Of a DNA stretch of 64,000 bases, positions 1 through 64,000 are shown piece by piece (within the stretch, counting starts at the first letter, position 1; every line of letters starts with the position of its first letter). The notes below the pieces were generated by a model. It saw nothing but the letters and a program-made list of their open reading frames with translations, did no database searches and was not told the DNA's origin. The stretch lies in NCBI GenBank assembly GCA_937951625.1, contig CALFBP010000073.1, forward strand, positions 1 through 64,000. Direction: 5' to 3'. The position numbers and the translations under genes were made by a program. This DNA is from an uncultured Thermoguttaceae bacterium. Its GTDB lineage: Bacteria; Planctomycetota; Planctomycetia; Pirellulales; Thermoguttaceae.

Positions 1-205
1 TTCCTTCTCGACCCTTCTTAAATCAAACGCTAAGTCAACCAACATACCGTTTGCGATTACTCACACCCCATCTATCACGGGAATGCGCCCCCCCGGAAAT
101 CATTCGACCTTGACGCTGGTTCAACAGCCCCTTAAATTACCACTTGGAATGGTATAATGCGATTAAGAAAAGCCAAATTCCCTCCATCAGGAAATCATAA
201 CAATT
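1..205. other. left-edge intergenic stretch, no gene seen
   Basis: I see no plausible coding region here. The only recognisable signal is the putative extended -10 element at 150-158 that should drive the tRNA. A TTGACG hexamer at 110-115 lies 37 bases upstream of that element, too far to act as its -35. Confidence 0.5.
150..158 (+). promoter_or_regulatory. extended -10 promoter element for tRNA-Gln
   Basis: TGG followed by a perfect TATAAT forms an extended -10 box (TGnTATAAT). It lies about 48 bases before the mature tRNA 5' end, leaving room for a short 5' leader. No convincing -35 hexamer lies 16-18 bases upstream, which is usual for extended -10 promoters. Confidence 0.55.
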
Positions 206-276
206 TGGGGAATAGTGTAACGGCAGCACAACTGACTCTGGATCAGTTAGTCTAGGTTCGAATCCTAGTTCCCCAG
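206..276 (+). tRNA. trnQ: tRNA-Gln (anticodon CTG)
   Basis: The sequence folds as a cloverleaf. The 7-bp acceptor stem is TGGGGAA paired with TTCCCCA, the anticodon stem is ACTGA/TCAGT around loop CTCTGGA (anticodon CTG), and the T arm is CTAGG-TTCGAAT-CCTAG. The discriminator is G, and a weak U1-A72 first pair is typical of tRNA-Gln. The 3' CCA is not encoded (CTTTT follows), so it must be added after transcription. It stands alone, with no second tRNA nearby. Confidence 0.93.
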
Positions 277-591
277 CTTTTGGGTGGTTCGTATAGCAGC
301 GATTCGCCGCAAAGGATCTTAAGCTAACAACTTACGAATTCATTAAAATAGGGAAGATTCAGAAAATTTTTGCCCTGCCGCCGTTTATCGCGTCGGTTTG
401 TGTGCCACCGCAACATTGCTCAGTTTGGGCTCTCCCTCCTCTGCCCATGCGCGCAGCGTGGCGAGGGTGCGCGTTTTGAAACGCTTTAGGCGAGTCGCCG
501 TTGGGGATCGGTCCAATCAGACACGGGCCGGTTGATTGTTGTGCAAGCCGGCCTGATGTGGGGCTCGCCGGTTTAGTATTGGACAGGCCGG
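277..591. other. intergenic region after tRNA-Gln
   Basis: No gene is visible in this roughly 315-base gap between the tRNA and the 3' end of the convergent HAD gene. Its right end holds four phased GCCGG repeats, listed separately. No intrinsic terminator with a clear stem and U-tract was found for either neighbour. Confidence 0.5.
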
Positions 592-593
592 TT
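507..593. repeat. four GCCGG(T/C)(T/C) motifs at exact 20-base spacing
   Basis: The heptamers GCCGGTT, GCCGGCC, GCCGGTT and GCCGGTT begin at 527, 547, 567 and 587, exactly 20 bases apart. A degenerate copy (ATCGGTC) begins at 507, again in phase. The 13 bases between copies differ from one another, so this is a phased short motif, not a clean tandem duplication. The last copy overlaps the HAD stop codon (592-594). The function is unknown; two-turn helical phasing would suit a protein-binding array, but a decayed minisatellite or chance is possible. Confidence 0.5.
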
Positions 594-1266
594 ACTGTCG
601 GACTCGTTGCAGCAACTCGTGGAAGACCACTGGCGTGAGTTCAACCAGTGAATCGACCACGAGGTCAGCGGCGGCGAGGGCCTCGCGGGTCCGGCCCGTG
701 CTCACGAGACCGACGCTCGCCATGCCGGCGGCCTTGGCTGCGGCGATTCCCAGCGGGGCGTCCTCCACGACGACACAGCGTTTTGGCGGGACGCCGAGAC
801 GCTCAGCGGCAAGGAGGAACACTTGTGGGTCTGGTTTGCCTCGGCGGACGTCCATTCCATTCACTACCGCATCGAAGACCGCTCGACCGCCTAGCCGGTC
901 CACGACGAGGGCGACGTTCTCCGGTGGCCCAGACGAGCCGATCGCCAAGGCGAAGCCTGCCGCGCGGAGCGATTGCAAAAGTGGCTGCACGCCGGGCATG
1001 GCCGGAAAGTCGGCGGCGAGGATTTCGCGATAAGCGGCCTCTTTCAAAGCATCGAGGCGGGCGATGTCCGCCTCGCTCGTTACTGCGTCTGGCCACAGGG
1101 TAGCGATGATTTCGCGGCTGGTCCGCCCGAAGGTGGCATTGAATTCCTCCGGGCTCATGTTCCGGCCTACCGTAGCGGCTGCCCGCTGCCAACTCTGATA
1201 ATGCGCCTGGTAGCTATCCACCAGAACGCCGTCCATGTCGAAAATCACCGCAGGTCGATCGTTCAT
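592..1266 (-). CDS. HAD-superfamily phosphatase / beta-phosphoglucomutase-like
   Basis: A 224-residue HAD subfamily IA hydrolase. Motif I is the N-terminal FDMDGVLVDS, with both aspartates (nucleophile and acid/base). Motif II is the serine in IGSSGP, and motifs III/IV are the lysine of GKPDPQVF and the ED of VVVEDAP. The alpha-helical cap inserted after motif I fits phosphoglycolate phosphatase or beta-phosphoglucomutase-like enzymes acting on small phosphorylated sugars in the cytoplasm. The exact substrate cannot be read. Its ATG overlaps the lipA stop by four bases (ATGA), so it is translationally coupled to lipA. A GAGGA element lies about six bases upstream, inside lipA. Confidence 0.85.
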   Translation of the reverse strand: MNDRPAVIFDMDGVLVDSYQAHYQSWQRAAATVGRNMSPEEFNATFGRTSREIIATLWPDAVTSEADIARLDALKEAAYREILAADFPAMPGVQPLLQSLRAAGFALAIGSSGPPENVALVVDRLGGRAVFDAVVNGMDVRRGKPDPQVFLLAAERLGVPPKRCVVVEDAPLGIAAAKAAGMASVGLVSTGRTREALAAADLVVDSLVELTPVVFHELLQRVRQ

Positions 1267-2144
1267 CCGGTTTCCTCATCACTTGCCCTGCCGACCATTT
1301 TCCAAGCGTGATAACTGGAGCGGACAAACGGGCCGCTGGCAACGTGTCGGAATCCTAAGCGGCGGGCCGTTTCGCCCCAGGCATGAAATTCGTCGGGCGG
1401 CACGTAGCGGACGACCGGCAAGCACCCCGCGGCGGGTTGGAGATATTGCCCAAGCGTCAACAGCTCGCATCCGGCGTCCAAAAGGTCCGCCAGCGTGTCC
1501 AGCAGTTCCTCCTCCGTCTCGCCCAGCCCAAGCATAAGGCCCGTCTTGGTCCGCGTGGCGGGGCTGAGTCGTTTCACGCGGCGGAACATTTCCAAGGTCC
1601 AGCGGTAATCGGCCTTGCGTCCACGGACGCTCGGGTAAAGCCTCGGCACGGTTTCCGTATTGTGGTTGAAAACCTCGGGAGCGGCGGCGATCAGCCGGTC
1701 GAGGGCCGCGGCGTTGCCAGCGAAATCCGAAGGCAGCACTTCCACCGTGGCGCCCGTGGCTTCCCGAACCGCCGCAACCGTGCGGCAGAAATGCTCGGCG
1801 CCGCCGTCGGGCAGATCGTCCCGCGTGACGCAGGTCAGGACCACGTGGCGGAGGCCGAGGCGTTGCGCTGCCTCGGCCACGCGGCGGGGTTCGTCCGCAT
1901 CGACCGGGCGGGTCTTGCCTTTGGCCACGCTGCAAAAACCGCAACGCCGTGTGCAGACATCGCCCAAAAGCAAGAACGTCGCCGTCTTGTTCGCGTAGCA
2001 TTCCATCCGATTGGGGCACTTGGCGTGCTCGCAGACGGTGTGCAGGCGCAAGGTCTCGATCAGTCGCTCCGTGCCCGCCAGCGAGCCTCCTTTGGGCACG
2101 TTGCGTTTGAGCCATCGCGGCAAGTTTCGCGGCGCGGCAGGCAT
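1263..2144 (-). CDS. lipA: lipoyl synthase LipA
   Basis: A 293-residue radical-SAM enzyme that inserts two sulfurs into octanoyl groups on E2 and GcvH proteins. The auxiliary cluster motif C-x4-C-x5-C (CEHAKCPNRMEC) sits near residues 38-49, and the SAM cluster motif C-x3-C-x2-C is CTRRCGFC. The C-terminal RSSYHA matches the family's RSSY motif that supplies the serine ligand of the sacrificial cluster. Length is normal. It follows the UROD-like gene by 25 bases and overlaps the HAD gene. No lipB or lplA lies in the window, so octanoyl transfer must be encoded elsewhere. Confidence 0.96.
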   Translation of the reverse strand: MPAAPRNLPRWLKRNVPKGGSLAGTERLIETLRLHTVCEHAKCPNRMECYANKTATFLLLGDVCTRRCGFCSVAKGKTRPVDADEPRRVAEAAQRLGLRHVVLTCVTRDDLPDGGAEHFCRTVAAVREATGATVEVLPSDFAGNAAALDRLIAAAPEVFNHNTETVPRLYPSVRGRKADYRWTLEMFRRVKRLSPATRTKTGLMLGLGETEEELLDTLADLLDAGCELLTLGQYLQPAAGCLPVVRYVPPDEFHAWGETARRLGFRHVASGPFVRSSYHAWKMVGRASDEETG

Positions 2145-2169
2145 GGTGGGGGGTACCGTGGAGGCGGGT

Positions 2170-3207
2170 TCAATCGTCGTAATCGCGGCACTCCCGCCAC
2201 GTCTCGATCATGGCCATGAAGTTTTCCGGCCGGACCGAAGAGTGGATACTGTTGGAACTCGACAGGCAGTAGCCTCCGCCGGGCTTGGCCACGCGGATCG
2301 TTTCGCGCGTGACGCGGCGCACCTCCTCGACGGGGGCCTGGCTGAGCACGTAGCCACAGTCGATGTTGCCCACCAAGGCAATCCGGCTCCCGTAGCGCTC
2401 TTTGATCAAACCGATGTCCATTCCCGCCACGGGCTCGAGCGGATTCAACGCATCGATGCCCGTATCGACGATCATGTCGAGGATAGGCATGATGTTGCCG
2501 TCGGTATGCTTCACCACGTAGGCGCCCGCCTCGTGGGCGGCGTCCACGCATCGCTTCAGGCCGGGCAAAACGAATTCCTTGAAATGCCGGGGTGACATGA
2601 GCGGGCCGTTCTTATCGGCGTAATCGTCGCCGAAAACAACGACATCCACGCCAGCCGCGACCATCCGCTGCATCGCCCGAATGTCGTGGCTTTGGGTCAC
2701 CTCGACCAGTTGGTGGACGAGTTTCGGATGGTCGATCATGTCCATCAGGTACTGCGTCGTGCCACGGAGGAAGGCGGGATTGAAAAAGGCGTCGCGGCAG
2801 ATGGCCGTGATCGCTTTCTTTCCTTTATAGCGGGCGACGATTTCGGGGATGGAGCCCAGCACGTCGTCGGCCTCGGGATCGGGAGGCGTGTAGGTCTGGA
2901 GATCCTCAGGGCGTTTGATCGGACCTTCAATCGGTGCGGGCGTGCTTTCGGGACCAAAGGCCCGAATCACGCCCCACTTATCGCGGAACAATCCTTTTTC
3001 CTTGTCGATGAACTCGACGTTTTCCCGACTCCAGGAACTGCGGTTCTGGCCCACGGTGTCCATTCCGAGCCAGTCGTTGAACTCGAAATAGTCGCTCCCA
3101 GGCCGCAGGGCTTGGATCACCTTCTGGTCAATTACGCACTCGAAATACGGCACCCGATCCGGCACACGCCGTTCCAGCGCCGCGATCACTCGCTCGCGGG
3201 AATTCAT
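2170..3207 (-). CDS. uroporphyrinogen decarboxylase (URO-D) family protein
   Basis: A 345-residue TIM-barrel protein of the URO-D family. The N-terminus (MNSRERVIAALERRVPDRVP) is the usual opening of the MtaA/CmuA-like and planctomycete branch, not of true HemE. The middle has the GDDYADKNGPLMSP segment and a later HTDGN motif typical of corrinoid or zinc-dependent methyltransferase relatives. It probably acts in methyl transfer rather than haem synthesis, but the substrate is unknown. AAGGAG lies nine bases before the ATG. It is probably the first gene of the unit with lipA and the HAD gene (25-base and 4-base overlap spacing). Confidence 0.82.
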   Translation of the reverse strand: MNSRERVIAALERRVPDRVPYFECVIDQKVIQALRPGSDYFEFNDWLGMDTVGQNRSSWSRENVEFIDKEKGLFRDKWGVIRAFGPESTPAPIEGPIKRPEDLQTYTPPDPEADDVLGSIPEIVARYKGKKAITAICRDAFFNPAFLRGTTQYLMDMIDHPKLVHQLVEVTQSHDIRAMQRMVAAGVDVVVFGDDYADKNGPLMSPRHFKEFVLPGLKRCVDAAHEAGAYVVKHTDGNIMPILDMIVDTGIDALNPLEPVAGMDIGLIKERYGSRIALVGNIDCGYVLSQAPVEEVRRVTRETIRVAKPGGGYCLSSSNSIHSSVRPENFMAMIETWRECRDYDD

Positions 3208-3584
3208 TCAGATCGACTCCTTGTGGCCACACCTTTTAACTCGATTGTAGCCGAGGTCGGAGGTTGTGCCTACAACCAAACATTCAAGAAGAAACCGGAC
3301 GGGAAGGCCCCTGAGTTATTTCCTGTTTCCGGCCGCGCCGGAAAAAAGCACGGCGGCGTTTCGTCACGCGGTTTCTCCCCGACAAGTTACACATTTCAAT
3401 CAGCCGAAACTGGAAGCCTGGAGGAACCGCCGCGGCGAGCCGTCGTGGCGTGTTTCCTAGCGGCGATTTGATGCTGGAGCAATACGGTGAAATCTCCAGC
3501 GCGCCAGCAACATCCAGAATTCGCGACCTTCGCTCGCTTGCTCTTCCAGGGCAGGTGTTAAAACAGCGAGGCGATCCACAGCCG
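3208..3584. other. intergenic region with one perfect hairpin
   Basis: No gene is supported here. The notable element is a 7-bp inverted repeat, TTTCCGG/CCGGAAA, at 3326-3344 with a five-base loop. The A-run follows on the plus strand, so neither transcript gets a U-tract 3' of the stem and it is not a standard terminator. The promoter of the UROD-like gene should lie here, but I could not settle on one. Confidence 0.4.
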
Positions 3585-4430
3585 TCAGGCGACGAGCGGC
3601 CGCAGGAACTCGATGCTTTTCCTGATGTTTTCGTCGGCGCCGTAGCACTCGATCGAGACCACCCCGTCCCAACCGCTCTGCTTCAAGAATTCAAGGCACT
3701 TCTTGATGTTCTCGGCGTTGACTCCCCCGCCCACGGGCACTTCGGAGCAACCGATGCCCGTTTCTTCCCCCCGCACCGCGGCTGCCAGGCCGGGGCTGAC
3801 GTCCTTGATGTGGCAGTGGGAAACATACTTGCGGAACCGCTTCAAATACTCCACCGGGTCCTTGCCGGAAATGTAGGTGTTGCCGGTGTCGAAGTTGAAC
3901 CGCAAGTATGGCGATTCGAAATGCTGGAACAAACGTTCGAGGAAGTCGGGATTCGTCGTGTACGGGCCGTGGGTCTCGATGTTGATAATGATCCCATAAT
4001 CCTCGGCCCAGGCGAGGCATTGCTTGTAGTTCTCGCAGGCGATGCGGAAGACCTCTTCGTCGCTGTAGCCTTCGGTCTTGAACGCGCCGTCGGTGGTGTC
4101 GACGATGGGGCAGCCGATCTCGGCCGCGAATCGAATGGCCTGCTGCACATAGGGAACGCCGAAAGCGGACCCCTCCGGGCCCATCATCGGGAAGGCGGCG
4201 TCGATCTGGGACACCTGAAGCCCCCGCTGTTCCAAAATGCGTCTCAGTCGGCGGGGATTGGAGTACAAGGAGACGGCGGGATCGTATCCCAGCCCATTGA
4301 CAAAGTATTGGCCGTGGATCACGCCGAACTCGATATGCGTCAGCCCGTACTTGACCGCGCTGTCCACGGCCATCTGAAAGCTTCCACTCAAAGGCCGCCA
4401 ATTATCGGTGTGCATCCCCAAATGGATCAT
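3585..4430 (-). CDS. sugar phosphate isomerase/epimerase (xylose-isomerase-like TIM barrel)
   Basis: A 281-residue AP-endonuclease-2/xylose-isomerase fold protein. It begins with MIHLGMHTDN and has metal-site segments of the family: IETHGPY in the middle, FNFDTGNTYISG, then HCHIKD and, at the end, SIECYG. These place Glu, Asp, His and Glu where the divalent metal ligands normally sit. Such proteins in planctomycetes usually interconvert keto-sugars, inosose or sugar derivatives in catabolism; the substrate here is unknown. The start is supported by GGGAG eight bases upstream. It is divergent from the macroglobulin-like gene at 4649. Confidence 0.85.
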   Translation of the reverse strand: MIHLGMHTDNWRPLSGSFQMAVDSAVKYGLTHIEFGVIHGQYFVNGLGYDPAVSLYSNPRRLRRILEQRGLQVSQIDAAFPMMGPEGSAFGVPYVQQAIRFAAEIGCPIVDTTDGAFKTEGYSDEEVFRIACENYKQCLAWAEDYGIIINIETHGPYTTNPDFLERLFQHFESPYLRFNFDTGNTYISGKDPVEYLKRFRKYVSHCHIKDVSPGLAAAVRGEETGIGCSEVPVGGGVNAENIKKCLEFLKQSGWDGVVSIECYGADENIRKSIEFLRPLVA

Positions 4431-4648
4431 GGTCGCTCTCCCACGAAAAAGTACAAGGTACGGGACACTGCCAGATCGAAACGCCCAGAATAGGGGACAC
4501 GCCCGCCAAGTTCAAGACTCGCGGCCAAGAGCAGCCGAATTTTCGGGCCGCAAACGTCGGTCGGGCGGTTGGTGCGGCGGAGTTTTGCTGGAGCAGACCT
4601 TGCCGATTCGAAGGCGGCGAATTAATCTCGCGGAAAGCAGACGCAACC

Positions 4649-7285
4649 ATGGCGATCGACCCTGAAGAACACCGTCGCACCGAGGGACGGGCGCCGGAAA
4701 CGGCGTCGCGCGTGTCCGCTCCACTCCGGGCTCACTCGGTGGCGATCCCTTTTGCCGTGCGACCTGCGAGCGACACAGCCCGCCTTGCGCCCGGGGCGCG
4801 TAAACGGGCTGCCGCGCAAGACCTTTGGGCGCGGTGGGCCAGTTGGATTGTGAGCATCGGCGCCGTCATTTTCTCGTTAATTGCGACCGGCGGCTACCTC
4901 TATCATCGAGGCCAACTGGCCGAAATCGCGGCAGAACACCTTCGGCTGATGGTCACCGGGCCGGCGAGGCTCGCGACCGATATCGTTCAGCATTACACGG
5001 TGCGAACAACAACCGTGACCGGCGAGGCCCTACCCGCTCAGATTGAATTCGCGGTTTACGGTCCTGGGGATGAACTGCTCACTGCCCACAAGGAAACCGC
5101 CGACGAACGCGGAGAGGTTCACGTCGCTTTGCGGCCCGAATCCCGATGGCCCGCAAAGGTCCGCCTAGTGACCGTCGCCACATACTCGAGCCGGACAGAG
5201 CGGGCGGAAACGGAGCTGGCCGTGGTTTCGCCAGGCCATCGGACGGCCTTATCGGTTTTCCCTCCGGTTTGTCGGGGGGGCGAAACGCTTTACTACCGGT
5301 CGTTGTCGCTGGCGTGCGATTCCCTTTCCGTGGACCGGGAACTGCCGATCCGCTTCGAAATCCGCGATCCGCAGGGATCCCTTCTGCCCGATTCCGTTCA
5401 TGAGGGTCTCACCGATCATGGGACCGGATGGGGCCAGTTCACGCTTCCCAGCCAAGCGACCGAAGGCGTGTACTGGCTCTGTGCGACCAGCCTCGACGAC
5501 TCCTTCCCGGCAGTTCGCCAGCCTTTCCAAGTCCGCGCCGACCACGTTGCCAAACCCAAGCCCACGGAGCCCCCGGCCAGGGCGATCCGCGTTCGAGTCC
5601 GGCCAGAGGGCGGGGAGCTCGTAGCGGGCATTGAAAATCGCGTCTATTTTGCGGCCTGGCACGAAGACGGTGGACCGGCGCACGTCGTGGGCCGCATTGT
5701 CGATCGCCGGGATCAGACCGTCGCCACCGTTGAATCGACGCTCGAAGGAATGGGCTCGGTGCAGTTCCAACCCCAAGCCGGAGAGCAATACTACCTGCGG
5801 CTCGACCACGAAACGAAGTCGCAGGAAAAGCATCTCTTGCCGCCGGTGTCGGGGAACCATGCGGCGGTGCTGACCACGGGAGTGGGGGTGATCGAGCCGC
5901 ACGCGCCGTTGGAGTTCAATGTCCGCGCCTCGACGGCCGGGCTGCCGCTGGTGGCCGCGGCCTTTTGCCGCGGAGTCCACGTGGGGCAGCAAACCTTGGT
6001 GACGTCGGTGGGAGCAAACCCGGTGAGCATCCCCTTGCCGGAAGGAGTGGGCGGCACGATTCACCTGAAGCTCTACCTTTACCGCTCCCATCCACCTAAG
6101 GTGCTGGCGGAGCGTCTGGTCTTTCGCCGCCCTGCCAGACATCTGAAGGTCCATGCGGCCGTGAAGGAGGCGGTATTGCGGCCCAACGGCACGTTGGATC
6201 TGCCCATTAGCGTTGCCGACGAACAGGGGCGGCCGATCGCAGCGCGACTCAGCGTGGCATTGTGCCCGCTTCCGGTTTCCGCTGACGCACTCGCAAAGCC
6301 CAACGGTGAACGCCAAAAAAACGAACCGCAATCGTCGTCCGTCGCGGCTGAACAAGGGAAAGCAGGCTCAAGCGGTTCTCCCGATGCGGGTTGCTGGCCG
6401 ATGGCACCGGCACTCTTGATGCTGGAGGATTTGGACATCTTTCCTGCCGATGGCGTCCCTGGGGACCTCTCGGTTTGGCGGCGGCTGGAAAACATCCTCC
6501 AGATGCTGTCGTCTCCCACCGAGGCGGACGTTTCTCAGGTGTTGGACCTCTGGCTCGGGGCCTTAGGGCCTCGCCCTTCGCGAGTCGGTCAAACCATGAC
6601 ATCGTCCACGCAAGTTGCCAGCCAGGGCCGCCTGGATTACCCCCCGCCCATGATGTTCGACAACCTTCAGCACCTGTTGGAGCGTTATCAGGCAAACTTG
6701 ATCGCCTACCGCTTAAACCGCACGAGAATCCTCAACACCCTGACGACGATCAGTTTCTTTGGCGGCATCGGGCTGTTGATCTTCGTGGCCATGCTCAGCT
6801 TACTGAACATTCCATGCGGACTGAGGCTGTGGGGGCCGTCGCTCGGCGTGGCGGCGGCCTGCATCTTGATCGGAGCGGTGCTGAGCAACCCGGAGCGGTT
6901 AAAACGCAATCCTGGGGGGGACGTCGCCTTTACGGCCTGCGAGGCTTGGAAATCGCCGTCGTCGGAGATTGCCCCACCCCCTACCAAGGCCCCCCGGAGC
7001 GGCGACACGCTTCGCCCTTTCTCCTCGCGATTGGTCGCGGGAAAGGGGCCGCCACCCAAAACGGACCCGGACGGCGGAACCAACGTGATCCTATGGGAGC
7101 CGCTGATACAAACCGACGCGTCGGGTCGAGCCTCGGTTCGCATCAAGCTGCCAGCGACGGACGGTGGGTTTCAGATCCTTCTCGATGCTTACGCCGACGG
7201 CGGCCGCCTGGGAAGCCTCTGTTTGCCGCTGCCGCAGAAGGCGGAGCCAGCCCCTAAACCGGCTCGGACGGCGGCTTCTCCTTGA
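4649..7285 (+). CDS. membrane-anchored macroglobulin-like (MG-domain) protein
   Basis: An 878-residue protein with no clear family name. A membrane segment lies near residues 60-82 after a positively charged N-terminus. A long exported region of beta-rich repeats follows (residues about 100-530), where phrases such as ISVADEQGRPIAARLSVAL resemble alpha-2-macroglobulin MG domains. Two further membrane segments lie near 697-715 and 726-748. The C-terminus (NVILWEPLIQTDASGRA) resembles the A2M domain. No thioester motif (CGEQ-type) is present, so it cannot trap proteases covalently. It may be an envelope scaffold or sensor. Its end overlaps the convergent isochorismatase gene by 32 bases. The start is chosen as the first ATG; no strong ribosome site is visible. 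Confidence 0.6.
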   Translation: MAIDPEEHRRTEGRAPETASRVSAPLRAHSVAIPFAVRPASDTARLAPGARKRAAAQDLWARWASWIVSIGAVIFSLIATGGYLYHRGQLAEIAAEHLRLMVTGPARLATDIVQHYTVRTTTVTGEALPAQIEFAVYGPGDELLTAHKETADERGEVHVALRPESRWPAKVRLVTVATYSSRTERAETELAVVSPGHRTALSVFPPVCRGGETLYYRSLSLACDSLSVDRELPIRFEIRDPQGSLLPDSVHEGLTDHGTGWGQFTLPSQATEGVYWLCATSLDDSFPAVRQPFQVRADHVAKPKPTEPPARAIRVRVRPEGGELVAGIENRVYFAAWHEDGGPAHVVGRIVDRRDQTVATVESTLEGMGSVQFQPQAGEQYYLRLDHETKSQEKHLLPPVSGNHAAVLTTGVGVIEPHAPLEFNVRASTAGLPLVAAAFCRGVHVGQQTLVTSVGANPVSIPLPEGVGGTIHLKLYLYRSHPPKVLAERLVFRRPARHLKVHAAVKEAVLRPNGTLDLPISVADEQGRPIAARLSVALCPLPVSADALAKPNGERQKNEPQSSSVAAEQGKAGSSGSPDAGCWPMAPALLMLEDLDIFPADGVPGDLSVWRRLENILQMLSSPTEADVSQVLDLWLGALGPRPSRVGQTMTSSTQVASQGRLDYPPPMMFDNLQHLLERYQANLIAYRLNRTRILNTLTTISFFGGIGLLIFVAMLSLLNIPCGLRLWGPSLGVAAACILIGAVLSNPERLKRNPGGDVAFTACEAWKSPSSEIAPPPTKAPRSGDTLRPFSSRLVAGKGPPPKTDPDGGTNVILWEPLIQTDASGRASVRIKLPATDGGFQILLDAYADGGRLGSLCLPLPQKAEPAPKPARTAASP

Positions 7286-7847
7286 CCAACTGGCTGATGA
7301 GGCGGAATTCGGGCGTGCCCGCCTCGCGGCACCACTCGAACAGCGCGGCTTCCGTGGTCGTCAACACGGCCCCGGCGGCGTCCATGCGATACAAGGCGGT
7401 GCGATGGTCGATCAGGCGGCGTGAACCCGTGGCATCGACCGCCACATACACCCGCCACCCCTGGCTCAGCAAGTCCAGCACGGTTTGCTGAACGCACACA
7501 TGCGTCTCGATTCCGCATACCAGAATCCGGTGCAGGCCCCGCTCCTGCCACTTACGAAAGATTTCTGGGCAACCGAGACAACTGAACGTGAGCTTGGAGG
7601 AAACTGGCCCCAGGCGCTGGGCGAGTTCTGGCACCGTGGGCCCGATGCCTTGAGGGTATTGTTCCGTGGCCTCAACCGGGAGGCCGAAGATCGTGGCCCC
7701 GTCGATCAACCGCCGAACGTTCCATACCACGCGGCGCGAGCCGACGATCCAAGGCACGAGCTTTTCCTGCACGTCGATCACCAGCAAGCCCGTATCGCCT
7801 CGCGACATCAGGTCGGGGCTTGGCGCAATATCGGCATCCGTATTCAT
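7254..7847 (-). CDS. isochorismatase-fold cysteine hydrolase
   Basis: A protein of 197 residues from the ATG at 7847; an upstream TTG at 7862 is also open. The triad of the family is visible: Asp in LLVIDVQ, Lys in SSKLTFSC, and the nucleophile Cys in GIETHVCVQQT. YcaC-like and nicotinamidase-like members hydrolyse small amides; the substrate here is not readable. The 3' end overlaps the convergent macroglobulin-like gene by 32 bases. Confidence 0.85.
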   Translation of the reverse strand: MNTDADIAPSPDLMSRGDTGLLVIDVQEKLVPWIVGSRRVVWNVRRLIDGATIFGLPVEATEQYPQGIGPTVPELAQRLGPVSSKLTFSCLGCPEIFRKWQERGLHRILVCGIETHVCVQQTVLDLLSQGWRVYVAVDATGSRRLIDHRTALYRMDAAGAVLTTTEAALFEWCREAGTPEFRLISQLVKEKPPSEPV

Positions 7848-8028
7848 CACCGAGTACGACAACGCTCCGTTATGGCCGAAAACATCTTGGCAATGACAAT
7901 GAAGTCTGCCGCCTTGCCGCGACGTTGAACATGACGTGGACGTCGCCTCTCACCCCATGGTGTAAACAACTCGGTTAACCGCTCAGGCAGATGTCCCTTG
8001 TTCCCGTAAAAAAACACGCCAAAAAAGG

Positions 8029-9438
8029 CTAGGCTTGCGTTTCCGGCGTCTTGGGGGAGTTCGGCGGTTGCGCCTTTGGAGGTTCGGCGGGCTTGAAAAC
8101 ACGCTGGTCGTAAAGTTTCAAGGCGTGCAGGGCGTGCATCACCCCGTCGACTTCCCGCGGCGAAGCATAAATAAGGTTGGCCGGAGCGAAATAGTTTTCC
8201 AGGACCGACACCACATACGCGACGGCGAGGACTAGCCGGCGGTCCTCGAGGCGTTCGTCGGGCAACGAGACACAGAGCCACTCGAGAATCCTACCCGTTG
8301 CCCGAAGCGATCCGGAAACGTCCCGCCCCGGCCCTTTCGCCGCGAAAAAGCCGGGGTTCCAACTCCCATCCGCATTTTGCAGGCTCAGAGCAAAGGTATG
8401 ATATTCATCCAAGAACTTCCGGGCCCGCTCGAATTGACCGTCGATCGGCTGACCAGAACGAGCCCGTCGTTCGATCGCGTAGGCAAGACCTAGAAGATGG
8501 TTCGTCGCATCGCTTGAATCCGTTGGCGGCACGCGCTGGAGTTCCTCGCGGATCATTCGTTCGAACGACCAGGCGTCGCCTCGCGCATTCTTCCACGTGG
8601 CGTCATGGGGCAAGTAATGCGACAAGCCGATCAGCTTTTGCGAGAGGTCCGCTCCAGCCACACAGGAAAGTTTTTCGCTTTCCACCAAGTCGAGTACCTT
8701 GCCGCGCCAATCGCCAATGCGAAGTTCATAGTTCTCAGGCACGGCCGATTGGGCAAGCATGGCGAGGAATTCGCCCGGCACGTCTTGGAGAGCGTAGCCG
8801 ACACGGGCAATAGGCTTGTCCTTGTCCAGCGTGAGCAGCCGGTAGCCCGCACAAGGATAGTTGTAACACAGCGCCCCGATTCCGCTCAAAGCGCCGCCTG
8901 CCGCGCTGCCGTAGCGAATCTCGGTGTCGCACCCAAACGCCAAAGAGAACTTGAGAATCTGGGCTGGCGTGTTGTCGTTGGTGTTGATCGGGGCCCGAAA
9001 ATGCACCGCGAAAATGGAACGCACGCGGTCGCGCAAGGCCACCAGCGAAGGGCTTAAGGGCGCTCTCGCCTTGGGCGCAACCGAAAAGGTCGGCGGCTTG
9101 GGGGACTTGTCGGGCGAATCGGCAGGGCGCTCGGCTTCAGGCCTTGCTTTGGTTGCGGCTTTTTCCTTTTCTGTTGCGTCGTCCGGTTTGACCGTCTTCT
9201 CTGAAGCGGCCGCCTTCTCCCGATTTTGAACACCCGGCGCGGTCAGCGGAGGAACTTCAGTGGTGGGTTTCGCGGCGGCGGGCGAGGCTTGCGTCGGTTC
9301 TTCAGCGGCCTTGGGCTCCCCCGCTAAGAGAACAGGCGAAAGCAAGAAAATCGCCATCCAAAACACGACGTTTCCGAACGAGCGATTCGCGCGAGCCAGT
9401 CCCACTCCGTGTTTCCTCCTTGTTGGCCCGATAGCCAT
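8029..9438 (-). CDS. exported alpha/alpha-toroid-like protein of unknown function
   Basis: A 469-residue protein. A signal peptide or anchor lies at residues 22-40 (VVFWMAIFLLSPVLLAGEP), followed by a low-complexity Ala/Pro/Lys/Glu linker to about residue 130. A helical C-terminal domain contains SLQNADGSW, which matches the QW-type motif of prenyltransferase/squalene-cyclase toroids. No catalytic DxDD motif is seen, so it is unlikely to be a cyclase; similar planctomycete proteins are unannotated. AGGAG lies nine bases before the ATG. It follows the repeat protein gene (9474-11687) by 35 bases on the same strand, so the two are probably co-transcribed and work in the same compartment. Confidence 0.7.
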   Translation of the reverse strand: MAIGPTRRKHGVGLARANRSFGNVVFWMAIFLLSPVLLAGEPKAAEEPTQASPAAAKPTTEVPPLTAPGVQNREKAAASEKTVKPDDATEKEKAATKARPEAERPADSPDKSPKPPTFSVAPKARAPLSPSLVALRDRVRSIFAVHFRAPINTNDNTPAQILKFSLAFGCDTEIRYGSAAGGALSGIGALCYNYPCAGYRLLTLDKDKPIARVGYALQDVPGEFLAMLAQSAVPENYELRIGDWRGKVLDLVESEKLSCVAGADLSQKLIGLSHYLPHDATWKNARGDAWSFERMIREELQRVPPTDSSDATNHLLGLAYAIERRARSGQPIDGQFERARKFLDEYHTFALSLQNADGSWNPGFFAAKGPGRDVSGSLRATGRILEWLCVSLPDERLEDRRLVLAVAYVVSVLENYFAPANLIYASPREVDGVMHALHALKLYDQRVFKPAEPPKAQPPNSPKTPETQA

Positions 9439-9473
9439 CCGAGCGTCTCCTGAAGCAGTCGTGGTCTATCCGG

Positions 9474-11687
9474 TCAATTGTCGTTGCCGAGCGCAGCAGC
9501 CCTCGACGAATCGGCAGCAGCTTGAGGGGCGGGATTCTTTTTGCTTCTCGCGGCATCCTTCGCAGCGGATTCTTCAGGCAGGGGGCGGTCGATCAGGAAC
9601 CCGCTCTCGGCCCCGCGAACATTGTAGGTGTTGTTTTCAGCGCCGCAACCGTAGGTGTCGTTGCCGCCGTAGTCGATGAGGAAGCTGAAATTGCCGCCGC
9701 ATTGAGGCAAGGGATGATAGGAGATGTCGGGCGCGGCGTATCCCTGGCTGTAGCCCAGATAGACGTCGTTGCCCATATAGTCGAACAGGATGCCGATGCT
9801 TGCCTGGGCCCCGCTGCCTTGATTCCCACCGCCGGTGGCCTCGTAGCGGTCGTTTCCCCCGAAATCGAAAAGGCCGCCCAAGGAATCGTCCCAACCGAAC
9901 CCGAGACACATGATCGTCCCGCCGTAGGTGTCGTCGCCGGCGTCGTCGAAGCAGAAGCCCGGGGCGTAATGGCAGCCAAAGCCGCAGGAGAACCGCTGGA
10001 ACTCCGGTTCGCCGCGGGGCGCGCCGTTGTACATGACCCGCGTGCCGCCGTAGCGGCGATCGTTTCCGCCGAAATCTCGGGCGAAGCCGACGCCGAGCCA
10101 GTAGCCACCCCCGTGAGACATGTAGTCATACTCGTACACGTCGTCGCCGCCGCCGTCGAGAATCACACCAATCCCACCGTTGGCCACCTGGCGAAGCCCC
10201 GACCCGACGCCCTGCGACCAGCCCTCGTACCCTGGGGTTTCGGGATAGGAATCGAAGTACAATCCGCCGGCAAAATAGTGGTCTTTGCCGTCAAGGTCGT
10301 CGAGCAGACCGAACCCGAGCGGACCGCCGAAGCCTTGGGCCCACATGGCCGCGCGGTAGCTATCGTTGCCAGCGCGATCCAAGAGAAGCCCGATGCCCCC
10401 CAGGGCATGCCCCTGCACACGGCGAATGCCTGCGTAATAATCGGCCCCCTCAAAGTCCAGGAGAATTCCCACCCCGCACAAGGCGGATCCCTGGGCCACG
10501 TCCTGGGCCCGGTAAGTGTCGCGTCCCTCCAGGTCGACAAGCATGGAAATGCCCAGGACGGCACCCCCTTGGATTCCCGGCCGAGAGCCCTCATAGCGAT
10601 CGTCGCCACCCAGGTCGATCACCACCAGAACTGGTCGGGCGAGCGAAGCGACCCCTTCCCGATATACGTCGTTACCGCCCAAGTCGACCACTGCGGCCAC
10701 GTTCTCCAATTGGTCCAGATCGTAGATGTTGTTGTCTTTGCCGCCCACGAGGATCGTTCCGGCCGAGGTCACGATCCTCTTCACGACTTTTCCTGAGACC
10801 CCCTTCACCGGAACAGTTTCTTCCGAGGCAATCGCCTTGAACTGTTGAAGCAATTCGGGATCGGTCAGCGGTATCAAAGCGTCGGCGGCGTTGAACCAGG
10901 CACGCTGGTCCATCTTCTCCATCAGGTCACACAGGCGGCGCCCCATGCCGCGATCGACCAATGTGTGCCCGTTCGTGTTGTTCCCAACAAAAATTGGGTA
11001 GAGATACTGGTTCAACTCGGCTAGTTCGCTCGTCGTGAGCGGAGCCAGGGCGGCCGCATAGGCAGATTGGGCAGAGGTCAGCACTTGTTCCAGCACGTCC
11101 AAGGCCTGCTCGGTGGAGGTTACTTTGGCAAAGGAGCGGGCTTCTCGGACACCACAATCCATGCGACTTCGGGCAAGTATCAATGCTCGGTCCAAGCCCG
11201 ACGGGCCGCCCATCAAGTGCGCGTGCAAATGACGGGTGAATTTTTCCGCCTCGATTGGGGCCTCCAACGGGTGGCGCATAAGATAATCGAACCAACGCAA
11301 CCGGCAGTTTCCCGTCACCTCCGAAGGGCTCATGGGACCTGCGGTCGTGTCCAGCTTCATTGCCGTGTAGCTGACAAATCTTTGGAAGTTGGATTGCTGC
11401 CGGCGCGTGGCCAGCCCATCACGCATTTCTTGTTTTACTAAGGCCATCAGACCAGGGGCCAAAGGATTACCAACAGTTCCGAAATGATAGCCGTTTTCCG
11501 CCGTATCGTCCTTGGCGCGATCCCGCTTTGGCTCGGCTGCAACCAACAATCCCCCGCCCCACCCACTCCCTGCATAGAGCAAAATCGCGCAAACCACTGA
11601 GACAACCATGTCTTTCAGTCCGAAGGCCAAGCGTCCTCGCCGCGTTGGCACCAAAGCCCAAAGGCAGGAAGGATCTAGCTGTACCAT
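9474..11687 (-). CDS. exported protein with twelve D-x-G-x-D-x-Y repeats
   Basis: A 737-residue protein. A hydrophobic segment at residues 27-50 (MVVSVVCAILLYAGSGWGGG) acts as signal or anchor. A helical region covers about 55-300. From about 335 to 700 the motif D-(L/F/Y)-x-G-(N/D/R)-D-x-Y recurs at about 335, 358, 385, 411, 437, 464, 511, 538, 581, 608, 636 and 672, spaced mostly 23-28 residues, with Gly-rich turns and GIGILLD-type strands between. This suggests a beta-solenoid whose acidic turns could bind calcium, by analogy with RTX or dockerin loops, though the motif is neither. The C-tail is low-complexity Ala/Lys. It is first in the unit with the 8029-9438 gene. I do not recognise a named family. 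Confidence 0.7.
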   Translation of the reverse strand: MVQLDPSCLWALVPTRRGRLAFGLKDMVVSVVCAILLYAGSGWGGGLLVAAEPKRDRAKDDTAENGYHFGTVGNPLAPGLMALVKQEMRDGLATRRQQSNFQRFVSYTAMKLDTTAGPMSPSEVTGNCRLRWFDYLMRHPLEAPIEAEKFTRHLHAHLMGGPSGLDRALILARSRMDCGVREARSFAKVTSTEQALDVLEQVLTSAQSAYAAALAPLTTSELAELNQYLYPIFVGNNTNGHTLVDRGMGRRLCDLMEKMDQRAWFNAADALIPLTDPELLQQFKAIASEETVPVKGVSGKVVKRIVTSAGTILVGGKDNNIYDLDQLENVAAVVDLGGNDVYREGVASLARPVLVVIDLGGDDRYEGSRPGIQGGAVLGISMLVDLEGRDTYRAQDVAQGSALCGVGILLDFEGADYYAGIRRVQGHALGGIGLLLDRAGNDSYRAAMWAQGFGGPLGFGLLDDLDGKDHYFAGGLYFDSYPETPGYEGWSQGVGSGLRQVANGGIGVILDGGGDDVYEYDYMSHGGGYWLGVGFARDFGGNDRRYGGTRVMYNGAPRGEPEFQRFSCGFGCHYAPGFCFDDAGDDTYGGTIMCLGFGWDDSLGGLFDFGGNDRYEATGGGNQGSGAQASIGILFDYMGNDVYLGYSQGYAAPDISYHPLPQCGGNFSFLIDYGGNDTYGCGAENNTYNVRGAESGFLIDRPLPEESAAKDAARSKKNPAPQAAADSSRAAALGNDN

Positions 11688-12001
11688 TCCCTAGCTCCCG
11701 CAGACCAGCCAATTTGTCTAACCAACGCGGGACCAAAACATCCAAGCGAATTTTACGCAAACAGCCTATTCTTTTTTCCAACCCAGGAGATTCGCATTCT
11801 CCACTCGATCCAACAGGGCTGTCAGAGGCCGACTATTCCAAACCATCGTCGAAGAGTTTGTCAATAGATGAGGTAGAAAAGAGACTGCACCAAGAAAACA
11901 TGAGCTGATGCCTCTGGATTCGGCACGGCGCGCTCCATTTCTTGAAGTATCCGGGACGACCACCAAGCTCTTTGATAGACCGCTCAGGGGCTTCCGTTGA
12001 C
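11688..12001. other. intergenic region, nothing recognised
   Basis: This gap lies between the 3' end of ccsA and the start of the repeat-protein gene, both on the minus strand. It should hold the promoter of the repeat-protein gene, but no convincing -35/-10 pair, hairpin or small gene was found. Confidence 0.4.
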
Positions 12002-13801
12002 TCAGGCGATGCTCTCTTCCAGTTGTCGCTTGTGGGCCCCGCGAAGCCAAGCCACGGTTACGGCCACGGCCACGTACAAGAGCTGGATCGCCATGGCGGA
12101 ATACACATAACCTTGGCCTCCGCCGCCGAAACCATAGCTGTGCAGGCCGGCGCCGAGCACGAAGTTCACGCCGTACCAGGCCATGATCACCAAGGCGAAG
12201 CACACTACGGAGAGGGCTGCCAACCCCAACTCGTTGACCCAGCCCACGTACCGCGCATGAAGCACTGCCAGGTATCCAAGCAGTGCGATCAAAGCCCAGA
12301 CCTCCTTGGGATCCCAGCCCCAGAACCTTCCCCAAGAGTAGTCCGCCCACACGCCGCCGAGGATCGTGCCCGCCGCCAGCAGCAACACGCCGACTTGGAG
12401 GGCTTTGTACGTGAATCGGGTCAGCGCGGCGATAATGTTTGGGTCCCGAGAACGCGCCAGGTAGTACCCCAGGGTGATATTGCCTACGCCCAGCGCCAAG
12501 GCAAAAGCCGCGTAGCTGAGCGTGATGCTCATCACGTGAGTCACGAGCCAGAAATTGCTGCGGAGCACGGGCTGCAAGGGCTTCAAGCTGGGGTCAAGGA
12601 TGGCCGGGGAATTGTCAGCCAGGATCAAGGCCACGGTGGTCACGGCGGCAGCCGCGACCATGATATAGCGGCTGCGGTAGATCGCCTCGAACACGAGTCC
12701 GAATAGAGCCGTACCCAACGCCAAGTACACCACCGATTCGTACATGTTCGTCACCGGCGCTCTGCCCGAGATCGCGATGCGGAGCCCGAAGCCGGCGAGC
12801 ATGGCCGCGAAGCTGAGCACGAACAAGGCCACGCCCACCGCGTAGAGCGGCTTCCAGTTCGTGCCCAGGCTGAGGGCAACGAGGAAGAACGCCAGCATCG
12901 CGAAAATCCAGGCGAAGCGGAAAGGTACCCAGTGGTTGTAGGCCACTTCCAGATCGAGCTTGCTTTGCGAAGGATAGACTCCCAGCTTCGGTCCCGCCTC
13001 CTGGAGCGTGGAGATGAATTCGCTCGAGGCCGCGTTGAAGGCCTCGGCTGACTTGCTCAAGAACGCTGCCCGAACCTTTTGGAACTGCTCCCGAACCTTG
13101 GCCAACGTCCCTTGCGCGTCGTCCAGGCCTTTCAGGTCGCCACCCATCAACTCGGCAACCGAGAGCCACTCGTGATGTTCGTTGCCGGGAATAGGGAGGA
13201 TTGCCAGCCTTTTGCCCGCACGGTGGTTGAGATACTCTGCGTAGTTGCCCGCCAATTCCAGGGCTTTGCGCTCCAGCGTGGGCAGGCCGCGGTCCTCTTC
13301 GCGGCTGACCTTTCTCACCCACAGCAAGAAGGAGGTTTCACGTCCGGAGCGTGGGTCGCGGATGGTGGCCTGACTCAATTCCGCGGGAGAAAGGTACTTT
13401 TGATCCGCGCTCATGCCGAGCAAATCGCGGAGTTCCAGGTAATCGACGCGCAACAATCCGGCCTTGTCCCATTTGTCCAGCGATCCGTGGGAGGGAAACA
13501 GCCCCGCTGGGCGGGCATCGCCTTGAGCCGCCGAATCCCAGCCCGGCCACTCGAAAAGCAATGTCAGGTAGGCGGCCGTGGCGCCCAGCTTTTCACCCGA
13601 CTCGGGATCGACCAGACTAGCGCGATTACAAAGGGTTCGCAGCGTTTCCCAGGCCAACGTGTCCAATGGCTTGTAGCGTCCGCCATCTTGCACGGCCAGA
13701 CGCCGCCAGGGCTCCCAATCAAAAGACGCTTGCGACCCTTCGGCGAACGCGGCCAAAGGAAAAACCAGGGAGACTATCGCGATTGCGATTGGCTTATGCA
13801 T
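12002..13801 (-). CDS. ccsA: cytochrome c biogenesis protein CcsA/ResC with long N-terminal extension
   Basis: A System II cytochrome c maturation protein of 599 residues that carries haem across the membrane with ResB and joins it to CxxCH motifs. The haem-handling WWD motif is visible as WGRFWGWDPKEVWAL, with conserved histidines in LVTHVMS and LHSYGFG and about eight membrane helices from residue 300 on. The first roughly 280 residues are extra: a signal peptide, then a soluble exported domain beginning YKPLDTLAWETLR. Typical CcsA has about 320 residues. The ATG at 13801 is preferred over the TTG at 13810 because GGAG lies nine bases before it. It follows resB by 94 bases. Confidence 0.93.
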   Translation of the reverse strand: MHKPIAIAIVSLVFPLAAFAEGSQASFDWEPWRRLAVQDGGRYKPLDTLAWETLRTLCNRASLVDPESGEKLGATAAYLTLLFEWPGWDSAAQGDARPAGLFPSHGSLDKWDKAGLLRVDYLELRDLLGMSADQKYLSPAELSQATIRDPRSGRETSFLLWVRKVSREEDRGLPTLERKALELAGNYAEYLNHRAGKRLAILPIPGNEHHEWLSVAELMGGDLKGLDDAQGTLAKVREQFQKVRAAFLSKSAEAFNAASSEFISTLQEAGPKLGVYPSQSKLDLEVAYNHWVPFRFAWIFAMLAFFLVALSLGTNWKPLYAVGVALFVLSFAAMLAGFGLRIAISGRAPVTNMYESVVYLALGTALFGLVFEAIYRSRYIMVAAAAVTTVALILADNSPAILDPSLKPLQPVLRSNFWLVTHVMSITLSYAAFALALGVGNITLGYYLARSRDPNIIAALTRFTYKALQVGVLLLAAGTILGGVWADYSWGRFWGWDPKEVWALIALLGYLAVLHARYVGWVNELGLAALSVVCFALVIMAWYGVNFVLGAGLHSYGFGGGGQGYVYSAMAIQLLYVAVAVTVAWLRGAHKRQLEESIA

Positions 13802-13895
13802 TTCACGCAACTCCGATTCGTTGATCGTCTGAATGCATCTCGGCCGGCCTCGATGCTGCGCGGGTCAAAGCCCTTGCAAGCCCGGTCCCGAAAGG

Positions 13896-15836
13896 TCATC
13901 CGATTCTGGCAACGTCCACACCCGTTGGACTGTGGCCCTTGCCGCTGCGGGAGGCAATGGCGACCAATTCCTCGGATTGGCGGGGCGGGCCAAGACCGCG
14001 TTCCGACTGGACTTGAGTGTTTCGCTGCGAGACCGAGCCGCCTTTGCCCACGAAACGCACATAAAACATCACGGCGATTCCCACGCAGATCATGATGCTT
14101 CCGAAATACTTGAGGAAGCGGCCCGGGTCGTAGGCCACGCTCAAGATCGAGGCCGACCGGCCGTCTTCCAGTTCCTGAAAGCTGCTTTGGTAAAACGTGT
14201 ACCTGCCGTGCGTCAGGGGCTTGTTCATGGAGATCACCCGCTCCTCGTCGATCTGCCGGCTTGCATCCATCAGGCGGACACGGCTAGCGAACGAGGCATT
14301 GCCCACTCTTCCAGGGTTCAAGCCGCGCTGAAAACGAATCAACTGGAGCGAAAACCCCAAGGGCAATTCATCATTGCCGAAACGGATTTCGATCGGTCCT
14401 TGCTGGGTCTGGATCATCGTTTGACCAAACTTGGGATGATTGCGTTGAAGCCAGAACTCTTCGGTCGTACCGCCTGCCGAAAGGCGAACCAACGCGGCAG
14501 GCTCTGCGGCCCTCCGCTCGCCCGAGCCAAGCTCCAGCGGATAAAAGCTGACTTCGCGCCGAGCATGGGAGAGAACGTCGGCAACCACCACCTGAAATTG
14601 CCCAGCCACATCGATCGGCTGTCGCTTCGCCACCGCGCCCCGCGATTCATACCTGCCATTCAGCCCCACGCGGCAATAAATCTGTCCATCCGGAGCTTGA
14701 AAGAACTCCACTCCGAAATCGGGAGTCATCGCCGGGTGGTGATAGACGAATTTCACCGGACAGTCCCGCCCATGAACGCCGTCGAAGTTCAAGAAGGGGA
14801 ACTTAGCGAACGCGATCTGGCGGATCGGACGGTCCCTTTCTGGCGAGGTCACGCGGAGTTCCAAGAGCGGATTCGCCGGCTCCTGTCCCCGGCTAATGAA
14901 CTTCCCGGCCGTGCCTGGGGCCGCGTTGGGCAGGTACTCCACGATCTCCACGAACATCTTGCCCGCGCCCAGCGACATTTTTTTGCCGAGATGTTCGCGG
15001 ACGGCGACCCGCTCCATCCGGCCCTCGAAATGCATCGACAGCACTCCGTCCGGATCCATGTCCTTAGGCGGGTTCAGGAAATCATCGAGCATGGATTGGG
15101 CGGGCAAGCGCTGGAACTCGAACTTGACCGGCCCGATGAACATCTGAGATCCGAACTGATCGGCCACGAGCCATTCCTCCCGGAAGGCTCGTCCGTCCGT
15201 CCCGGCAAGCTCGAACCTCAACGCCGGACTGCCGCGGCCGCTTGGATCCTCTACCCAATCTTCTTCCACGCGCGCATGCCGATAAAACTTCACGATTTCC
15301 AAGCCGATGCCACTCATTTCCCCCAAGCTCAGCCGCTTTTTCGGGGGCCAATCCACAGGCCCTGGTTCGAAAACGAATTCCGTAGAGATCGATTCCCCAG
15401 TCCCTTGATCTTGACGCGTCGCCCTCAGCAAGCTGCGGTCGATGAGGGTGATCCTGTCGGCGGTCTGCCCTTCCGCGAATCCCACTTGACCCTCGATCCC
15501 GTAGCGATACGTGAAAATCGCTCCCGCCAATAGGACGAGCAAGCCCCCATGAGTCACGAGGAAGCCAATTCGCCTCTTGCCCCAAGGAAATCGGTTCACC
15601 GTGGCAGCGAAAATGTTGATCGCCAGGATCCCCAACAGGGCCGAGAACCAACGGCTCTGGTAAACATACCACTGAGCATATTCCCGACCCTTAATCGATT
15701 CGACAACCGTCGCCCAAGCCAACACCACGCTCAGCATGACGAGCAAGACGACAGCCACCTTCAAGGATCCCAAAAAAAGGAACAACTCCTTACCCGCCGT
15801 TTTCCACAGCGAGGGCCGGTCAAAGCGATCTACCAT
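13896..15836 (-). CDS. resB: cytochrome c biogenesis protein ResB/CcsB
   Basis: Partner of CcsA in System II cytochrome c maturation. The 646-residue protein has membrane helices near residues 22-41, 62-80 and 90-108, a large exported domain to about 580, then a final helix (SIMICVGIAVMFYVRF). The histidine in FLVTHGGLLVLLAG sits in the third helix, where CcsB binds haem. AAGGA seven bases upstream supports the ATG at 15836 over a TTG at 15881. It precedes ccsA on the same strand, the usual order. The substrates could include the diheme protein at 37512-41348. Confidence 0.93.
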   Translation of the reverse strand: MVDRFDRPSLWKTAGKELFLFLGSLKVAVVLLVMLSVVLAWATVVESIKGREYAQWYVYQSRWFSALLGILAINIFAATVNRFPWGKRRIGFLVTHGGLLVLLAGAIFTYRYGIEGQVGFAEGQTADRITLIDRSLLRATRQDQGTGESISTEFVFEPGPVDWPPKKRLSLGEMSGIGLEIVKFYRHARVEEDWVEDPSGRGSPALRFELAGTDGRAFREEWLVADQFGSQMFIGPVKFEFQRLPAQSMLDDFLNPPKDMDPDGVLSMHFEGRMERVAVREHLGKKMSLGAGKMFVEIVEYLPNAAPGTAGKFISRGQEPANPLLELRVTSPERDRPIRQIAFAKFPFLNFDGVHGRDCPVKFVYHHPAMTPDFGVEFFQAPDGQIYCRVGLNGRYESRGAVAKRQPIDVAGQFQVVVADVLSHARREVSFYPLELGSGERRAAEPAALVRLSAGGTTEEFWLQRNHPKFGQTMIQTQQGPIEIRFGNDELPLGFSLQLIRFQRGLNPGRVGNASFASRVRLMDASRQIDEERVISMNKPLTHGRYTFYQSSFQELEDGRSASILSVAYDPGRFLKYFGSIMICVGIAVMFYVRFVGKGGSVSQRNTQVQSERGLGPPRQSEELVAIASRSGKGHSPTGVDVARIG

Positions 15837-16127
15837 CGATTGATCCTTAAGGGAGGAGGCAATACACGCGGGTCGGAACAAGCGGCGGGAGGCAGATCAT
15901 GCAGGAATCGCGATTCATCTCGCGCAATTCACCCCTCAACGGAGGGCATTATCCACATCTTCTTTACGGTTTTTTTCCAGTTTACTCGACGGAAGCCTCG
16001 TAGACAACAATCACTTGCCCCCTAAGACCCGTCGATATAGTCAGTTCATCCCCCCAAGCGACGAAATAAGCCGATTGAAATCCACACTCACAACTGCCTC
16101 CCTACTTGGTTTGATCCAATGGGAATC
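15837..16127. other. intergenic region upstream of resB
   Basis: No gene is seen. On the minus strand TTGTCT, 17 bases, TAAACT (around 15975-16005) is the best promoter-like pair for resB, but each box matches only four of six consensus positions, so I do not list it as a promoter. Confidence 0.3.
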
Positions 16128-18245
16128 TTATTCATGTGGCCGTTGGTAGACAATGATTCCGTGTTGCTGAAACACAACTCGGTAACCGGCCTTTCGGGCT
16201 TGTTCGAGAATGAACGCCGTTTGCTCGGGCGACTGATAGAAACGCTCGGCAGTATCCACCACCACGAAATCGAACAATTCGATGGGCGACCGCGACGGAC
16301 CGATTTCATTTTGGAAATCGTGCCAGCGGTCTCCGGCTTGAGCGACCGTGTCCAAACGGCGGACGCCCAGAAGGTGCGCCGCGATCCTGCCCGAGGCCAA
16401 CACGCTCGCTTGCGGTCCGCCGACCTGGGCTACGACTTCATTCAAGGCCCTGTTTCCCGGTGAGCCCCACCGGCGATTTTCGCGGACCTCCGTCGAACCG
16501 TTGCCGGGGTATGTCTGATAAACCACGTCGGTGAGCGTCGGTCGGCTCCACGGCACCGCCCCGAACCAAACGGAGGCAAGCGCGCAAGCGGCCAACGCTC
16601 CTAAGGCGGCGGGCTTGCCACCGCGACCCGATTGCGAACCGACCGATCCGCTGACGGCCGCCAAGAAAAAGACGGGCACCAAGGCGGTAGTGTATTGAAA
16701 AGCGATGCTGGTCGCAGGAGCATGCCCCCAAGCGAGCAGCACTCCCAACGGCGCCGCGGTCGCCAGCATCGCGGCCCAGCCGCCCGCCAATGCGCGAAAT
16801 CCCAAAGGCACGAACAGGGCCAAAAGAAAGTACGCATGGTGCGGTCGAAGGATCGTGCCCCAGAACACCTGCGGCCGGAGGAACGGCGAGAGCAGCACTT
16901 CCACGAGCGAAGCCCCAAGACGGCTGAAACGGCCCACTTGGTAGCTTGCGAACGGTGCGCAGGTAAACACCGTGGCAAGCAGCGCAAAAAACACAGCGGC
17001 GACAAGGAGCCATCCTTGCCAGGGAAGCTGGCCGTGAAGCCTGGCCGCGGAAGGCGAATCACCTTGGTTTACGCTCCGTTCGCGCCACGCTGCCAAAGCC
17101 ATGGTCAGGCTCAGAAACCCGATTATCGCAATCACATCCTCTTGAAAACTGCAAGCCGCCAGGCAGGCCACGCCTGCCGCCACGCGCCAGCCCCGCAGAA
17201 GACACGCCATGGCCGCGAAGAGCAACGGCAAGGCCAGGCTCACCGGATGCCACCCATAGGTGCAATTCAAATTGAATTGTCCCACCACCGGATAGCATAG
17301 ATACGCCGCGGCCCAAGCCAATGCGGCGGCCGGGGAACAGCCCATGCGCCTCGCGATTGCGTACACGCACAGCGCTGGCAAGGCCAGGCAGAGGGCTTGG
17401 ATGGCGAAAAACAACCGCGCGTCGGGCCAAAGTCCCCAAAGCGGAGCGAGTAAGGCCAGGCCCGGGTTGAAGTGGTCCCAGAAGGCGGGCAAGCCGGGCG
17501 TCTCCAGCAAGAACCCGCGGCCTTCCCACGTGTTCACCACACGCCACGCGAAATGCCCAAAGTCGTTGTACCCGAGAAGATAGTCGTCGTAGGCCCGGCA
17601 CGATTCCAGGTACCACCACCCGGCCGCGGCGAAAGCCAAAAACACAAGCGTCGCTGATATCAAGAGGGAAGAAGACCAAAGCTTGGACCAAGCCCGTCGC
17701 CATCCTTTCGTTCTCGCGATCGGATGCGTGGAGTCCAATTCCTGAGCTGGATCAGGATTCCGCCGCGTCCCGATCGCCACGACGATGCCCCGCACCGCCG
17801 CCCCGGTGATTCCCGCCATCAGAATCGGCTCGAAGAAAGTGCAAGGGATGGGAAGTCCTGGCAACCGCGCTAAATCCAACAGAGGCACAAGCCAGGCCAC
17901 GAGCAACCATCGGGTCGGCGGGGCAACACGCCATAGGCTCGCTCGCGAGGCCCGGTGCGCGAGGATTCCCAACAGCGTCCCTGCCAGCAGGACCGCCAGC
18001 AAATTCGCGTTATCCAAGACCAAGAAGCCCCACAGGGGCGGCGCGGCGGCGAGCACCGTGTAGACCGCCGTCAGATGCTCGCGAGTGGAGAGCAGTGCTA
18101 CGGCCCAGCACCAACCCCACACCGCGAAGACGGTGATGCCTTTACGAACGATCGTGTGTCGGGCTGCCTTGCCAGCCCGGTTGCTTTCACCATCTCGACG
18201 TTTCGCGATAGTCCATCTCCTCCAGGGTATGATAGAAAAGTTCAT
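16128..18245 (-). CDS. DUF2079 integral membrane protein
   Basis: A polytopic membrane protein of about 705 residues with some twelve hydrophobic helices. The DUF2079 signature region is clear: GYNDFGHFAWRVVNTWEG, then FWDHFNPGLALLAPLW and a cytoplasmic/exported C-terminal domain. The fold resembles GT-C glycosyltransferases, whose members use polyprenyl-linked sugars, but no activity is proven for DUF2079. The reading frame is open up to 18452, which would overlap the divergent gene at 18367; I chose the ATG at 18245, though no ribosome site supports it. Confidence 0.8.
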   Translation of the reverse strand: MNFSIIPWRRWTIAKRRDGESNRAGKAARHTIVRKGITVFAVWGWCWAVALLSTREHLTAVYTVLAAAPPLWGFLVLDNANLLAVLLAGTLLGILAHRASRASLWRVAPPTRWLLVAWLVPLLDLARLPGLPIPCTFFEPILMAGITGAAVRGIVVAIGTRRNPDPAQELDSTHPIARTKGWRRAWSKLWSSSLLISATLVFLAFAAAGWWYLESCRAYDDYLLGYNDFGHFAWRVVNTWEGRGFLLETPGLPAFWDHFNPGLALLAPLWGLWPDARLFFAIQALCLALPALCVYAIARRMGCSPAAALAWAAAYLCYPVVGQFNLNCTYGWHPVSLALPLLFAAMACLLRGWRVAAGVACLAACSFQEDVIAIIGFLSLTMALAAWRERSVNQGDSPSAARLHGQLPWQGWLLVAAVFFALLATVFTCAPFASYQVGRFSRLGASLVEVLLSPFLRPQVFWGTILRPHHAYFLLALFVPLGFRALAGGWAAMLATAAPLGVLLAWGHAPATSIAFQYTTALVPVFFLAAVSGSVGSQSGRGGKPAALGALAACALASVWFGAVPWSRPTLTDVVYQTYPGNGSTEVRENRRWGSPGNRALNEVVAQVGGPQASVLASGRIAAHLLGVRRLDTVAQAGDRWHDFQNEIGPSRSPIELFDFVVVDTAERFYQSPEQTAFILEQARKAGYRVVFQQHGIIVYQRPHE

Positions 18246-18366
18246 TCTAGTGCCGCTTTTCAGCCCCGGCCAGGGTTGCTTGGCCGACTTGGGTCGGCTA
18301 GTTTGAAGACCCCACAAAGTTTCCGCCCCCAGCCTCAGACCAAGAACCAAGAGCGAGGAGCCTGCC

Positions 18367-20502
18367 ATGCCGAAAATCCGCTTTACCGTCCCTAGTGTGA
18401 TTGTGCTGCTGGTTTTGACCCTGCCCATCCCCGCTGCGACTGCCGAAGGCACCGAGGCCGATTTTTATGTCGCTGTGGACGGCAATGACACATGGTCAGG
18501 GAAGCTGCCCGCCGGCAACGCTGATCGCAGCGACGGCCCCTTGGCCTCGCTCGAAGGGGCGCGGAACGCGATTCGCCGACTGAAGGCTCAAGGCCCTCTC
18601 AGCAAGCCGGTTCGGGTCTTGATTCGCGGCGGGGTGTATCGTCTTTTGGGCCCGGTGGTGTTTGGGCCTGAGGATTCCGGAACCGAGTCCGCCCCGATCA
18701 CGTTTGCGGCCTGGCCAGGCGAGAAGCCGGTGTTCAGCGGCGGCATCCCCGTTTCCCACTGGAAACAGGCTGAGGGGCCGCTTTGGACCGCCGTCGTGCC
18801 TCCGGTCCGCGACCGCCGCGCCTACTTCCGCCAAATGTTTGTCAACAACCAGCGTTGTATTCCCGCTCGTTTTCCCAACGAAGGGTCAACGTACCGGGCG
18901 GCCGGCCCCGGCGTCCCCCTCAAGGACCGCAACGCCGCTCAAAAAGACCCCAAGACGAAAATCTCGCTCCACTACCAAAACGACGATCTGAAGCCCTGGG
19001 CGAATCTCGACGAAGCCGTGGTGGTGGTCTATCACTCATGGACCACTTCCCGTCATCGCATCCGCTCCCTCGATCCCAAAGAACGCTTGGTCGAATTTAC
19101 CGCGCCCAGCGGGTGGCCGATGGGTTATTGGGAAAACAACCAGCGGTACTATGTGGAGAACGTCCGCGAGGGGCTCGATGCCCCTGGCGAGTTTTATCTC
19201 GATCCGAACACGGGCGAGCTGACGTATTACCCGCGTCCCGGCGAAACCATGCCCCACGTCGAGGCGATCCTGCCCGCGGCGGAGGAATTGCTCCGCGTCG
19301 AAGGCGACGCGGCGGCGGGAAAGACCGTTGCCCACCTCCGCTTCGAGGGGCTCAGCTTCCAACACACCCGTTGGGACATGCCCAAGGCGGAAATGGTCGA
19401 CGGCCAGGCCGCCGCCTCTCTGAAATCCGCCGCGGTCCATTTCCTCGCCGCTCGACATTGCCTGCTCAGGCAATGCGAAATTGCCCACACGGGCGGCTAC
19501 GCCCTGTGGTTTGAGCAGGGGTCGAAAGACAATCGAGCCGAGCAGTGTCATTTGCACGATCTTGGGGCTGGTGGCGTCCGCATCGGCGAAACCGCTTTGC
19601 CCCAAGAACCCGAACGCCAGACCGAACGCAACGAGGTCTTCAACTGTTTCATCCACGACGGCGGCAAAGTGTATCACGCCGGCGTCGGTGTGTGGATCGG
19701 CAAGAGTTCCCACAACATCGTCCGCCACAATGAAATCTGCGACCTGTTGTACACCGGCGTTTCGGTCGGTTGGAGTTGGGGATACGCCCCCAGTTCAGCC
19801 CATCACAACCTGATCGAGTACAACCACATCCATCACCTGGGTTGGGGCCAATTGAGCGACCTGGGCGGGATCTATAGCTTGGGCATCTCGCCCGGCACCC
19901 GCGAGGCCTACAACCTGATCCACGACGTGCTTGCCTATTCCTACGGTGGCTGGGGGCTTTACACCGACGAGGGAAGCAGCCACATCGTGCTGGAGAACAA
20001 CGTCGTGTACCGCGTCAAGGATGGCTGTTTCCACCAGCACTACGGCCGAGAAAACCTGGTGCGCAACAACATCCTCGCCTTCTCCGCGACCCGGGGCCAA
20101 GTCATCCGCAGCCGCGAAGAAGACCATAGCTCGTTCACCTTCGAGCGGAACATCGTCTATTACACCCAGGCCGACCTGTTGGGCGGGAATTGGTCGAAAG
20201 GAAAATTCACCTTGGACCACAACCTCTATTGGAACGCTGCTGGCAAACCGGTCACGTTTCCCGGTGGGCTTTCGCTGGATCAATGGCGGGCCAAAGGGCA
20301 GGACCAGCACAGCCTCGTTGCCGATCCCAAGTTCGTCGACGCCGCGGGCTACGACTTCCGCCTCCAAGCCGATTCACCGGCCAAACAGATCGGCTTCCAG
20401 CCCTTCGACATTAGCAAGGCCGGCCTCACCGGCCCACCCGAGTGGACCAATTTGCCCCGCCAAATCCAGCGACCCAAAATGCTTCAACCGGGCGAGAAGT
20501 GA
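18367..20502 (+). CDS. exported right-handed parallel beta-helix protein
   Basis: A 711-residue protein with a signal peptide ending near ATAEG (residues about 27-29). The opening FYVAVDGNDTWSGKL is the usual start of planctomycete pectate-lyase-like proteins. From residue about 320 on, the beta-helix repeats show Asn/His-rich rungs (for example HNIVRHNEICDL, HHNLIEYNHIHHLG). The family includes alginate, pectate and glycosaminoglycan lyases and epimerases; no catalytic lysine/arginine can be assigned by eye. It is probably a secreted polysaccharide-active enzyme. AGGAG lies seven bases before the ATG. It is divergent from the DUF2079 gene and convergent with the oxidoreductase at 20546. Confidence 0.85.
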   Translation: MPKIRFTVPSVIVLLVLTLPIPAATAEGTEADFYVAVDGNDTWSGKLPAGNADRSDGPLASLEGARNAIRRLKAQGPLSKPVRVLIRGGVYRLLGPVVFGPEDSGTESAPITFAAWPGEKPVFSGGIPVSHWKQAEGPLWTAVVPPVRDRRAYFRQMFVNNQRCIPARFPNEGSTYRAAGPGVPLKDRNAAQKDPKTKISLHYQNDDLKPWANLDEAVVVVYHSWTTSRHRIRSLDPKERLVEFTAPSGWPMGYWENNQRYYVENVREGLDAPGEFYLDPNTGELTYYPRPGETMPHVEAILPAAEELLRVEGDAAAGKTVAHLRFEGLSFQHTRWDMPKAEMVDGQAAASLKSAAVHFLAARHCLLRQCEIAHTGGYALWFEQGSKDNRAEQCHLHDLGAGGVRIGETALPQEPERQTERNEVFNCFIHDGGKVYHAGVGVWIGKSSHNIVRHNEICDLLYTGVSVGWSWGYAPSSAHHNLIEYNHIHHLGWGQLSDLGGIYSLGISPGTREAYNLIHDVLAYSYGGWGLYTDEGSSHIVLENNVVYRVKDGCFHQHYGRENLVRNNILAFSATRGQVIRSREEDHSSFTFERNIVYYTQADLLGGNWSKGKFTLDHNLYWNAAGKPVTFPGGLSLDQWRAKGQDQHSLVADPKFVDAAGYDFRLQADSPAKQIGFQPFDISKAGLTGPPEWTNLPRQIQRPKMLQPGEK

Positions 20503-20545
20503 GAGGACGCCGCTGACTGGTTCAGGCAAGCTCGGCGCGGCCTGT

Positions 20546-21871
20546 TCAAACGAATTTGGTGATCCCTGGCATCGCGCAGGGGTATTGGCCGTTCTTGTCT
20601 GGCTTGACCGGCGGCTCCGCGTCCCAAGCGTAACGCGAGGGGGCGAGGGAAAGCTTGGATTGCATCGCTTGCTCCCAGGTGATCTCCTGGCCGGTGTAGC
20701 AGACCATCTGGGCCAGGATCGCCAGCATGGTGCTGGTGAACATGTAGTTCGAGTTGTTGATCGGCTTGCCGGAGCGGATGGCGGCGAACAGCTCGGCGTG
20801 CTCGGCGTCGTACATGCTCACCGGCTTGGCGGCCTTATAGACCCATTGGGTCTGGCCCTCCAGACGCGGGCGGCTGGGCAGGATCGCCCGACCCTTCGTC
20901 CCGAAGATGACGTCGGTGGTTTCGTTGTAACAGCCGGGTTGATCGCGGCAGAAGCCAAACACCCGCACCCCGTTGGCATACTCGAAGACGACGGCGTGAT
21001 GATCGAACTGATCGCCGTATTTGGGATCGGTGCAAACCTGGCGGCCGCCGGTGCCCCAGGCCTTCAGCGGCGGCTGGTCGCCGAGGGCCCACGATGCCTT
21101 GTCCAAGCTGTGAATCAACTGCTGGCCCGTCTGATCGCCGGAGAGCCAGTTGAAATGATACCAGTTCTGGAGTTGGTACTCCATTTCGTTCCAGCCGGGT
21201 TTGCGTTCGCGCAGGCCATAAGGCGTCGTGAGGTACGTCTCTTGGATGGCGACGATGTCGCCGATCGCGCCGTCGGCCACGCGTTTCATGGCCTCGCGCA
21301 CCCCCGCGTCGTAGCGCCAGCAAAGGCCGGAGACCAGACACAACCCCTTCTTCTTCGCTTCCTCGCCAGCCGCCATGGCCATTTTGAGGCCAGGCACGTC
21401 GACGGCGTGTGGCTTCTCGCAGAACACGTGTTTTCCGGCGTCGATGGCGGCCTTGAGGTGGATGGGGTGGAAGTGGCTCGCCGCGGCGATAAGCACCACG
21501 TCCACGCCGCTGGCGATCAGCTTTTCGTAAGCGTCGAAGCCAACGAAGCAATGATCGTCATCGACGGCCACCTGATCGGGCTTAATGTTTTGCAGGCGTT
21601 TGCGGGCGCCTTGGAGATATTCTGGGAAAACGTCGGCAAGGGCCACCAACCGCACGTCCTTCCCGGCGTTCATGGCGTTGACGGCCGCCCCGCTGCCGCG
21701 CCCACCACAACCGATCAGACCGATCTTGATCACGTCGCTGCCGGCGGCATGGGCGCTTCGAGCGATATCCAACGGGGCGGCCGCCGCGCCTAGCGCCGCG
21801 GCCGATGCCGACTTCAGGAACGACCGACGCGAGGGGTTAGGCAACGACGTGGGGGAAGTGCGATGAGTCAT
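20546..21871 (-). CDS. Tat-exported Gfo/Idh/MocA family oxidoreductase
   Basis: A 441-residue NAD(P)-dependent sugar or inositol dehydrogenase-like protein. Its Tat signal has the twin arginine in SRRSFLKSASAAALG. The Rossmann motif is IGLIGCGGRGSG, and the EKP motif is VFCEKPHAVD. The exported form is common in planctomycetes, where the nucleotide may be bound tightly as in glucose-fructose oxidoreductase. AAGGAG lies six bases before the ATG at 21871; a GTG three bases upstream is less well placed. The sugar substrate is unknown. It differs clearly from the pair at 34646 and 41463. Confidence 0.9.
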   Translation of the reverse strand: MTHRTSPTSLPNPSRRSFLKSASAAALGAAAAPLDIARSAHAAGSDVIKIGLIGCGGRGSGAAVNAMNAGKDVRLVALADVFPEYLQGARKRLQNIKPDQVAVDDDHCFVGFDAYEKLIASGVDVVLIAAASHFHPIHLKAAIDAGKHVFCEKPHAVDVPGLKMAMAAGEEAKKKGLCLVSGLCWRYDAGVREAMKRVADGAIGDIVAIQETYLTTPYGLRERKPGWNEMEYQLQNWYHFNWLSGDQTGQQLIHSLDKASWALGDQPPLKAWGTGGRQVCTDPKYGDQFDHHAVVFEYANGVRVFGFCRDQPGCYNETTDVIFGTKGRAILPSRPRLEGQTQWVYKAAKPVSMYDAEHAELFAAIRSGKPINNSNYMFTSTMLAILAQMVCYTGQEITWEQAMQSKLSLAPSRYAWDAEPPVKPDKNGQYPCAMPGITKFV

Positions 21872-22239
21872 CACTTGCTCCTTAAAAACTCAAGGTTGGA
21901 AACAGCAGACGCGGCTTGGGGGATTGATATCTCGAATATATTTCGGCTCACTTTTTCCCACAAGACGACACACGCCGCGCGGCCTGCCCGATCGTTATCC
22001 GCGGACCTCGTGGACCGAAAATCACTTCGGCTTGGCGATGGGAAACCGCAACTTCTCCGTCCCGCGTTTCCGATAGTCTCTTCGAGGGTCCACGTTCACC
22101 TTGGGATGGAAAAGGAGGAACGGATCACCCGAAAAAACGGGTTCCACCGATGATTCACGGAAGAACGGTTCGCACGGATGGCCGATCGAAGTGGCGCAGG
22201 AGGTAAGCGCCGATTCCATTGGCTGGGTAGTTTTTTACC
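21872..22239. other. divergent intergenic region
   Basis: This region lies between the oxidoreductase (minus) and the LysM gene (plus) and should contain promoters for both. An AT-rich patch around 21925-21960 is the likeliest place for the minus-strand promoter, but no confident box pair was found. No small gene is supported: the short frames here lack ribosome sites or family resemblance. Confidence 0.35.
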
Positions 22240-22872
22240 GTGGTCGAAGTTCTACGAGAACGTCGGCGGGCGCGGGGCGTTTTGGCGTTCGGGATCGTCT
22301 TGGGCGGGATCGGTCTGGCCTCGCTGCTTGGACAACCAGGCCCTGGCCACGACCACGAGGCGCCCGACGCTGGCGATCCGATCGTGCTTCAGCGCCGGGC
22401 AGGCGAACCGAACCCTCAGGCAGTGAGGAGGGCCAACGAAAACGGGGACCGGGCCCCCCTCAACATTCCCTCGTTTCCCGCGCTGCCCGATGCTTCGCCT
22501 GCAATGCGGGGGAATCGCTCCGATCCGCTCCCCCCGACCCTCGCGAAATCGTTCCCTGGCGACGACGAGGCCTCCTCAGCGCGTTGGGGTACGTCGTTGG
22601 GAATCGGGCTTCCGGGGACTGCGCCGGTTCCTCCCTCGCCCCGACGTCACAAGATCGTCAATGGCGATAGCCTGCCCGCCCTCGCCAAACGCTACCTTGG
22701 CAGCGAGCATCGAGCCCAGGAAATCTTCGAGGCCAACCGAGATCTGCTGAGCAGCCCCGACGCCCTGCCGATCGGGATCGAGCTGCGGATACCGCCGCCG
22801 GATCCACCCAAACCAACGGCTTTAGAAGCCCCACTGGTCCCCATTGCCCCCCGAGACGGCGTGAGAAAATAA
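22240..22872 (+). CDS. membrane-anchored LysM-domain protein
   Basis: A 210-residue protein with a GTG start; an in-frame TAG at 22228 blocks any earlier start. One membrane segment lies at about residues 14-32, followed by a disordered Pro/Arg-rich linker. A LysM domain fills residues 138-185 (KIVNGDSLPALAKRYLG ... IGIELRIPPP). LysM binds N-acetylglucosamine-containing glycans such as peptidoglycan, so it probably tethers something to the wall. The Shine-Dalgarno site is poor. The 3' end lies 29 bases from the convergent hydrolase gene. Confidence 0.8.
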   Translation: MVEVLRERRRARGVLAFGIVLGGIGLASLLGQPGPGHDHEAPDAGDPIVLQRRAGEPNPQAVRRANENGDRAPLNIPSFPALPDASPAMRGNRSDPLPPTLAKSFPGDDEASSARWGTSLGIGLPGTAPVPPSPRRHKIVNGDSLPALAKRYLGSEHRAQEIFEANRDLLSSPDALPIGIELRIPPPDPPKPTALEAPLVPIAPRDGVRK

Positions 22873-22901
22873 TCGCGGCCGCGAAGCGACGGCTAGCCAA
22901 G

Positions 22902-23882
22902 TCATTTTGCCGCGCTGCTTTTCTTGCCGACCTCGCGCCAAGGGTAGTCCTTGTTGACCAGGCGAAGCTCGATGAACTTTTCAATCCGCTGTTCCACGTT
23001 CAGTCCACGCTGGCCCAGGAGCTTACTGCCTTGGAACTTCGTGTCGAGGCCCTTGAAGAACAGGGTCTTGTCCTGTTCGGCTTGGCCTTCGGGCGGTTCG
23101 GGGTGCAGCTTGGCGAGAGTGCTGTAGATCAGTTCGGTGCGGCTGGCCACTTTGGGATCGGCGTTGCCAAACAGGATGTAAACCGAAACGAACTGATTCA
23201 AGAGCCGGTTTTTCAGGAATTCTTCCATCCCCACGCCGCGAAAGTTCCTTTCCGGCGACAGCAACACCAAGGCTTTGACGTGCTGCCCCTGCTTCACGCC
23301 CGGATACTGAGGCCAGCTCCAGTCCAACACGGTCCAGTTCGCCGCCACCGTGGCGCCCATCTCCGCGCCCACGAGGCATAACTTTTCGATGTTCAATTCT
23401 TCGGCGTTGTTTTTCCGCACGAGGAAGTTCTTCAGAGTCTCCATGTCGTTTTGAACCATCAGCGCGATGTCGGCCGCTCCGATGCGGCTCGCCGACAGCT
23501 CACGACCGCCTTGGCTGGTGCTTTGACCGTGACCACGCAAATCCGGCACGAGCACCGCGTGGCCGGCCTGCCACAGGGTGGATGCCAACGTTGCAAACTC
23601 CTTACGGCTGCCCTTCCAAGAGTGGAGCAGAATCACCGGCACGGCGTTCTTTCCCTTCGCGCTGGGAAAAAACGTGGCTCTCAGGGCAACGCCGTCGGGG
23701 GTCAGCAGCTCGTTGCCGGCAATGTCATAGGGGTCCGGCAGTTCCTTTTTCGCCTGCCCCATCGCGTCGGAAGCCGCTGCCAAGATTAGGACAGACAAAG
23801 TTAAAAATAGCATGAAAGTCGCCCGGAAGAGGCATCGCGAACCTCTCGCCCTAGGGGACCGACCATCCAGCCTATAAAACAT
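22902..23882 (-). CDS. exported alpha/beta-hydrolase-fold protein, nucleophile Ser replaced by Glu
   Basis: A 326-residue protein from the ATG at 23882, which has GGGAGG seven bases upstream. A signal peptide covers about residues 20-42. The fold is clear: the oxyanion-strand motif VILLHSWKGS and then VLVPDLRGHGQST. The nucleophile elbow, normally G-x-S-x-G, reads LVGAEMGATVA, so Glu (codon 23361-23363, residue 174) stands where the catalytic Ser belongs. A haloalkane-dehalogenase-like acid nucleophile is conceivable, or the protein is a non-catalytic relative. The gene is followed by the convergent LysM gene. Confidence 0.8.
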   Translation of the reverse strand: MFYRLDGRSPRARGSRCLFRATFMLFLTLSVLILAAASDAMGQAKKELPDPYDIAGNELLTPDGVALRATFFPSAKGKNAVPVILLHSWKGSRKEFATLASTLWQAGHAVLVPDLRGHGQSTSQGGRELSASRIGAADIALMVQNDMETLKNFLVRKNNAEELNIEKLCLVGAEMGATVAANWTVLDWSWPQYPGVKQGQHVKALVLLSPERNFRGVGMEEFLKNRLLNQFVSVYILFGNADPKVASRTELIYSTLAKLHPEPPEGQAEQDKTLFFKGLDTKFQGSKLLGQRGLNVEQRIEKFIELRLVNKDYPWREVGKKSSAAK

Positions 23883-24259
23883 GGGCCGCACCTCCCGATG
23901 TCGAGAATCCAAGCCGGTATCGGCAATGGGGAGCCTACCCTTATGGTAATTGGCCCCGACGCCCAGGTGAAGAGGCAGGCGGCATCCCAGGGAAAAGGCT
24001 TGCGGATCCGCGGGGGAGGGATGATAGAAGCGGATTGGCGGCAAGGGGCCCACAGCCTCGCTGCGCAGAATCGCGGCCTGTGGTTGCCGGTAAGGTGTCG
24101 TGAGCGGAGCACGGGACGAGCGCTCTTTTTGCGGGACGAGCGCAAGCGCGAGGGTGGGTAAGGTTCGGGTTGGAACGAGAAAACCGCCGACGGTTCGCGC
24201 CGCTCTCCGCCTTCGGCCCCGCTGCCGCAGAGCGGGCAGGGGAGGCTCGGCAACAGGCT
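23883..24259. other. intergenic region with a 12-base direct repeat
   Basis: No gene is supported. CGGGACGAGCGC occurs at 24112-24123 and again at 24132-24143. A GC-rich stem (CCCCGCT/AGCGGGG-like) near 24222-24245 lies just beyond the lipoprotein stop and could end that transcript, though it has no U-tract. Confidence 0.35.
24112..24143. repeat. 12-base direct repeat, 20-base period
   Basis: CGGGACGAGCGC occurs twice, separated by eight bases (TCTTTTTG). Short GC-rich repeats of this kind are scattered in planctomycete intergenic DNA; nothing shows a function here. Confidence 0.5.
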
Positions 24260-24916
24260 TTAAATCCCCTTTGCGTCCAGCGCGAAGTTTTCGTAGCGGT
24301 CGTGGGCGTAGAAGTGGCGGGCCAACTGATCGGCAAGCACGCGGACGAATTGGCGGCGGAACTCCGACTCCTGGACCTCTGAGGCCTGAACTTCTCGATT
24401 TGGCGGGTAGACGGCTTCAGGCGGGCGTTTTCGGAAAACCAACTTGCCCGTCTGGCAGTCGAACACCTTGATCTCTGTGTTCGCGCGGCCCTGATAGAGC
24501 GTTTGGCTCTTGTGGATCGTGAACCGCTCGAGGTCGATCCCGACGACCAAGTCGGCATTCAAGGCTTTGCCGACTTCGACGTAGTCTTCCCACGTGTTTT
24601 CGTCCATCCACTCTGCCACTTTGCGGTGGTCAACCACCTTGATTTTCGGGACGTTTTGGCGAAGCAGGTTTCCTACCTCCTGGGCAAGGTCTTGATCGAC
24701 GCGGGCCAAATTGTACTGGAGGTTCACCATCGCTCGGCACACGACGACGACGCGTTTTTCGCGCAATTTGTCGCACTCAGCGGGCACGTCATTGCCCTTC
24801 AGGAGGTAGGCAGCAGTGAAGAGCATACTGGTACACCCCGAGGCGAAAGCGGTCATCGTAGCAAGCGCCCCGATCGCGAAAAATCGTCGCCACAAACGGT
24901 GAACAGGCTGCCTCAT
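24260..24916 (-). CDS. putative lipoprotein of unknown function
   Basis: A 218-residue protein with a lipobox (FASGC, Cys about residue 28) after a hydrophobic signal. It is predicted to be lipid-anchored on the outer face of a membrane. The soluble domain alternates helix and strand, with ADLVVGIDLERFT and TEIKVFDCQTGKLVF, a pattern like the TolB-N/CsgG-type accessory lipoproteins, but the match is only structural impression. Divergent from the 25139 gene with 222 bases between. Confidence 0.6.
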   Translation of the reverse strand: MRQPVHRLWRRFFAIGALATMTAFASGCTSMLFTAAYLLKGNDVPAECDKLREKRVVVVCRAMVNLQYNLARVDQDLAQEVGNLLRQNVPKIKVVDHRKVAEWMDENTWEDYVEVGKALNADLVVGIDLERFTIHKSQTLYQGRANTEIKVFDCQTGKLVFRKRPPEAVYPPNREVQASEVQESEFRRQFVRVLADQLARHFYAHDRYENFALDAKGI

Positions 24917-25061
24917 CGCAATTCTCGACTGGCAAGAGACTTATGGCAAGAACTATCCCACCAAGGCATGGGCGGACAACAATGCTCGAAAAAGTGGGTG
25001 GCAGGATACCCAGAACTTCCACCCGCCGCAAGGTCGATTCAGCATCCAGCCCGACAGGGCG

Positions 25062-25089
25062 TTTACCTCTTTTGAGCGCGCGGTATACT
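25062..25089 (+). promoter_or_regulatory. putative sigma70-type promoter for the 25139 gene
   Basis: TTTACC at 25062-25067 and TATACT at 25084-25089 are separated by 16 bases. The -10 matches five of six consensus positions, the -35 four. A start near 25096 would give a leader of about 43 bases before the ATG at 25139. It would drive the upstream membrane protein and probably the ABC exporter genes. Confidence 0.35.
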
Positions 25090-25138
25090 AAGTTCGGTAG
25101 TTTGGGTAGGGAACTTGCTCGTCGGTTGAGTTTGTCAG

Positions 25139-26152
25139 ATGGCAGCGAAGCGCGAGTTTCCGTCGGACCCCATGCGACCCAGCGTTTCACATTCCCGCGC
25201 CATGTATTCACGTTGGTTCAATTTCGCTGTGCTGGGGCTCTGGCTGACGAGCATGGGTTGGCTGGTGACGACGAAGGTCATTCCCCCATTTTTGGTGGGG
25301 AATCCGCCGAGCCATGCCACGATCCTGGCGGCCCAGCGCGAGGATCGGCCCATCGGTTGGACCATCGAGTGGAATGGTAGACCATTGGGTTGGGCAGTGA
25401 CCTTTACTCAAGGGCATTCCGAGGGGGTCACGGAGGTTCGAAGTCTGGTGCATTTCGACGAATTGCCGATCGAGGAATTCATTCCCGATTGGCTGCGGGT
25501 CATGCTCCCGCCCCTTGCTCAAGAGCGCATTCGTTTGCCCGTGGAGTCGCAAAGTTCTTTGCTGTTCGATCCGTTGGGACGGCTTTCGCGATTCGAGTCG
25601 TCCGTGCGTCTGGACGTGGAGCAGCCGTTCGTGAGGATGCGAGGCACAGCGGACGGGGCGAAAATGGTGCTCTGGCTTCGCGTGGGGGACCTGCCGCCGT
25701 TTGATGCCGAATTGCCGGTTCCGCGCGACGCCCTGTTGGGCGACGCGCTCTCGCCGCAGAGCCGCTTGCCGGGACTGCGGGAACGACAGACTTGGACGGT
25801 CGAATCCTATAGTCCGCTTCGCCCCCCAAATAGCCCCAAGGAATTGCTTTACGCCGACGTGGAATCGCGACAGCCTTTTTTCTGGAACGGCCGCAAGGTG
25901 GATACATTCCTGGTGGTGTACCGCACGGACGCAGCCGAAGCTGTGGGAGGGGCTGGGGCAGTACGGGCAAAACTTTGGGTGCAGCTTGACGGTAACGTGT
26001 TGAAACAGCAAGTCTTTCTCTTTCGTTCCACCTTGACGTTCCTTCGCATGAACGAGCACGACGCGGCGCCTTTGGCGGCGAGAATCCTTTCGGACCCAGA
26101 CCGCCCAGAAAACGCCGTCGAAAAACGGGACGACCAACGAAATCCGGGGTAA
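25139..26152 (+). CDS. single-pass membrane protein upstream of ABC exporter, unknown function
   Basis: A 337-residue protein with one hydrophobic segment near residues 26-46 (WFNFAVLGLWLTSMGWLV), then a soluble exported domain rich in beta strands. No family is recognised. It precedes the ABC ATPase gene by 34 bases on the same strand, and the permease gene overlaps the ATPase gene, so it is likely an exporter subunit or a substrate-handling partner. The first ATG is used; MRPSVSHSRAMYSRWF offers later starts that would leave the membrane segment nearer the N-terminus. Confidence 0.6.
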   Translation: MAAKREFPSDPMRPSVSHSRAMYSRWFNFAVLGLWLTSMGWLVTTKVIPPFLVGNPPSHATILAAQREDRPIGWTIEWNGRPLGWAVTFTQGHSEGVTEVRSLVHFDELPIEEFIPDWLRVMLPPLAQERIRLPVESQSSLLFDPLGRLSRFESSVRLDVEQPFVRMRGTADGAKMVLWLRVGDLPPFDAELPVPRDALLGDALSPQSRLPGLRERQTWTVESYSPLRPPNSPKELLYADVESRQPFFWNGRKVDTFLVVYRTDAAEAVGGAGAVRAKLWVQLDGNVLKQQVFLFRSTLTFLRMNEHDAAPLAARILSDPDRPENAVEKRDDQRNPG

Positions 26153-26186
26153 TCGCTTTGATCGCAACGTTCCTTGTTGGCTGCTC

Positions 26187-26927
26187 ATGATCCGTTTCGA
26201 CAGCACCACTCGGACCTTCGGCGACAAGACCGCCGTGGACCGCCTGAACTTGACGATTCCGGCGGGCGAGTTGTTTGCTTTTCTTGGACCCAATGGGGCA
26301 GGAAAGACCACCACGATCAAGATGCTTACCGGGCTTTTGCGTCCCAGCTCGGGCAGGGTGAGCGTAGGCGGATTCGACACGACCACCCATCCTCGCGAAG
26401 CCGCCAGCTTGTTGGGCTTCGTGCCGGAGGAAGTTTTTCTTTACGATAAGCTCACGGGTCGTGAATTTCTCGAGTTCACGGCCGACATGCGGGGATTCAG
26501 CGCGGCGGAGAAGGCCGAACGCATCGAGCGCCAGAGTGAAATCTTCGAATTGCACGACTTCTTGGATGATCTCACGGAGACCTATTCGCACGGCATGAGA
26601 CAGCGGCTGGTGTTTGCCGCGGCCTTGCTTCACGATCCCCCGGTGCTGGTCGTCGACGAGCCGATGGTCGGGTTGGACCCGAAGAGCGTCCGACTGGTTA
26701 AGGACCTGCTGCGGCAACGGGCCTCCGCGGGCGCGGCCGTGTTCATGTCGACGCACACGTTGAGCGTAGCCGAGGAAATCGCGGATCGGATCGGCATCAT
26801 CGACCACGGCCGCTTGAACTTCCTGGGTACCATCGCCAATCTGCGACAGATGCTCCGCGATGATCACCATTCCCTGGAACACCTGTTTTTAGAATTGACC
26901 AAAAGCAACGGCGACGGGAAAGCGTGA
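26187..26927 (+). CDS. ABC transporter ATP-binding protein
   Basis: A 246-residue ABC ATPase. Walker A is FLGPNGAGKTTTIK, the signature is YSHGMRQR (the canonical LSGGQ serine and glycine are kept in SHG), Walker B is VLVVDEPMVGLD, and the switch histidine is MSTHTL. It belongs to the CcmA/NatA-like exporter family that pairs with a polytopic permease. It energises the 26924 permease; the substrate is unknown. Confidence 0.93.
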   Translation: MIRFDSTTRTFGDKTAVDRLNLTIPAGELFAFLGPNGAGKTTTIKMLTGLLRPSSGRVSVGGFDTTTHPREAASLLGFVPEEVFLYDKLTGREFLEFTADMRGFSAAEKAERIERQSEIFELHDFLDDLTETYSHGMRQRLVFAAALLHDPPVLVVDEPMVGLDPKSVRLVKDLLRQRASAGAAVFMSTHTLSVAEEIADRIGIIDHGRLNFLGTIANLRQMLRDDHHSLEHLFLELTKSNGDGKA

Positions 26928-28825
26928 AGGACGGATCCAGCATGGAGCAGATCGGGCTGCACCGGCAAGAAACCGGCGACGCGAGCGGCCGAGAGGGCAG
27001 CGGCTCGCGGATCGCGCTTTCCGGCCTGGCCGATTCACCGGGACCGCTCCAGGAGTCGCTTCTTTCTCGCGCCTGGGACTGGGTCGACCGCTTGCCCTCG
27101 GCCACGGACGAGGCGCGGGGATTTTGGCGGATGCGGGCAAGACTGGTGCGGACCGTGCTTGCCCAGGCTATTTCCCGGGCAAGGTTTCGCGTGGCCATGG
27201 TGGTCGTGCTGACCTTCGTCTTGTGGTCCACTCTATTTTGGCTTTTCACCGATGCCTTCCGCTTTCTCGCCTCGGCCATTCCCTCGCCGGACCTCCACGA
27301 CGAAACCGTGCAGATCGTGTTCGGGACATTCTTTGTCACCTTGATGGTGATGCTCCTGTTCTCGGCGGCGATCATCCTCTACAGCACGTTGTTCAAGGGC
27401 CGAGACATTCCCTTGCTGCTGACGCTTCCAATCCGAGTGGAACGGGTATTTCTGGGTAAGTTCCAAGAGGCGATCGTGATGAGCAGTTGGGCATTCCTGC
27501 TTCTGGGAAGCCCCATGCTCTTGGCCTATGGGCTGGTGGGCAATGCCCCGTGGTACTATTACGCGATGCTGATTCCTTTTCTCGTCGCGTTTACCTATAT
27601 TCCGGCGGGCCTCGGCGCGGTGGCTTGCCTGCTGGTGGTCTATCGGCTGCCCCGCGTGCGGGTCCAGCTCCTGGGGCTGGCCGCGGCGGTGGTCCTGGCC
27701 GCTTGCCTCGTTTCCGCGTGGTCGCTGATGCGTCAGACGGAGAGCAACCTGCTCACGCCGCGATGGTTCCAAGACATGCTGGACCGCCTTCGCATCACCC
27801 AGCATCGGCTCCTGCCTAGTTGGTGGCTCAGCGCGGGATTGTTTCAGGCGGCAAGGCGTGAAGTGAGCGAGAGCGTGCTGTTTCTGGTGGTGATGATTTC
27901 CAATGCTTTGATGTTTCGCCAGGCTGCGATCTGGGTGGCATCGTGGGCGTACCGGCCGGCGCTGACGCGCCTCTGTGCCCGCCGCCACGTCCTCCACCGC
28001 CTTCGCGGCGTCTGGATGGACCGCCTGCTTGTCTGCGTCAGCGGATTTGCTTCGCGTCCGGTCCAGCTCCTGATGGTCAAGGATCTTCGCCTGTTCCGCC
28101 GCGACCCGATGCAATGGTCCCAGTTACTCATCTTTACCGGCCTGTTGGCCTTGTACTTCCTCAACTTGCGGCGGTTCAGCTACGATGTGTACTACGTGAG
28201 TTGGGTCAACCTCGTAAGCTTTCTGAACGTCTCCGTGGTGGGCCTGCTCTTGTCGACGTTCACCACGCGGTTCATCTTCCCCATGATTAGCTTGGAAGGG
28301 CGGCGATTCTGGATCTTGGGGCTGCTGCCGATCCCCCGCGATACGATCTTGTGGAGCAAATTCATCTTCGCGGTCGGCGTTTCGATCGTGCCTTCCTCGC
28401 TGCTGATTCTGCTCAGCGACTCGATGCTGGGTGTGGCGCCGTTGGTCATGGCTAGTCACCAATTGACGTGCGTCGTGCTTTGTTCCGGACTCTCGGGCAT
28501 TGCGGTGGGATTAGGGGCCAAACTGCCAAGCCTGCGCGAGGAATCGCCCTCCCGGATCGCCGCCGGTTTCGGGGGTACGTTGAACCTGGTGCTGAGCACC
28601 CTCTACATCCTGGTCGTCGTCCTCCTGACGGCCGTGCCATGCCATTTCTACCTCGGCGTACATGGCTCTGAGTTGGGCACCTTTCTTAGCGGCCTGACGC
28701 AACTCCACTCCTGGATCCAGTTCTGGCTGCTTGCCGGAACCGTGGCAAGCCTGGCTTTGGGACTATTCGCCACGGTTTTTCCCTTGGCGATCGGACTGAG
28801 GGCGTTCCGGCGCCTGGAGTTCTGA
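26924..28825 (+). CDS. ABC transporter permease
   Basis: A 633-residue polytopic membrane protein with about a dozen hydrophobic helices after a hydrophilic N-terminal stretch of roughly 70 residues. It starts with GTG overlapping the ATPase stop by four bases (GTGA); an ATG at 26942 is possible. The pairing with the ATPase indicates an ABC-2-like exporter. The charged loop with RRDPMQWSQ and the helix-loop pattern afterwards resemble large planctomycete and clostridial ABC permeases, whose cargo is unknown. Confidence 0.85.
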   Translation: MKDGSSMEQIGLHRQETGDASGREGSGSRIALSGLADSPGPLQESLLSRAWDWVDRLPSATDEARGFWRMRARLVRTVLAQAISRARFRVAMVVVLTFVLWSTLFWLFTDAFRFLASAIPSPDLHDETVQIVFGTFFVTLMVMLLFSAAIILYSTLFKGRDIPLLLTLPIRVERVFLGKFQEAIVMSSWAFLLLGSPMLLAYGLVGNAPWYYYAMLIPFLVAFTYIPAGLGAVACLLVVYRLPRVRVQLLGLAAAVVLAACLVSAWSLMRQTESNLLTPRWFQDMLDRLRITQHRLLPSWWLSAGLFQAARREVSESVLFLVVMISNALMFRQAAIWVASWAYRPALTRLCARRHVLHRLRGVWMDRLLVCVSGFASRPVQLLMVKDLRLFRRDPMQWSQLLIFTGLLALYFLNLRRFSYDVYYVSWVNLVSFLNVSVVGLLLSTFTTRFIFPMISLEGRRFWILGLLPIPRDTILWSKFIFAVGVSIVPSSLLILLSDSMLGVAPLVMASHQLTCVVLCSGLSGIAVGLGAKLPSLREESPSRIAAGFGGTLNLVLSTLYILVVVLLTAVPCHFYLGVHGSELGTFLSGLTQLHSWIQFWLLAGTVASLALGLFATVFPLAIGLRAFRRLEF

Positions 28826-28930
28826 TTTCTAGGGGCGAAGGACCACGGGCAAACGCAACGGCCGATGGCTCTTCGGTCCCCGGTTCATGGTGAAGCCAGC
28901 AACTCGTCTAACCCGTGGCCGAGAGGGAGG

Positions 28931-29776
28931 CTACATGCGTTGTAAGATCTCCGCCTTTTTCGCCTCGAACTCCTCGTTGCTGAGAATGCCTTCTTCGTTG
29001 AGGGTTTTGAGTTTCTTGATGATGTCGGTCGGGGACTCGGGCTGGGGAGTGCCGATCGGTTCCGCCGCCGGACGGATCAACGAGGCCTTGTATTCCGCAT
29101 AGACCACTTTGAAGAAATCGTTCGAGTACGGATTGCGTGGATCGACGCCGAATTGCGAGGTGAAGGCCTGCTGGGCGGGAACATGCGCGTAATGATAGGG
29201 ATGGAAATAGTAGTACCCGTGCAGCGGCGGATAATAAACGTAGTGCTGCGGCATATCGAAGCCCCAGGAACCACCTCCGGCGTGGCCAGCGCGACGACCA
29301 CCGCAAGGCCACCCGTCGGCGTAATCAGTCGCCCAGCCGTCGCTAAAGCCTTCTCCATTCGACGCCCAGCCGTTGGCTGGCATGGTGCGGATGGGAGTTG
29401 GCGTGGGGGCCGGAGCCGCGGACCGTGGTTGCAGGCTCGTTCCCAGTGGCGGCGCAGGCGTCGGTGCTTGTGCCACCCGGATCGCTGGGTGACTCGATCT
29501 GTAAGGATTGGGCGACACGGCAGAATAAGAATACCCGCCATGCGGAACAGCGGTTGGCCCCGATCCATACGGTGCCGCGGGCAGCGACCTGGCAGAATTG
29601 TAAGCCCCAGAGATTCCTCCTCTAACGGACGGTTGATAGTAGGCCGTTTGTTGGCCCAACATCGCCTCAGTCAGCGATCGTTCAACCGATTGACCGTGCG
29701 CCCATTGGGAAACCCAAATATGGGAAACCCAAATAAATGAACCAACATTGACCACCAACAAAAGACGCCACGGCAT
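28931..29776 (-). CDS. exported Tyr/His/Gly-rich protein with SHOCT domain
   Basis: A 281-residue protein with a signal or anchor at residues 1-22. The middle is low complexity, rich in Pro/Ala/Gly then Tyr/His (HYVYYPPLHGYYYFHPYH). The last 32 residues, IIKKLKTLNEEGILSNEEFEAKKAEILQRM in outline, form a SHOCT domain, a short helical module found at C-termini of otherwise unrelated proteins and of unknown function. The start has only a weak G-rich ribosome site. It is convergent with the ABC permease gene, 105 bases apart. Confidence 0.75.
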   Translation of the reverse strand: MPWRLLLVVNVGSFIWVSHIWVSQWAHGQSVERSLTEAMLGQQTAYYQPSVRGGISGAYNSARSLPAAPYGSGPTAVPHGGYSYSAVSPNPYRSSHPAIRVAQAPTPAPPLGTSLQPRSAAPAPTPTPIRTMPANGWASNGEGFSDGWATDYADGWPCGGRRAGHAGGGSWGFDMPQHYVYYPPLHGYYYFHPYHYAHVPAQQAFTSQFGVDPRNPYSNDFFKVVYAEYKASLIRPAAEPIGTPQPESPTDIIKKLKTLNEEGILSNEEFEAKKAEILQRM

Positions 29777-30191
29777 GACTGCCCCCCGCGTTTCGCCCGC
29801 AATTGAGGCCCTTAAAAGATATTGTTGTATCGACCTTCGGAGGGCTTGCCGTTGAAAAACAAGCTTTTCGCGGCAAGCCGGGGCGGCTTGATGCCGGATT
29901 TCCCGAAGACTTCGCGAATTCCCGCATCGAAAACGATTCCTGATCGAGGAAGTCTGGCCAAAATTTTCGGAGGGTTATTCTGCTGAAATCATCCTCCCGA
30001 CCATCCCAGATCTCCCATTCTCTCTAGTCGTTATTTTAAGTTTTCTCGTTACGTTCCCGCTTCTCGCTTATTCCTGAAAATCTTTCGTAGTTGTCACGTC
30101 CGGAATGCCGAAATCTCTAAAAGACTTTTCGTCTGAAAAGCTGACGCGCCGTTTTGCCCTGTGAGCTCCATGCCGTAAGACACGACACTAC
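29777..30191. other. divergent intergenic region upstream of the secretin operon
   Basis: This 415-base stretch between the SHOCT gene and the secretin gene is more AT-rich than its surroundings (around 29930-30150) and should hold the promoters of both. A 6-bp stem CTTTTC/GAAAAG with a GTCT loop lies near 30124-30139. No box pair was convincing enough to list, and no small gene is supported. Confidence 0.4.
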
Positions 30192-31976
30192 ATGGCGATG
30201 AAACGTAATCCAGATGGCGCGGCGCCGGGTTGGGGGCGGCTTGCACGGGCCGTGGTAGTAAGCCTGTGCTGGGCCGTGTGGGTGCATCCAGTCGCCAGTC
30301 AAGATCAGTCGCCTGGGATCCAGGCCCCCCAGGCCCCCGATGCGGCCCGAGATCAGGCCCTACAGCTTCTCCGCGGGGCCCGCTCTCGAGAAAAGGCCTT
30401 GATTTCGGAAGTGCGGGAGACGGAACTGCGGTTGGAGGTCGATCCCCGGCTGTCCAAGATCATTACGGCTAAAAAATCGGTCTCGCGGGTCTCCATCACC
30501 GACCCGCGGATCCTGGAGGTGGTTCAATTCAGTCCCACCCAGTTCGAGTTGATCGGTTTGCTGCCTGGTGAGACGAGCCTGACCTTATGGTTTAGCGGGC
30601 CTGACAACCAGGAGGGGGAGATGCTCCGCTATCAGGTCCGCGTGGCCTTTAGCGACGCCGAAGAAGAACAACGGAAGCTGGAATACGCAGCCTTGGAGCG
30701 CAAAATCAACGAGCTATTCCCCAACAGCTTCGTTCATTTGTTCGCGGTCGGCAACAAGCTGATTGTTCGCGGCCAAGCCCGCGACTCGCGCGAGGCAAGC
30801 GACATTATCCAAATCATTCGAGATGAGGGACCGGATTTCGCCGGCGCAGGCTTCGCCGGGCGGGGATACGGTTACGGGTATCCTGGGTACGGTTACCCGG
30901 GGTACGGTTACCCCGGCTACGGATACCCTGGATATGGTGCTTGGGGCGGGTATGGACCATGGGCAGGAGGGGGTTGGGGTGGCTACGGCGGCTGGGGCGG
31001 TCTGCGCGGTGGCTGGGGGGGCTTGATCGGTACCCACATCATCAATCTGCTCGAGGTCCCCGGCGAAAAACAGGTCCTGCTGAAGGTCCGCGTGGCCGAA
31101 CTCAGCCGCAGTGCCTTACGCGAAATCGGAGCGAATATCCGTCTCACGGAGGGCGATTTCTCGCTTAGCACCAACTTCTCCCTCAATGGCACCTTTAGCG
31201 CGGTGCTGAACACCGAGCAATTGCAAATGACCCTCGACGCCCTGGCCACCAATGGCTACTCCAAAATTCTTGCCGAGCCAAACCTCGTGACGTTGAGCGG
31301 GTTTCCGGCCAACTTCCTCGTGGGGGGGCAGTTCGCTGTCCCGACGGCGGTAGGCGTCCAGGGAATCGGCGCGGTGACCACGAGTTTCAAAAGCTTCGGC
31401 ACCCAATTGACCTTCACCCCCACCGTGCTCGACAAGGACCGCATCCGCTTGCAGGTCCAACCCACGTTCAGCACCACGGATGCGAGCAATACCGTACAGG
31501 GCATCCCCGGCCTCCAAACCCGCGCCGTGCAGACCACCGTGGACCTCCGGGAAGGCCAATGGCTGGCCATCGCCGGACTGATCCAGGATCAGCAAGAAGG
31601 AGGCAAGAGCCGTGTGCCCCTGATCGGTGACATCCCCTTCTTGGGCACGATCTTCGGTCATCGCCACGTAAAACGCGACGAGACCGAATTGCTGGTGCTC
31701 GTCAGTCCCGAGTTGGTCCATCCGCTCGAGGCCGAGGAATGCCCACTCATTCTTCCTGGCATGGAGGTAACCGAGCCGAACGACTGGGCATTTTACCTGG
31801 CGGGAGAGTACGAGGGACCACCGGGACAGCACCATCGCAGCACCGTGGCCCATGTTTCTCACGGTTCGGATGGTCTAGTCCGAGGAGCCGGCGGGCGATG
31901 GGAAACCAGGCGTCGACCAGGTTATCAAGCCTGCGAGGGGCGATACGTGCAAGGTCCGCACGGATTTTCTCCTTGA
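30192..31976 (+). CDS. outer-membrane secretin (CpaC/RcpA-like) with GYGYP insert
   Basis: A 594-residue secretin. A signal peptide (about residues 16-36) is followed by the pilus-formation N-terminal domain (residues about 65-170, SRVSITDPRILEVVQF), then a repeat-rich insert at about 225-278 (GYGYP units, then Gly/Trp), then the secretin gate domain (about 285-535) ending with VPLIGDIPFLGTIFG and ETELLVLVSPELV. It would form the outer-membrane ring of a type II, III or Tad-type machine. It is first in a four-gene run. No ribosome site is clear before the ATG. The C-terminal tail beyond 535 is Arg/Gly-rich and unlike the family. Confidence 0.88.
   Translation: MAMKRNPDGAAPGWGRLARAVVVSLCWAVWVHPVASQDQSPGIQAPQAPDAARDQALQLLRGARSREKALISEVRETELRLEVDPRLSKIITAKKSVSRVSITDPRILEVVQFSPTQFELIGLLPGETSLTLWFSGPDNQEGEMLRYQVRVAFSDAEEEQRKLEYAALERKINELFPNSFVHLFAVGNKLIVRGQARDSREASDIIQIIRDEGPDFAGAGFAGRGYGYGYPGYGYPGYGYPGYGYPGYGAWGGYGPWAGGGWGGYGGWGGLRGGWGGLIGTHIINLLEVPGEKQVLLKVRVAELSRSALREIGANIRLTEGDFSLSTNFSLNGTFSAVLNTEQLQMTLDALATNGYSKILAEPNLVTLSGFPANFLVGGQFAVPTAVGVQGIGAVTTSFKSFGTQLTFTPTVLDKDRIRLQVQPTFSTTDASNTVQGIPGLQTRAVQTTVDLREGQWLAIAGLIQDQQEGGKSRVPLIGDIPFLGTIFGHRHVKRDETELLVLVSPELVHPLEAEECPLILPGMEVTEPNDWAFYLAGEYEGPPGQHHRSTVAHVSHGSDGLVRGAGGRWETRRRPGYQACEGRYVQGPHGFSP
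30864..30935 (+). repeat. 15-base in-frame repeats coding for GYGYP
   Basis: About four and a half units of a 15-base repeat encode GYGYP (codons GGN TAY GGN TAY CCN), with synonymous changes between units, so the array is kept at protein level. It lies inside the secretin gene just before the gate domain. Such repeats may make a flexible spacer or an adhesive surface, and could vary in number between strains. Confidence 0.75.
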
Positions 31977-32011
31977 ACGAGCAGGGGCGCGGAAATCGCG
32001 GAGATCGAAGT

Positions 32012-32659
32012 ATGGACGGGCAACGAGACGCCTCGCAGCGGCCCTTGGATTTCGCTCGGCGCACGCGCTTGGCCATCGCGCTGGTGGTGGCGTGGGGTGT
32101 GACACTGGGTGGCTGCCGGCCTCCCGCCCCACCGCTGGGAACGCTCAGCGACCCGGTTTGGCAGAACCAGGAATACAACGCCGAACAGGCTGACTTCGTG
32201 ATCCACGAACACGAGTTCATTGCCGACACGGAGTTCCTCAACACCCTGGGCGAGGATCATCTGAAGCAGATCGCCGCGCGCTTGGCCTCCGGGCACGACG
32301 CGCTGGTCCTGATCGAACGGAGCATGAATTCGGCCCGGCCCGAAACCGCCTACAAGTACCGCGTCCATCCCAATCCCGAATTGGACATCAAGCGTCGCGA
32401 GGTTGTGGTGCGGGCCCTGTTGGCAATGCGGATTTCCGACGCGGACAGCCGCACCGTAATCGCGCCAGACTTGGCCCCGCGGTATCGGGCGGCCGAGACC
32501 GCGACCAGCGATTTCAGCGATGCAGGCGTTTTCCAGGGCAATTTTGGCGGCGGGTTCGGGGGCTGGGGCGGCGGCCTGGGTGGTCTTGCCGGCGCCCCGG
32601 ATGCCGGCAGCAACGGCGGGACCATGGTCGGCAGCCGCGATCGCGGCGTTCAGCGCTGA
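32012..32659 (+). CDS. lipoprotein with glycine-rich tail, CpaD-like position
   Basis: A 215-residue lipoprotein; the lipobox is TLGGC (Cys about residue 32). The soluble part (about 40-165) includes DHLKQIAARLASGHDALVLIE, similar in pattern to CpaD-type Tad lipoproteins, which are folded peptidoglycan-linked partners of the secretin. The tail from about 175 is GNFGGGFGGWGGGLGGLAG-like. The ATG at 32012 has GGAG seven bases upstream; the frame is open earlier but without a signal peptide. It lies 35 bases after the secretin gene and nine before the TPR gene. Confidence 0.72.
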   Translation: MDGQRDASQRPLDFARRTRLAIALVVAWGVTLGGCRPPAPPLGTLSDPVWQNQEYNAEQADFVIHEHEFIADTEFLNTLGEDHLKQIAARLASGHDALVLIERSMNSARPETAYKYRVHPNPELDIKRREVVVRALLAMRISDADSRTVIAPDLAPRYRAAETATSDFSDAGVFQGNFGGGFGGWGGGLGGLAGAPDAGSNGGTMVGSRDRGVQR

Positions 32660-32668
32660 GAACACCGC

Positions 32669-34120
32669 ATGAATCGAACATGTTCGTTTTTGGTTCTCGC
32701 TTGTCTGGGCGGATTGGTGGCCTTACCCGGCTGCTCCCAGGGGGCATGGACGTGGCTGAACCCACAGCAGTCCTCGAGCGATCTCGTCGGGAGCGCATCG
32801 GTTAGTGGCTGGCCGGGCTTCGGCAGCAAATCCGATCCCAAGACCCCGAAGAACCCCTTCGCCCTCGCGCGCCTCAGCGAACGCCAAGGTCAGACCGCCA
32901 AAGCCGAACAACTCTATCAAGAGATTTTGAAAAAGTCGCCCGACCACGTGGGGGCCCATCACCGCCTCGGGGTCTTGTATGCCCGGCAAGGGAAAATGGC
33001 TCAGGCCGAAAAACACTTCGCCCGGGCCTTGGCCTTGAAGCCGGATCATGCGGAATTGCTCAACGACGTGGGCTATTTTTATTACCTTACCGGCCGCATG
33101 AACGAGGCGGAACGATGTTTGCGGCGGGCCCTCGAATTAGAACCAGGCAACCGCAAGTACTGCACGAATCTCGCCCTCGCTGTGGCCGAACAGGGACGTC
33201 GCGACGAAGCCTATGCCTTGTTTCGCCAGGCCGGTTCGGAAAAAGAGGCCACGGCCAACATGGCCTTCGTTCTCGCGCAGCAAGGCGAGTACCAGCAAGC
33301 CTTGAACCTCTATGACCGCGTGTTGACCGAGGACCCCACCATGCGCGTCGCCGCCGACGCCATGATCGAACTTTCCAAACGCATCGAGCAGAATGGTCAG
33401 CATGCGGGGCCACAAAGAACAAGAGACGCGGGGCCAGTGCTGGCGGCCCATACAGTTCCCGCGCCCGACCAGGCAGCGGCCTCGCATACCAGTTCCCTAG
33501 CGACCGTCAGCGACGGCCGGCCCGTGCCACCCCCCTGGGCTGCCAGCCGCGATCCCGGCGCGGTGCCACCGGTTAGTCCAGCAGCGGCGCCCCAAGGCGA
33601 CCTCAACCACGTTCGACGCGCTACGCTGGCGGCACAAAGTTCGGCGTCTTGGACTGGCGCCTCGATCGAGCCGCAACCTACGGTGGACAGAAGATCCGAC
33701 ATTGCCGCGGGCATCCCTTGCGCCTACGTCGCCCCGGCGGAACCCGGTGCCACGTCTCCTCCCGCGAAGCTGAGCGAGACGGAAGCCACGCTTCATGCGC
33801 CACCGAAAGCTGCCGCGGCCAACAGTGCAGCCGCGGACTTCCTATCAGCCGCGGCAAGCGGCCCGGGCGAAGGAACAGCCTTGAATCGTCCCACCTTGAC
33901 GATTTCCCTGCCCGTCGAGTTCTTCCAGCCCTCGACGCTAGCTTTGTTCCTCGGACTGACGCTCATGGGCGCGGGGACGATTGCCTGGTGGCGGCGGGCT
34001 GGGCGGCAACGAGTCGACTCGAAGTCCGTCGTCCATGAGGGGGACAGTGATGCCGCAGGGGCACGCCTTCGGTCCCGTCGTCGCGCGGTTCCCATCGTAA
34101 CGCGGAGGGCTAGGGCATGA
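32669..34120 (+). CDS. TPR lipoprotein with C-terminal membrane segment (TadD-like)
   Basis: A 483-residue protein. A lipoprotein signal (VALPGC) is followed by about five TPR units between residues 65 and 240, a long low-complexity Pro/Ala/Ser linker to about 405, and a membrane segment near 412-433 (STLALFLGLTLMGAGTIAWW). TPR lipoproteins of this kind (TadD) assist outer-membrane secretin assembly. The lipid anchor and the C-terminal helix together are unusual. Its stop overlaps the next gene by four bases (ATGA). Confidence 0.75.
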   Translation: MNRTCSFLVLACLGGLVALPGCSQGAWTWLNPQQSSSDLVGSASVSGWPGFGSKSDPKTPKNPFALARLSERQGQTAKAEQLYQEILKKSPDHVGAHHRLGVLYARQGKMAQAEKHFARALALKPDHAELLNDVGYFYYLTGRMNEAERCLRRALELEPGNRKYCTNLALAVAEQGRRDEAYALFRQAGSEKEATANMAFVLAQQGEYQQALNLYDRVLTEDPTMRVAADAMIELSKRIEQNGQHAGPQRTRDAGPVLAAHTVPAPDQAAASHTSSLATVSDGRPVPPPWAASRDPGAVPPVSPAAAPQGDLNHVRRATLAAQSSASWTGASIEPQPTVDRRSDIAAGIPCAYVAPAEPGATSPPAKLSETEATLHAPPKAAAANSAAADFLSAAASGPGEGTALNRPTLTISLPVEFFQPSTLALFLGLTLMGAGTIAWWRRAGRQRVDSKSVVHEGDSDAAGARLRSRRRAVPIVTRRARA

Positions 34121-34485
34121 CGGACGACACCACGGTCCTGCCAAAACTGAGAATCTTGGGATTGCCCTTGCGTCTGGTGTTCGCCCTACTCTGTTTCTCT
34201 TTGGGGCTCGTGCTCGCTGGGGCCGGTTGTGGCCGGCGGGAGGTATTCGAGACGGAGAGCGCGGCCAAGGCGGCCCTAGTGGGCAAGACCCCGCGAGAAG
34301 TCATCAATCGCTTGGGCGCCCCAAACTCGATAGCCACGGCGGGAAACGTCGACGGTCCCAATCGTCGATACTCAGAAAGCTGGACGTACTTGCGTTCGAT
34401 TCGGGATCCCAAGACCCGGGAACTCAAGACGCTAAAAATCCATTTTCTCCGCAATCGTGCGGTCGCCGTGGAAATCGAGAAGTGA
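34117..34485 (+). CDS. SmpA/OmlA (BamE)-like small lipoprotein
   Basis: A 122-residue protein whose hydrophobic segment ends at GAGC (lipid-modified Cys about residue 38). The body contains LVGKTPREVINRLGAPN, the helix-turn-Gly-x-Pro pattern of SmpA/OmlA domains, used in outer-membrane assembly. Start coupled to the TPR gene by ATGA overlap. No terminator was identified after it. Confidence 0.7.
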   Translation: MTDDTTVLPKLRILGLPLRLVFALLCFSLGLVLAGAGCGRREVFETESAAKAALVGKTPREVINRLGAPNSIATAGNVDGPNRRYSESWTYLRSIRDPKTRELKTLKIHFLRNRAVAVEIEK

Positions 34486-34555
34486 GGAAGAGCAGCCGCG
34501 TACACGGCGTGGCGTCGAAAACACGCTGTGAACTTTGGCTGGCCGACGGCATGTG

Positions 34556-34585
34556 TTGCGGATGGCGCCCGCCTGAACCTATAAT
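34556..34585 (+). promoter_or_regulatory. sigma70-type promoter for the 34646 oxidoreductase
   Basis: TTGCGG at 34556-34561 and a perfect TATAAT at 34580-34585 are separated by 18 bases. A start near 34592 would give a leader of about 55 bases. The -35 keeps TTG. It lies after the secretin operon stop, so the oxidoreductase is probably an independent unit. Confidence 0.55.
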
Positions 34586-34645
34586 CCTGCGCATGCCCGC
34601 CGGGCGTCTCTCACGTCCCATCCACCCGCCTTGGAGACCATTGCC

Positions 34646-36034
34646 ATGAGAAATGCTGCATCGATCACTCGCCGTCATTGGATTGCCGCCGGCGCCACCG
34701 CGGCGACCTTTTCCATCGTGCCGCGCCATGTGCTGGGCGGTCCCGGCCAAAAACCGCCGAGCGAGAAACTCAACATCGCCGGAATTGGACTTCACGGCAT
34801 GGGAGCAGGCGACATCCACAACTGCGCCAGCGAGAACATCGTGGCCCTCTGCGACGTGGACCAAAGCGTCCTCGACCGGCTGGCCAAGCAGTATCCCAAG
34901 GCCAAGCTCCACACCGATTTCCGCAAGATGCTGGAAAGCCAAAAGGACATCGATGCGGTGATGATCGCCACGCCCGATCACCTCCATGCCGTGGCCACCG
35001 TGATGGCCCTCAAACTCGGCAAGCACGTCCACTGCCAGAAGCCGCTGACCCATTCGGTCTACGAGGCCCGGGCCGTGGCCAAGGCGGCCAAGGAAGCCAA
35101 GGTGGCCACGCAGATGGGCAATCAGGGGCAGGCCAGGGAGGAAGCTCGTGTGGTATGCGAGTTGATCTGGTCGGGGGCGATCGGCACGGTGCGGGAAGTC
35201 CACGGTGGATCGAACCGCACTCCGATGATTTCTCCCCGCGGCATCGCCCGGCCCAAGGAAACCGCTCCGGTCCCGCCCCACTTGAACTGGGACCTGTGGT
35301 TGGGCCCGGCGCCGGAACGACCGTATTTGGACGTGTACCGCGAAGGTCCCTTCAAGGGGCAGCTCGTGTACCATCCTTTTTGCTGGCGAGGGTGGTGGGA
35401 TTTTGGGACGGGCTGCCTGGGCGACATCGGGTGCCATGAGTTTTCGGTGGTCTTCAAGGCGCTGGAGTTGGGACACCCCACGAAGATCGAGGCCTGCTCC
35501 TCGAATCACCCTTGGGGGCCGGAGGTGGCCGATGAGACGGCCCCCTTGGCTTCCATCACCCGCTGGTACTTCCCCGCCGAGCAGGTCGGTAAAGCCACGG
35601 GCGGCAACCGTTCCGCAATCACGCTCACATGGTGGGATGGGGGCCTGAAGCCGCCGCGGCCCGACGAACTCGAAGCGGACCGCAAGTTCGCCGAGGGAGA
35701 TTGGCTCATGATCGTCGGCGACAAAGGGAAGATCTACGGCCACCGTTTGATCCCCGAGTCGCGCATGCGCGAGATCGGCAAGCCGCCCCGCGTCCTGCCC
35801 CGGTCCCCCGGCCACTACAAGGAATGGATCGAGGCTTGCAAGGGCGGACCGCCGGCCGGATCGAATTTTGTCGACCATGCCGCCCATCTGGCCGAGGTCG
35901 TGCTCTTGGGCAATATCGCCATCCGGACCAAGGAAACGCTCTATTGGGACGGACCGAACATGCGATTCACCAACTCCGACGCAGCCAATGCGTTGCTCAA
36001 CCCGCCGTATCGCAAGGGCTGGACGCTAGGGTAG
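34646..36034 (+). CDS. Tat-exported Gfo/Idh/MocA family oxidoreductase (QKP variant)
   Basis: A 462-residue protein, paralogous to the 41463 gene. Its twin-arginine signal is ITRRHWIAAGATAATF. The Rossmann motif region is AGIGLHGMGAGD. The usual EKP motif reads VHCQKPLTHS, with the catalytic Lys kept. C-terminal segments WRGWWDFGTGCLGDIGCHE match the sibling. Likely an exported sugar dehydrogenase or oxidoreductase with bound NAD(P). The ATG at 34646 has GGAG eight to nine bases upstream; a TTG at 34631 is less likely. Confidence 0.9.
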   Translation: MRNAASITRRHWIAAGATAATFSIVPRHVLGGPGQKPPSEKLNIAGIGLHGMGAGDIHNCASENIVALCDVDQSVLDRLAKQYPKAKLHTDFRKMLESQKDIDAVMIATPDHLHAVATVMALKLGKHVHCQKPLTHSVYEARAVAKAAKEAKVATQMGNQGQAREEARVVCELIWSGAIGTVREVHGGSNRTPMISPRGIARPKETAPVPPHLNWDLWLGPAPERPYLDVYREGPFKGQLVYHPFCWRGWWDFGTGCLGDIGCHEFSVVFKALELGHPTKIEACSSNHPWGPEVADETAPLASITRWYFPAEQVGKATGGNRSAITLTWWDGGLKPPRPDELEADRKFAEGDWLMIVGDKGKIYGHRLIPESRMREIGKPPRVLPRSPGHYKEWIEACKGGPPAGSNFVDHAAHLAEVVLLGNIAIRTKETLYWDGPNMRFTNSDAANALLNPPYRKGWTLG

Positions 36035-36079
36035 AAGCGGCGGGCCGACCCCGGCCCCAGAACTTGGACTCGTTTGATT

Positions 36080-37357
36080 TCAGGCGCCATCGGCTTTGGC
36101 CCGCACGTCGAACACACGAAGCTCCTGTTCGCAGCGGACGTACAATCGTCCGCCGCAGATGACGGGATGGGCGAGGTAGGTGTTGTCGGGTCGCTTGCCG
36201 AGGTCGAACTGGCTTACAATCTCGAAGCCTTCCGGCGTGATCGCCAGCAAAGACATGATGCCGCGGTGGTTCAAACAATAGAGCATCCCGTCGGCACACG
36301 AGATGCCTACCTTGCCGAGCGTCTTGTCCAACTTGAGCGTCTTGCCTGTCATGAAGTCGACGCAGTAGAAATTCCTACCCCCTTGACGGCAACCGCTCCC
36401 GAACAGCTTGCCATCGACCAGCACGGCGCCGCCGTGGCAGTTGTCCAAGTCTTTGCGATACCAGACGGTGGTGGCGGTGCGGGCCTCAGGGTCGATCTTC
36501 AACACCGTCCCGCCCGACCAATGGCCGCACGCCACGAAGACGTACCCCTCGTGGAAGACAGGGGTCAAGGCGTTTTGCGGCGACTTGGGAACGAAAGGAG
36601 CCGACCAAAGGAGCCTGCCCGTCTCCACGTCGATGCCCAACACCATCTTCTGCGACATGGTGATCAACTGCCGGACGCCTTGATAGGTGACCACCACCGG
36701 CGAGCAATACGCGGCAATATCCTGGACTTCCGTATTCGCCCAGATGGTCTCGCCCGTTCGTTTGTCCAAGGCGACCACGCGTCCTTTGGGGCCACCGGGC
36801 ATGCACAGGACCTTGTCGCCCTCGACCACGACGTTTTCGGCCAAGCCCCAGACGCCGTATTTGGCGTCGAACCGCCGGTGGAGGTCCACGGCCCAAAGCT
36901 CTTTGCCCGATCGAGCCTCGAACGCGGCCAGCCGCCCATTGGGATTCAAATGGAACAGGCGACCGTCGTCGAAGGTGGGCGTGGTCCGCGAGCCTGGGCT
37001 GGGTCCTTGCCACGCAGGACCGTTCGGCGCTTTCCAGAGGAGCTTGCCGTTCAAGTCGAGCGTGACGAGCATCTCCGTGTCGCCGAAGTCGCCGGCGGTG
37101 AAAACCATCCCCTGGGCGATGGTGACCCCGGAATACCCGTTGCCGCACGGCGCATACTTCCACACCAAAGGCGGCCCTCCCTCGGGCCAGCGCTTCAGCA
37201 GGCCTATTTCCGGCGCGATGTTGCTGCGTCCCGGGCCGTGAAACTCAGGCCAACTGGGACCCTCGTGGGCCTCCTTTGACGAATCGGCGAAGCCCAGCAT
37301 CATCGACAGGACAAGCAGAAAGACGCCGGTCGACCAAGTTGCGATGACCAACTTCAT
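36080..37357 (-). CDS. PQQ-like beta-propeller protein
   Basis: A 425-residue protein with an N-terminal signal or anchor (residues 4-22) and repeated propeller blades of the pattern G-x-l-x-a-l-d-x-x-t-G-x-x-x-W, for example RVVALDKRTGETIWAN and VLGIDVETGRLLWSAP. This is the PQQ_2-type outer-membrane lipoprotein-like fold; no dehydrogenase domain is attached, so it is unlikely to be an alcohol dehydrogenase and may instead be a scaffold. It is convergent with the 34646 gene and divergent from the cytochrome/FGE fusion gene. Confidence 0.85.
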   Translation of the reverse strand: MKLVIATWSTGVFLLVLSMMLGFADSSKEAHEGPSWPEFHGPGRSNIAPEIGLLKRWPEGGPPLVWKYAPCGNGYSGVTIAQGMVFTAGDFGDTEMLVTLDLNGKLLWKAPNGPAWQGPSPGSRTTPTFDDGRLFHLNPNGRLAAFEARSGKELWAVDLHRRFDAKYGVWGLAENVVVEGDKVLCMPGGPKGRVVALDKRTGETIWANTEVQDIAAYCSPVVVTYQGVRQLITMSQKMVLGIDVETGRLLWSAPFVPKSPQNALTPVFHEGYVFVACGHWSGGTVLKIDPEARTATTVWYRKDLDNCHGGAVLVDGKLFGSGCRQGGRNFYCVDFMTGKTLKLDKTLGKVGISCADGMLYCLNHRGIMSLLAITPEGFEIVSQFDLGKRPDNTYLAHPVICGGRLYVRCEQELRVFDVRAKADGA

Positions 37358-37450
37358 GGCATTTCCCTCGGCTTATTCCGAAAGCCCGAGCCTTATCGTA
37401 CCCCAGGGGAATCGTTTGCCGCAAGCCACAGGTAGTCCCGAAGCGACTGC

Positions 37451-37480
37451 TGGACGGGGCGACGCGCGTCGGGCTATACT
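37451..37480 (+). promoter_or_regulatory. promoter for the cytochrome/FGE fusion gene
   Basis: TGGACG at 37451-37456 and TATACT at 37475-37480 are separated by 18 bases. The -10 matches five of six consensus positions, the -35 four. A start near 37487 leaves about 25 bases to the ATG at 37512, which is preceded by AAGGAGG. Confidence 0.5.
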
Positions 37481-37511
37481 TTCCGTCAGACCCATTGAAG
37501 GAGGCTGGATC

Positions 37512-40500
37512 ATGGCGAGTTCGCAAGCCTTTGGGCGAAGCCGTGGATTGATTCGGGGGTTTCTAGCTGCCGGCGTGCTGGTCGGACTCTTGTTGGTTGG
37601 CTGGGGACGTTTGCCGCAAGCCTCCGCTGAGACGCCCATCAAGAGCCCACCGCCAGCGGATGCGAAGAGTTCCTTCATGATCCCGGCCTGGGCGTTTGAC
37701 CGCGGCAACGTGAAGACATTCACGCAGGAATACGCCGACGCGGGCCCGATGGTGGCCTACGGCGGCGAATCGCCGATCGTGGTGGAGTACGACATCGAGT
37801 TCCCGGTGAGCGGCACCTGGACGATTTGGATCTGCTATGCCGCAGCGAGCCCCCGGCCCGTGGCGCTCTCGTTGAACGAAATCTCATTGGGCATGGGTTG
37901 CCGGGGCGCAAGCGGGACGTGGAACACTTCGAGCGCGGCCTGGGAAAAGTCGTGCTCGCGGTGGTTTGCCCCGGGCAAGCACACGCTGCGGCTGAAACGC
38001 GACCACGACTTTCCCCACATCGTGGCCCTGCGGTTCGACTGCTCCACGCCATTTCCCGACGGTTGGAAACTCGACCGCCCCCATGCGCGGAAAATCGACA
38101 GCCCGATCACCTACCTCTTTTCTCGCGATGTTTCGCTCCCCAATCCCGACTCGCTGCGTTTGGCCATCGAGGACTTGATCGCCACCTTCGGCCCGAGGTA
38201 TCCCCAGGGCGACAAGTATTTGAGTCAGCTCGACATGTTGAGCAAGCGGTGGAGGGAGTTGGACGAGAAACTTCGCCAGGGGCAGTTGTCGGTGGAAGCG
38301 GAGCGGAAAGCGGTGGAACAAGCACTCGCCGCGCTGGCCCGCGAGGCCCTGCTTGCCAATCCGCTCCTGGATTTCGACCGGCTGCTGTTGGTGCAGCGGG
38401 GAGAAAAATCGCCGATGCTCGGCCTGCCGTACAATTGGCAGAGCAATTCTTGCCTGCCCAAGACGGGCTATGACGACCAGATCGCCGTGCTCTCGCCGGT
38501 GCGGCCCGAGGGAAAGCTCTCCACGCTCTTCAAGCCCGACGGCGGCCGATTCGTAGGCGACGTGGACCTCGACTTCGATGCCGAGAAACTGCTCTTCTCC
38601 ATGCCCGGCTCCAATGACCGCTGGCAGGTCTTCGAGATCCGCGTGGACGGCACAGGCCTCCGCCAACTGACCGGCGAACAGCCCGACGTGGACAGTTACG
38701 ATGCTTGCTACTTGCCGAGCGGGAAGATTCTCTTTACCTCCACGGCGTGTTTCATCGGCGTGCCTTGCGTGTACGGAAGCTCGCACGTGGCGAACCTCTA
38801 CGTCATGGACGCCGACGGCCGCAACATCCGCCAGCTCTGTTTCGATCAGGAGCATGATTGGTGCCCCACCGTTCTGAATAACGGCCGCGTGTTGTACACA
38901 CGGTGGGAGTACAGCGATACGCCGCACTCGAATACCCGGTTACTGTTCTCGATGAATCCAGACGGAACGGGTCAAATGGCCTATTTGGGGAGCAACTCCT
39001 ACTGGCCCAACTCGTTCTTCTACGCGCGGCCGATTCCCAATCATCCGACCAAAGTGGTCTCGGTCATTGGCGGCCACCACGACAATCCGCGGATGGGCGA
39101 GCTGGTGATCTTCGATCCCGCCTTAGGCCGCAACGAGGCGGAACCGGCGGTGCAACGCATCCCGGGCTACGGCCAAAAGGTGGACCCGATCATCCGCGAC
39201 GGCCTGACGATCAACAGTTGGCCCAAGTTCCTGCATCCCTATCCGCTGAGCGAGAAATACTTCCTCGTGGCCTGCAAGCCCACCCCGCAAGCGCGATGGG
39301 GGATTTACCTGGTGGACGTGTTCGATAATTTCGTCCTCATCAAGGACCTGCCCGGCTACGCCCTGTTCGAGCCGATCCCGCTGCGGAAAACGCCGCGCCC
39401 GCCGGTCATTCCCGACAAGGTGGACCTCGCCCGGGCCGACGCGGTGGTTTACATTCCCGACATTTACGTGGGCGATGGTCTCAAAGGGGTTCCTCGCGGC
39501 ACGGTCAAAGCGCTGCGGCTGTTCACCTATCATTTCGCCTATCAAGACATGGGCGGCCTGCTGGGCGTGGTGGGCATGGACGGCCCCTGGGACATCAAAC
39601 GGGTTCTCGGCACAGTGCCGGTGTATCCCGATGGCTCGGCCAAGTTCCGCGTCCCGGCCAACGTGCCCATCTCGCTTCAACCCTTGGACGAAGAGGGCAA
39701 GGCGATCCAGTTGATGCGCTCATGGATGACCGCCATGCCGGGCGAAGTGGTCCAATGCTCGGGCTGTCACGAGCCGCAGAACACCGCCCCGCCGCGAGTC
39801 TCGTCGATGGCCCTGACGCGGCCCCCGGTGAATATCGAACCATGGCGGGGACCCTTGCGCGGTTTCAGCTACCAGCGCGAGGTCCAGCCGGTGATCGACA
39901 AGTATTGCGTGGGCTGCCACAACGGCCAGCCTCGGCCGGACGGCCAAAGCATCGCCGACCTTCGCGGCAACGTGAAACTCACCGATTGGTCCTCGGTCAC
40001 GCCAGGCAACGGCGGGAAGAGCGCGGGCAAGTTCTCCGTCGGCTACGCGGAGTTGCACCGCTACGTCCGCCGGCCCGGTATCGAGAGCGATTTCCACATG
40101 CTTGAACCCATGGAGTTCCACGCCGACACGACCCAGTTGGTGCAAATGTTGAAGAAGGGCCATTACGGGGTCGAGTTGGACGCCGAGGCCTGGGACCGGT
40201 TGATCACCTGGATCGACCTGAATTGCCCGTACCACGGTACCTGGGGAGAAGAAATCGATAAGCCGGGTCGGCAGCGGGAGCGTCGTCGCGAGTTGTTGAA
40301 GCGGTATGCCAACGTGGACGACGATCCGGAGGCCGTCCCGCCCATGCCCACCCAGCCCGTCGAGCCTGTGTTGCCCCGCCCGCCCGCGACGGTTGGCCCC
40401 TTGGCCGTCGATTGCCCAGGCTGGCCCTTCGACGCGAACGAGGCGCAGCGGCGTCAGCAAGCCGCCGCTCCTGAAACCCGCAAAACAATCGACCTGGGCC

Positions 40501-41348
40501 GGGGCATCGTGTTGGAATTGGTCCTCATCCCTGCTGGCGAATTCGTGATGGGAAGCGCAACGGGCGCGGCCGATGAACAACCGCTCGCCCGCGTCCGCAT
40601 CGAAAGGCCCTTCTGGATGGCCGCCAAGGAGGTGACCAACCAGATGTATCAGCTCTTCGATCCCAAGCACGACAGCCGCATCGAGGACAAGAACACCTAC
40701 CAGTTCGGCATCCACGGCTATCCGGTGAACCGGCCGGAGCAACCAGTCGTCCGCGTTTCCTGGTTGGAGGCGGTGGCCTTCTGCCGCTGGCTCTCGGAAA
40801 AGACCGGAATGCAGTTTGCCCTGCCCAGCGAGGCGGAGTGGGAATACGCTTGCCGCGCCGGGTCGGCTGCGGCGTTCAGCTTTGGCGACTTCAACGCCGA
40901 TTTCTCGAAGTTCGCCAACCTGGCCGACGCCAAGTTATCGGAATTCGCCAGCGATCCCTTTACGGTGGACACGCCGCTGACGAACCCCTCGAAATACGAC
41001 GATTGGCTGCCAAAGGACCCCCGGTTCAACGACGGGGCCTTGGTGACCGTCGCGCCTGGCCGGTATCAGCCGAACGCCTGGGGGCTGTATGACATGCACG
41101 GCAACGTCGCCGAATGGACCCGATCGACTTACCGACCCTATCCCTATGTGGACGAACCGCTCGCCGCCTCGCCCTCGAACGTCGGGCGTAAGGTCGTGCG
41201 TGGCGGGTCGTGGCGCGATCTGCCGAAACACGCCACGTCGAGCTACCGCTTAAGCTACTTGCCATATCAACGGGTGTTCAACGTCGGCTTCCGGGTCGTG
41301 GCCGCAGCGAGCGAGCCATCCAAGCACACCCCCTTGGCAAGCCGCTAG
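37512..41348 (+). CDS. diheme cytochrome / TolB-like propeller / FGE-domain fusion (hydrazine-synthase-alpha-like)
   Basis: A 1,278-residue exported protein. A signal or anchor (residues 10-37) is followed by a carbohydrate-binding-like beta region, a propeller with TolB-like blades (about 375-520; DADGRNIRQLC and DGTGLRQLT units), and a c-type haem motif CSGCH at 749-753. A second, CVGCH, lies at 799-803. A FGE-sulfatase/SUMF1-type domain (about 993-1265) ends with VVRGGSWRD and FNVGFRVV. The middle resembles the alpha subunit region of hydrazine synthase. The C-terminal domain lacks the paired cysteines of true formylglycine enzymes, so it may have another oxidative or binding role. The ATG has AAGGAGG seven bases before it. 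The haems would be matured by ResB/CcsA. Confidence 0.85.
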   Translation: MASSQAFGRSRGLIRGFLAAGVLVGLLLVGWGRLPQASAETPIKSPPPADAKSSFMIPAWAFDRGNVKTFTQEYADAGPMVAYGGESPIVVEYDIEFPVSGTWTIWICYAAASPRPVALSLNEISLGMGCRGASGTWNTSSAAWEKSCSRWFAPGKHTLRLKRDHDFPHIVALRFDCSTPFPDGWKLDRPHARKIDSPITYLFSRDVSLPNPDSLRLAIEDLIATFGPRYPQGDKYLSQLDMLSKRWRELDEKLRQGQLSVEAERKAVEQALAALAREALLANPLLDFDRLLLVQRGEKSPMLGLPYNWQSNSCLPKTGYDDQIAVLSPVRPEGKLSTLFKPDGGRFVGDVDLDFDAEKLLFSMPGSNDRWQVFEIRVDGTGLRQLTGEQPDVDSYDACYLPSGKILFTSTACFIGVPCVYGSSHVANLYVMDADGRNIRQLCFDQEHDWCPTVLNNGRVLYTRWEYSDTPHSNTRLLFSMNPDGTGQMAYLGSNSYWPNSFFYARPIPNHPTKVVSVIGGHHDNPRMGELVIFDPALGRNEAEPAVQRIPGYGQKVDPIIRDGLTINSWPKFLHPYPLSEKYFLVACKPTPQARWGIYLVDVFDNFVLIKDLPGYALFEPIPLRKTPRPPVIPDKVDLARADAVVYIPDIYVGDGLKGVPRGTVKALRLFTYHFAYQDMGGLLGVVGMDGPWDIKRVLGTVPVYPDGSAKFRVPANVPISLQPLDEEGKAIQLMRSWMTAMPGEVVQCSGCHEPQNTAPPRVSSMALTRPPVNIEPWRGPLRGFSYQREVQPVIDKYCVGCHNGQPRPDGQSIADLRGNVKLTDWSSVTPGNGGKSAGKFSVGYAELHRYVRRPGIESDFHMLEPMEFHADTTQLVQMLKKGHYGVELDAEAWDRLITWIDLNCPYHGTWGEEIDKPGRQRERRRELLKRYANVDDDPEAVPPMPTQPVEPVLPRPPATVGPLAVDCPGWPFDANEAQRRQQAAAPETRKTIDLGRGIVLELVLIPAGEFVMGSATGAADEQPLARVRIERPFWMAAKEVTNQMYQLFDPKHDSRIEDKNTYQFGIHGYPVNRPEQPVVRVSWLEAVAFCRWLSEKTGMQFALPSEAEWEYACRAGSAAAFSFGDFNADFSKFANLADAKLSEFASDPFTVDTPLTNPSKYDDWLPKDPRFNDGALVTVAPGRYQPNAWGLYDMHGNVAEWTRSTYRPYPYVDEPLAASPSNVGRKVVRGGSWRDLPKHATSSYRLSYLPYQRVFNVGFRVVAAASEPSKHTPLASR

Positions 41349-41462
41349 CCGCACCATGCTCGGCGTCAGGAAATCGTCTTTCTCGTGGTTTCCAGGAGTC
41401 GTTTTTATCCATGGTTTCCGCGACTTGTCGTTCTCGATAGCCAACCTGTGAGGAGTATGCCA

Positions 41463-42911
41463 ATGCGAGGTGTGCGGAGAATCCCAATTACGCAGCGAAA
41501 CCGTTGTCGCTTTTCCCGACGACGCCTTCTTGGTTTGGGCGCGGCGGCCGCCGTAGCGACCGTGGTGCCGCGTTACGTGCTAGGAGGACCGAAGTTCGTG
41601 CCGCCGAGCGAGAAGGTAAACATCGCCATCGTGGGGGCCGGGGGGCAAGGCCGCACCAACGCACGCAATCTGTTCCACGAAAAAGACGCCCAGATCATCG
41701 CCGTTTGCGACGTGGCGGAAAAAACCGACCTCAGCCCGTTCTATTATGGCGGATTCGCCGGCCGTGCCGTGGTGAAGGCCGAGGTCGAAAAGCACTATCA
41801 AGAGACCAATCCTGCCTTCCGTTGCGCGGAATATGTGGACTTCCGTGAAATGTTGGAGAAGGAAAAGGCCATCGACGCCGTGCTCTGCGCCACGCCCGAT
41901 CATGCCCATGCCGTGGTTTCGATCGCGGCGATGCGGGCAGGCAAGCATGTGTATTGCGAAAAGCCGTTGACGCACAGCGTCTGGGAGGCCCGGCAGGTGG
42001 CCCGCGTGGCCAAGGAGACCGGCGTGGCCACGCAGATGGGCAACCAGGGGCATTCGGGCGAGGGCCTCCGCCAGACGTGCGAGTGGATCTGGGACGGGGC
42101 CATCGGCCCGGTCCGCGAGGTCCACGCTTGGAGCGATACGGGCAAATGGGCCAGAGGGCCTGGCCGACCCCAAGAGACCCCGCCCGCCCCCGAGGGCCTG
42201 AATTGGGACCTTTGGTTAGGTCCCCGGGAAACGCGGCCGTATCACCCGGCCTATGCGCCTTACAACTGGAGGGGATGGTGGGCCTTTGGCACTGGGGCGA
42301 TCGGCGACATGGACTGCCACAACATCGATCCCGCCGTCTTGGCCTTGAAACTCGAACATCCCCTCAGCATCGAAGCGACCGCCGGGGGGGAAGTCGACGA
42401 AGAAGTGGCCTCGGCCTACGGGGCGATCCATTATTATGAGTTCGGGCCGCGGGACGATATGCCTCCCGTGAAGTTAGTTTGGTACGATGGCGGCCTCCGC
42501 CCGCCTACTCCCCCGGGCATCGATCCGAATGATCCGCGCCAGCGCCTGGGCGAAGGCTCCAACGGCATCCTTTTCATTGGCGACAAGGGGATGATTACGT
42601 GCGGCGGCTGGGCCGGAATGCCCCGCCTGCTGCCGCTCGAGCTGCACCGCGAATACAAACGGCCGGCCAAGACGTTGCCGCGGAGCAAGGGCCACCATGC
42701 GGATTGGCTCGCCGCGTGCAAGGGTGGCCCCCCGGCCAGCGCCGATTTCCAGTATAGCGCCCGGTTGACTGAAATCGTGCTCCTCGGCAGCGTGGCCCTC
42801 CGCTGCAAAAAGAAGATCCTCTGGGACGGTCCGGCCATGAAGGCCACCAATGCCCCCGAGGCGGATCGCTTCCTCAAGGACGAATACCGCAAAGGTTGGG
42901 AAATCGCGTGA
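41463..42911 (+). CDS. Tat-exported Gfo/Idh/MocA family oxidoreductase (EKP)
   Basis: A 482-residue protein, paralogous to the 34646 gene: both share MGNQG, an IW-x-GAIGxVREVH segment and W(R/N)GWW. Its twin-arginine signal is FSRRRLLGLGAAAAVA. The nucleotide motif is AIVGAGGQGRTN, and the EKP motif is intact (VYCEKPLTHS). GAGGAG seven bases before the ATG at 41463 fixes the start over an ATG six bases earlier. It follows the fusion gene by 114 bases, so the two may be co-expressed. Confidence 0.9.
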   Translation: MRGVRRIPITQRNRCRFSRRRLLGLGAAAAVATVVPRYVLGGPKFVPPSEKVNIAIVGAGGQGRTNARNLFHEKDAQIIAVCDVAEKTDLSPFYYGGFAGRAVVKAEVEKHYQETNPAFRCAEYVDFREMLEKEKAIDAVLCATPDHAHAVVSIAAMRAGKHVYCEKPLTHSVWEARQVARVAKETGVATQMGNQGHSGEGLRQTCEWIWDGAIGPVREVHAWSDTGKWARGPGRPQETPPAPEGLNWDLWLGPRETRPYHPAYAPYNWRGWWAFGTGAIGDMDCHNIDPAVLALKLEHPLSIEATAGGEVDEEVASAYGAIHYYEFGPRDDMPPVKLVWYDGGLRPPTPPGIDPNDPRQRLGEGSNGILFIGDKGMITCGGWAGMPRLLPLELHREYKRPAKTLPRSKGHHADWLAACKGGPPASADFQYSARLTEIVLLGSVALRCKKKILWDGPAMKATNAPEADRFLKDEYRKGWEIA

Positions 42912-43003
42912 GCAACCTAAAGCCGCGCGGTTCAGCGGAGCTTGCTGCCCACCTGCCGCGGCGGGGGTTTGCTTGGGCGGGACGCGCCGGGATTGCTCTT
43001 GCT

Positions 43004-43420
43004 CTACGGCTTTCTGCCCGGCGATTGGTCGCGCATCAGCCGGTCGAGGATCCCATTGACGAACTGGCCGGATTGAGCAGCGCCGTAACGTCGGGCGAGT
43101 TCCACGGCCTCGTTGATGACCACCGCCGCGGGGGTGTCGGAAAAGAGAATCTCGTAGGCTCCCAGGCGGAGGACATTGCGATCGGTGGCGGCCATTCGGG
43201 CCAGGCTCCAATTTTCGGCCGCCTTCTCGATGGCCGCGTCGAGCTGCGGGCGATGCCGCCGCACGCCGGCCACCAGATCGCGGGCGAAGGCTAAAGCCTC
43301 CGAGGTCCGCACGCGTCGCTGGAGAAATTCGTCCGACGACCGCACGTCGACGCGCGGATTCAAGTCCTCCTGAAACAAGACTTGAAGGGCGACTTCACGG
43401 GCACGGCGGCGGCGCATCAT
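43004..43420 (-). CDS. nusB: transcription antitermination factor NusB
   Basis: A 138-residue all-helical RNA-binding protein (MRRRRAREVALQVLFQ is the typical first helix) that acts with NusE at boxA of rRNA operons. Length is standard. It follows ribH by 18 bases, the usual ribH-nusB order. It ends the housekeeping minus-strand run. Confidence 0.94.
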   Translation of the reverse strand: MMRRRRAREVALQVLFQEDLNPRVDVRSSDEFLQRRVRTSEALAFARDLVAGVRRHRPQLDAAIEKAAENWSLARMAATDRNVLRLGAYEILFSDTPAAVVINEAVELARRYGAAQSGQFVNGILDRLMRDQSPGRKP

Positions 43421-43438
43421 GGGATCGCGTCGAACAGT

Positions 43439-43954
43439 TCATGCCTGGTTGTGAGGCAGCCGGGCCAGCAAACCCACCATCTCCAACGCCGCCTCGGCCG
43501 CCTCGATGCCCTTGTTGCTAAAGCCGGACTCGGCCAAGTCCTTGCCCTTGCGTCCCGAGGGGCCGCCGGAGCGGGCAATCGCCTGTTCCAGCGTGTTGCA
43601 GGTCAAAACCCCGAAGATCACCGGCAAACCGTGCCGCATGCCGATCTGCGCCAGCGACGTGCTCACGGCGATATTGATGTACTGGTCGTGCGGCGTCTCG
43701 CCGTGGATGACCGCGCCCAAGCAAATCACCGCCACATAGCGTCGGCTGGCCGCCAGGCGTTCGGCCACCGTGGGAATCTCGAAGGCCCCCGGCGTCCAGG
43801 CCACGTCGATTTGTTCGTCGGCCACGCCGCGGGCCGTAAGCGTCTCCACCGCCCCCTCCAGAAGTCGGCTGGTGATCGATGGATTGAATCGGGAAACCAC
43901 GATCGCAAACCGCCCTCGGGTTCCCTCCAGCTTGCCTTCGTACACGTGGGGCAT
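43439..43954 (-). CDS. ribH: 6,7-dimethyl-8-ribityllumazine synthase
   Basis: A 171-residue enzyme joining aminouracil to dihydroxybutanone phosphate in riboflavin synthesis. The substrate-binding FN of SRFNPSIT, the PGAFEIP loop and the catalytic His in GETPHDQYI are all present. The frame is open to 44014 from a TTG, but the ATG at 43954 (MPHVYEGKL) matches the family's usual start. It sits between rho and nusB. No other rib genes are in the window. Confidence 0.95.
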
Positions 43955-44024
43955 CGTTGAAACACCGTTTCCAAATGCAGGAAAAATGCGGATCGACTCG
44001 GCTCGAGGCAGCAAGCCACTTCGT

Positions 44025-45503
44025 TCACTTCATGTTCATGCTCATCAAGAACTCCGCGTTCGTCTTGGTCTTCGCCAGGCGGCTGACGAGGAGTTCCATG
44101 GCATCGGGCGGGTTCATCTCGTTGAGCACGCGGCGCAGGACGCAGACGCGGCGGTATTCTTCCGGGTCCATGAGCATCTCTTCCTTACGCGTGCCGCTGC
44201 GGTTGATGTCGATGGCCGGCCAGATGCGCTTGTCGACCAGGCGCCGGTCGAGCACGATCTCCAGGTTGCCCGTGCCCTTGAACTCCTCGAAGATCACCTC
44301 GTCCATCTTGCTTCCGGTGTCGATCAGGGCCGTGCCGATGATGGTCAGCGAGCCGCCTTCCTGGATTTTTCGGGCCGCGCCGAAGAAACGTTTGGGCCGC
44401 TGCAAGGCGTTGGCGTCCACGCCGCCGGAGAGGATTTTGCCGGAGTGCGGACACTCCTGGTTCCACGCCCGGGCCAGGCGGGTGATCGAGTCGAGGAACA
44501 GCAGCACGTCGTGGCCGTATTCCACCATGCGTTTGGCCTTCTCCAGGACCATTTCCGAGACCTGGATGTGGCGCGAGGCGGGTTCGTCGAAGGTAGAGCT
44601 GATCACCTCACAGTTCTTGCCTTTGACCTGCCGTTCCATGTCCGTGACTTCTTCTGGCCGCTCGTCGATCAGGAGCATGAAGACGTACAGGTCGGGATAA
44701 TTGGCCAACGCGGCCTTGGCCATTTTCTGCATGAGGATGGTCTTGCCGGCGCGTGGCGGGCTGACGATCAAGCCCCGCTGCCCGAACCCCACTGGCGTGA
44801 TCAAGTCGATCACCCGCGTCTCGATCCCGCCCGCCGGCGATTCCAGGATGATCCGCTTCTCAGGGTGCTCGGGCGTCAGATCGTCGAAAAAGACCTTGGT
44901 GCCGTATAGGTTCGGATCTTGATAATTGATCGCCTCGACCCGCAGCAAGGCGAAATACCGCTCGTTTTCCTTGGGCGGGCGAATCTGGCCCGACACCACC
45001 GTGCCCGTGCGGAGACCGAACCGGCGAATCTGGCTGGGCGAGACGTAGATGTCGTCGGGACAAGAGAGGTAGTGATATTCGGGACTACGGAGGAAACCGA
45101 AGCCGTCGGGCAGCACCTCGAGCGTTCCCTCGCCGTACATCAGCCCGTTGAGCTTGACTCGCTCCTTGAGGATCTTGAAGATCAGGTCCTGCCGCTTCAT
45201 GCCGGCGATATCGACGAGGTTGTCCTTGCGGGCCTCCTCGATCAACTCGGCCATCGACATCCGTTGCAACTCGGCGATGTGCGAATCGCCCGACTTTTTG
45301 ATCTGCTCGTAGCGTTCGTCTAGTTCGTCATCGAGCTTCCCGCCCTGTTCAACCAGCTCCTCCGCCAAGGAGAGGGGTTCACCCTCCTCTTCCTCAAAAG
45401 GCGTATTTTCGGAGCGCTGTTCCGGGTTGGGTTCGTTGGGTGGAGGTGTTTGGGCCGCGCGCCGTGCCCGGCTCGCGGGACCCGTACCGCGGAGGTATGC
45501 CAT
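44025..45503 (-). CDS. rho: transcription termination factor Rho
   Basis: A 492-residue hexameric RNA helicase. The N-terminal extension of about 75 residues is acidic and disordered (for example [17 protein letters not shown]). The Rho-N and RNA-binding fold follow ([13 protein letters not shown]), then the ATPase with Walker [12 protein letters not shown], Walker [14 protein letters not shown]-loop/R-loop region [19 protein letters not shown]. coli Rho has 419 residues, so the extra length is at the N-terminus. AGGAG lies ten bases before the ATG. It follows coaE by 76 bases. Confidence 0.97.
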
Positions 45504-45579
45504 GATCTCTTGCTCCTGAAAAGATTTTTGGACCGACGCACGGAAGGCGCCGGCGGGAGGATGGGAAAGGCGCGAACGC

Positions 45580-46179
45580 TTAGCCGACGTGGGATCGCCA
45601 GAACCGTTCCACCTGGGCTCGCGTGTGCTCAGGAGACCGGGAGGTGTCTATTACCCAATCGGCTAGCCTTCGCTTATAGTCCAACGATTCTTGCACGCCC
45701 TCACGTGCGGAAAAATCCTTCTCGCTCCAACCGCGCTGCTGCGCTCTGGCTAGACGCAGCGGTCGCGGCGCTTCGACAAAAACCAGCAAATCGCACTTCC
45801 GGAGCCAACCGGCCTCGGCCAATAGCGGAGCGTCAAGCACGGCAGCGGGCAACCCGGCTTTCGCCATGCGCTCCGCTTCGCCATCCAGCCGGCGTTCAAT
45901 CTCCGGATGGAGGATTTGTTCCAACCGTTTCCGGGCCTTGACGGCCTCGGAAGTCTCGCCAAAAACGAGTTCAGCGAGCCGCTTGCGATCCACGTGACCG
46001 TCTTTGCCGAATACGCCTTCGCCCCACTGTTGCCGTATGAATTCTTCGACTTCGGGCGTCTGCAACACTTCGTGACCGACGCCGTCCGCGTCCAGCACCC
46101 CCGCCCCCAATTCCGCCAGGGCGTGGGCGACGAACGTCTTTCCACTGGCAACGCCGCCGAGGATGCCAATCACCTTCAT
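45580..46179 (-). CDS. coaE: dephospho-CoA kinase
   Basis: A 199-residue P-loop kinase for the last step of CoA synthesis. The P-loop is GGVASGKT, the CoA-binding region includes the [11 protein letters not shown] helix, and the lid has RLAELVF. Length is standard. It lies 121 bases after polA on the same strand, a common pairing in bacteria, and precedes rho. Its promoter is probably that of polA. Confidence 0.93.
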
Positions 46180-46300
46180 CCTGGTCGCGGTATGCCTCGT
46201 TTTCGTCCCTGCCTGCCACTCCGTGGTCTGCCCCTAGAGCAAGCTTACGATCACGCGGCGCCAAGAAGGACTGAAAGATGCTCGTGGATTCGTCTGTGGT

Positions 46301-49300
46301 TCAAGGCGTCGAGGCTTCCAGGTCGGCCCAGTTCGGACCAACCTTCACGTCGACTTTTAAGGGAACCAACAGCCGGCACACACCGGCCATTTCCTCTCGC
46401 ACAAGGTTGGCCAACTTGTCAACCGCTTGGGGGGATACTTCAAAGACCAGCTCGTCGTGGATCTGCAACAACATCCGGGCCGGCAAACGCTCACGCCGCA
46501 ATCGCCTGGAAATGGCGATCATGGCCTGTTTGATCAGGTCTGCGGCCGACCCTTGGATGACCGTATTGATAGCCGTCCGCTCGGGTAGGTTCCGTTGCCG
46601 ACCAGCATGGGGGCGAACCCCGCGAATCGCGCGACGCCGACCCAGTATCGTACTAACATAACCTTTTTGGTCGCATTCGGCTAGTACCCCCTCGAAGAAT
46701 TCCTCAACCCCCGGATACCCCTCAAAGTAGGCATCAATAAAATTTGCCGCCTCCTCCTGAGAAATGCCTAGTTGTTTCGACAGCCCGAATGGGCTTTGCC
46801 CGTAGATCACCCCGAAATTGACTGTCTTCGCCTGGCGCCGCATGGCCGGCGTCACCTCGGCAAGTTCCACGCCATGGATTCGGGCGGCGACGAGGGCGTG
46901 AATGTCTTCATCACGGGCAAAGGCCTCGACAAGCCTCTGATCTTGGGAGAAATGGGCCAATACCCTCAACTCGATCTGCGAATAGTCGGCCGCCAGCAGC
47001 AACCAGCCCGGCTCCCCAGCCACGAAGGCCGAACGTATGGCCCGGCCAGCCTCGGTCCGGATCGGGATGTTTTGCAAATTCGGATCGCTGGAACTGAGCC
47101 GACCCGTGGCCGTCACGTCTTGATGAAACGAGGCGTGGACCCGGCCTGTGCCCGGGTGAACCATCTGCGGCAGGGCGTCCACATACGTACTTTTGAGCTT
47201 GGCGTATTGCCGATATTCCTGAATGAGATTGGGAAGCGGGTGGATGCGAGCCAACTCGCTAAGCACGTCGGCATCGGTGCTTGGCCCCGTCTTGGTCCGC
47301 GCAAGCACGGGCAGCTTCTGCTCTTGAAACAACACCTGCTGCAACTGCTTGGGCGAGGCGATATTGAAGGGGTGTCCTGCCACTTCGTAAATCTGCCGTT
47401 CCAGCGCCTGGATCTTCTCGCCGAACTGCCGCCCGAGTTCCGCCAACCGTTCACAGTCGACGCGGATTCCGTTGTATTCGATCTCTGCCAGGACTTCGAC
47501 CAGCGGCATTTCCACGTCGTGAAAAAGGCTCTCCAACCGGGATCGCTCGAGCTCGCGGGCCAGGATCGGGCGAAGACGCAAGGGGAACATCGCGTCGTCG
47601 CAGGAGTAGTCGGCCACCTTGCGGACCGGCACCTCGTCCATCCGGCGCTGGCTCTTGCCTGATCCAATCAAGTCGCGGATGGGCGTCTTGCTCTGCCCCA
47701 GGTAGCGTCTGGCCAAGTCGTCGAGGCTGTGATTCCGTTGGCCGGCTTCGAGAAGATAGCTGGCGACCATGGTATCGAAGGCAACGCCGGCTAATTCTAT
47801 TCCCGCCCCGCGAAGCACGATCATGTCGTATTTCAGGTTCTGCCCGACCTTCTCGATTGCCGGGTTTTCCAGGATCGGACGCAGGGTCGCGATGGTTGCT
47901 TGCGCATCGAGATGCCTCTCGCCCGCCGGGGCTCGGATAGGAAGATACCATGCCTCGTCTTCGCGCCAGGCAAGCGAGAACCCCACGATCTCAGCCCAAC
48001 GCGGCCAGATCGCCGTCGTTTCCAAGTCCACTGCGATGCACCGCTGCTGAGCGAGCTGCTCGACGAATCGGGCCAGGGCCTGGGGAGTATCGACGATGTG
48101 GGCCTCGGGCCGACCTTCCGGGCTGAGCGCGGAAGAAGCGGCGGATAATTTCGGCGACCTGTCGGCAGACAACGTCTGCGACTGGCCCGCCGCCGTCGAT
48201 GTCTCATGAGGTAAAGCCCCATCGTGCTTCCCCAACTCGCTTACTGCTGCACTCGGCCCGAGGTCCAACGCCTGCCGTGACACGCTGGCAGCCAGTTGCT
48301 CCACCTTCGCCGCCAGGCTGCGGAAGCCGAATTCCCTGAACAGGGAACGGAGCCGCGGCACATCGATCCGGCCGACGCGACCGGCTGCCCAGTCCACCGG
48401 GCAAGGCACGTCCGACCTTAAGCGCACGAGTTGACGACTGATCATCGCCTGTTGCTTGCCGGCAATCAGGTTCTCCCGGCGCTTGGTGCCGGAAATTTCC
48501 TGCGCATGTTCGAATACGCTTTCCAACGTGCCATATTTGGCTAGAAGCTCTTGGGCCGATTTCGGTCCGATCAGCGGCACCCCCGGCACGCCATCGGTCG
48601 GATCGCCGACCAACGTCTGGAAATCCACCACCTGTTCCGGTGCGATACCCCACTCGGCCTGCAACGCCTCGCGGTCGATCAGCTTGTCCTTGCGGATGTT
48701 GTAGAGCTTGACCCGATCGGAAATCAGTTGCCGGCAATCCTTGTCGCCGGTGACGAGGTAACACTCCGCGCCTTGCTGCTCGCTGAGCCGGGCAACGGTG
48801 GCGAGGATGTCGTCGGCCTCGAATCCCTCGCACTCCAAAGCAGGAATGCCCATGGCCTCGATCACGCGCCGAATCGCCGCGAACTGAGGGGCCAAATCGA
48901 TGTCGATTTCTGGCCGATGGGCCTTGTAAGCGGGGTACAACTCGTGGCGAAACGTCTTGCCCGGCAGATCAAAGGCGCAAAACAAATAGTCCGGCCGCTT
49001 GGTCTCCAGCAGAAACATCAGATCGCGGACGAATCCGTACACCGCCCCGACCGGTTCACCCCGCGGGCCCGACATCTCCGGCAAAGCATGAAACAGTTGG
49101 TGGATCAGCCCGGGCGCGTCGATCACCCAGACCGTTCTCCCGATGACGCTCTCAGAAGACGAGGACTGTTCGCCATGCCGATCGTCCGCTGGATTCGCTC
49201 TCGGCGACGCGCCCGCGAGCCCCGACGTGCTCGGCGATGAAGCGGCCATGTCCTCATCGAAAATTGGCACATTCGATGGGGTGGCTTGAGTCGCTGCGTC

Positions 49301-49375
49301 CTCGGCGCGAAAAAGCGGAGCCCCAGCTCCCTCACCGCCAAACAACGACGATTTCTGTCGCCTACGACGTGCCAT
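46301..49375 (-). CDS. polA: DNA polymerase I
   Basis: A 1,024-residue enzyme with three domains. The first about 80 residues are a disordered extension. The 5' nuclease follows (AFDLPGKTFRHELYPAYKAHR; VTGDKDCRQL), then a low-complexity linker near 365-430. The 3'-5' exonuclease keeps VDLET, QNLKYD and YSCDDAM, so proofreading should be intact. The polymerase has motif A (DYSQIELRVLAHF), motif B (RRQAKTVNFGVIYG) and motif C (QIHDELVFE). The motif B Phe matches the ddNTP-discriminating type. It repairs and fills gaps. Divergent from the 49585 gene. Confidence 0.97.
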   Translation of the reverse strand: MARRRRQKSSLFGGEGAGAPLFRAEDAATQATPSNVPIFDEDMAASSPSTSGLAGASPRANPADDRHGEQSSSSESVIGRTVWVIDAPGLIHQLFHALPEMSGPRGEPVGAVYGFVRDLMFLLETKRPDYLFCAFDLPGKTFRHELYPAYKAHRPEIDIDLAPQFAAIRRVIEAMGIPALECEGFEADDILATVARLSEQQGAECYLVTGDKDCRQLISDRVKLYNIRKDKLIDREALQAEWGIAPEQVVDFQTLVGDPTDGVPGVPLIGPKSAQELLAKYGTLESVFEHAQEISGTKRRENLIAGKQQAMISRQLVRLRSDVPCPVDWAAGRVGRIDVPRLRSLFREFGFRSLAAKVEQLAASVSRQALDLGPSAAVSELGKHDGALPHETSTAAGQSQTLSADRSPKLSAASSALSPEGRPEAHIVDTPQALARFVEQLAQQRCIAVDLETTAIWPRWAEIVGFSLAWREDEAWYLPIRAPAGERHLDAQATIATLRPILENPAIEKVGQNLKYDMIVLRGAGIELAGVAFDTMVASYLLEAGQRNHSLDDLARRYLGQSKTPIRDLIGSGKSQRRMDEVPVRKVADYSCDDAMFPLRLRPILARELERSRLESLFHDVEMPLVEVLAEIEYNGIRVDCERLAELGRQFGEKIQALERQIYEVAGHPFNIASPKQLQQVLFQEQKLPVLARTKTGPSTDADVLSELARIHPLPNLIQEYRQYAKLKSTYVDALPQMVHPGTGRVHASFHQDVTATGRLSSSDPNLQNIPIRTEAGRAIRSAFVAGEPGWLLLAADYSQIELRVLAHFSQDQRLVEAFARDEDIHALVAARIHGVELAEVTPAMRRQAKTVNFGVIYGQSPFGLSKQLGISQEEAANFIDAYFEGYPGVEEFFEGVLAECDQKGYVSTILGRRRAIRGVRPHAGRQRNLPERTAINTVIQGSAADLIKQAMIAISRRLRRERLPARMLLQIHDELVFEVSPQAVDKLANLVREEMAGVCRLLVPLKVDVKVGPNWADLEASTP

Positions 49376-49584
49376 CCTGCCGATCCAACAACGGTGTTGG
49401 CATCCTATCCCTGTATGAGGGGGATGTCAAGCAGCGTGCGGCCTCGACTTTGCCCCGCGACCGCGGTATGGTTGTCTCCATTGAAGAAGGATTCGACTGG
49501 GGGAATTCCCTTGTCCCCGTGGACGCCCAAGCCGGTTCCCCGGCTCCTCGTCTCGGTATCGTGGCTTGCAGCGATGAGAGCATC

Positions 49585-50382
49585 ATGCTGAAGGTCTTTG
49601 TGGTTTCTGATGCGACGGGCGAGACAGCGGAGCGCGTCGTCCGCGCTGGGCTGGTCCAGTTTCGCGATGCAGCAGTCACGATCGTTCGTCGCAAAGAAGT
49701 GCGTACTCTGGAGCAGATTCGCAGCGTCGTGGCAGAGGCCGCCCGCGAGGATTCGATCCTCGTGCATACGCTAGTCTCCGATGAACTGCGGCGACTGATC
49801 CTCGACGAATCCCGCAAAGCGGGCGTCGATTCGTTGGACATGCTCGGGCCGGTGCTGGAGCGGCTCGCCAAGCATCTCCAGCTATCCCCTCAGGAAAAGC
49901 CTGGTCTGCTCCGCCAACTGACCGAGGCCCGCTCCCGCGAAATCGAGGCGGTCGATTTCGCCTTCCACCACGACGACGGCCAGAACGCGCACGAACTCGA
50001 GCGTGCGGAAGTCGTGTTGACGGGCGTCTCGCGTACCATGAAAACGCCCACCATGCTCTATCTGGCTTATCGCGGCTGGTTCGCGGCCAATGTGCCGTTG
50101 GTCGAGGGCATGGAACCGCCTAAGGCCCTGCTGGCTTTGCCGCCACGGCGGGTCTTTTGGCTCTGGATGTCTCCTGAACGGCTCATCGAACTGCGTCGCG
50201 TCCGCGCGGTCAAAGAGGGCATTCCGCTCGAACCGTATGCCTCGACCGAGCGCGTGCGAAGGGAACTGCAACGTGCGCATGAACTCTGCACTCGCTACGG
50301 TTGGCAGCGGGTCGACGTGACAGGCAAGTCGGTCGAGGAAGTCGCCCGGGAAATCATCGCGCTATTGCAGAACTCGCGTTGA
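49585..50382 (+). CDS. pyruvate,phosphate/water dikinase regulatory protein (kinase-pyrophosphorylase)
   Basis: A 265-residue DUF299 protein that phosphorylates and dephosphorylates PEP synthase or pyruvate phosphate dikinase. The start (MLKVFVVSDATGETAE) and the P-loop-like GVSRTMKTPT are diagnostic. The frame is open upstream to 49237, but that part has no resemblance to the family. No dikinase gene is in the window, so its target is elsewhere. GAGAG precedes the ATG by six bases. Confidence 0.93.
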   Translation: MLKVFVVSDATGETAERVVRAGLVQFRDAAVTIVRRKEVRTLEQIRSVVAEAAREDSILVHTLVSDELRRLILDESRKAGVDSLDMLGPVLERLAKHLQLSPQEKPGLLRQLTEARSREIEAVDFAFHHDDGQNAHELERAEVVLTGVSRTMKTPTMLYLAYRGWFAANVPLVEGMEPPKALLALPPRRVFWLWMSPERLIELRRVRAVKEGIPLEPYASTERVRRELQRAHELCTRYGWQRVDVTGKSVEEVAREIIALLQNSR

Positions 50383-50521
50383 CCGCGGCCCTCGAAGGAC
50401 GATATTCCCGCCGCAGCCCCCTCAATCGGCTTGGCCCACGGCTCGCGCGTTTCCTTGTGGAAATTGTGGATTCCGTTTACGATAAAGCCGTTTCATCGTC
50501 ATGTCTTAAAAGGGAAGCGCT

Positions 50522-51496
50522 ATGCGGCGGCGGTTTGTGAGCGAATTGCACGAACAGGAGACGGTGCATCAAGTGTTCCGGGCGGCGGAGAAACAGCTTC
50601 GTCCCAACCGCAACGGAAACCTGTATCTCCAGATGGAGCTTTCCGACCGCTCCGGCAGGATTAGCGCGAGGATGTGGAACGCGGGCGAGTCCCTGTACCG
50701 CTCCTTCGAAAATGGCGACTATGTGATGGTCGAGGGGACGACACAGCTTTTTCAGGGAGCAAAGCAACTGATCGTCTCGCGGTTGACCAAGGTCGAACCC
50801 AGCGAAGTCAACGAGGATGACTTCACGCCCGTGGCCGCCGTCGACGTAGATAAACTCGTGGTCCGCCTCGGCGAGATCTTGCGCGGCGTGACTAGTCCTC
50901 CCCTGCGCAGTTTGGCCGAGTGTTTTTTGATGGATGAAGAGTTCATGCGCAAGCTGGTGCGGGCCCCAGCCGGGGTGAAGCTGCACCACGCCTATTTGGG
51001 TGGACTGTTGGAGCACATTGTCAGCCTGATGGAACTCGTGTTGCGGATCGCCCCTTGTTACCCCCAACTGGACCGCGACCTGATGCTGCTCGGGGCATTG
51101 CTCCACGACGCCAGCAAAGTGGACGAGCTGAGCTACGATCGCGAATTCGCTTATACGGACGAGGGCCAGCTCGTCGGCCACGTGGTGATGGCCGTCAGTC
51201 TCTTGGAGAGTAAGATCCGCGAGGTCGAACGTCTAACCGGCGAACCGTTCCCCCAAGATACCGCCTTGCGACTCAAACACCTCATCGTCAGCCACCACGG
51301 CGAGTACGAGTTCGGCAGCCCCAAGCTGCCCATGACACTGGAGGCGATCGCCTTGTATTGCCTCGACAACCTCGACGCCAAAATTGCCGCCTTCACGCAA
51401 CTGATGCGGGAAGACCCCAATGTAGATAGCCCTTGGACGAGCTTCAACAACAATCTAGGCCGTAAGCTGTTCAAGGGGCAAACTGCGGAAGCCTAG
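50522..51496 (+). CDS. OB-fold/HD-domain 3'-5' exoribonuclease (YhaM-like)
   Basis: A 324-residue protein: an OB fold at about residues 10-105 (GRISARMWNAGESLY), then an HD metal-dependent phosphohydrolase domain. The HD residues are in LLHDASKVDELS, flanked by HHAYLGGLLEH and later LIVSHHGEYEFG. Bacterial members (YhaM) degrade RNA and single-stranded DNA from the 3' end. AGGGA lies six bases upstream of the ATG. It follows the regulatory gene by 139 bases. Confidence 0.9.
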   Translation: MRRRFVSELHEQETVHQVFRAAEKQLRPNRNGNLYLQMELSDRSGRISARMWNAGESLYRSFENGDYVMVEGTTQLFQGAKQLIVSRLTKVEPSEVNEDDFTPVAAVDVDKLVVRLGEILRGVTSPPLRSLAECFLMDEEFMRKLVRAPAGVKLHHAYLGGLLEHIVSLMELVLRIAPCYPQLDRDLMLLGALLHDASKVDELSYDREFAYTDEGQLVGHVVMAVSLLESKIREVERLTGEPFPQDTALRLKHLIVSHHGEYEFGSPKLPMTLEAIALYCLDNLDAKIAAFTQLMREDPNVDSPWTSFNNNLGRKLFKGQTAEA

Positions 51497-51569
51497 CCAG
51501 CGGCGTTGTCCCCGATGCGGGAGAAGCGCCCAACGCAGGCCGGTCCCAAACCTCGACGCGGACTCAAGC

Positions 51570-52397
51570 TCAAAAGTCCAAAATATGCAGGGCGTCGGGA
51601 ATGAGGCCTTCTTTTGTCACCAGCTTCGACTTGCCGCCCTCGAGCGACAAAAACTGCTTCTTGGCCTTGATGGGAAGCTCGAGGCGATAGGGCTTGCACT
51701 TGGGAATCGCGGCGATGGCCTGTTTCGCGCCTTCGTACAGGTCTTTGCGGGTCTGGGCGAAGGGATAGAGCACCGCGGCTTCGCGCGCTAGGCCTTGCTT
51801 GACCGAAACGGTAACGCATTCCGGCCCGAAGAACTTGCGGGCCTCGCGGCAGGTGGCGTCGTCGCCGGTCACCAGGATCGGCGGCACGCCGAAATGCCCG
51901 GCGATGGCCGCCACCTGAACCAGCTCGCCGCTTTCCACGCCGTTATACCAATAGCGGTTTTCTGTGCGCGATGACTGCGTATGATTGAGCACGCCGTCGG
52001 GCGTTCCCATCATCGCGTGGTAGCCGAGCATGACCACTCCGGCAAAAGTTTGGTCGAGTCCCACCAGACCGCCGGGCCTGGGCAGGCCGGTGATGTATTT
52101 TGCCCCAGGCTCCATAAGATGCGGAATCATGGCTTGCGTGCCGTGGCCGTCCAAGACCAGCACTTCGCTCGCGCCGCCGTCGCGCAGGCCGCGGACCACC
52201 GCCGCTAGGTCGCCCATGAAGTATTCGCACGCCTCGCGGTAGAGCGGCGTTCCCGGCTCGCGGGTCTGGGCGAATTTGTAAACGCCGCTGATGCCCTCCA
52301 GGTCGGTCACCACATAGATTTTCGGACCCTCGGCCTGCACCCCGGCCGACATCCCGGCAAACGCCACAGCCAAAACCAACGCCAGTCTTTGCCTCAT
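51570..52397 (-). CDS. exported M55-family D-aminopeptidase
   Basis: A 275-residue protein with a signal peptide (residues 1-22, ending VQAEG). The DppA-type zinc ligands are all present: Asp and Glu in VVTDLEGISG, His in LDGHGTQAM, His in MLGYHAMMG, and Glu in GVESGELVQVAA. DppA-like enzymes release D-amino acids from D-Ala-containing peptides; an exported form could work on cell-wall fragments. AAGGAG eight bases before the ATG fixes the start at 52397. Confidence 0.9.
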   Translation of the reverse strand: MRQRLALVLAVAFAGMSAGVQAEGPKIYVVTDLEGISGVYKFAQTREPGTPLYREACEYFMGDLAAVVRGLRDGGASEVLVLDGHGTQAMIPHLMEPGAKYITGLPRPGGLVGLDQTFAGVVMLGYHAMMGTPDGVLNHTQSSRTENRYWYNGVESGELVQVAAIAGHFGVPPILVTGDDATCREARKFFGPECVTVSVKQGLAREAAVLYPFAQTRKDLYEGAKQAIAAIPKCKPYRLELPIKAKKQFLSLEGGKSKLVTKEGLIPDALHILDF

Positions 52398-52471
52398 GGA
52401 TCGAACTCCTTGTGTCGAGCCGCAGTCGGACAACCCGTCACATCCCGTCTTGTCATATCCCGCCCTGGTCG

Positions 52472-53293
52472 TCAGATGCCGGAGATTCCCCTTAAGGGGA
52501 TTCGCAAGCCATCGTAGGCCACGTCCATGCCGGGCGGCAAGCGGCGACGCGTGGCCTCGTGCTCCAAACGGTGCGAGAGATGAGTGAAGTACGTGCGTTT
52601 CGGTGCCAATCGCCGAGCGATCTCGATGGCCTCGTCGAGGCTGAAATGGGTAACGTGCGGCTCCTCGCGGAGGGCATCGAGAATCAACGTGTCCAGGCCT
52701 TCCAGTCGGGCCAAACTTTCGGCCGGAATCCCGTTGGTGTCCGTGCAGTAGGCCACGTCGCCAACGCGAAATCCCAAAATGTCCCAGGGGCCGTGTTTCA
52801 GGCGGATCGGCGTGACGCGTGCGCCAAGGATTTCCACGGGTTTTGTGTCCAAGGTTTGGAATGCCAGCTTCGGAACTCCCCCAGCCGGAAAATCCTGAAC
52901 CGCCGGATCGAAGGCGTAAGCAAACGCTCGACGAATCGCCGCTTCGACCTCTGACTCGCAGTACACTGGCAAGGGATAGCCCAAGTATCGGGGGAAAATC
53001 CGCACGTCGTCCAAACCGAACAGGTGGTCGGCGTGGCTATGCGTGTAGGCCAGGGCGTGGACCACGCCGATGCCCTCGCGAACCAGTTGCACCCGTAATT
53101 CCGGTGGGGTGTCAATGAGAAGGTTCCCGTATGGAAGCCCAAAAACCACCGCACACCGCGTTCGCTGATTCCGCTGATCCGCGCTGCGGCACGTGGCGCA
53201 TCCGCAGCCAATCAGCGGCACGCCATGCGAGGTGCCCGTCCCGAGAAATACAAGCTGGCCCGATATGTCCGCACTGACAGGTTTCCTTGACAT
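52472..53293 (-). CDS. PhnP-like metallo-beta-lactamase-fold hydrolase
   Basis: A 273-residue protein. The N-terminal LGTGTSHGVPLIGCGCATC carries the extra zinc-binding cysteines of the PhnP group, and the metal motif HxHxDH is YTHSHADHLFG. Later acidic and histidine residues (CTDTNG, FTHLSHRLEH) fit the second metal site. PhnP hydrolyses cyclic phosphodiesters. No phosphonate lyase genes surround it, so the physiological substrate is open. The ATG at 53293 has no strong ribosome site. Confidence 0.9.
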   Translation of the reverse strand: MSRKPVSADISGQLVFLGTGTSHGVPLIGCGCATCRSADQRNQRTRCAVVFGLPYGNLLIDTPPELRVQLVREGIGVVHALAYTHSHADHLFGLDDVRIFPRYLGYPLPVYCESEVEAAIRRAFAYAFDPAVQDFPAGGVPKLAFQTLDTKPVEILGARVTPIRLKHGPWDILGFRVGDVAYCTDTNGIPAESLARLEGLDTLILDALREEPHVTHFSLDEAIEIARRLAPKRTYFTHLSHRLEHEATRRRLPPGMDVAYDGLRIPLRGISGI

Positions 53294-53425
53294 GCGAGTT
53301 ACTTTCTGGCTCCAGCGGGTGTCGAGGCAATCTTATGGGCGAGGCTGCGAGCGACCAAGGCGTTTTTTATAGACATTTCGGATGGTTGTAACCCCCACTG
53401 CGATACGCGCTCTCCATGGGAACCG

Positions 53426-53454
53426 TTGAAAAACCAGCAGCTTTGGTCCATAGT
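53426..53454 (+). promoter_or_regulatory. putative promoter for panD
   Basis: TTGAAA at 53426-53431 and CATAGT at 53449-53454 are separated by exactly 17 bases. The -35 matches five of six consensus positions, the -10 four. A start near 53461 would leave about 58 bases before the GTG at 53519. Confidence 0.4.
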
Positions 53455-53518
53455 GGGAGTGTTTAGTCTGTCGCCGACGTTGCAAATTGAGAGAGATTTC
53501 CCTATTAGGAGGGGTTCC

Positions 53519-53869
53519 GTGCAACGATTCATGTTGAAGTCCAAAATCCACCGGGCGAAATTGACCGGCACCGAGCTGGACTACGAGGGAAGCATTGCCA
53601 TCGACAGGACCCTCCTCGAAGCGGCTGACATTCTCCCAGGCGAGCAAGTCCACGTGCTGAATCTTAACAGCGGAGCGCGGTTAGTGACGTATGCCATCGA
53701 GGCCACGGCCGACTCCGGGACGATCATGCTCAACGGCCCCGCTGCCCGGCTCGGTGTGCCCGGCGATCTGTTAGTCATCCTCACCTATTGTGCGGTCCCC
53801 GACGATCAGGCCCGATCCATCCGACCGAAGGTGGTTCGGGTCACGCCTGAAAATCGCCCGATCCGCTAG
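53519..53869 (+). CDS. panD: aspartate 1-decarboxylase PanD
   Basis: A 116-residue pyruvoyl enzyme that makes beta-alanine for pantothenate and CoA. With the GTG start, the self-cleavage pair Gly-Ser (DYEGSIAID) falls at residues 24-25, exactly as in E. coli PanD. AGGAGG lies six bases before the GTG. The frame is open to 53426, but that region is not part of the family. CoA synthesis is also represented by coaE in this window. The gene stands alone. Confidence 0.95.
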   Translation: MQRFMLKSKIHRAKLTGTELDYEGSIAIDRTLLEAADILPGEQVHVLNLNSGARLVTYAIEATADSGTIMLNGPAARLGVPGDLLVILTYCAVPDDQARSIRPKVVRVTPENRPIR

Positions 53870-53946
53870 CCTGTCTCATGAGGGTGCGGCCTGCCTGGGA
53901 CCAACACAACGCGCGAGAACAAAGGGCTCGAAACACAAGCTCAGAT

Positions 53947-54585
53947 TCACGGAGCGGGACCATCCCAATCGGGAAATGGTTTAGCAACGATTCGGGTGGG
54001 GATCGGGCCTTGCGTTCGTAAGTTTCGCCACGCGACAAAGCGGTCGCGCCAATTCTCGGGGGTCAATCGTTCAGCCCAGGTGGGCTGGCCGCTAAGCCAG
54101 AAAATCGCTTGCAGGTCGAGAACCTCACGCCATGTGATCTGCCGGCCCGAAGAGTCCCCGGAAAGCAACAGTTCCATAAAGCCAAGGATTTCTTCCACAC
54201 GGCGATCCAATTGGTCGCCCGCCCGGTACGACCAGAAGTGAGCCCATCGCCCCAAGAGCCGTTCCCGCCAGGCAAGCTCCAAGCTGAATCGCTTGCGGAG
54301 GGCCTCGGAGCTTTGGGGCGAGGCGACATATCGGGCGAGATAGTAGTCGAACCGGGCGTTGCCCGTGCCCCAACGAGTGACCAGATCACGTAGCCGTTGC
54401 TCGTGGTTCTCGCCCGACTCGAACCACGCCAAGACCTCGGCGGCTTGTTCGAAGTCGGCGGCCCTGCCCACGCGGTAGGCCATCCACTGCGCGGCCATTC
54501 GCTGGCGGAGTAAAAAGCTTGTCCCCAAAAGAGCGGCAAGGGCCAAAAACGCAAAAGCCGCCACGACTCGAGTCCAGTAACCCAT
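53947..54585 (-). CDS. single-pass membrane protein of unknown function
   Basis: A 212-residue protein with one membrane segment near residues 7-26 (VVAAFAFLALAALLGTSFLL) and a helical, Arg/Glu-rich soluble domain. No family is recognised. The start codon has only a weak GGTGG ribosome site. It is the first gene left of the CRTAC1 genes, 194 bases from the second one, and could end that transcript. Confidence 0.6.
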   Translation of the reverse strand: MGYWTRVVAAFAFLALAALLGTSFLLRQRMAAQWMAYRVGRAADFEQAAEVLAWFESGENHEQRLRDLVTRWGTGNARFDYYLARYVASPQSSEALRKRFSLELAWRERLLGRWAHFWSYRAGDQLDRRVEEILGFMELLLSGDSSGRQITWREVLDLQAIFWLSGQPTWAERLTPENWRDRFVAWRNLRTQGPIPTRIVAKPFPDWDGPAP

Positions 54586-54779
54586 CCACCGCCTCCGCGC
54601 TCGGCCTCATGCGGAATGCTGCCGCGGTTGATTGGAAACGATCGGCCTGATGGCGTCAACCCGCGGAGGCAGCGAGTCGCGGCACATCGCAACTAGCGTC
54701 TTGCTGGTCATCCGCTTCAGCACGGAACGGAAAGGTGGAAGTTGACCTCTTATCTACTCCAGGCCGATCCTGAGATTGG

Positions 54780-56594
54780 CTACGGTGCGGCATATTGGGA
54801 TGTGGATGATTCTACGATGACGATCCGTTGATCGACGGGCACCGACTCGAGGATATCGGTCCCCCCTCCGATCCAACGAACCTCAATGCGATCGACGCGG
54901 GTCCGATCCCCCAAGCCGAAGTGGAGTCGGGAACCGAAGTGGCCTTGGTAGCTGCGGCCGCTATGCACTTCGTCGATCTGCACCAGATCTCCAGCGGTGA
55001 CAGTGACGCGAGCCCCAACTCCGTCGCGGTTCGTTTTAACGCCACGAAGCTGAATTTGCAGCCAATGTCTTTTCGAACCCGACTCGTTGAGCATGTTGCG
55101 GAGGATGGAGGGCCGATCCCGCGAATTGAGCGCGACAATATCGATATCGCCATCGTTGTCGAAGTCTTCGAGGGCAATACCTCGGGTGACATGGAGCGAT
55201 TGGAGTCCGTCGCCGCACTGCGGGGAAAGTTGAAGGAACTTGCCGTGGCCGGCATTCCACAAAACGACGTTGGGAGCACGATACATGGCCGAGCGGTCCA
55301 TGCGTTCCACGTTATCTTCAGTATGGCCATTGGCGATGAACAGGTCCGGCCAGCCGTCGTTGTCGAAATCGGCGAAGCCGCAGCCCCAATTGACGTGATG
55401 GAAGCAACCCGCTCCCGCGTTGGCCCGAGCGGAAACGTCCTCGAATAGCCCGTGACCGAGATTTTGGAACAGCGCCGGCATTTGCCGCTGATAATTCGTG
55501 GTGTAGAAGTCCAATCGCTGATCCCGGTCGAAGTCTGCGGCATCGACGGCCATGTTGGCCAGGATCTCGCCTTCGATGTTGTAAGCGACCCCACTGGCCA
55601 CAGCGACCTCCTCGAATTGAGTGCGGTCGTTGCGGAAGAGGAAGTTCTCCTGGACATCGTTGCAGATGAAGACATCGGTGTCGCCGTCGGCGTCGTAGTC
55701 GGCGCAGATCATTCCCATGCTTCTGCCCGCGTAGGCCGCGATTCCCGTTTCCTTGCTGACATCGGCGAAGACGCCGTCCCCGCGATTACGGAAGAGGGTA
55801 TCGGGCACGGCGGCGTATTCGACCGGCGAGGGATACGAAGGGATATTGCCGACAAAATGCAATCGATGGCTTTGTAAATCGAGATCGATGTAGTTGCCGA
55901 CGTAGAGGTCCAGATCGCCGTCACAATCGAAGTCGAGAAAACACGCGCCCGCCCCGACGAGATGGCCGCGTGCGACTCCAGCCGCCGACGTCACATCGCG
56001 GAACGTACCGTCGCCTTGGTTGCGGAACAGGAGATTGGGGCCGAAATTGTTCAAGTAGATATCGGGATTCCCATCATTGTCGTAGTCGCCAACGACGATT
56101 CCCAGCCCATAGGCTTCACAGTGGAGTCCCGCTTCGTCAGTGACTTCCTTGAATCGCCACGAACCGAGATTCCGATAGAAGGCGTGGCGTGGGGGCGTGT
56201 CGGAAACATAACCCGGAAGCGGGGCGCCGTTGGGAAAATAGATGTCGATCCAGCCGTCCCCGTCGTAATCCAAGGTTCCCACCCCGGCCGACATGGCCTC
56301 GACGATATAATGTTGTCCGCTCGATCCATCGGTGTGCTGGAACGTGATGCCGGTCTCGCTGCTAATGTCCCGAAACTGGGTGGGACACGCGGTAAGCGTG
56401 GTTTGTGCGGGCGAGGCCGGAGCACTGAAATTTCGGGGCGCGATTGGCCCGCGGTCGGTCGAAGCGGTAGGAGAGGAAACTTGGCTGGCGGGCATGGGCC
56501 CCAAACTCCAGTAACGACCACCGGCCACCACCGCCGCGGCCAGAACCACGAGCGCAATCAAAACCGTCCAGCGACTCCGGGAGAGAGAACTCAT
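54780..56594 (-). CDS. CRTAC1-type FG-GAP/ASPIC-UnbV protein (second copy)
   Basis: A 604-residue protein from the ATG at 56594; the frame is open to 56822 without family resemblance. A membrane segment (about residues 9-27) precedes an exported region of FG-GAP/VCBS blades (DYDGDGWIDIYFPNG, DYDNDGNPDIYLNN and others) in a propeller. The C-terminal ASPIC/UnbV domain contains GVGARVTVTAGDLVQIDEV and RIEVRWIGGGTDILE. Related eukaryotic CRTAC1 binds calcium in the loops. It lies 13 bases after its paralogue at 56608-58416. No ribosome site is clear. Confidence 0.85.
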   Translation of the reverse strand: MSSLSRSRWTVLIALVVLAAAVVAGGRYWSLGPMPASQVSSPTASTDRGPIAPRNFSAPASPAQTTLTACPTQFRDISSETGITFQHTDGSSGQHYIVEAMSAGVGTLDYDGDGWIDIYFPNGAPLPGYVSDTPPRHAFYRNLGSWRFKEVTDEAGLHCEAYGLGIVVGDYDNDGNPDIYLNNFGPNLLFRNQGDGTFRDVTSAAGVARGHLVGAGACFLDFDCDGDLDLYVGNYIDLDLQSHRLHFVGNIPSYPSPVEYAAVPDTLFRNRGDGVFADVSKETGIAAYAGRSMGMICADYDADGDTDVFICNDVQENFLFRNDRTQFEEVAVASGVAYNIEGEILANMAVDAADFDRDQRLDFYTTNYQRQMPALFQNLGHGLFEDVSARANAGAGCFHHVNWGCGFADFDNDGWPDLFIANGHTEDNVERMDRSAMYRAPNVVLWNAGHGKFLQLSPQCGDGLQSLHVTRGIALEDFDNDGDIDIVALNSRDRPSILRNMLNESGSKRHWLQIQLRGVKTNRDGVGARVTVTAGDLVQIDEVHSGRSYQGHFGSRLHFGLGDRTRVDRIEVRWIGGGTDILESVPVDQRIVIVESSTSQYAAP

Positions 56595-56607
56595 GAACGG
56601 GCCCCGT

Positions 56608-58416
56608 TCATTGGCGCGGCACGAAAAAAGAAGGCTGCTCGGCGATCCCGTGTCCTTCGACGATGATCGCCAACCGATTGATGGGGACATTTTCCACAAT
56701 GTCCGTTCCGCCGCCAATCCATCGCACCTCAATCCGGTCCACATGATCGTGGGGGCCAAGACCAAAATGCAGTCGCAACCCCCAATGGCTCTGATACCCG
56801 CGACCGCTATGGACTTCGGCAATTTGCTTCAAGCCGCCAGCCACCACGCGGACCTGCGCACCGACTCCGTCGCGATTCGTCTTGACCCCGCGCAGAAGAA
56901 TTTGCAGCCAATGATTCCGACCGCCCGATTCATAGTACATGTTGCGGAGCACAGTGGGCCGGTCGCGGGCATTGAGGATCACGACGTCTACGTCGCCGTC
57001 GTTGTCCAGATCCTCGAAAGCGGCGCCCCGACTGGAGAAGACGGGCAACATCCCGTCGCCGGCCCGATCGGTGACGTCCACGAATCGTCCTTGCCCATCA
57101 TTCCAAAGCAGGACGTTTTTCGCGCGATAGGAAGAAGTCTCATCATAGTGGTCGATCAGGTCTTGCAGGTGGCCCATCGCCACAAACAAGTCGCGCCAGC
57201 CATCGTTATCGAAGTCGACGAAGCCGCATCCCCACTTCACGTTGTTCAAGGTGCCTTGGCCTGCCCCCGTGCCGACGGTAACGTCCTCCAACAAGCCGTT
57301 TCCCAAGTTGCGGAAGAGCACGGGCAATTCGCGGTGGTACGAGGTTTGGTAGAAGTCGAGCCAACCATCGTTATCGTAGTCGCCGCAATCGACGCCCATA
57401 CTGCCTAATGCCATGCCTTCGCTGTTGTATTTGAAACCATTGGCCAGCGCGACTTCTTCGAAATTGCCGTACCCATCGTTCTCGAAACAGAAATTTTGGA
57501 AGACGTCGTTGAGCACGAAGATGTCCGTGTCGCCATCGCGGTCATAATCTGCGCAGACAATTCCCATGCCCTTGCCGGGGTGTTGGGCAATGCCGGAGGC
57601 GTCCGTGATGTCGGCAAAGGTTCCATCACCAAGATTCCGGTAAAGGCTGTGTCGGTCAGGGGGATAGGCCTTGGGGCCAGGATACTCGGGGTAACCGTCG
57701 CGAAACACCACAAAGTGCTTATCATAAGAGAACTTCATGTAATTGGCGACGAATAGATCGAGCAACCCGTCCCGATCGACGTCGAGGAAGGCCACGCCCG
57801 CCCCAAGCCGATCTCCATCGGCCACGCCCGCCTCCTGAGTCACCTCCTGAAACGTGCCATCGCCGTTGTTGCGGAAGAGGACTTTAGGACCGTAATTGCT
57901 CACGTAAAAATCAAGATCCCCGTCGTTGTCGTAGTCCGCCGCAGTAGCGCCCAAGCCGAATGCCGTACACAGCACCCCGCTTGCCTCAGACACATCCTCA
58001 AACGTCCAATCGCCACGGTTCCGGTACAAGGCATGTCGCGGTGTGGTGTCCGCCTTGCTGCCAGGCAGTGGAGCGCCATTAGGAAAATAAATGTCGATCC
58101 AACCATCCCCGTCGAAGTCGAATAGGGCCAGCCCTGAAGTGACGGTCTCGGGGTCATAATGATGGCCGCCGCTACCGTCGGTGTGCCTGAAGGTGATGCC
58201 AGTCTCGTCCGTAACGTCGCGGAGCTGGATCGGGCCAATCGGCAGATTGGAAGGCCGCGGCGACGCCCCGCCCCACGGAACGGTTGACGTCACCGCGTGT
58301 GCGGTCTGGTCGGCCGTAGGTGAGCGGGAAGGGTTTCGAGGAGGCCTGACGAACCACCCGACAATCGCCAGGATTGGTACGAGGATAGCCACTCCAATCC
58401 ATGAACGACGCCCCAC
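56608..58416 (-). CDS. CRTAC1-type FG-GAP/ASPIC-UnbV protein (first copy)
   Basis: A 602-residue protein, paralogous to 54780-56594 throughout: both begin the blade region with ETGITF-x-HTDGS-x-G-x-HY and end with an ASPIC/UnbV domain (GVGAQVRVVAGGLKQIAEV; IEVRWIGGGTDIVEN). GAGGAG is seven bases before a GTG at 58416, so I choose that over the TTG at 58431. A membrane segment lies at about residues 8-25. It follows the 58441 TPR gene by 24 bases. Confidence 0.87.
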   Translation of the reverse strand: MGRRSWIGVAILVPILAIVGWFVRPPRNPSRSPTADQTAHAVTSTVPWGGASPRPSNLPIGPIQLRDVTDETGITFRHTDGSGGHHYDPETVTSGLALFDFDGDGWIDIYFPNGAPLPGSKADTTPRHALYRNRGDWTFEDVSEASGVLCTAFGLGATAADYDNDGDLDFYVSNYGPKVLFRNNGDGTFQEVTQEAGVADGDRLGAGVAFLDVDRDGLLDLFVANYMKFSYDKHFVVFRDGYPEYPGPKAYPPDRHSLYRNLGDGTFADITDASGIAQHPGKGMGIVCADYDRDGDTDIFVLNDVFQNFCFENDGYGNFEEVALANGFKYNSEGMALGSMGVDCGDYDNDGWLDFYQTSYHRELPVLFRNLGNGLLEDVTVGTGAGQGTLNNVKWGCGFVDFDNDGWRDLFVAMGHLQDLIDHYDETSSYRAKNVLLWNDGQGRFVDVTDRAGDGMLPVFSSRGAAFEDLDNDGDVDVVILNARDRPTVLRNMYYESGGRNHWLQILLRGVKTNRDGVGAQVRVVAGGLKQIAEVHSGRGYQSHWGLRLHFGLGPHDHVDRIEVRWIGGGTDIVENVPINRLAIIVEGHGIAEQPSFFVPRQ

Positions 58417-58440
58417 CTGCTGACTCCTCAACCGAGTTCG

Positions 58441-59694
58441 TTAAGGTTTCGACGCCTGCCTTGCTTGTCCGGTCAAATGCTGAAGTGCCTCCGCATGCCG
58501 CGGATTGATACTCAAAGCGGCATGGAACCATCCTCGCGCGAGGTCCGACCGATCGAGCTGTTTGGCTAACACCCCCAGACGGCATCGCACGTCGGCATTA
58601 TCCGGCTCTGCGGCCGCGGTCGCATGGAGCTGGGAAAACTCCAATCGCACTTGCCGCAACTCCTCGGCGAGGTCCGCGTGCCGCTTGGCCTCCGCCTCCT
58701 TGCCGAGGCGACGAAAAGCTTGCGACAATTTGTAATGGACCACATATTCCCGGGGATAGGCAATGGCGGCCCGTTGCCAGGCCGCGACCGCCGCCTCGCC
58801 CTTGCCCTGCTGAAGCGCTAATGTTCCGGCTAGAAGCAGCGCCGAAAGGTCCACGGGCGAGTGCTGCAAACTACGATCGAGAAGCTGCTGCGCTTCGTCC
58901 AAGCGACCTGCGCTGAGGTGACATTCGGCCTCTTTAGTCCAGCGCTGCGGCGAGGGAAAACATTGGGCTAAGGTCCCCAACGCCTCTTCCCAACGTTGGA
59001 GCCTGATCTGGCATTCGGCCATTTCCAGCAGGATCTCATTCCGATCCGGTTGCGGTGGCTGGCGTTGAAGCGCTTCCTGATACATTGGGACCGCCGACTC
59101 CCATCGCTCGAAGTCCTTGCAACGGAGACCCATCATCCGATGCGGGTAGAAATCGTCGGGACGCAACTCGGCGAGCCGACTCCAGGCCTGAAACGCCTCA
59201 TTCAAAAGGCCGAGATCATCGTAGGCGGCGGCAAGGCAGGCATAGGCGTCCGCGGCCTGCGGATCGGCTTCCAGGGCTTGGACCAGCAATCCCACGGCGT
59301 CGCGGAACCGCTTTACTCGATACAACGCTTGGCCCGATAAAATCAGAGTCCGTACACGCAGCTCTGGGTGATCCACGCAGCGTCCGAATTCTTCGAGGGC
59401 CGCAAAGCACTGGCCGCCGGCGAGCAAAACGGTGCCGCGAAGAAAATGCCGATGGGGCTCAAATCCAGCGATGCCGTCGAGCCTCGCCAACTCGCGCTGC
59501 ACCAACTCGAACTGTCGGGCGTCCAACGCGGCCAAGGCCCGCTTGAAGCTCCGGTCCGCGGCCCCGCGATGCCAAACCACCGCCGCCGCCACAGCCAATG
59601 CGCTTAGCAGGGCGGCGAGGAGCGCCGCCAACTGCCAGCGACTCTCAAGCGGCTTGACAACTCGAGACAGTCTAACAGTTATCGGCTGGACCAT
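58441..59694 (-). CDS. TPR protein (first paralogue)
   Basis: A 417-residue protein: a membrane segment near residues 21-45, then about nine TPR units. The end of the protein (EEL-RQVRLEFSQLHATAAAEP, then RCRLGVLAKQLDRSDLARGWFH) resembles the corresponding part of the 59718 protein, so the two are old paralogues. TPR proteins bind other proteins and probably link the CRTAC1 proteins to the other run members. It lies 24 bases from the next gene and 23 from the previous one. Confidence 0.82.
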   Translation of the reverse strand: MVQPITVRLSRVVKPLESRWQLAALLAALLSALAVAAAVVWHRGAADRSFKRALAALDARQFELVQRELARLDGIAGFEPHRHFLRGTVLLAGGQCFAALEEFGRCVDHPELRVRTLILSGQALYRVKRFRDAVGLLVQALEADPQAADAYACLAAAYDDLGLLNEAFQAWSRLAELRPDDFYPHRMMGLRCKDFERWESAVPMYQEALQRQPPQPDRNEILLEMAECQIRLQRWEEALGTLAQCFPSPQRWTKEAECHLSAGRLDEAQQLLDRSLQHSPVDLSALLLAGTLALQQGKGEAAVAAWQRAAIAYPREYVVHYKLSQAFRRLGKEAEAKRHADLAEELRQVRLEFSQLHATAAAEPDNADVRCRLGVLAKQLDRSDLARGWFHAALSINPRHAEALQHLTGQARQASKP

Positions 59695-59717
59695 GGCGCG
59701 AGAGACGTACGCGGTAG

Positions 59718-61037
59718 TTATTTCGAGTCGGGCGGGGCCGTCGGAGGAGAAGCCTCCGCGGAAGCGGCCAAGAGTCGGTGCCGGGCCGCCAATTCCCGAT
59801 TTCCGATCTCAGCGAAAAATTCGGCGAGTAGTTGATGCGACTTGCGATGGTTCGGGTCGCACTTCAAGGCGGTCAGCAACCACTCCGCGCCCTCTTTCTT
59901 CAACCCTTCTCTGATTAAAATCTCGCCAGCTTCGCACCGCAAGTCCGCGTTGTTAGGCTCGTCAAGCAGTTTCTGCGTGACGTGATTGAGTCGCGTATAA
60001 TCCGCCTGAATCTCCCTCAAACGTTGGTGATGATACTGGGCTTTCTCTTTGTCGCCGATCCGGGCCATGGCGGTGCCCAAGGCGTGATGCACAGCGCCTT
60101 CCCCAGGCAGAATGGCGAGAGCTTGATTGAGCACTTCCACGGCCTTGGCGGTCTTTCCTTCGCCGAGGTACACTCGCCCCAATTCGGTGAGGATCAATCC
60201 GCGGAACTGGGTAGGCGGGTTCTGAGCCAGCCCCTGTTCTAGCAGGCTGCGTGCCGCTTCGGCATTGCCTTGCCGCCGTCGACATCGCGCCAGGCCGAGA
60301 ATCGCCTCGGCATCGTTGGGGTGCGTGCTCAAACATATTTCAAATTGTTCAGCGGCCTGATCGAATTTGTTTTGCCACGCCAAGGCCTGCGCCAAACGTC
60401 GCCGCGCTTCGCGATGCTTGGGAAACTGGGAGAGCACCGCACGGTAGTCGGCAGCGGCGGAACCATAATCTCCGTATTGCTCGTAAAGACTGGCCCTCAT
60501 GACGCGGGCTTGCGGAGCGTCCGGACGCCACTGGAGCCACATGTTGATGCACAGCTCGGCATCGCGGAGCCGGTATGTGATCAAGTGTCCACGCGCCACC
60601 GCTTCGTAAACTTCTTCGGCCACTTCGTCCGGGGCACCCTCGGCCAGAAGGGCCATCAGCTCTCGCTGTACGGCAGGGACATCTCCAGACTGGGCAATCG
60701 CCAACCAAGATTGTCGCTGTAAATCGGCCTCAGGCCACCCGAGTTCTGCGGCCCGTTGGAGTTGCCGTTCGAAATCTTGAAGCAAGCCAGCGCGCCGAAG
60801 GGCAACACTCCTCAGGTAGGCCACTTCGGCGAGGTTCGGGGCCACACGCTCCGCGGATTCCAGCGCGCGAAGCGCCCCTTCCGCATCCGCCACCTGCATG
60901 GCCCGCCGGGCCTCGATCAAGTAGTGCGTTGCCCGCCACCAAGGCCATACAAAGTAAGCGGAACCCGCGGTGACGCAGAGCAAGACGGCCGCGAACAGCA
61001 TTCGCCGTTCGCGGCCCAAGCAAGCAATCGCTCTCAC
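59718..61037 (-). CDS. TPR protein (second paralogue)
   Basis: A 439-residue protein with a GTG start that overlaps the upstream lipoprotein gene stop by four bases (GTGA). A membrane segment near residues 12-32 is followed by TPR units in series. The C-terminal RLNHVTQKLLDEPNNADLRCEAG region parallels that of the 58441 protein. No catalytic domain is seen. It is likely a periplasmic-facing scaffold. Confidence 0.82.
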   Translation of the reverse strand: MRAIACLGRERRMLFAAVLLCVTAGSAYFVWPWWRATHYLIEARRAMQVADAEGALRALESAERVAPNLAEVAYLRSVALRRAGLLQDFERQLQRAAELGWPEADLQRQSWLAIAQSGDVPAVQRELMALLAEGAPDEVAEEVYEAVARGHLITYRLRDAELCINMWLQWRPDAPQARVMRASLYEQYGDYGSAAADYRAVLSQFPKHREARRRLAQALAWQNKFDQAAEQFEICLSTHPNDAEAILGLARCRRRQGNAEAARSLLEQGLAQNPPTQFRGLILTELGRVYLGEGKTAKAVEVLNQALAILPGEGAVHHALGTAMARIGDKEKAQYHHQRLREIQADYTRLNHVTQKLLDEPNNADLRCEAGEILIREGLKKEGAEWLLTALKCDPNHRKSHQLLAEFFAEIGNRELAARHRLLAASAEASPPTAPPDSK

Positions 61038-61525
61038 TCGGTCAAATCGAAGGTAAACTCGTTGTTTGAGCCATCCGTGGAGACGGTAGCAGAAAGTCCA
61101 CTTTTCTGCGCATCCGCATACTTCTCTGGGATCTCACTCTTGGAGCTCAAACTGATCTCGCCTTTTTTAGCGGCCATCTTAAACATGTCCTCAGGTTTTG
61201 GGCCCGAGGTCGGTCCGCCGCCATCGACCGACGATTTGACGATCGCGACCTTATACTCCCCTGGCGCTGCCCCTGCTTGCCCGCGCGTGGTCAACGTGAA
61301 GGCGCCCTGCGCGTCCGTTACGCCGGTGGCAACTTCCCCGTACGCGGAAACGAAATTTACCCGAGCGCCCGCCAAGGGTGCGCCCTTAAACGTCACCTTG
61401 CCTTTCACCGGGATCAACTTTTGTCCAGAGGTGCCCCCGCCGGAACAGCCAGCAACGAGCACCACGACACTAACCAGCCCCACCATGACACCCAGGTTGC
61501 GAAACACGTTTGTGCCTCCCATCAT
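61034..61525 (-). CDS. lipoprotein with carboxypeptidase-regulatory-like domain
   Basis: A 163-residue lipoprotein; the lipobox is LVAGC (Cys about residue 27). The body has GKVTFKGAPLAGARVNFV and GVTDAQGAFTLTT, a transthyretin/CarbopepD_reg-like beta-sandwich common in planctomycete exported proteins, usually binding or structural. It is coupled to the TPR gene by GTGA overlap and follows the DUF1559 gene by 140 bases that contain a strong hairpin. Confidence 0.82.
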   Translation of the reverse strand: MMGGTNVFRNLGVMVGLVSVVVLVAGCSGGGTSGQKLIPVKGKVTFKGAPLAGARVNFVSAYGEVATGVTDAQGAFTLTTRGQAGAAPGEYKVAIVKSSVDGGGPTSGPKPEDMFKMAAKKGEISLSSKSEIPEKYADAQKSGLSATVSTDGSNNEFTFDLTE

Positions 61526-61563
61526 CGTGATTATGGAGTGGTCATTATTTGCGAGACAAATGC

Positions 61564-61592
61564 GCCGCCCTCACGAGCCAGGTAAGGGCGGC
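61564..61592 (-). terminator. GC-rich hairpin between DUF1559 and lipoprotein genes
   Basis: GCCGCCCT pairs perfectly with AGGGCGGC (8 bp, 13-base loop). The stem is followed by GCATTTGTCTC on the minus strand, a poor U-tract. It lies 74 bases past the DUF1559 stop (61666). It could stabilise a separate pilin transcript, attenuate, or partly terminate, letting the first gene be made in excess of the rest. Confidence 0.4.
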
Positions 61593-61665
61593 ACACGATA
61601 CTGGCGGATATTCAGGTAGGCCGCCACCCCTTCTTGGAGCGGCGAGCCTTCCCTCTTTTAGAAAA

Positions 61666-62697
61666 TCAGAAGTTACCCGGTGTCAGGCCGTCGTTCCGCG
61701 AGCCTAGTCGCTGGTAAGTCTGGTAATTGATGGTCTCGGAGATAAAACGCGCGCTGCCATCCACCAAGACGAACTGGGCTCCGCCGGGATGCATCGATCG
61801 GAATCCCCAAGAGAGGTTCCAATTGCTTTGGGCTTCGCAGCCGGGGAAGGTAATCTTCTTCGAATTCACACACGTGGTAAATTCGTTGATGGGAACCGAC
61901 GTCGAGGCGTGGGCGCTACCCATTCCATTGTAAGACCACCAGCCCCCCCCGTGGTCATTGCACATCGGGAGGATTTCACCGACAAACAGGGTATTCGCCG
62001 TTCCATCGGTCACGTCGGCCAACGTGATGTTGATCCCCAAGCGGCCGAACATGCCGCAAATCACTCTTCGCCCGCTCCAACCCGGAACCTGATCCGTATC
62101 ATTGCCATGACCTGAAGTACCACCAGGGTTTTGATAATGAACCCCCGCTGTCAAATACGGTTGGCACGCGGGATTGGCAGAGGGTGTTGCCTGAGAACCC
62201 AAGTTTCCTGAGTAATTGGTTTGCGCCCAATTCGCATCTTGGCCTGGGCTACCGTCGGAAGGGCATCGTGCATACGGAACCTGAATGAGGCGCGCAGGCT
62301 GACCATTAACGAGGACATCATGGTAACGCGTCATCGTGCGATCCCCTTGCGATGCCACCGCGTTCCACAAGGCTCCCTGCTCTGCAAACGGCAAGATGCG
62401 GACCTGCCAACTAATCCCCGGACCAGGGCAACTCCAATCCCAAGGTTCGTCGCAGCCCCTCGCCTGATAATTCGCCGTAGCCGTACCCGCCGGAGGGAAC
62501 ATCTTGTACACGTCATGATAATTGTGCAGCGCCAACCCATATTGCTTCAGGTTATTGGTGCACTGAGAACGCCGTGCCGCCTCTCGCGCCGCTTGAACCG
62601 CAGGCAGAAGCAAGGCTATCAAGATACCAATGATGGCTATTACCACCAACAATTCCACCAACGTAAAGGCTGGCCACCAACGTCTGGATCGTTTCAT
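61666..62697 (-). CDS. DUF1559 pilin-like protein
   Basis: A 343-residue planctomycete protein with a type IV prepilin-like N-terminus. Cleavage would fall before FTLVELLVVIAIIGILIALL; the -1 residue is Ala rather than the usual Gly, and Glu at +5 is kept. DUF1559 features follow: LLPAVQAAREAARR, then NLKQYGLALHNYHD, and a C-terminal HPGGAQFVLVDGSARF. These proteins are thought to be assembled or exported by type II-like machinery; the role is unknown. GAGGAG lies eight bases before the ATG. It is first in the run with the TPR/CRTAC1 genes. Confidence 0.93.
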   Translation of the reverse strand: MKRSRRWWPAFTLVELLVVIAIIGILIALLLPAVQAAREAARRSQCTNNLKQYGLALHNYHDVYKMFPPAGTATANYQARGCDEPWDWSCPGPGISWQVRILPFAEQGALWNAVASQGDRTMTRYHDVLVNGQPARLIQVPYARCPSDGSPGQDANWAQTNYSGNLGSQATPSANPACQPYLTAGVHYQNPGGTSGHGNDTDQVPGWSGRRVICGMFGRLGINITLADVTDGTANTLFVGEILPMCNDHGGGWWSYNGMGSAHASTSVPINEFTTCVNSKKITFPGCEAQSNWNLSWGFRSMHPGGAQFVLVDGSARFISETINYQTYQRLGSRNDGLTPGNF

Positions 62698-63520
62698 AAC
62701 GCGATCTCCTCACAAAATACGGGTAACAAAAAGCCGCTTCCCTCCACAGCGCAGGCACAACCTGAGCGCCTTTGCTTCTGAAATCCGCTGCGAATATCTA
62801 AGCAAGAAGAGAAAAACGAAAGGCCGTTTGACGACCCCTCTCAGCAGCCGTTAGGGTTCATGCTGAATGCCACGGCCGCCTGCGCCTCGTTGATCCCCGA
62901 CCCTAAAACAAACTAAATGTATAAACTGCCGCGCTTCGTCGTGTCAAGAGTTTGGAGTAAAAAAATTTTTTGCAGCATCATTTTGATTCGGTCGAACTCT
63001 GTTCGTCGATCGTTCCCCTTAAGGTATCTATCTGTGGTAATCGACTCCCGTTTACGGGGTATATCGGCACCACCGCCTGTTAAGTTAACTTCTTAGACGC
63101 CATACCTAGTGCCGGTCAACGTCCAGCCGAGTCTGAAAAAACAAAAAATCCACCAGCCATCTTGGACCGAAGAGGGCAAACTTCGTTTTCTGTTGCCTTA
63201 CCGAAGTTATTTCACGTGTCCACCTTACCAGCAGTACCTCAGCAATCTATGAACCATTGGAAAAAAGGCGCGGGCGGCCTGCTGCGGCAATTCGCGCCAC
63301 TTAATCCACGTTGTTCCATGGCGCAGGCTGCGAACCTAGGTAATGCAGGACACAAGTATTGTGAATTGAGGCAAAATAAGAAAAGTATTTTTGGCAATCC
63401 CGCGCGGGGTTAAGAGATGCCTGCTTCCTCTTTCGAGAGGGGGCGGTCAAGAGCAGTTTCGAATTCTGGGCCCCGCTTTTTTGAAGAATCCCGCTTATCG
63501 TTTGTGGGGCACTTGCGACC
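62698..63520. other. 823-base non-coding region upstream of the DUF1559 gene
   Basis: No gene is supported in this long gap. It holds the DUF1559 promoter (62918-62947), the AT-rich element behind it (AAAAAAATTTTTT near 62959-62973), and toward the right end two short hairpins past the TIGR03009 stop (CCTCT-CGAA-AGAGG near 63425, CCCGCGCGGG near 63400) that could end the neighbouring transcript. Transcription from the promoter would leave a leader of about 210 bases. Confidence 0.45.
62918..62947 (-). promoter_or_regulatory. sigma70-type promoter with AT-rich upstream element for DUF1559 run
   Basis: On the minus strand TTGACA (62947-62942) is perfect. An 18-base spacer precedes TATACA (62923-62918), which keeps TATA. 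Upstream of the -35 lies an A/T block (AAAAAATTTTTTT) in the position of an UP element. Predicted leader is about 210 bases. This is one of the best promoters in the window. Confidence 0.65.
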
Positions 63521-64000
63521 TTACCGGCGTGGTGCCGGGGACTGAGCGGCATTGGGCCCGAGGCCCGCGGGATCGACAATCTTCTGCCAGCCCGGCGGGA
63601 TACGGGCAGTGAAGGGATCCTGGAAGATCATCCTCGGGTCCACCTGATTGATTTTGATGTTGGCAAGCGTGTAGACGGTGCGGGCCTTGCCGCCGGGCAG
63701 ATAGATCTGAATCGCCGTCGGTATCAAATCGTCTTTACCGATGGTAAGGATGATCTCCACCTTCTGGAAATCTTGGGCATCGGCGAGCTGTTTAGGATAA
63801 GCCTCGAGCCAAATCTGGTTCTTGGCCTCCGGCGGGGTGATGATGCGAATCCAATAGCGGGCCTTGAGTTGCTCGGCCTTCGCGCCGAATAGGAATGGCA
63901 TGGGACCGTTGGTGATGCCCCGCCCCTGTGCTTCCGGGGGCAGTTTATATTCATACACCTTCTGGGTGCGGAAATCATACTGATATAAAGACTTCCCATC
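63521..64000 (-). CDS. TIGR03009-type planctomycete protein, N-terminus beyond the window
   Basis: The final 159 residues of a protein that continues past the right edge. It begins mid-gene with DGKSLYQYDFRTQKVYEYKL, then FGAKAEQLKARYWIRII and NIKINQVDPRMIFQDPF. This pattern matches the TIGR03009 family of exported planctomycete proteins with a lipoprotein-carrier (LolA-like) feel. The GTG at 63958 is internal and not a real start. No function is known. Confidence 0.7.
   Translation of the reverse strand, partial: DGKSLYQYDFRTQKVYEYKLPPEAQGRGITNGPMPFLFGAKAEQLKARYWIRIITPPEAKNQIWLEAYPKQLADAQDFQKVEIILTIGKDDLIPTAIQIYLPGGKARTVYTLANIKINQVDPRMIFQDPFTARIPPGWQKIVDPAGLGPNAAQSPAPRR

Follow-up and report, generated by a model that had tools for sequence, protein, structure and literature searches.

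P0001, a diheme HZS_alpha/FGE-type protein of an uncultured Thermoguttaceae bacterium and its possible glycan-directed role

Hydrazine synthase (HZS) is the producer of an intermediate of anammox. Distant homologues of the enzyme, whose origin had been unclear, were published in 2025 with their function unassigned (PMC12758564). A protein whose middle part resembles the α subunit of this enzyme (HzsA) is encoded at 37512-41348 of the DNA analysed here, i.e. positions 1-64,000 of contig CALFBP010000073.1 from an uncultured Thermoguttaceae bacterium (GCA_937951625.1; hereafter the window). This locus raises the question of whether the protein, termed P0001, is a true HzsA and, if not, what it might do.

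Domain layout and predicted structure of P0001

The P0001 open reading frame (ORF) is intact and real. It starts with an ATG at 37512, spans 1,278 residues, and has a GC3 of 0.80 versus a GC2 of 0.47 (computed over a longer frame starting at 37344). The following features were assigned:

37498-37504, plus strand: AAGGAGG, ribosome-binding-site-like, read directly, 7 nt ahead of the ATG
37512-41348, plus strand: P0001 coding sequence, HZS_alpha/FGE-type diheme protein, 1278 aa (ORF and Pfam)
37512-37631, plus strand: putative signal-peptide-like N-terminus, residues 1-40 (sequence)
37665-38057, plus strand: CBM35/CBM6-like β-sandwich, residues 52-182 (structure model versus 2w1w_B)
38145-38354, plus strand: three-helix linker, residues 212-281 (structure model)
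38370-39392, plus strand: HzsA/TolB-like β-propeller, residues 287-627 (structure model and structural comparison)
39498-39773, plus strand: HZS_alpha middle domain PF18582, residues 663-754 (Pfam)
39756-39770, plus strand: CSGCH haem 1 site, residues 749-753, followed by EPQN where HzsA has xGSY
39864-40262, plus strand: second cytochrome-c-type domain, residues 785-917 (structure model, alignment)
39906-39920, plus strand: CVGCH haem 2 site, residues 799-803 (sequence, alignment)
40515-41300, plus strand: FGE-sulfatase/SUMF1-like domain, residues 1002-1263 (Pfam)

Pfam matches were strong for PF18582 (110.6 bits, cut-off 26.6) and for PF03781, FGE-sulfatase (156 bits, cut-off 23.3), while two EAD11 matches over the predicted linker helices stayed below threshold (17.9 and 20.3 bits, cut-off 26). 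Inspection of the N-terminal sequence revealed no lipobox. A model of residues 37-985 (pLDDT 84.9) superposed with its residues 287-917 on HzsA (5c2v) with a Z score of 32.6 across 563 residues, the next chains scoring about 26; the propeller also matched TolB (Z about 25). ORF, Pfam and model thus agree with a first-pass annotation made from the sequence, which had described a 1,278-residue protein with a TolB-like propeller, a middle resembling HZS α, CxxCH motifs at residues 749-753 and 799-803, and a C-terminal FGE-type domain. Both CxxCH motifs were invariant in a 16-row alignment and the pair was present in 77/77 called family members; therefore, they are not chance motifs.

In the model, the N-terminal domain is a CBM35/CBM6-like fold (versus 2w1w_B: Z 14.6, 125 residues, 2.2 Å) for which Pfam returned no CBM match; carbohydrate binding is predicted. 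The first-pass annotation had mentioned neither this fold nor the 13 further HZS_alpha proteins and the HzsBC-like genes described below. The host genome encodes 14 HZS_alpha proteins, P0001 included, nine of which carry a glycan-binding-type module (six F5/8 type C, one NPCBM, one LamG, and that of P0001), and numbers in sampled genomes reached at least 16. Similar N-terminal modules were found among 73 FGE-type proteins (NPCBM 7, F5/8 5, LamG 5, CBM6 2). The F5/8 and LamG folds also bind other ligands, which counts against reading them as glycan-specific. The FGE-fused clade occurs across several phyla.

Loci of relatives comprised the best 80 of at least 577 and were picked with an FGE-bearing alignment, so that the presence of FGE among them is biased. 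The crude ORF caller found no core in three of them (L146, L179, L184); in L090, as well as at window positions 34424-35887, it gave wrong antisense frames. Among 145 non-HzsA relatives, R464 was kept in 140, W465, Y467 and C419 in 137 each, H523 in 132 and His884 in 134; columns outside the haem motifs rest on a loose alignment to HzsA. This set counts three genes twice (L019/L127, L091/L119, L108/L067) and leaves out L121_9 (a cut ORF lacking CxxCH), L065_x and L071_x (wrong ORF), and any sequence with fewer than 330 residues ahead of haem 1. His884, in the second cytochrome-c-type domain, is a candidate distal haem ligand.

Relation to hydrazine synthase and to formylglycine-generating enzymes

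P0001 is not a true HzsA. Two CxxCH motifs lie within an HzsA-like fold, and HzsBC-like genes exist in the genome. However, P0001 scored 42.8 bits with the HzsA equivalog NF052339, whose cut-off of 800 bits was exceeded in 17/294 sampled genomes. The equivalent of Tyr591 (Tyr at His+4), present in 17/17 HzsA and in none of the 145 relatives, is Asn757 in P0001, and the haem motifs are spaced by 50 rather than 102 residues. Asn495 occupies the column of zinc-site Cys303, which holds Cys in 7/8 HzsA and is missing from some anammox bacteria as well (PMC12758564). Leu929 falls into the column of His772, the distal ligand of haem αII, at a point where the alignment is loose. A clear HzsA-type position alongside hydrazine chemistry genes would have refuted the first-pass annotation; the outcome was the opposite. 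In the tree (FastTree support, single alignment, rooted by choice on HzsA, 8 of the 17 HzsA included), all 98 FGE-type tips formed one clade (support 0.886) separate from the eight HzsA, placing P0001 far from these. Profile searches with HAO/HDH-type PF13447 gave 0 matches in the host genome, 0 in G017 and 12 in the anammox control G233 (which we take to be Thermogutta terrifontis and Kuenenia, respectively), in line with the earlier view that the host is not an anammox bacterium; in a separate HAO/HDH-type search, a decaheme protein on host contig C68 scored 26.6 bits. In addition, γ residues H144, C165 and D168 were not conserved across 18 βγ proteins (see below). Hence, despite its fold, P0001 has next to no chance of being a hydrazine synthase subunit or the maker of another N-N compound.

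Scarcely more credible is a formylglycine-generating enzyme or sulfatase maturase bearing a haem domain, for which the 156-bit FGE-sulfatase match speaks. The catalytic Cys pair of true FGE presumably follows the RGGS motif. No Cys follows RGGSW in P0001 (about residues 1233-1262), C1091 and C1114 being the only ones in the domain, which bears out for P0001 the earlier remark that the catalytic cysteines are lacking; FGE activity was rejected. Moreover, PvdO is the top solved-structure match of the C-terminal domain, PorK/GldK lipoproteins score like true FGE, and P0001 appears exported. Cys loss is variable across the family since 30/94 motif-bearing relatives retain Cys after RGGSW, mostly a single one.

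Neighbouring genes and HzsBC-like partners

Other genes of the window considered here are:

12002-13810, minus strand: CcsA-type cytochrome c assembly gene (PF01578, 108.3 bits at 12155-12751)
34631-36034, plus strand: upstream Gfo/Idh/MocA gene (PF01408 at 34814-35119, plus strand)
36080-37357, minus strand: divergent neighbour, BamB/PQQ_2-type propeller (context)
41385-42911, plus strand: Tat-signal-like Gfo/Idh/MocA gene, 36 bp downstream of P0001; not a recurrent partner

The CcsA-type gene possibly encodes a maturation factor. Co-occurrence with the two flanking oxidoreductases, proposed earlier as a check, was not borne out in relatives: Gfo/Idh/MocA genes made up 11/687 neighbouring genes and, in 77 loci, 1/38 downstream same-strand slots; the latter figure is close to the roughly 2% background given by 76 matches across the host genome. 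The gene downstream of P0001 had no match near the closest relatives L090 (where gene calls are poor), L093, L109 and L110. At home, though, such a gene follows 3/14 HZS_alpha paralogues (P about 0.002, post hoc, 3,800 genes assumed). These neighbours were rejected as recurrent partners, not being enriched in relatives' loci, and so was the BamB/PQQ neighbour, matches to which were weak near relatives. Sulfatases near relatives numbered 10 genes in 9/80 loci (raw count).

A different gene recurred beside the relatives. Its product combines a 7-bladed-type propeller with a MauG/CCP-type two-haem domain, and a profile built from 13 neighbours of relatives matched both HzsB (196 bits) and HzsC (152 bits); it is referred to as βγ. 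The gene was present in 13/77 loci, all chosen for having an α, and immediately adjoined the FGE-type α in nine of the 13 (3.1 expected, P 4e-4). Genome G428 offers an example of an adjacent pair (L201, 6991-8826 and 8832-12101). Both α and βγ occurred in 23/277 genomes versus 4.4 expected, the genomes not being phylogenetically independent. A βγ match above 300 bits was lacking in 18 of 41 α-positive non-anammox genomes, and 7 of 30 βγ genomes lacked an α. One locus encodes α and βγ fused into a single chain about 1,325 aa long (L203; one MAG, 61% complete), another an array of several α with a single βγ (L204). The host genome has four βγ copies, on contigs C72, C23, C88 and C68, the last in a clade-I-like α/CRTAC1/decaheme βγ cluster (G000:C68). 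No βγ gene was found beside P0001, and the first three copies are unlinked to any α; both observations speak against the pairing proposed below.

Possible role and comparison with known systems

With slightly less than even confidence, we regard P0001 as an exported, glycan-directed α subunit of an HZS-like redox enzyme whose substrate and chemistry are putative. The N-terminal module, perhaps together with the C-terminal FGE (C-type-lectin-like) domain, would tether P0001, beyond the cell membrane, to a polysaccharide or glycoconjugate. A stand-alone βγ-like protein from the host genome would dock on the α core in the manner of hydrazine synthase, and electrons would move between its MauG/CCP-type haems and an α substrate pocket formed by the conserved Arg464-Trp465-x-Tyr467, His523 and haem 1. 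The latter is expected to be canonically His-ligated, as opposed to Tyr-ligated in HzsA, whose haem αI reportedly gives a rhombic EPR signal at g 6.29/5.65 (PMC12607021). As a result, the bound sugar might be oxidised, or a small oxidant reduced at its expense; the 14 α paralogues with their differing binding modules would share four βγ units. The first-pass annotation had considered a redox enzyme acting on an exported sugar or nitrogen compound. The CBM35-like N-terminus and the paralogues' glycan-binding-type modules support the sugar half of that suggestion; the nitrogen half gained no support.

P0001 could instead be an exported electron-transfer or structural cytochrome that connects cells attached to a surface with an electron acceptor or donor outside them, or a haem-bearing adhesin, with haem 1 chemically idle. 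This is unlikely, though a serious contender: haem 2 sits in a cytochrome-c-type domain, binding-type modules are present at both ends, paralogues are numerous in some sampled genomes, and haem αII of HZS has no known function (PMC12607021). Across the 145 relatives, however, a private group of aromatic and polar residues is kept, which exceeds the needs of a plain wire, and relatives pair with a MauG/CCP-type protein. Another reading is peroxide defence, in which βγ would be a cytochrome c peroxidase that α supplies with electrons or tethers to the surface; βγ genes show matches to CCP_MauG and cytochrome c, and the CCP/MauG-type Trp is present in published clade I-III homologues (PMC12758564). 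We think this rather improbable, as it poorly explains fourteen α with differing binding modules, and the host genome has a separate CCP-type gene (contig C40, 203.8 bits). Lower still stands a role as electron acceptor for the Tat-exported product of the downstream Gfo/Idh/MocA gene, which resembles glycoside 3-dehydrogenase (NF058561, 407 bits, under the cut-off of 750): the shared strand, the narrow gap and the three paralogues at home favour it, whereas the near-background frequency in relatives' loci and the lack of a match near the four closest ones argue against it.

P0001 belongs to a sizeable non-anammox branch, in which the added modules suggest glycan substrates. This offers a concrete, testable guess at the job of hydrazine synthase relatives and hints that uncultured bacteria may hold a class of haem enzymes acting on polysaccharides. 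The data suggest that hydrazine synthase derived from a broader, exported redox protein family. A bolder and doubtful extension sees in HZS-like α/βγ complexes a widespread class of haem oxidoreductases directed at glycans in Planctomycetota, Verrucomicrobiota and allied phyla; their redox core would stay constant, their binding modules would be swappable and several α would share few βγ. In this view, hydrazine synthase would be a side branch that lost the modules and moved haem αI to tyrosine ligation. The family and some α/βγ clusters are already published; the modular architecture, the breadth and the fusion are added here. Paper searches, to which most subscription articles and every supplement were closed, brought up no title on the FGE-fused form, so that one may still exist; formylglycine, SUMF1 and sulfatase go unmentioned in the main text of Hagglund et al. 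2025 (PMC12758564).

Compared with known systems, P0001 shares with Kuenenia HzsA (5c2v; NF052339) the propeller, HZS_alpha middle, second cytochrome domain and two CxxCH motifs, and its relatives have homologues of the β and γ partners. It differs in Tyr591, haem spacing and the Cys303 column, in its extra N- and C-terminal domains, in its distant place in the tree, and in a genome without hydrazine-oxidising genes. With PvdO, PorK/GldK and FGE it has the FGE-type domain in common by sequence, minus the catalytic Cys pair of FGE. CBM35/CBM6 modules (2w1w, 2w47, 4qb2, 2cdp) share its N-terminal fold across 118-125 residues (Z 14.2-14.6) at 16-18% identity, although the P0001 module lacks a Pfam CBM match. 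The planctomycete-specific PSCyt cytochromes, of unknown function, likewise bear carbohydrate-binding modules; they were reported with other domains, and the word hydrazine is absent from the main text (PMC5615132). The HZS homologues of clades I-IV are also non-anammox α with unconserved catalytic residues, some adjoining a fused βγ (PMC12758564); in our tree, P0001 sits in a clade apart from the clade-I-like proteins.

The P0001 gene, its fold and its family

The frame encoding P0001 is a genuine gene, with 1,278 open codons, a ribosome-binding-like site, strong domain matches and close relatives (66-70% identity across nearly full length). The following features of the window are considered here.

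34631-36034: Gfo/Idh/MocA gene
7 nt upstream of the P0001 ATG: AAGGAGG, ribosome-binding-like, read in the sequence
37512-41348 (+): P0001, 1,278 aa
36 bp downstream of P0001: Gfo/Idh/MocA gene
54780-56822 (-): FG-GAP/UnbV_ASPIC (CRTAC1-type) protein

P0001 opens with a signal-peptide-like stretch and a beta-sandwich, followed by a three-helix linker and a propeller; next come the HZS_alpha middle domain, which contains CSGCH, and a second cytochrome domain containing CVGCH, and an FGE-type domain closes the chain. Judging from the conserved motifs, it probably binds two haems. A model of residues 37-985 (pLDDT 84.9, pTM 0.81) had hydrazine synthase alpha (HzsA; PDB 5c2v) as its top solved match (Foldseek E 2.3e-27). 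VIA-align likewise ranked HzsA first (Z 32.6, 2.8 Å, 563 residues); the match covers HzsA residues 55-808, and the propeller matches TolB (Z about 25). The first-pass annotation, which had placed a propeller, two CxxCH motifs and a C-terminal FGE-type domain in one protein whose middle resembles hydrazine synthase alpha, was borne out. Modelled separately (pLDDT 83.9), the N-terminal domain aligns with CBM35 and CBM6 modules, with Z 14.6 to 2w1w_B (2.2 Å, 125 residues); no Pfam CBM model matches it.

P0001 is a member of a family, not a singleton. Its genome encodes 14 HZS_alpha (PF18582) proteins, and the domain is present in 58 of 294 sampled Planctomycetota genomes (17 of the 58 anammox), with at least 12 copies in each of seven non-anammox genomes, where copies were scored up to a maximum of 16. 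Scanning GTDB contigs turned up 577 or more relatives. For the best-scoring 80, the record titles name Planctomycetota, Verrucomicrobia, Hydrogenedentes, Lentisphaerae, Kiritimatiellae and Armatimonadetes, besides other groups. Two HZS_alpha-type proteins carry a single CxxCH (L087, 7876-11904 (+), with HEAT repeats in its C-terminal half; L093, 5994-9950 (-)). Locus L019 (1-5708, same contig as L127) is a tandem array of an FGE end, a complete FGE-type alpha gene and the beginning of the next CBM35-like N-terminus. Four FGE-type proteins (L154, L160, L162, L176) have two cysteines (C-x5-C) past GGSW, close to where FGE has its catalytic pair; in most of the others this stretch has at most one.

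Modules, neighbours and a candidate partner

In eight of the 14 alpha proteins Pfam detects, above its cut-offs, an F5/8 type C (six proteins), NPCBM or LamG domain, to which P0001 adds a predicted CBM35-like fold. In the N-termini of 73 FGE-type proteins, Pfam found NPCBM (7), F5/8 (5), LamG (5), CBM6 (2) and DUF4960 (7), one protein possibly counting in several classes. The redox core is thus constant and the modules attached to it are exchangeable, of kinds often glycan-binding. PMC5615132 offers a precedent in CBMs on planctomycete-type cytochromes.

Co-occurrence with the two flanking oxidoreductases is not supported in relatives. In P0001's genome, 3 of 14 alpha genes are followed by a Gfo/Idh/MocA gene, both P0001 flankers being among 76 such matches genome-wide; relatives' loci showed no excess (11/687 neighbours, 1/38 downstream slots).

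The commonest non-alpha neighbour cluster in 80 loci is a ~615-aa gene (13 loci) with propeller and CCP_MauG/cytochrome c matches. A profile from these 13 hit HzsB (196 bits) and HzsC (152 bits) of an anammox genome in complementary parts; the gene is called beta-gamma here. It directly adjoins an FGE-type alpha gene in 9 of 13 loci (3.1 expected by gene number, P 4e-4); in L160, L109 and L125 it adjoins a different alpha gene, and in L126 it lies two called genes off. Of 277 non-anammox genomes, alpha occurs in 41, beta-gamma (>300 bits) in 30 and both in 23, versus 4.4 expected (Fisher 1e-16, uncorrected for kinship). Counted by family, the overlap is 17, from totals of 27 and 19. In G304 (L203, 4545-8519 (-)) both occupy one open frame, a single chain of ~1,325 aa with four CxxCH. 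A one-strand array in G302 (L204) combines a double alpha (4616-10105 (-), 1,830 codons, two tandem cores) with two further alpha genes, one of them FGE-type, and with a beta-gamma gene cut by the contig end. HzsC His144 and Asp168 are not kept in 18 beta-gamma proteins, and Cys165 is kept in 3, the alignment being gapped there.

P0001's genome has four beta-gamma genes, one of them in a clade-I-like cluster at C68. Because none neighbours P0001 and the other three (C72, C23, C88) are unlinked to alpha genes, we can only infer a P0001/beta-gamma complex in trans. In the mechanism proposed, glycan-bound alpha units would dock the MauG/CCP-type beta-gamma unit, and electrons would move between the haems of the latter and a substrate close to haem 1. 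The fold, motifs, conservation, co-location and fusion are computational results; the location, the docking, the substrate, the sugar ligand and which way the electrons run are inferred.

The C68 cluster (L085, 5804-12550 (-)) comprises an alpha-like protein (671 aa), a CRTAC1/FG-GAP protein and a decaheme beta-gamma-like protein, in the gene order of G017 (L108). The CRTAC1-type protein of the window is 38-39% identical to its counterpart inside clade-I-like clusters, and 57% to one adjoining the alpha paralogue L075_7.

Comparison with true hydrazine synthase

By score, tyrosine, haem spacing, tree and missing HAO/HDH genes, P0001 is not an HzsA, and a role in hydrazine synthesis is very unlikely. 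It scores 42.8 bits against the HzsA equivalog (NF052339; cut-off 800). In all 17 HzsA proteins from the 294 genomes, the His+4 position of the first CxxCH is Tyr; in L058 this Tyr is residue 591, and H587 and C303 are likewise present. The corresponding residue of P0001 is Asn757, and Tyr is absent from this position in all 145 relatives. The haem motifs are spaced by 50 in P0001 versus 102 in the eight HzsA proteins listed. Position 464 is Ser in both HzsA and clade-I-like proteins and Arg in 140 of 145 relatives. An HzsA-type placement was not found: FastTree, run on 153 cores, joins all 98 FGE-bearing proteins, P0001 included, in a single clade (support 0.886), and HzsA's nearest proteins are the clade-I-like L085_6, L108_5 and L063. 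The hydrazine chemistry genes looked for, of HAO/HDH type (PF13447), gave 0 matches in P0001's genome versus 12 in an anammox genome. These contrasts agree with the view of non-anammox HZS homologues published in PMC12758564, according to which key residues are missing from them.
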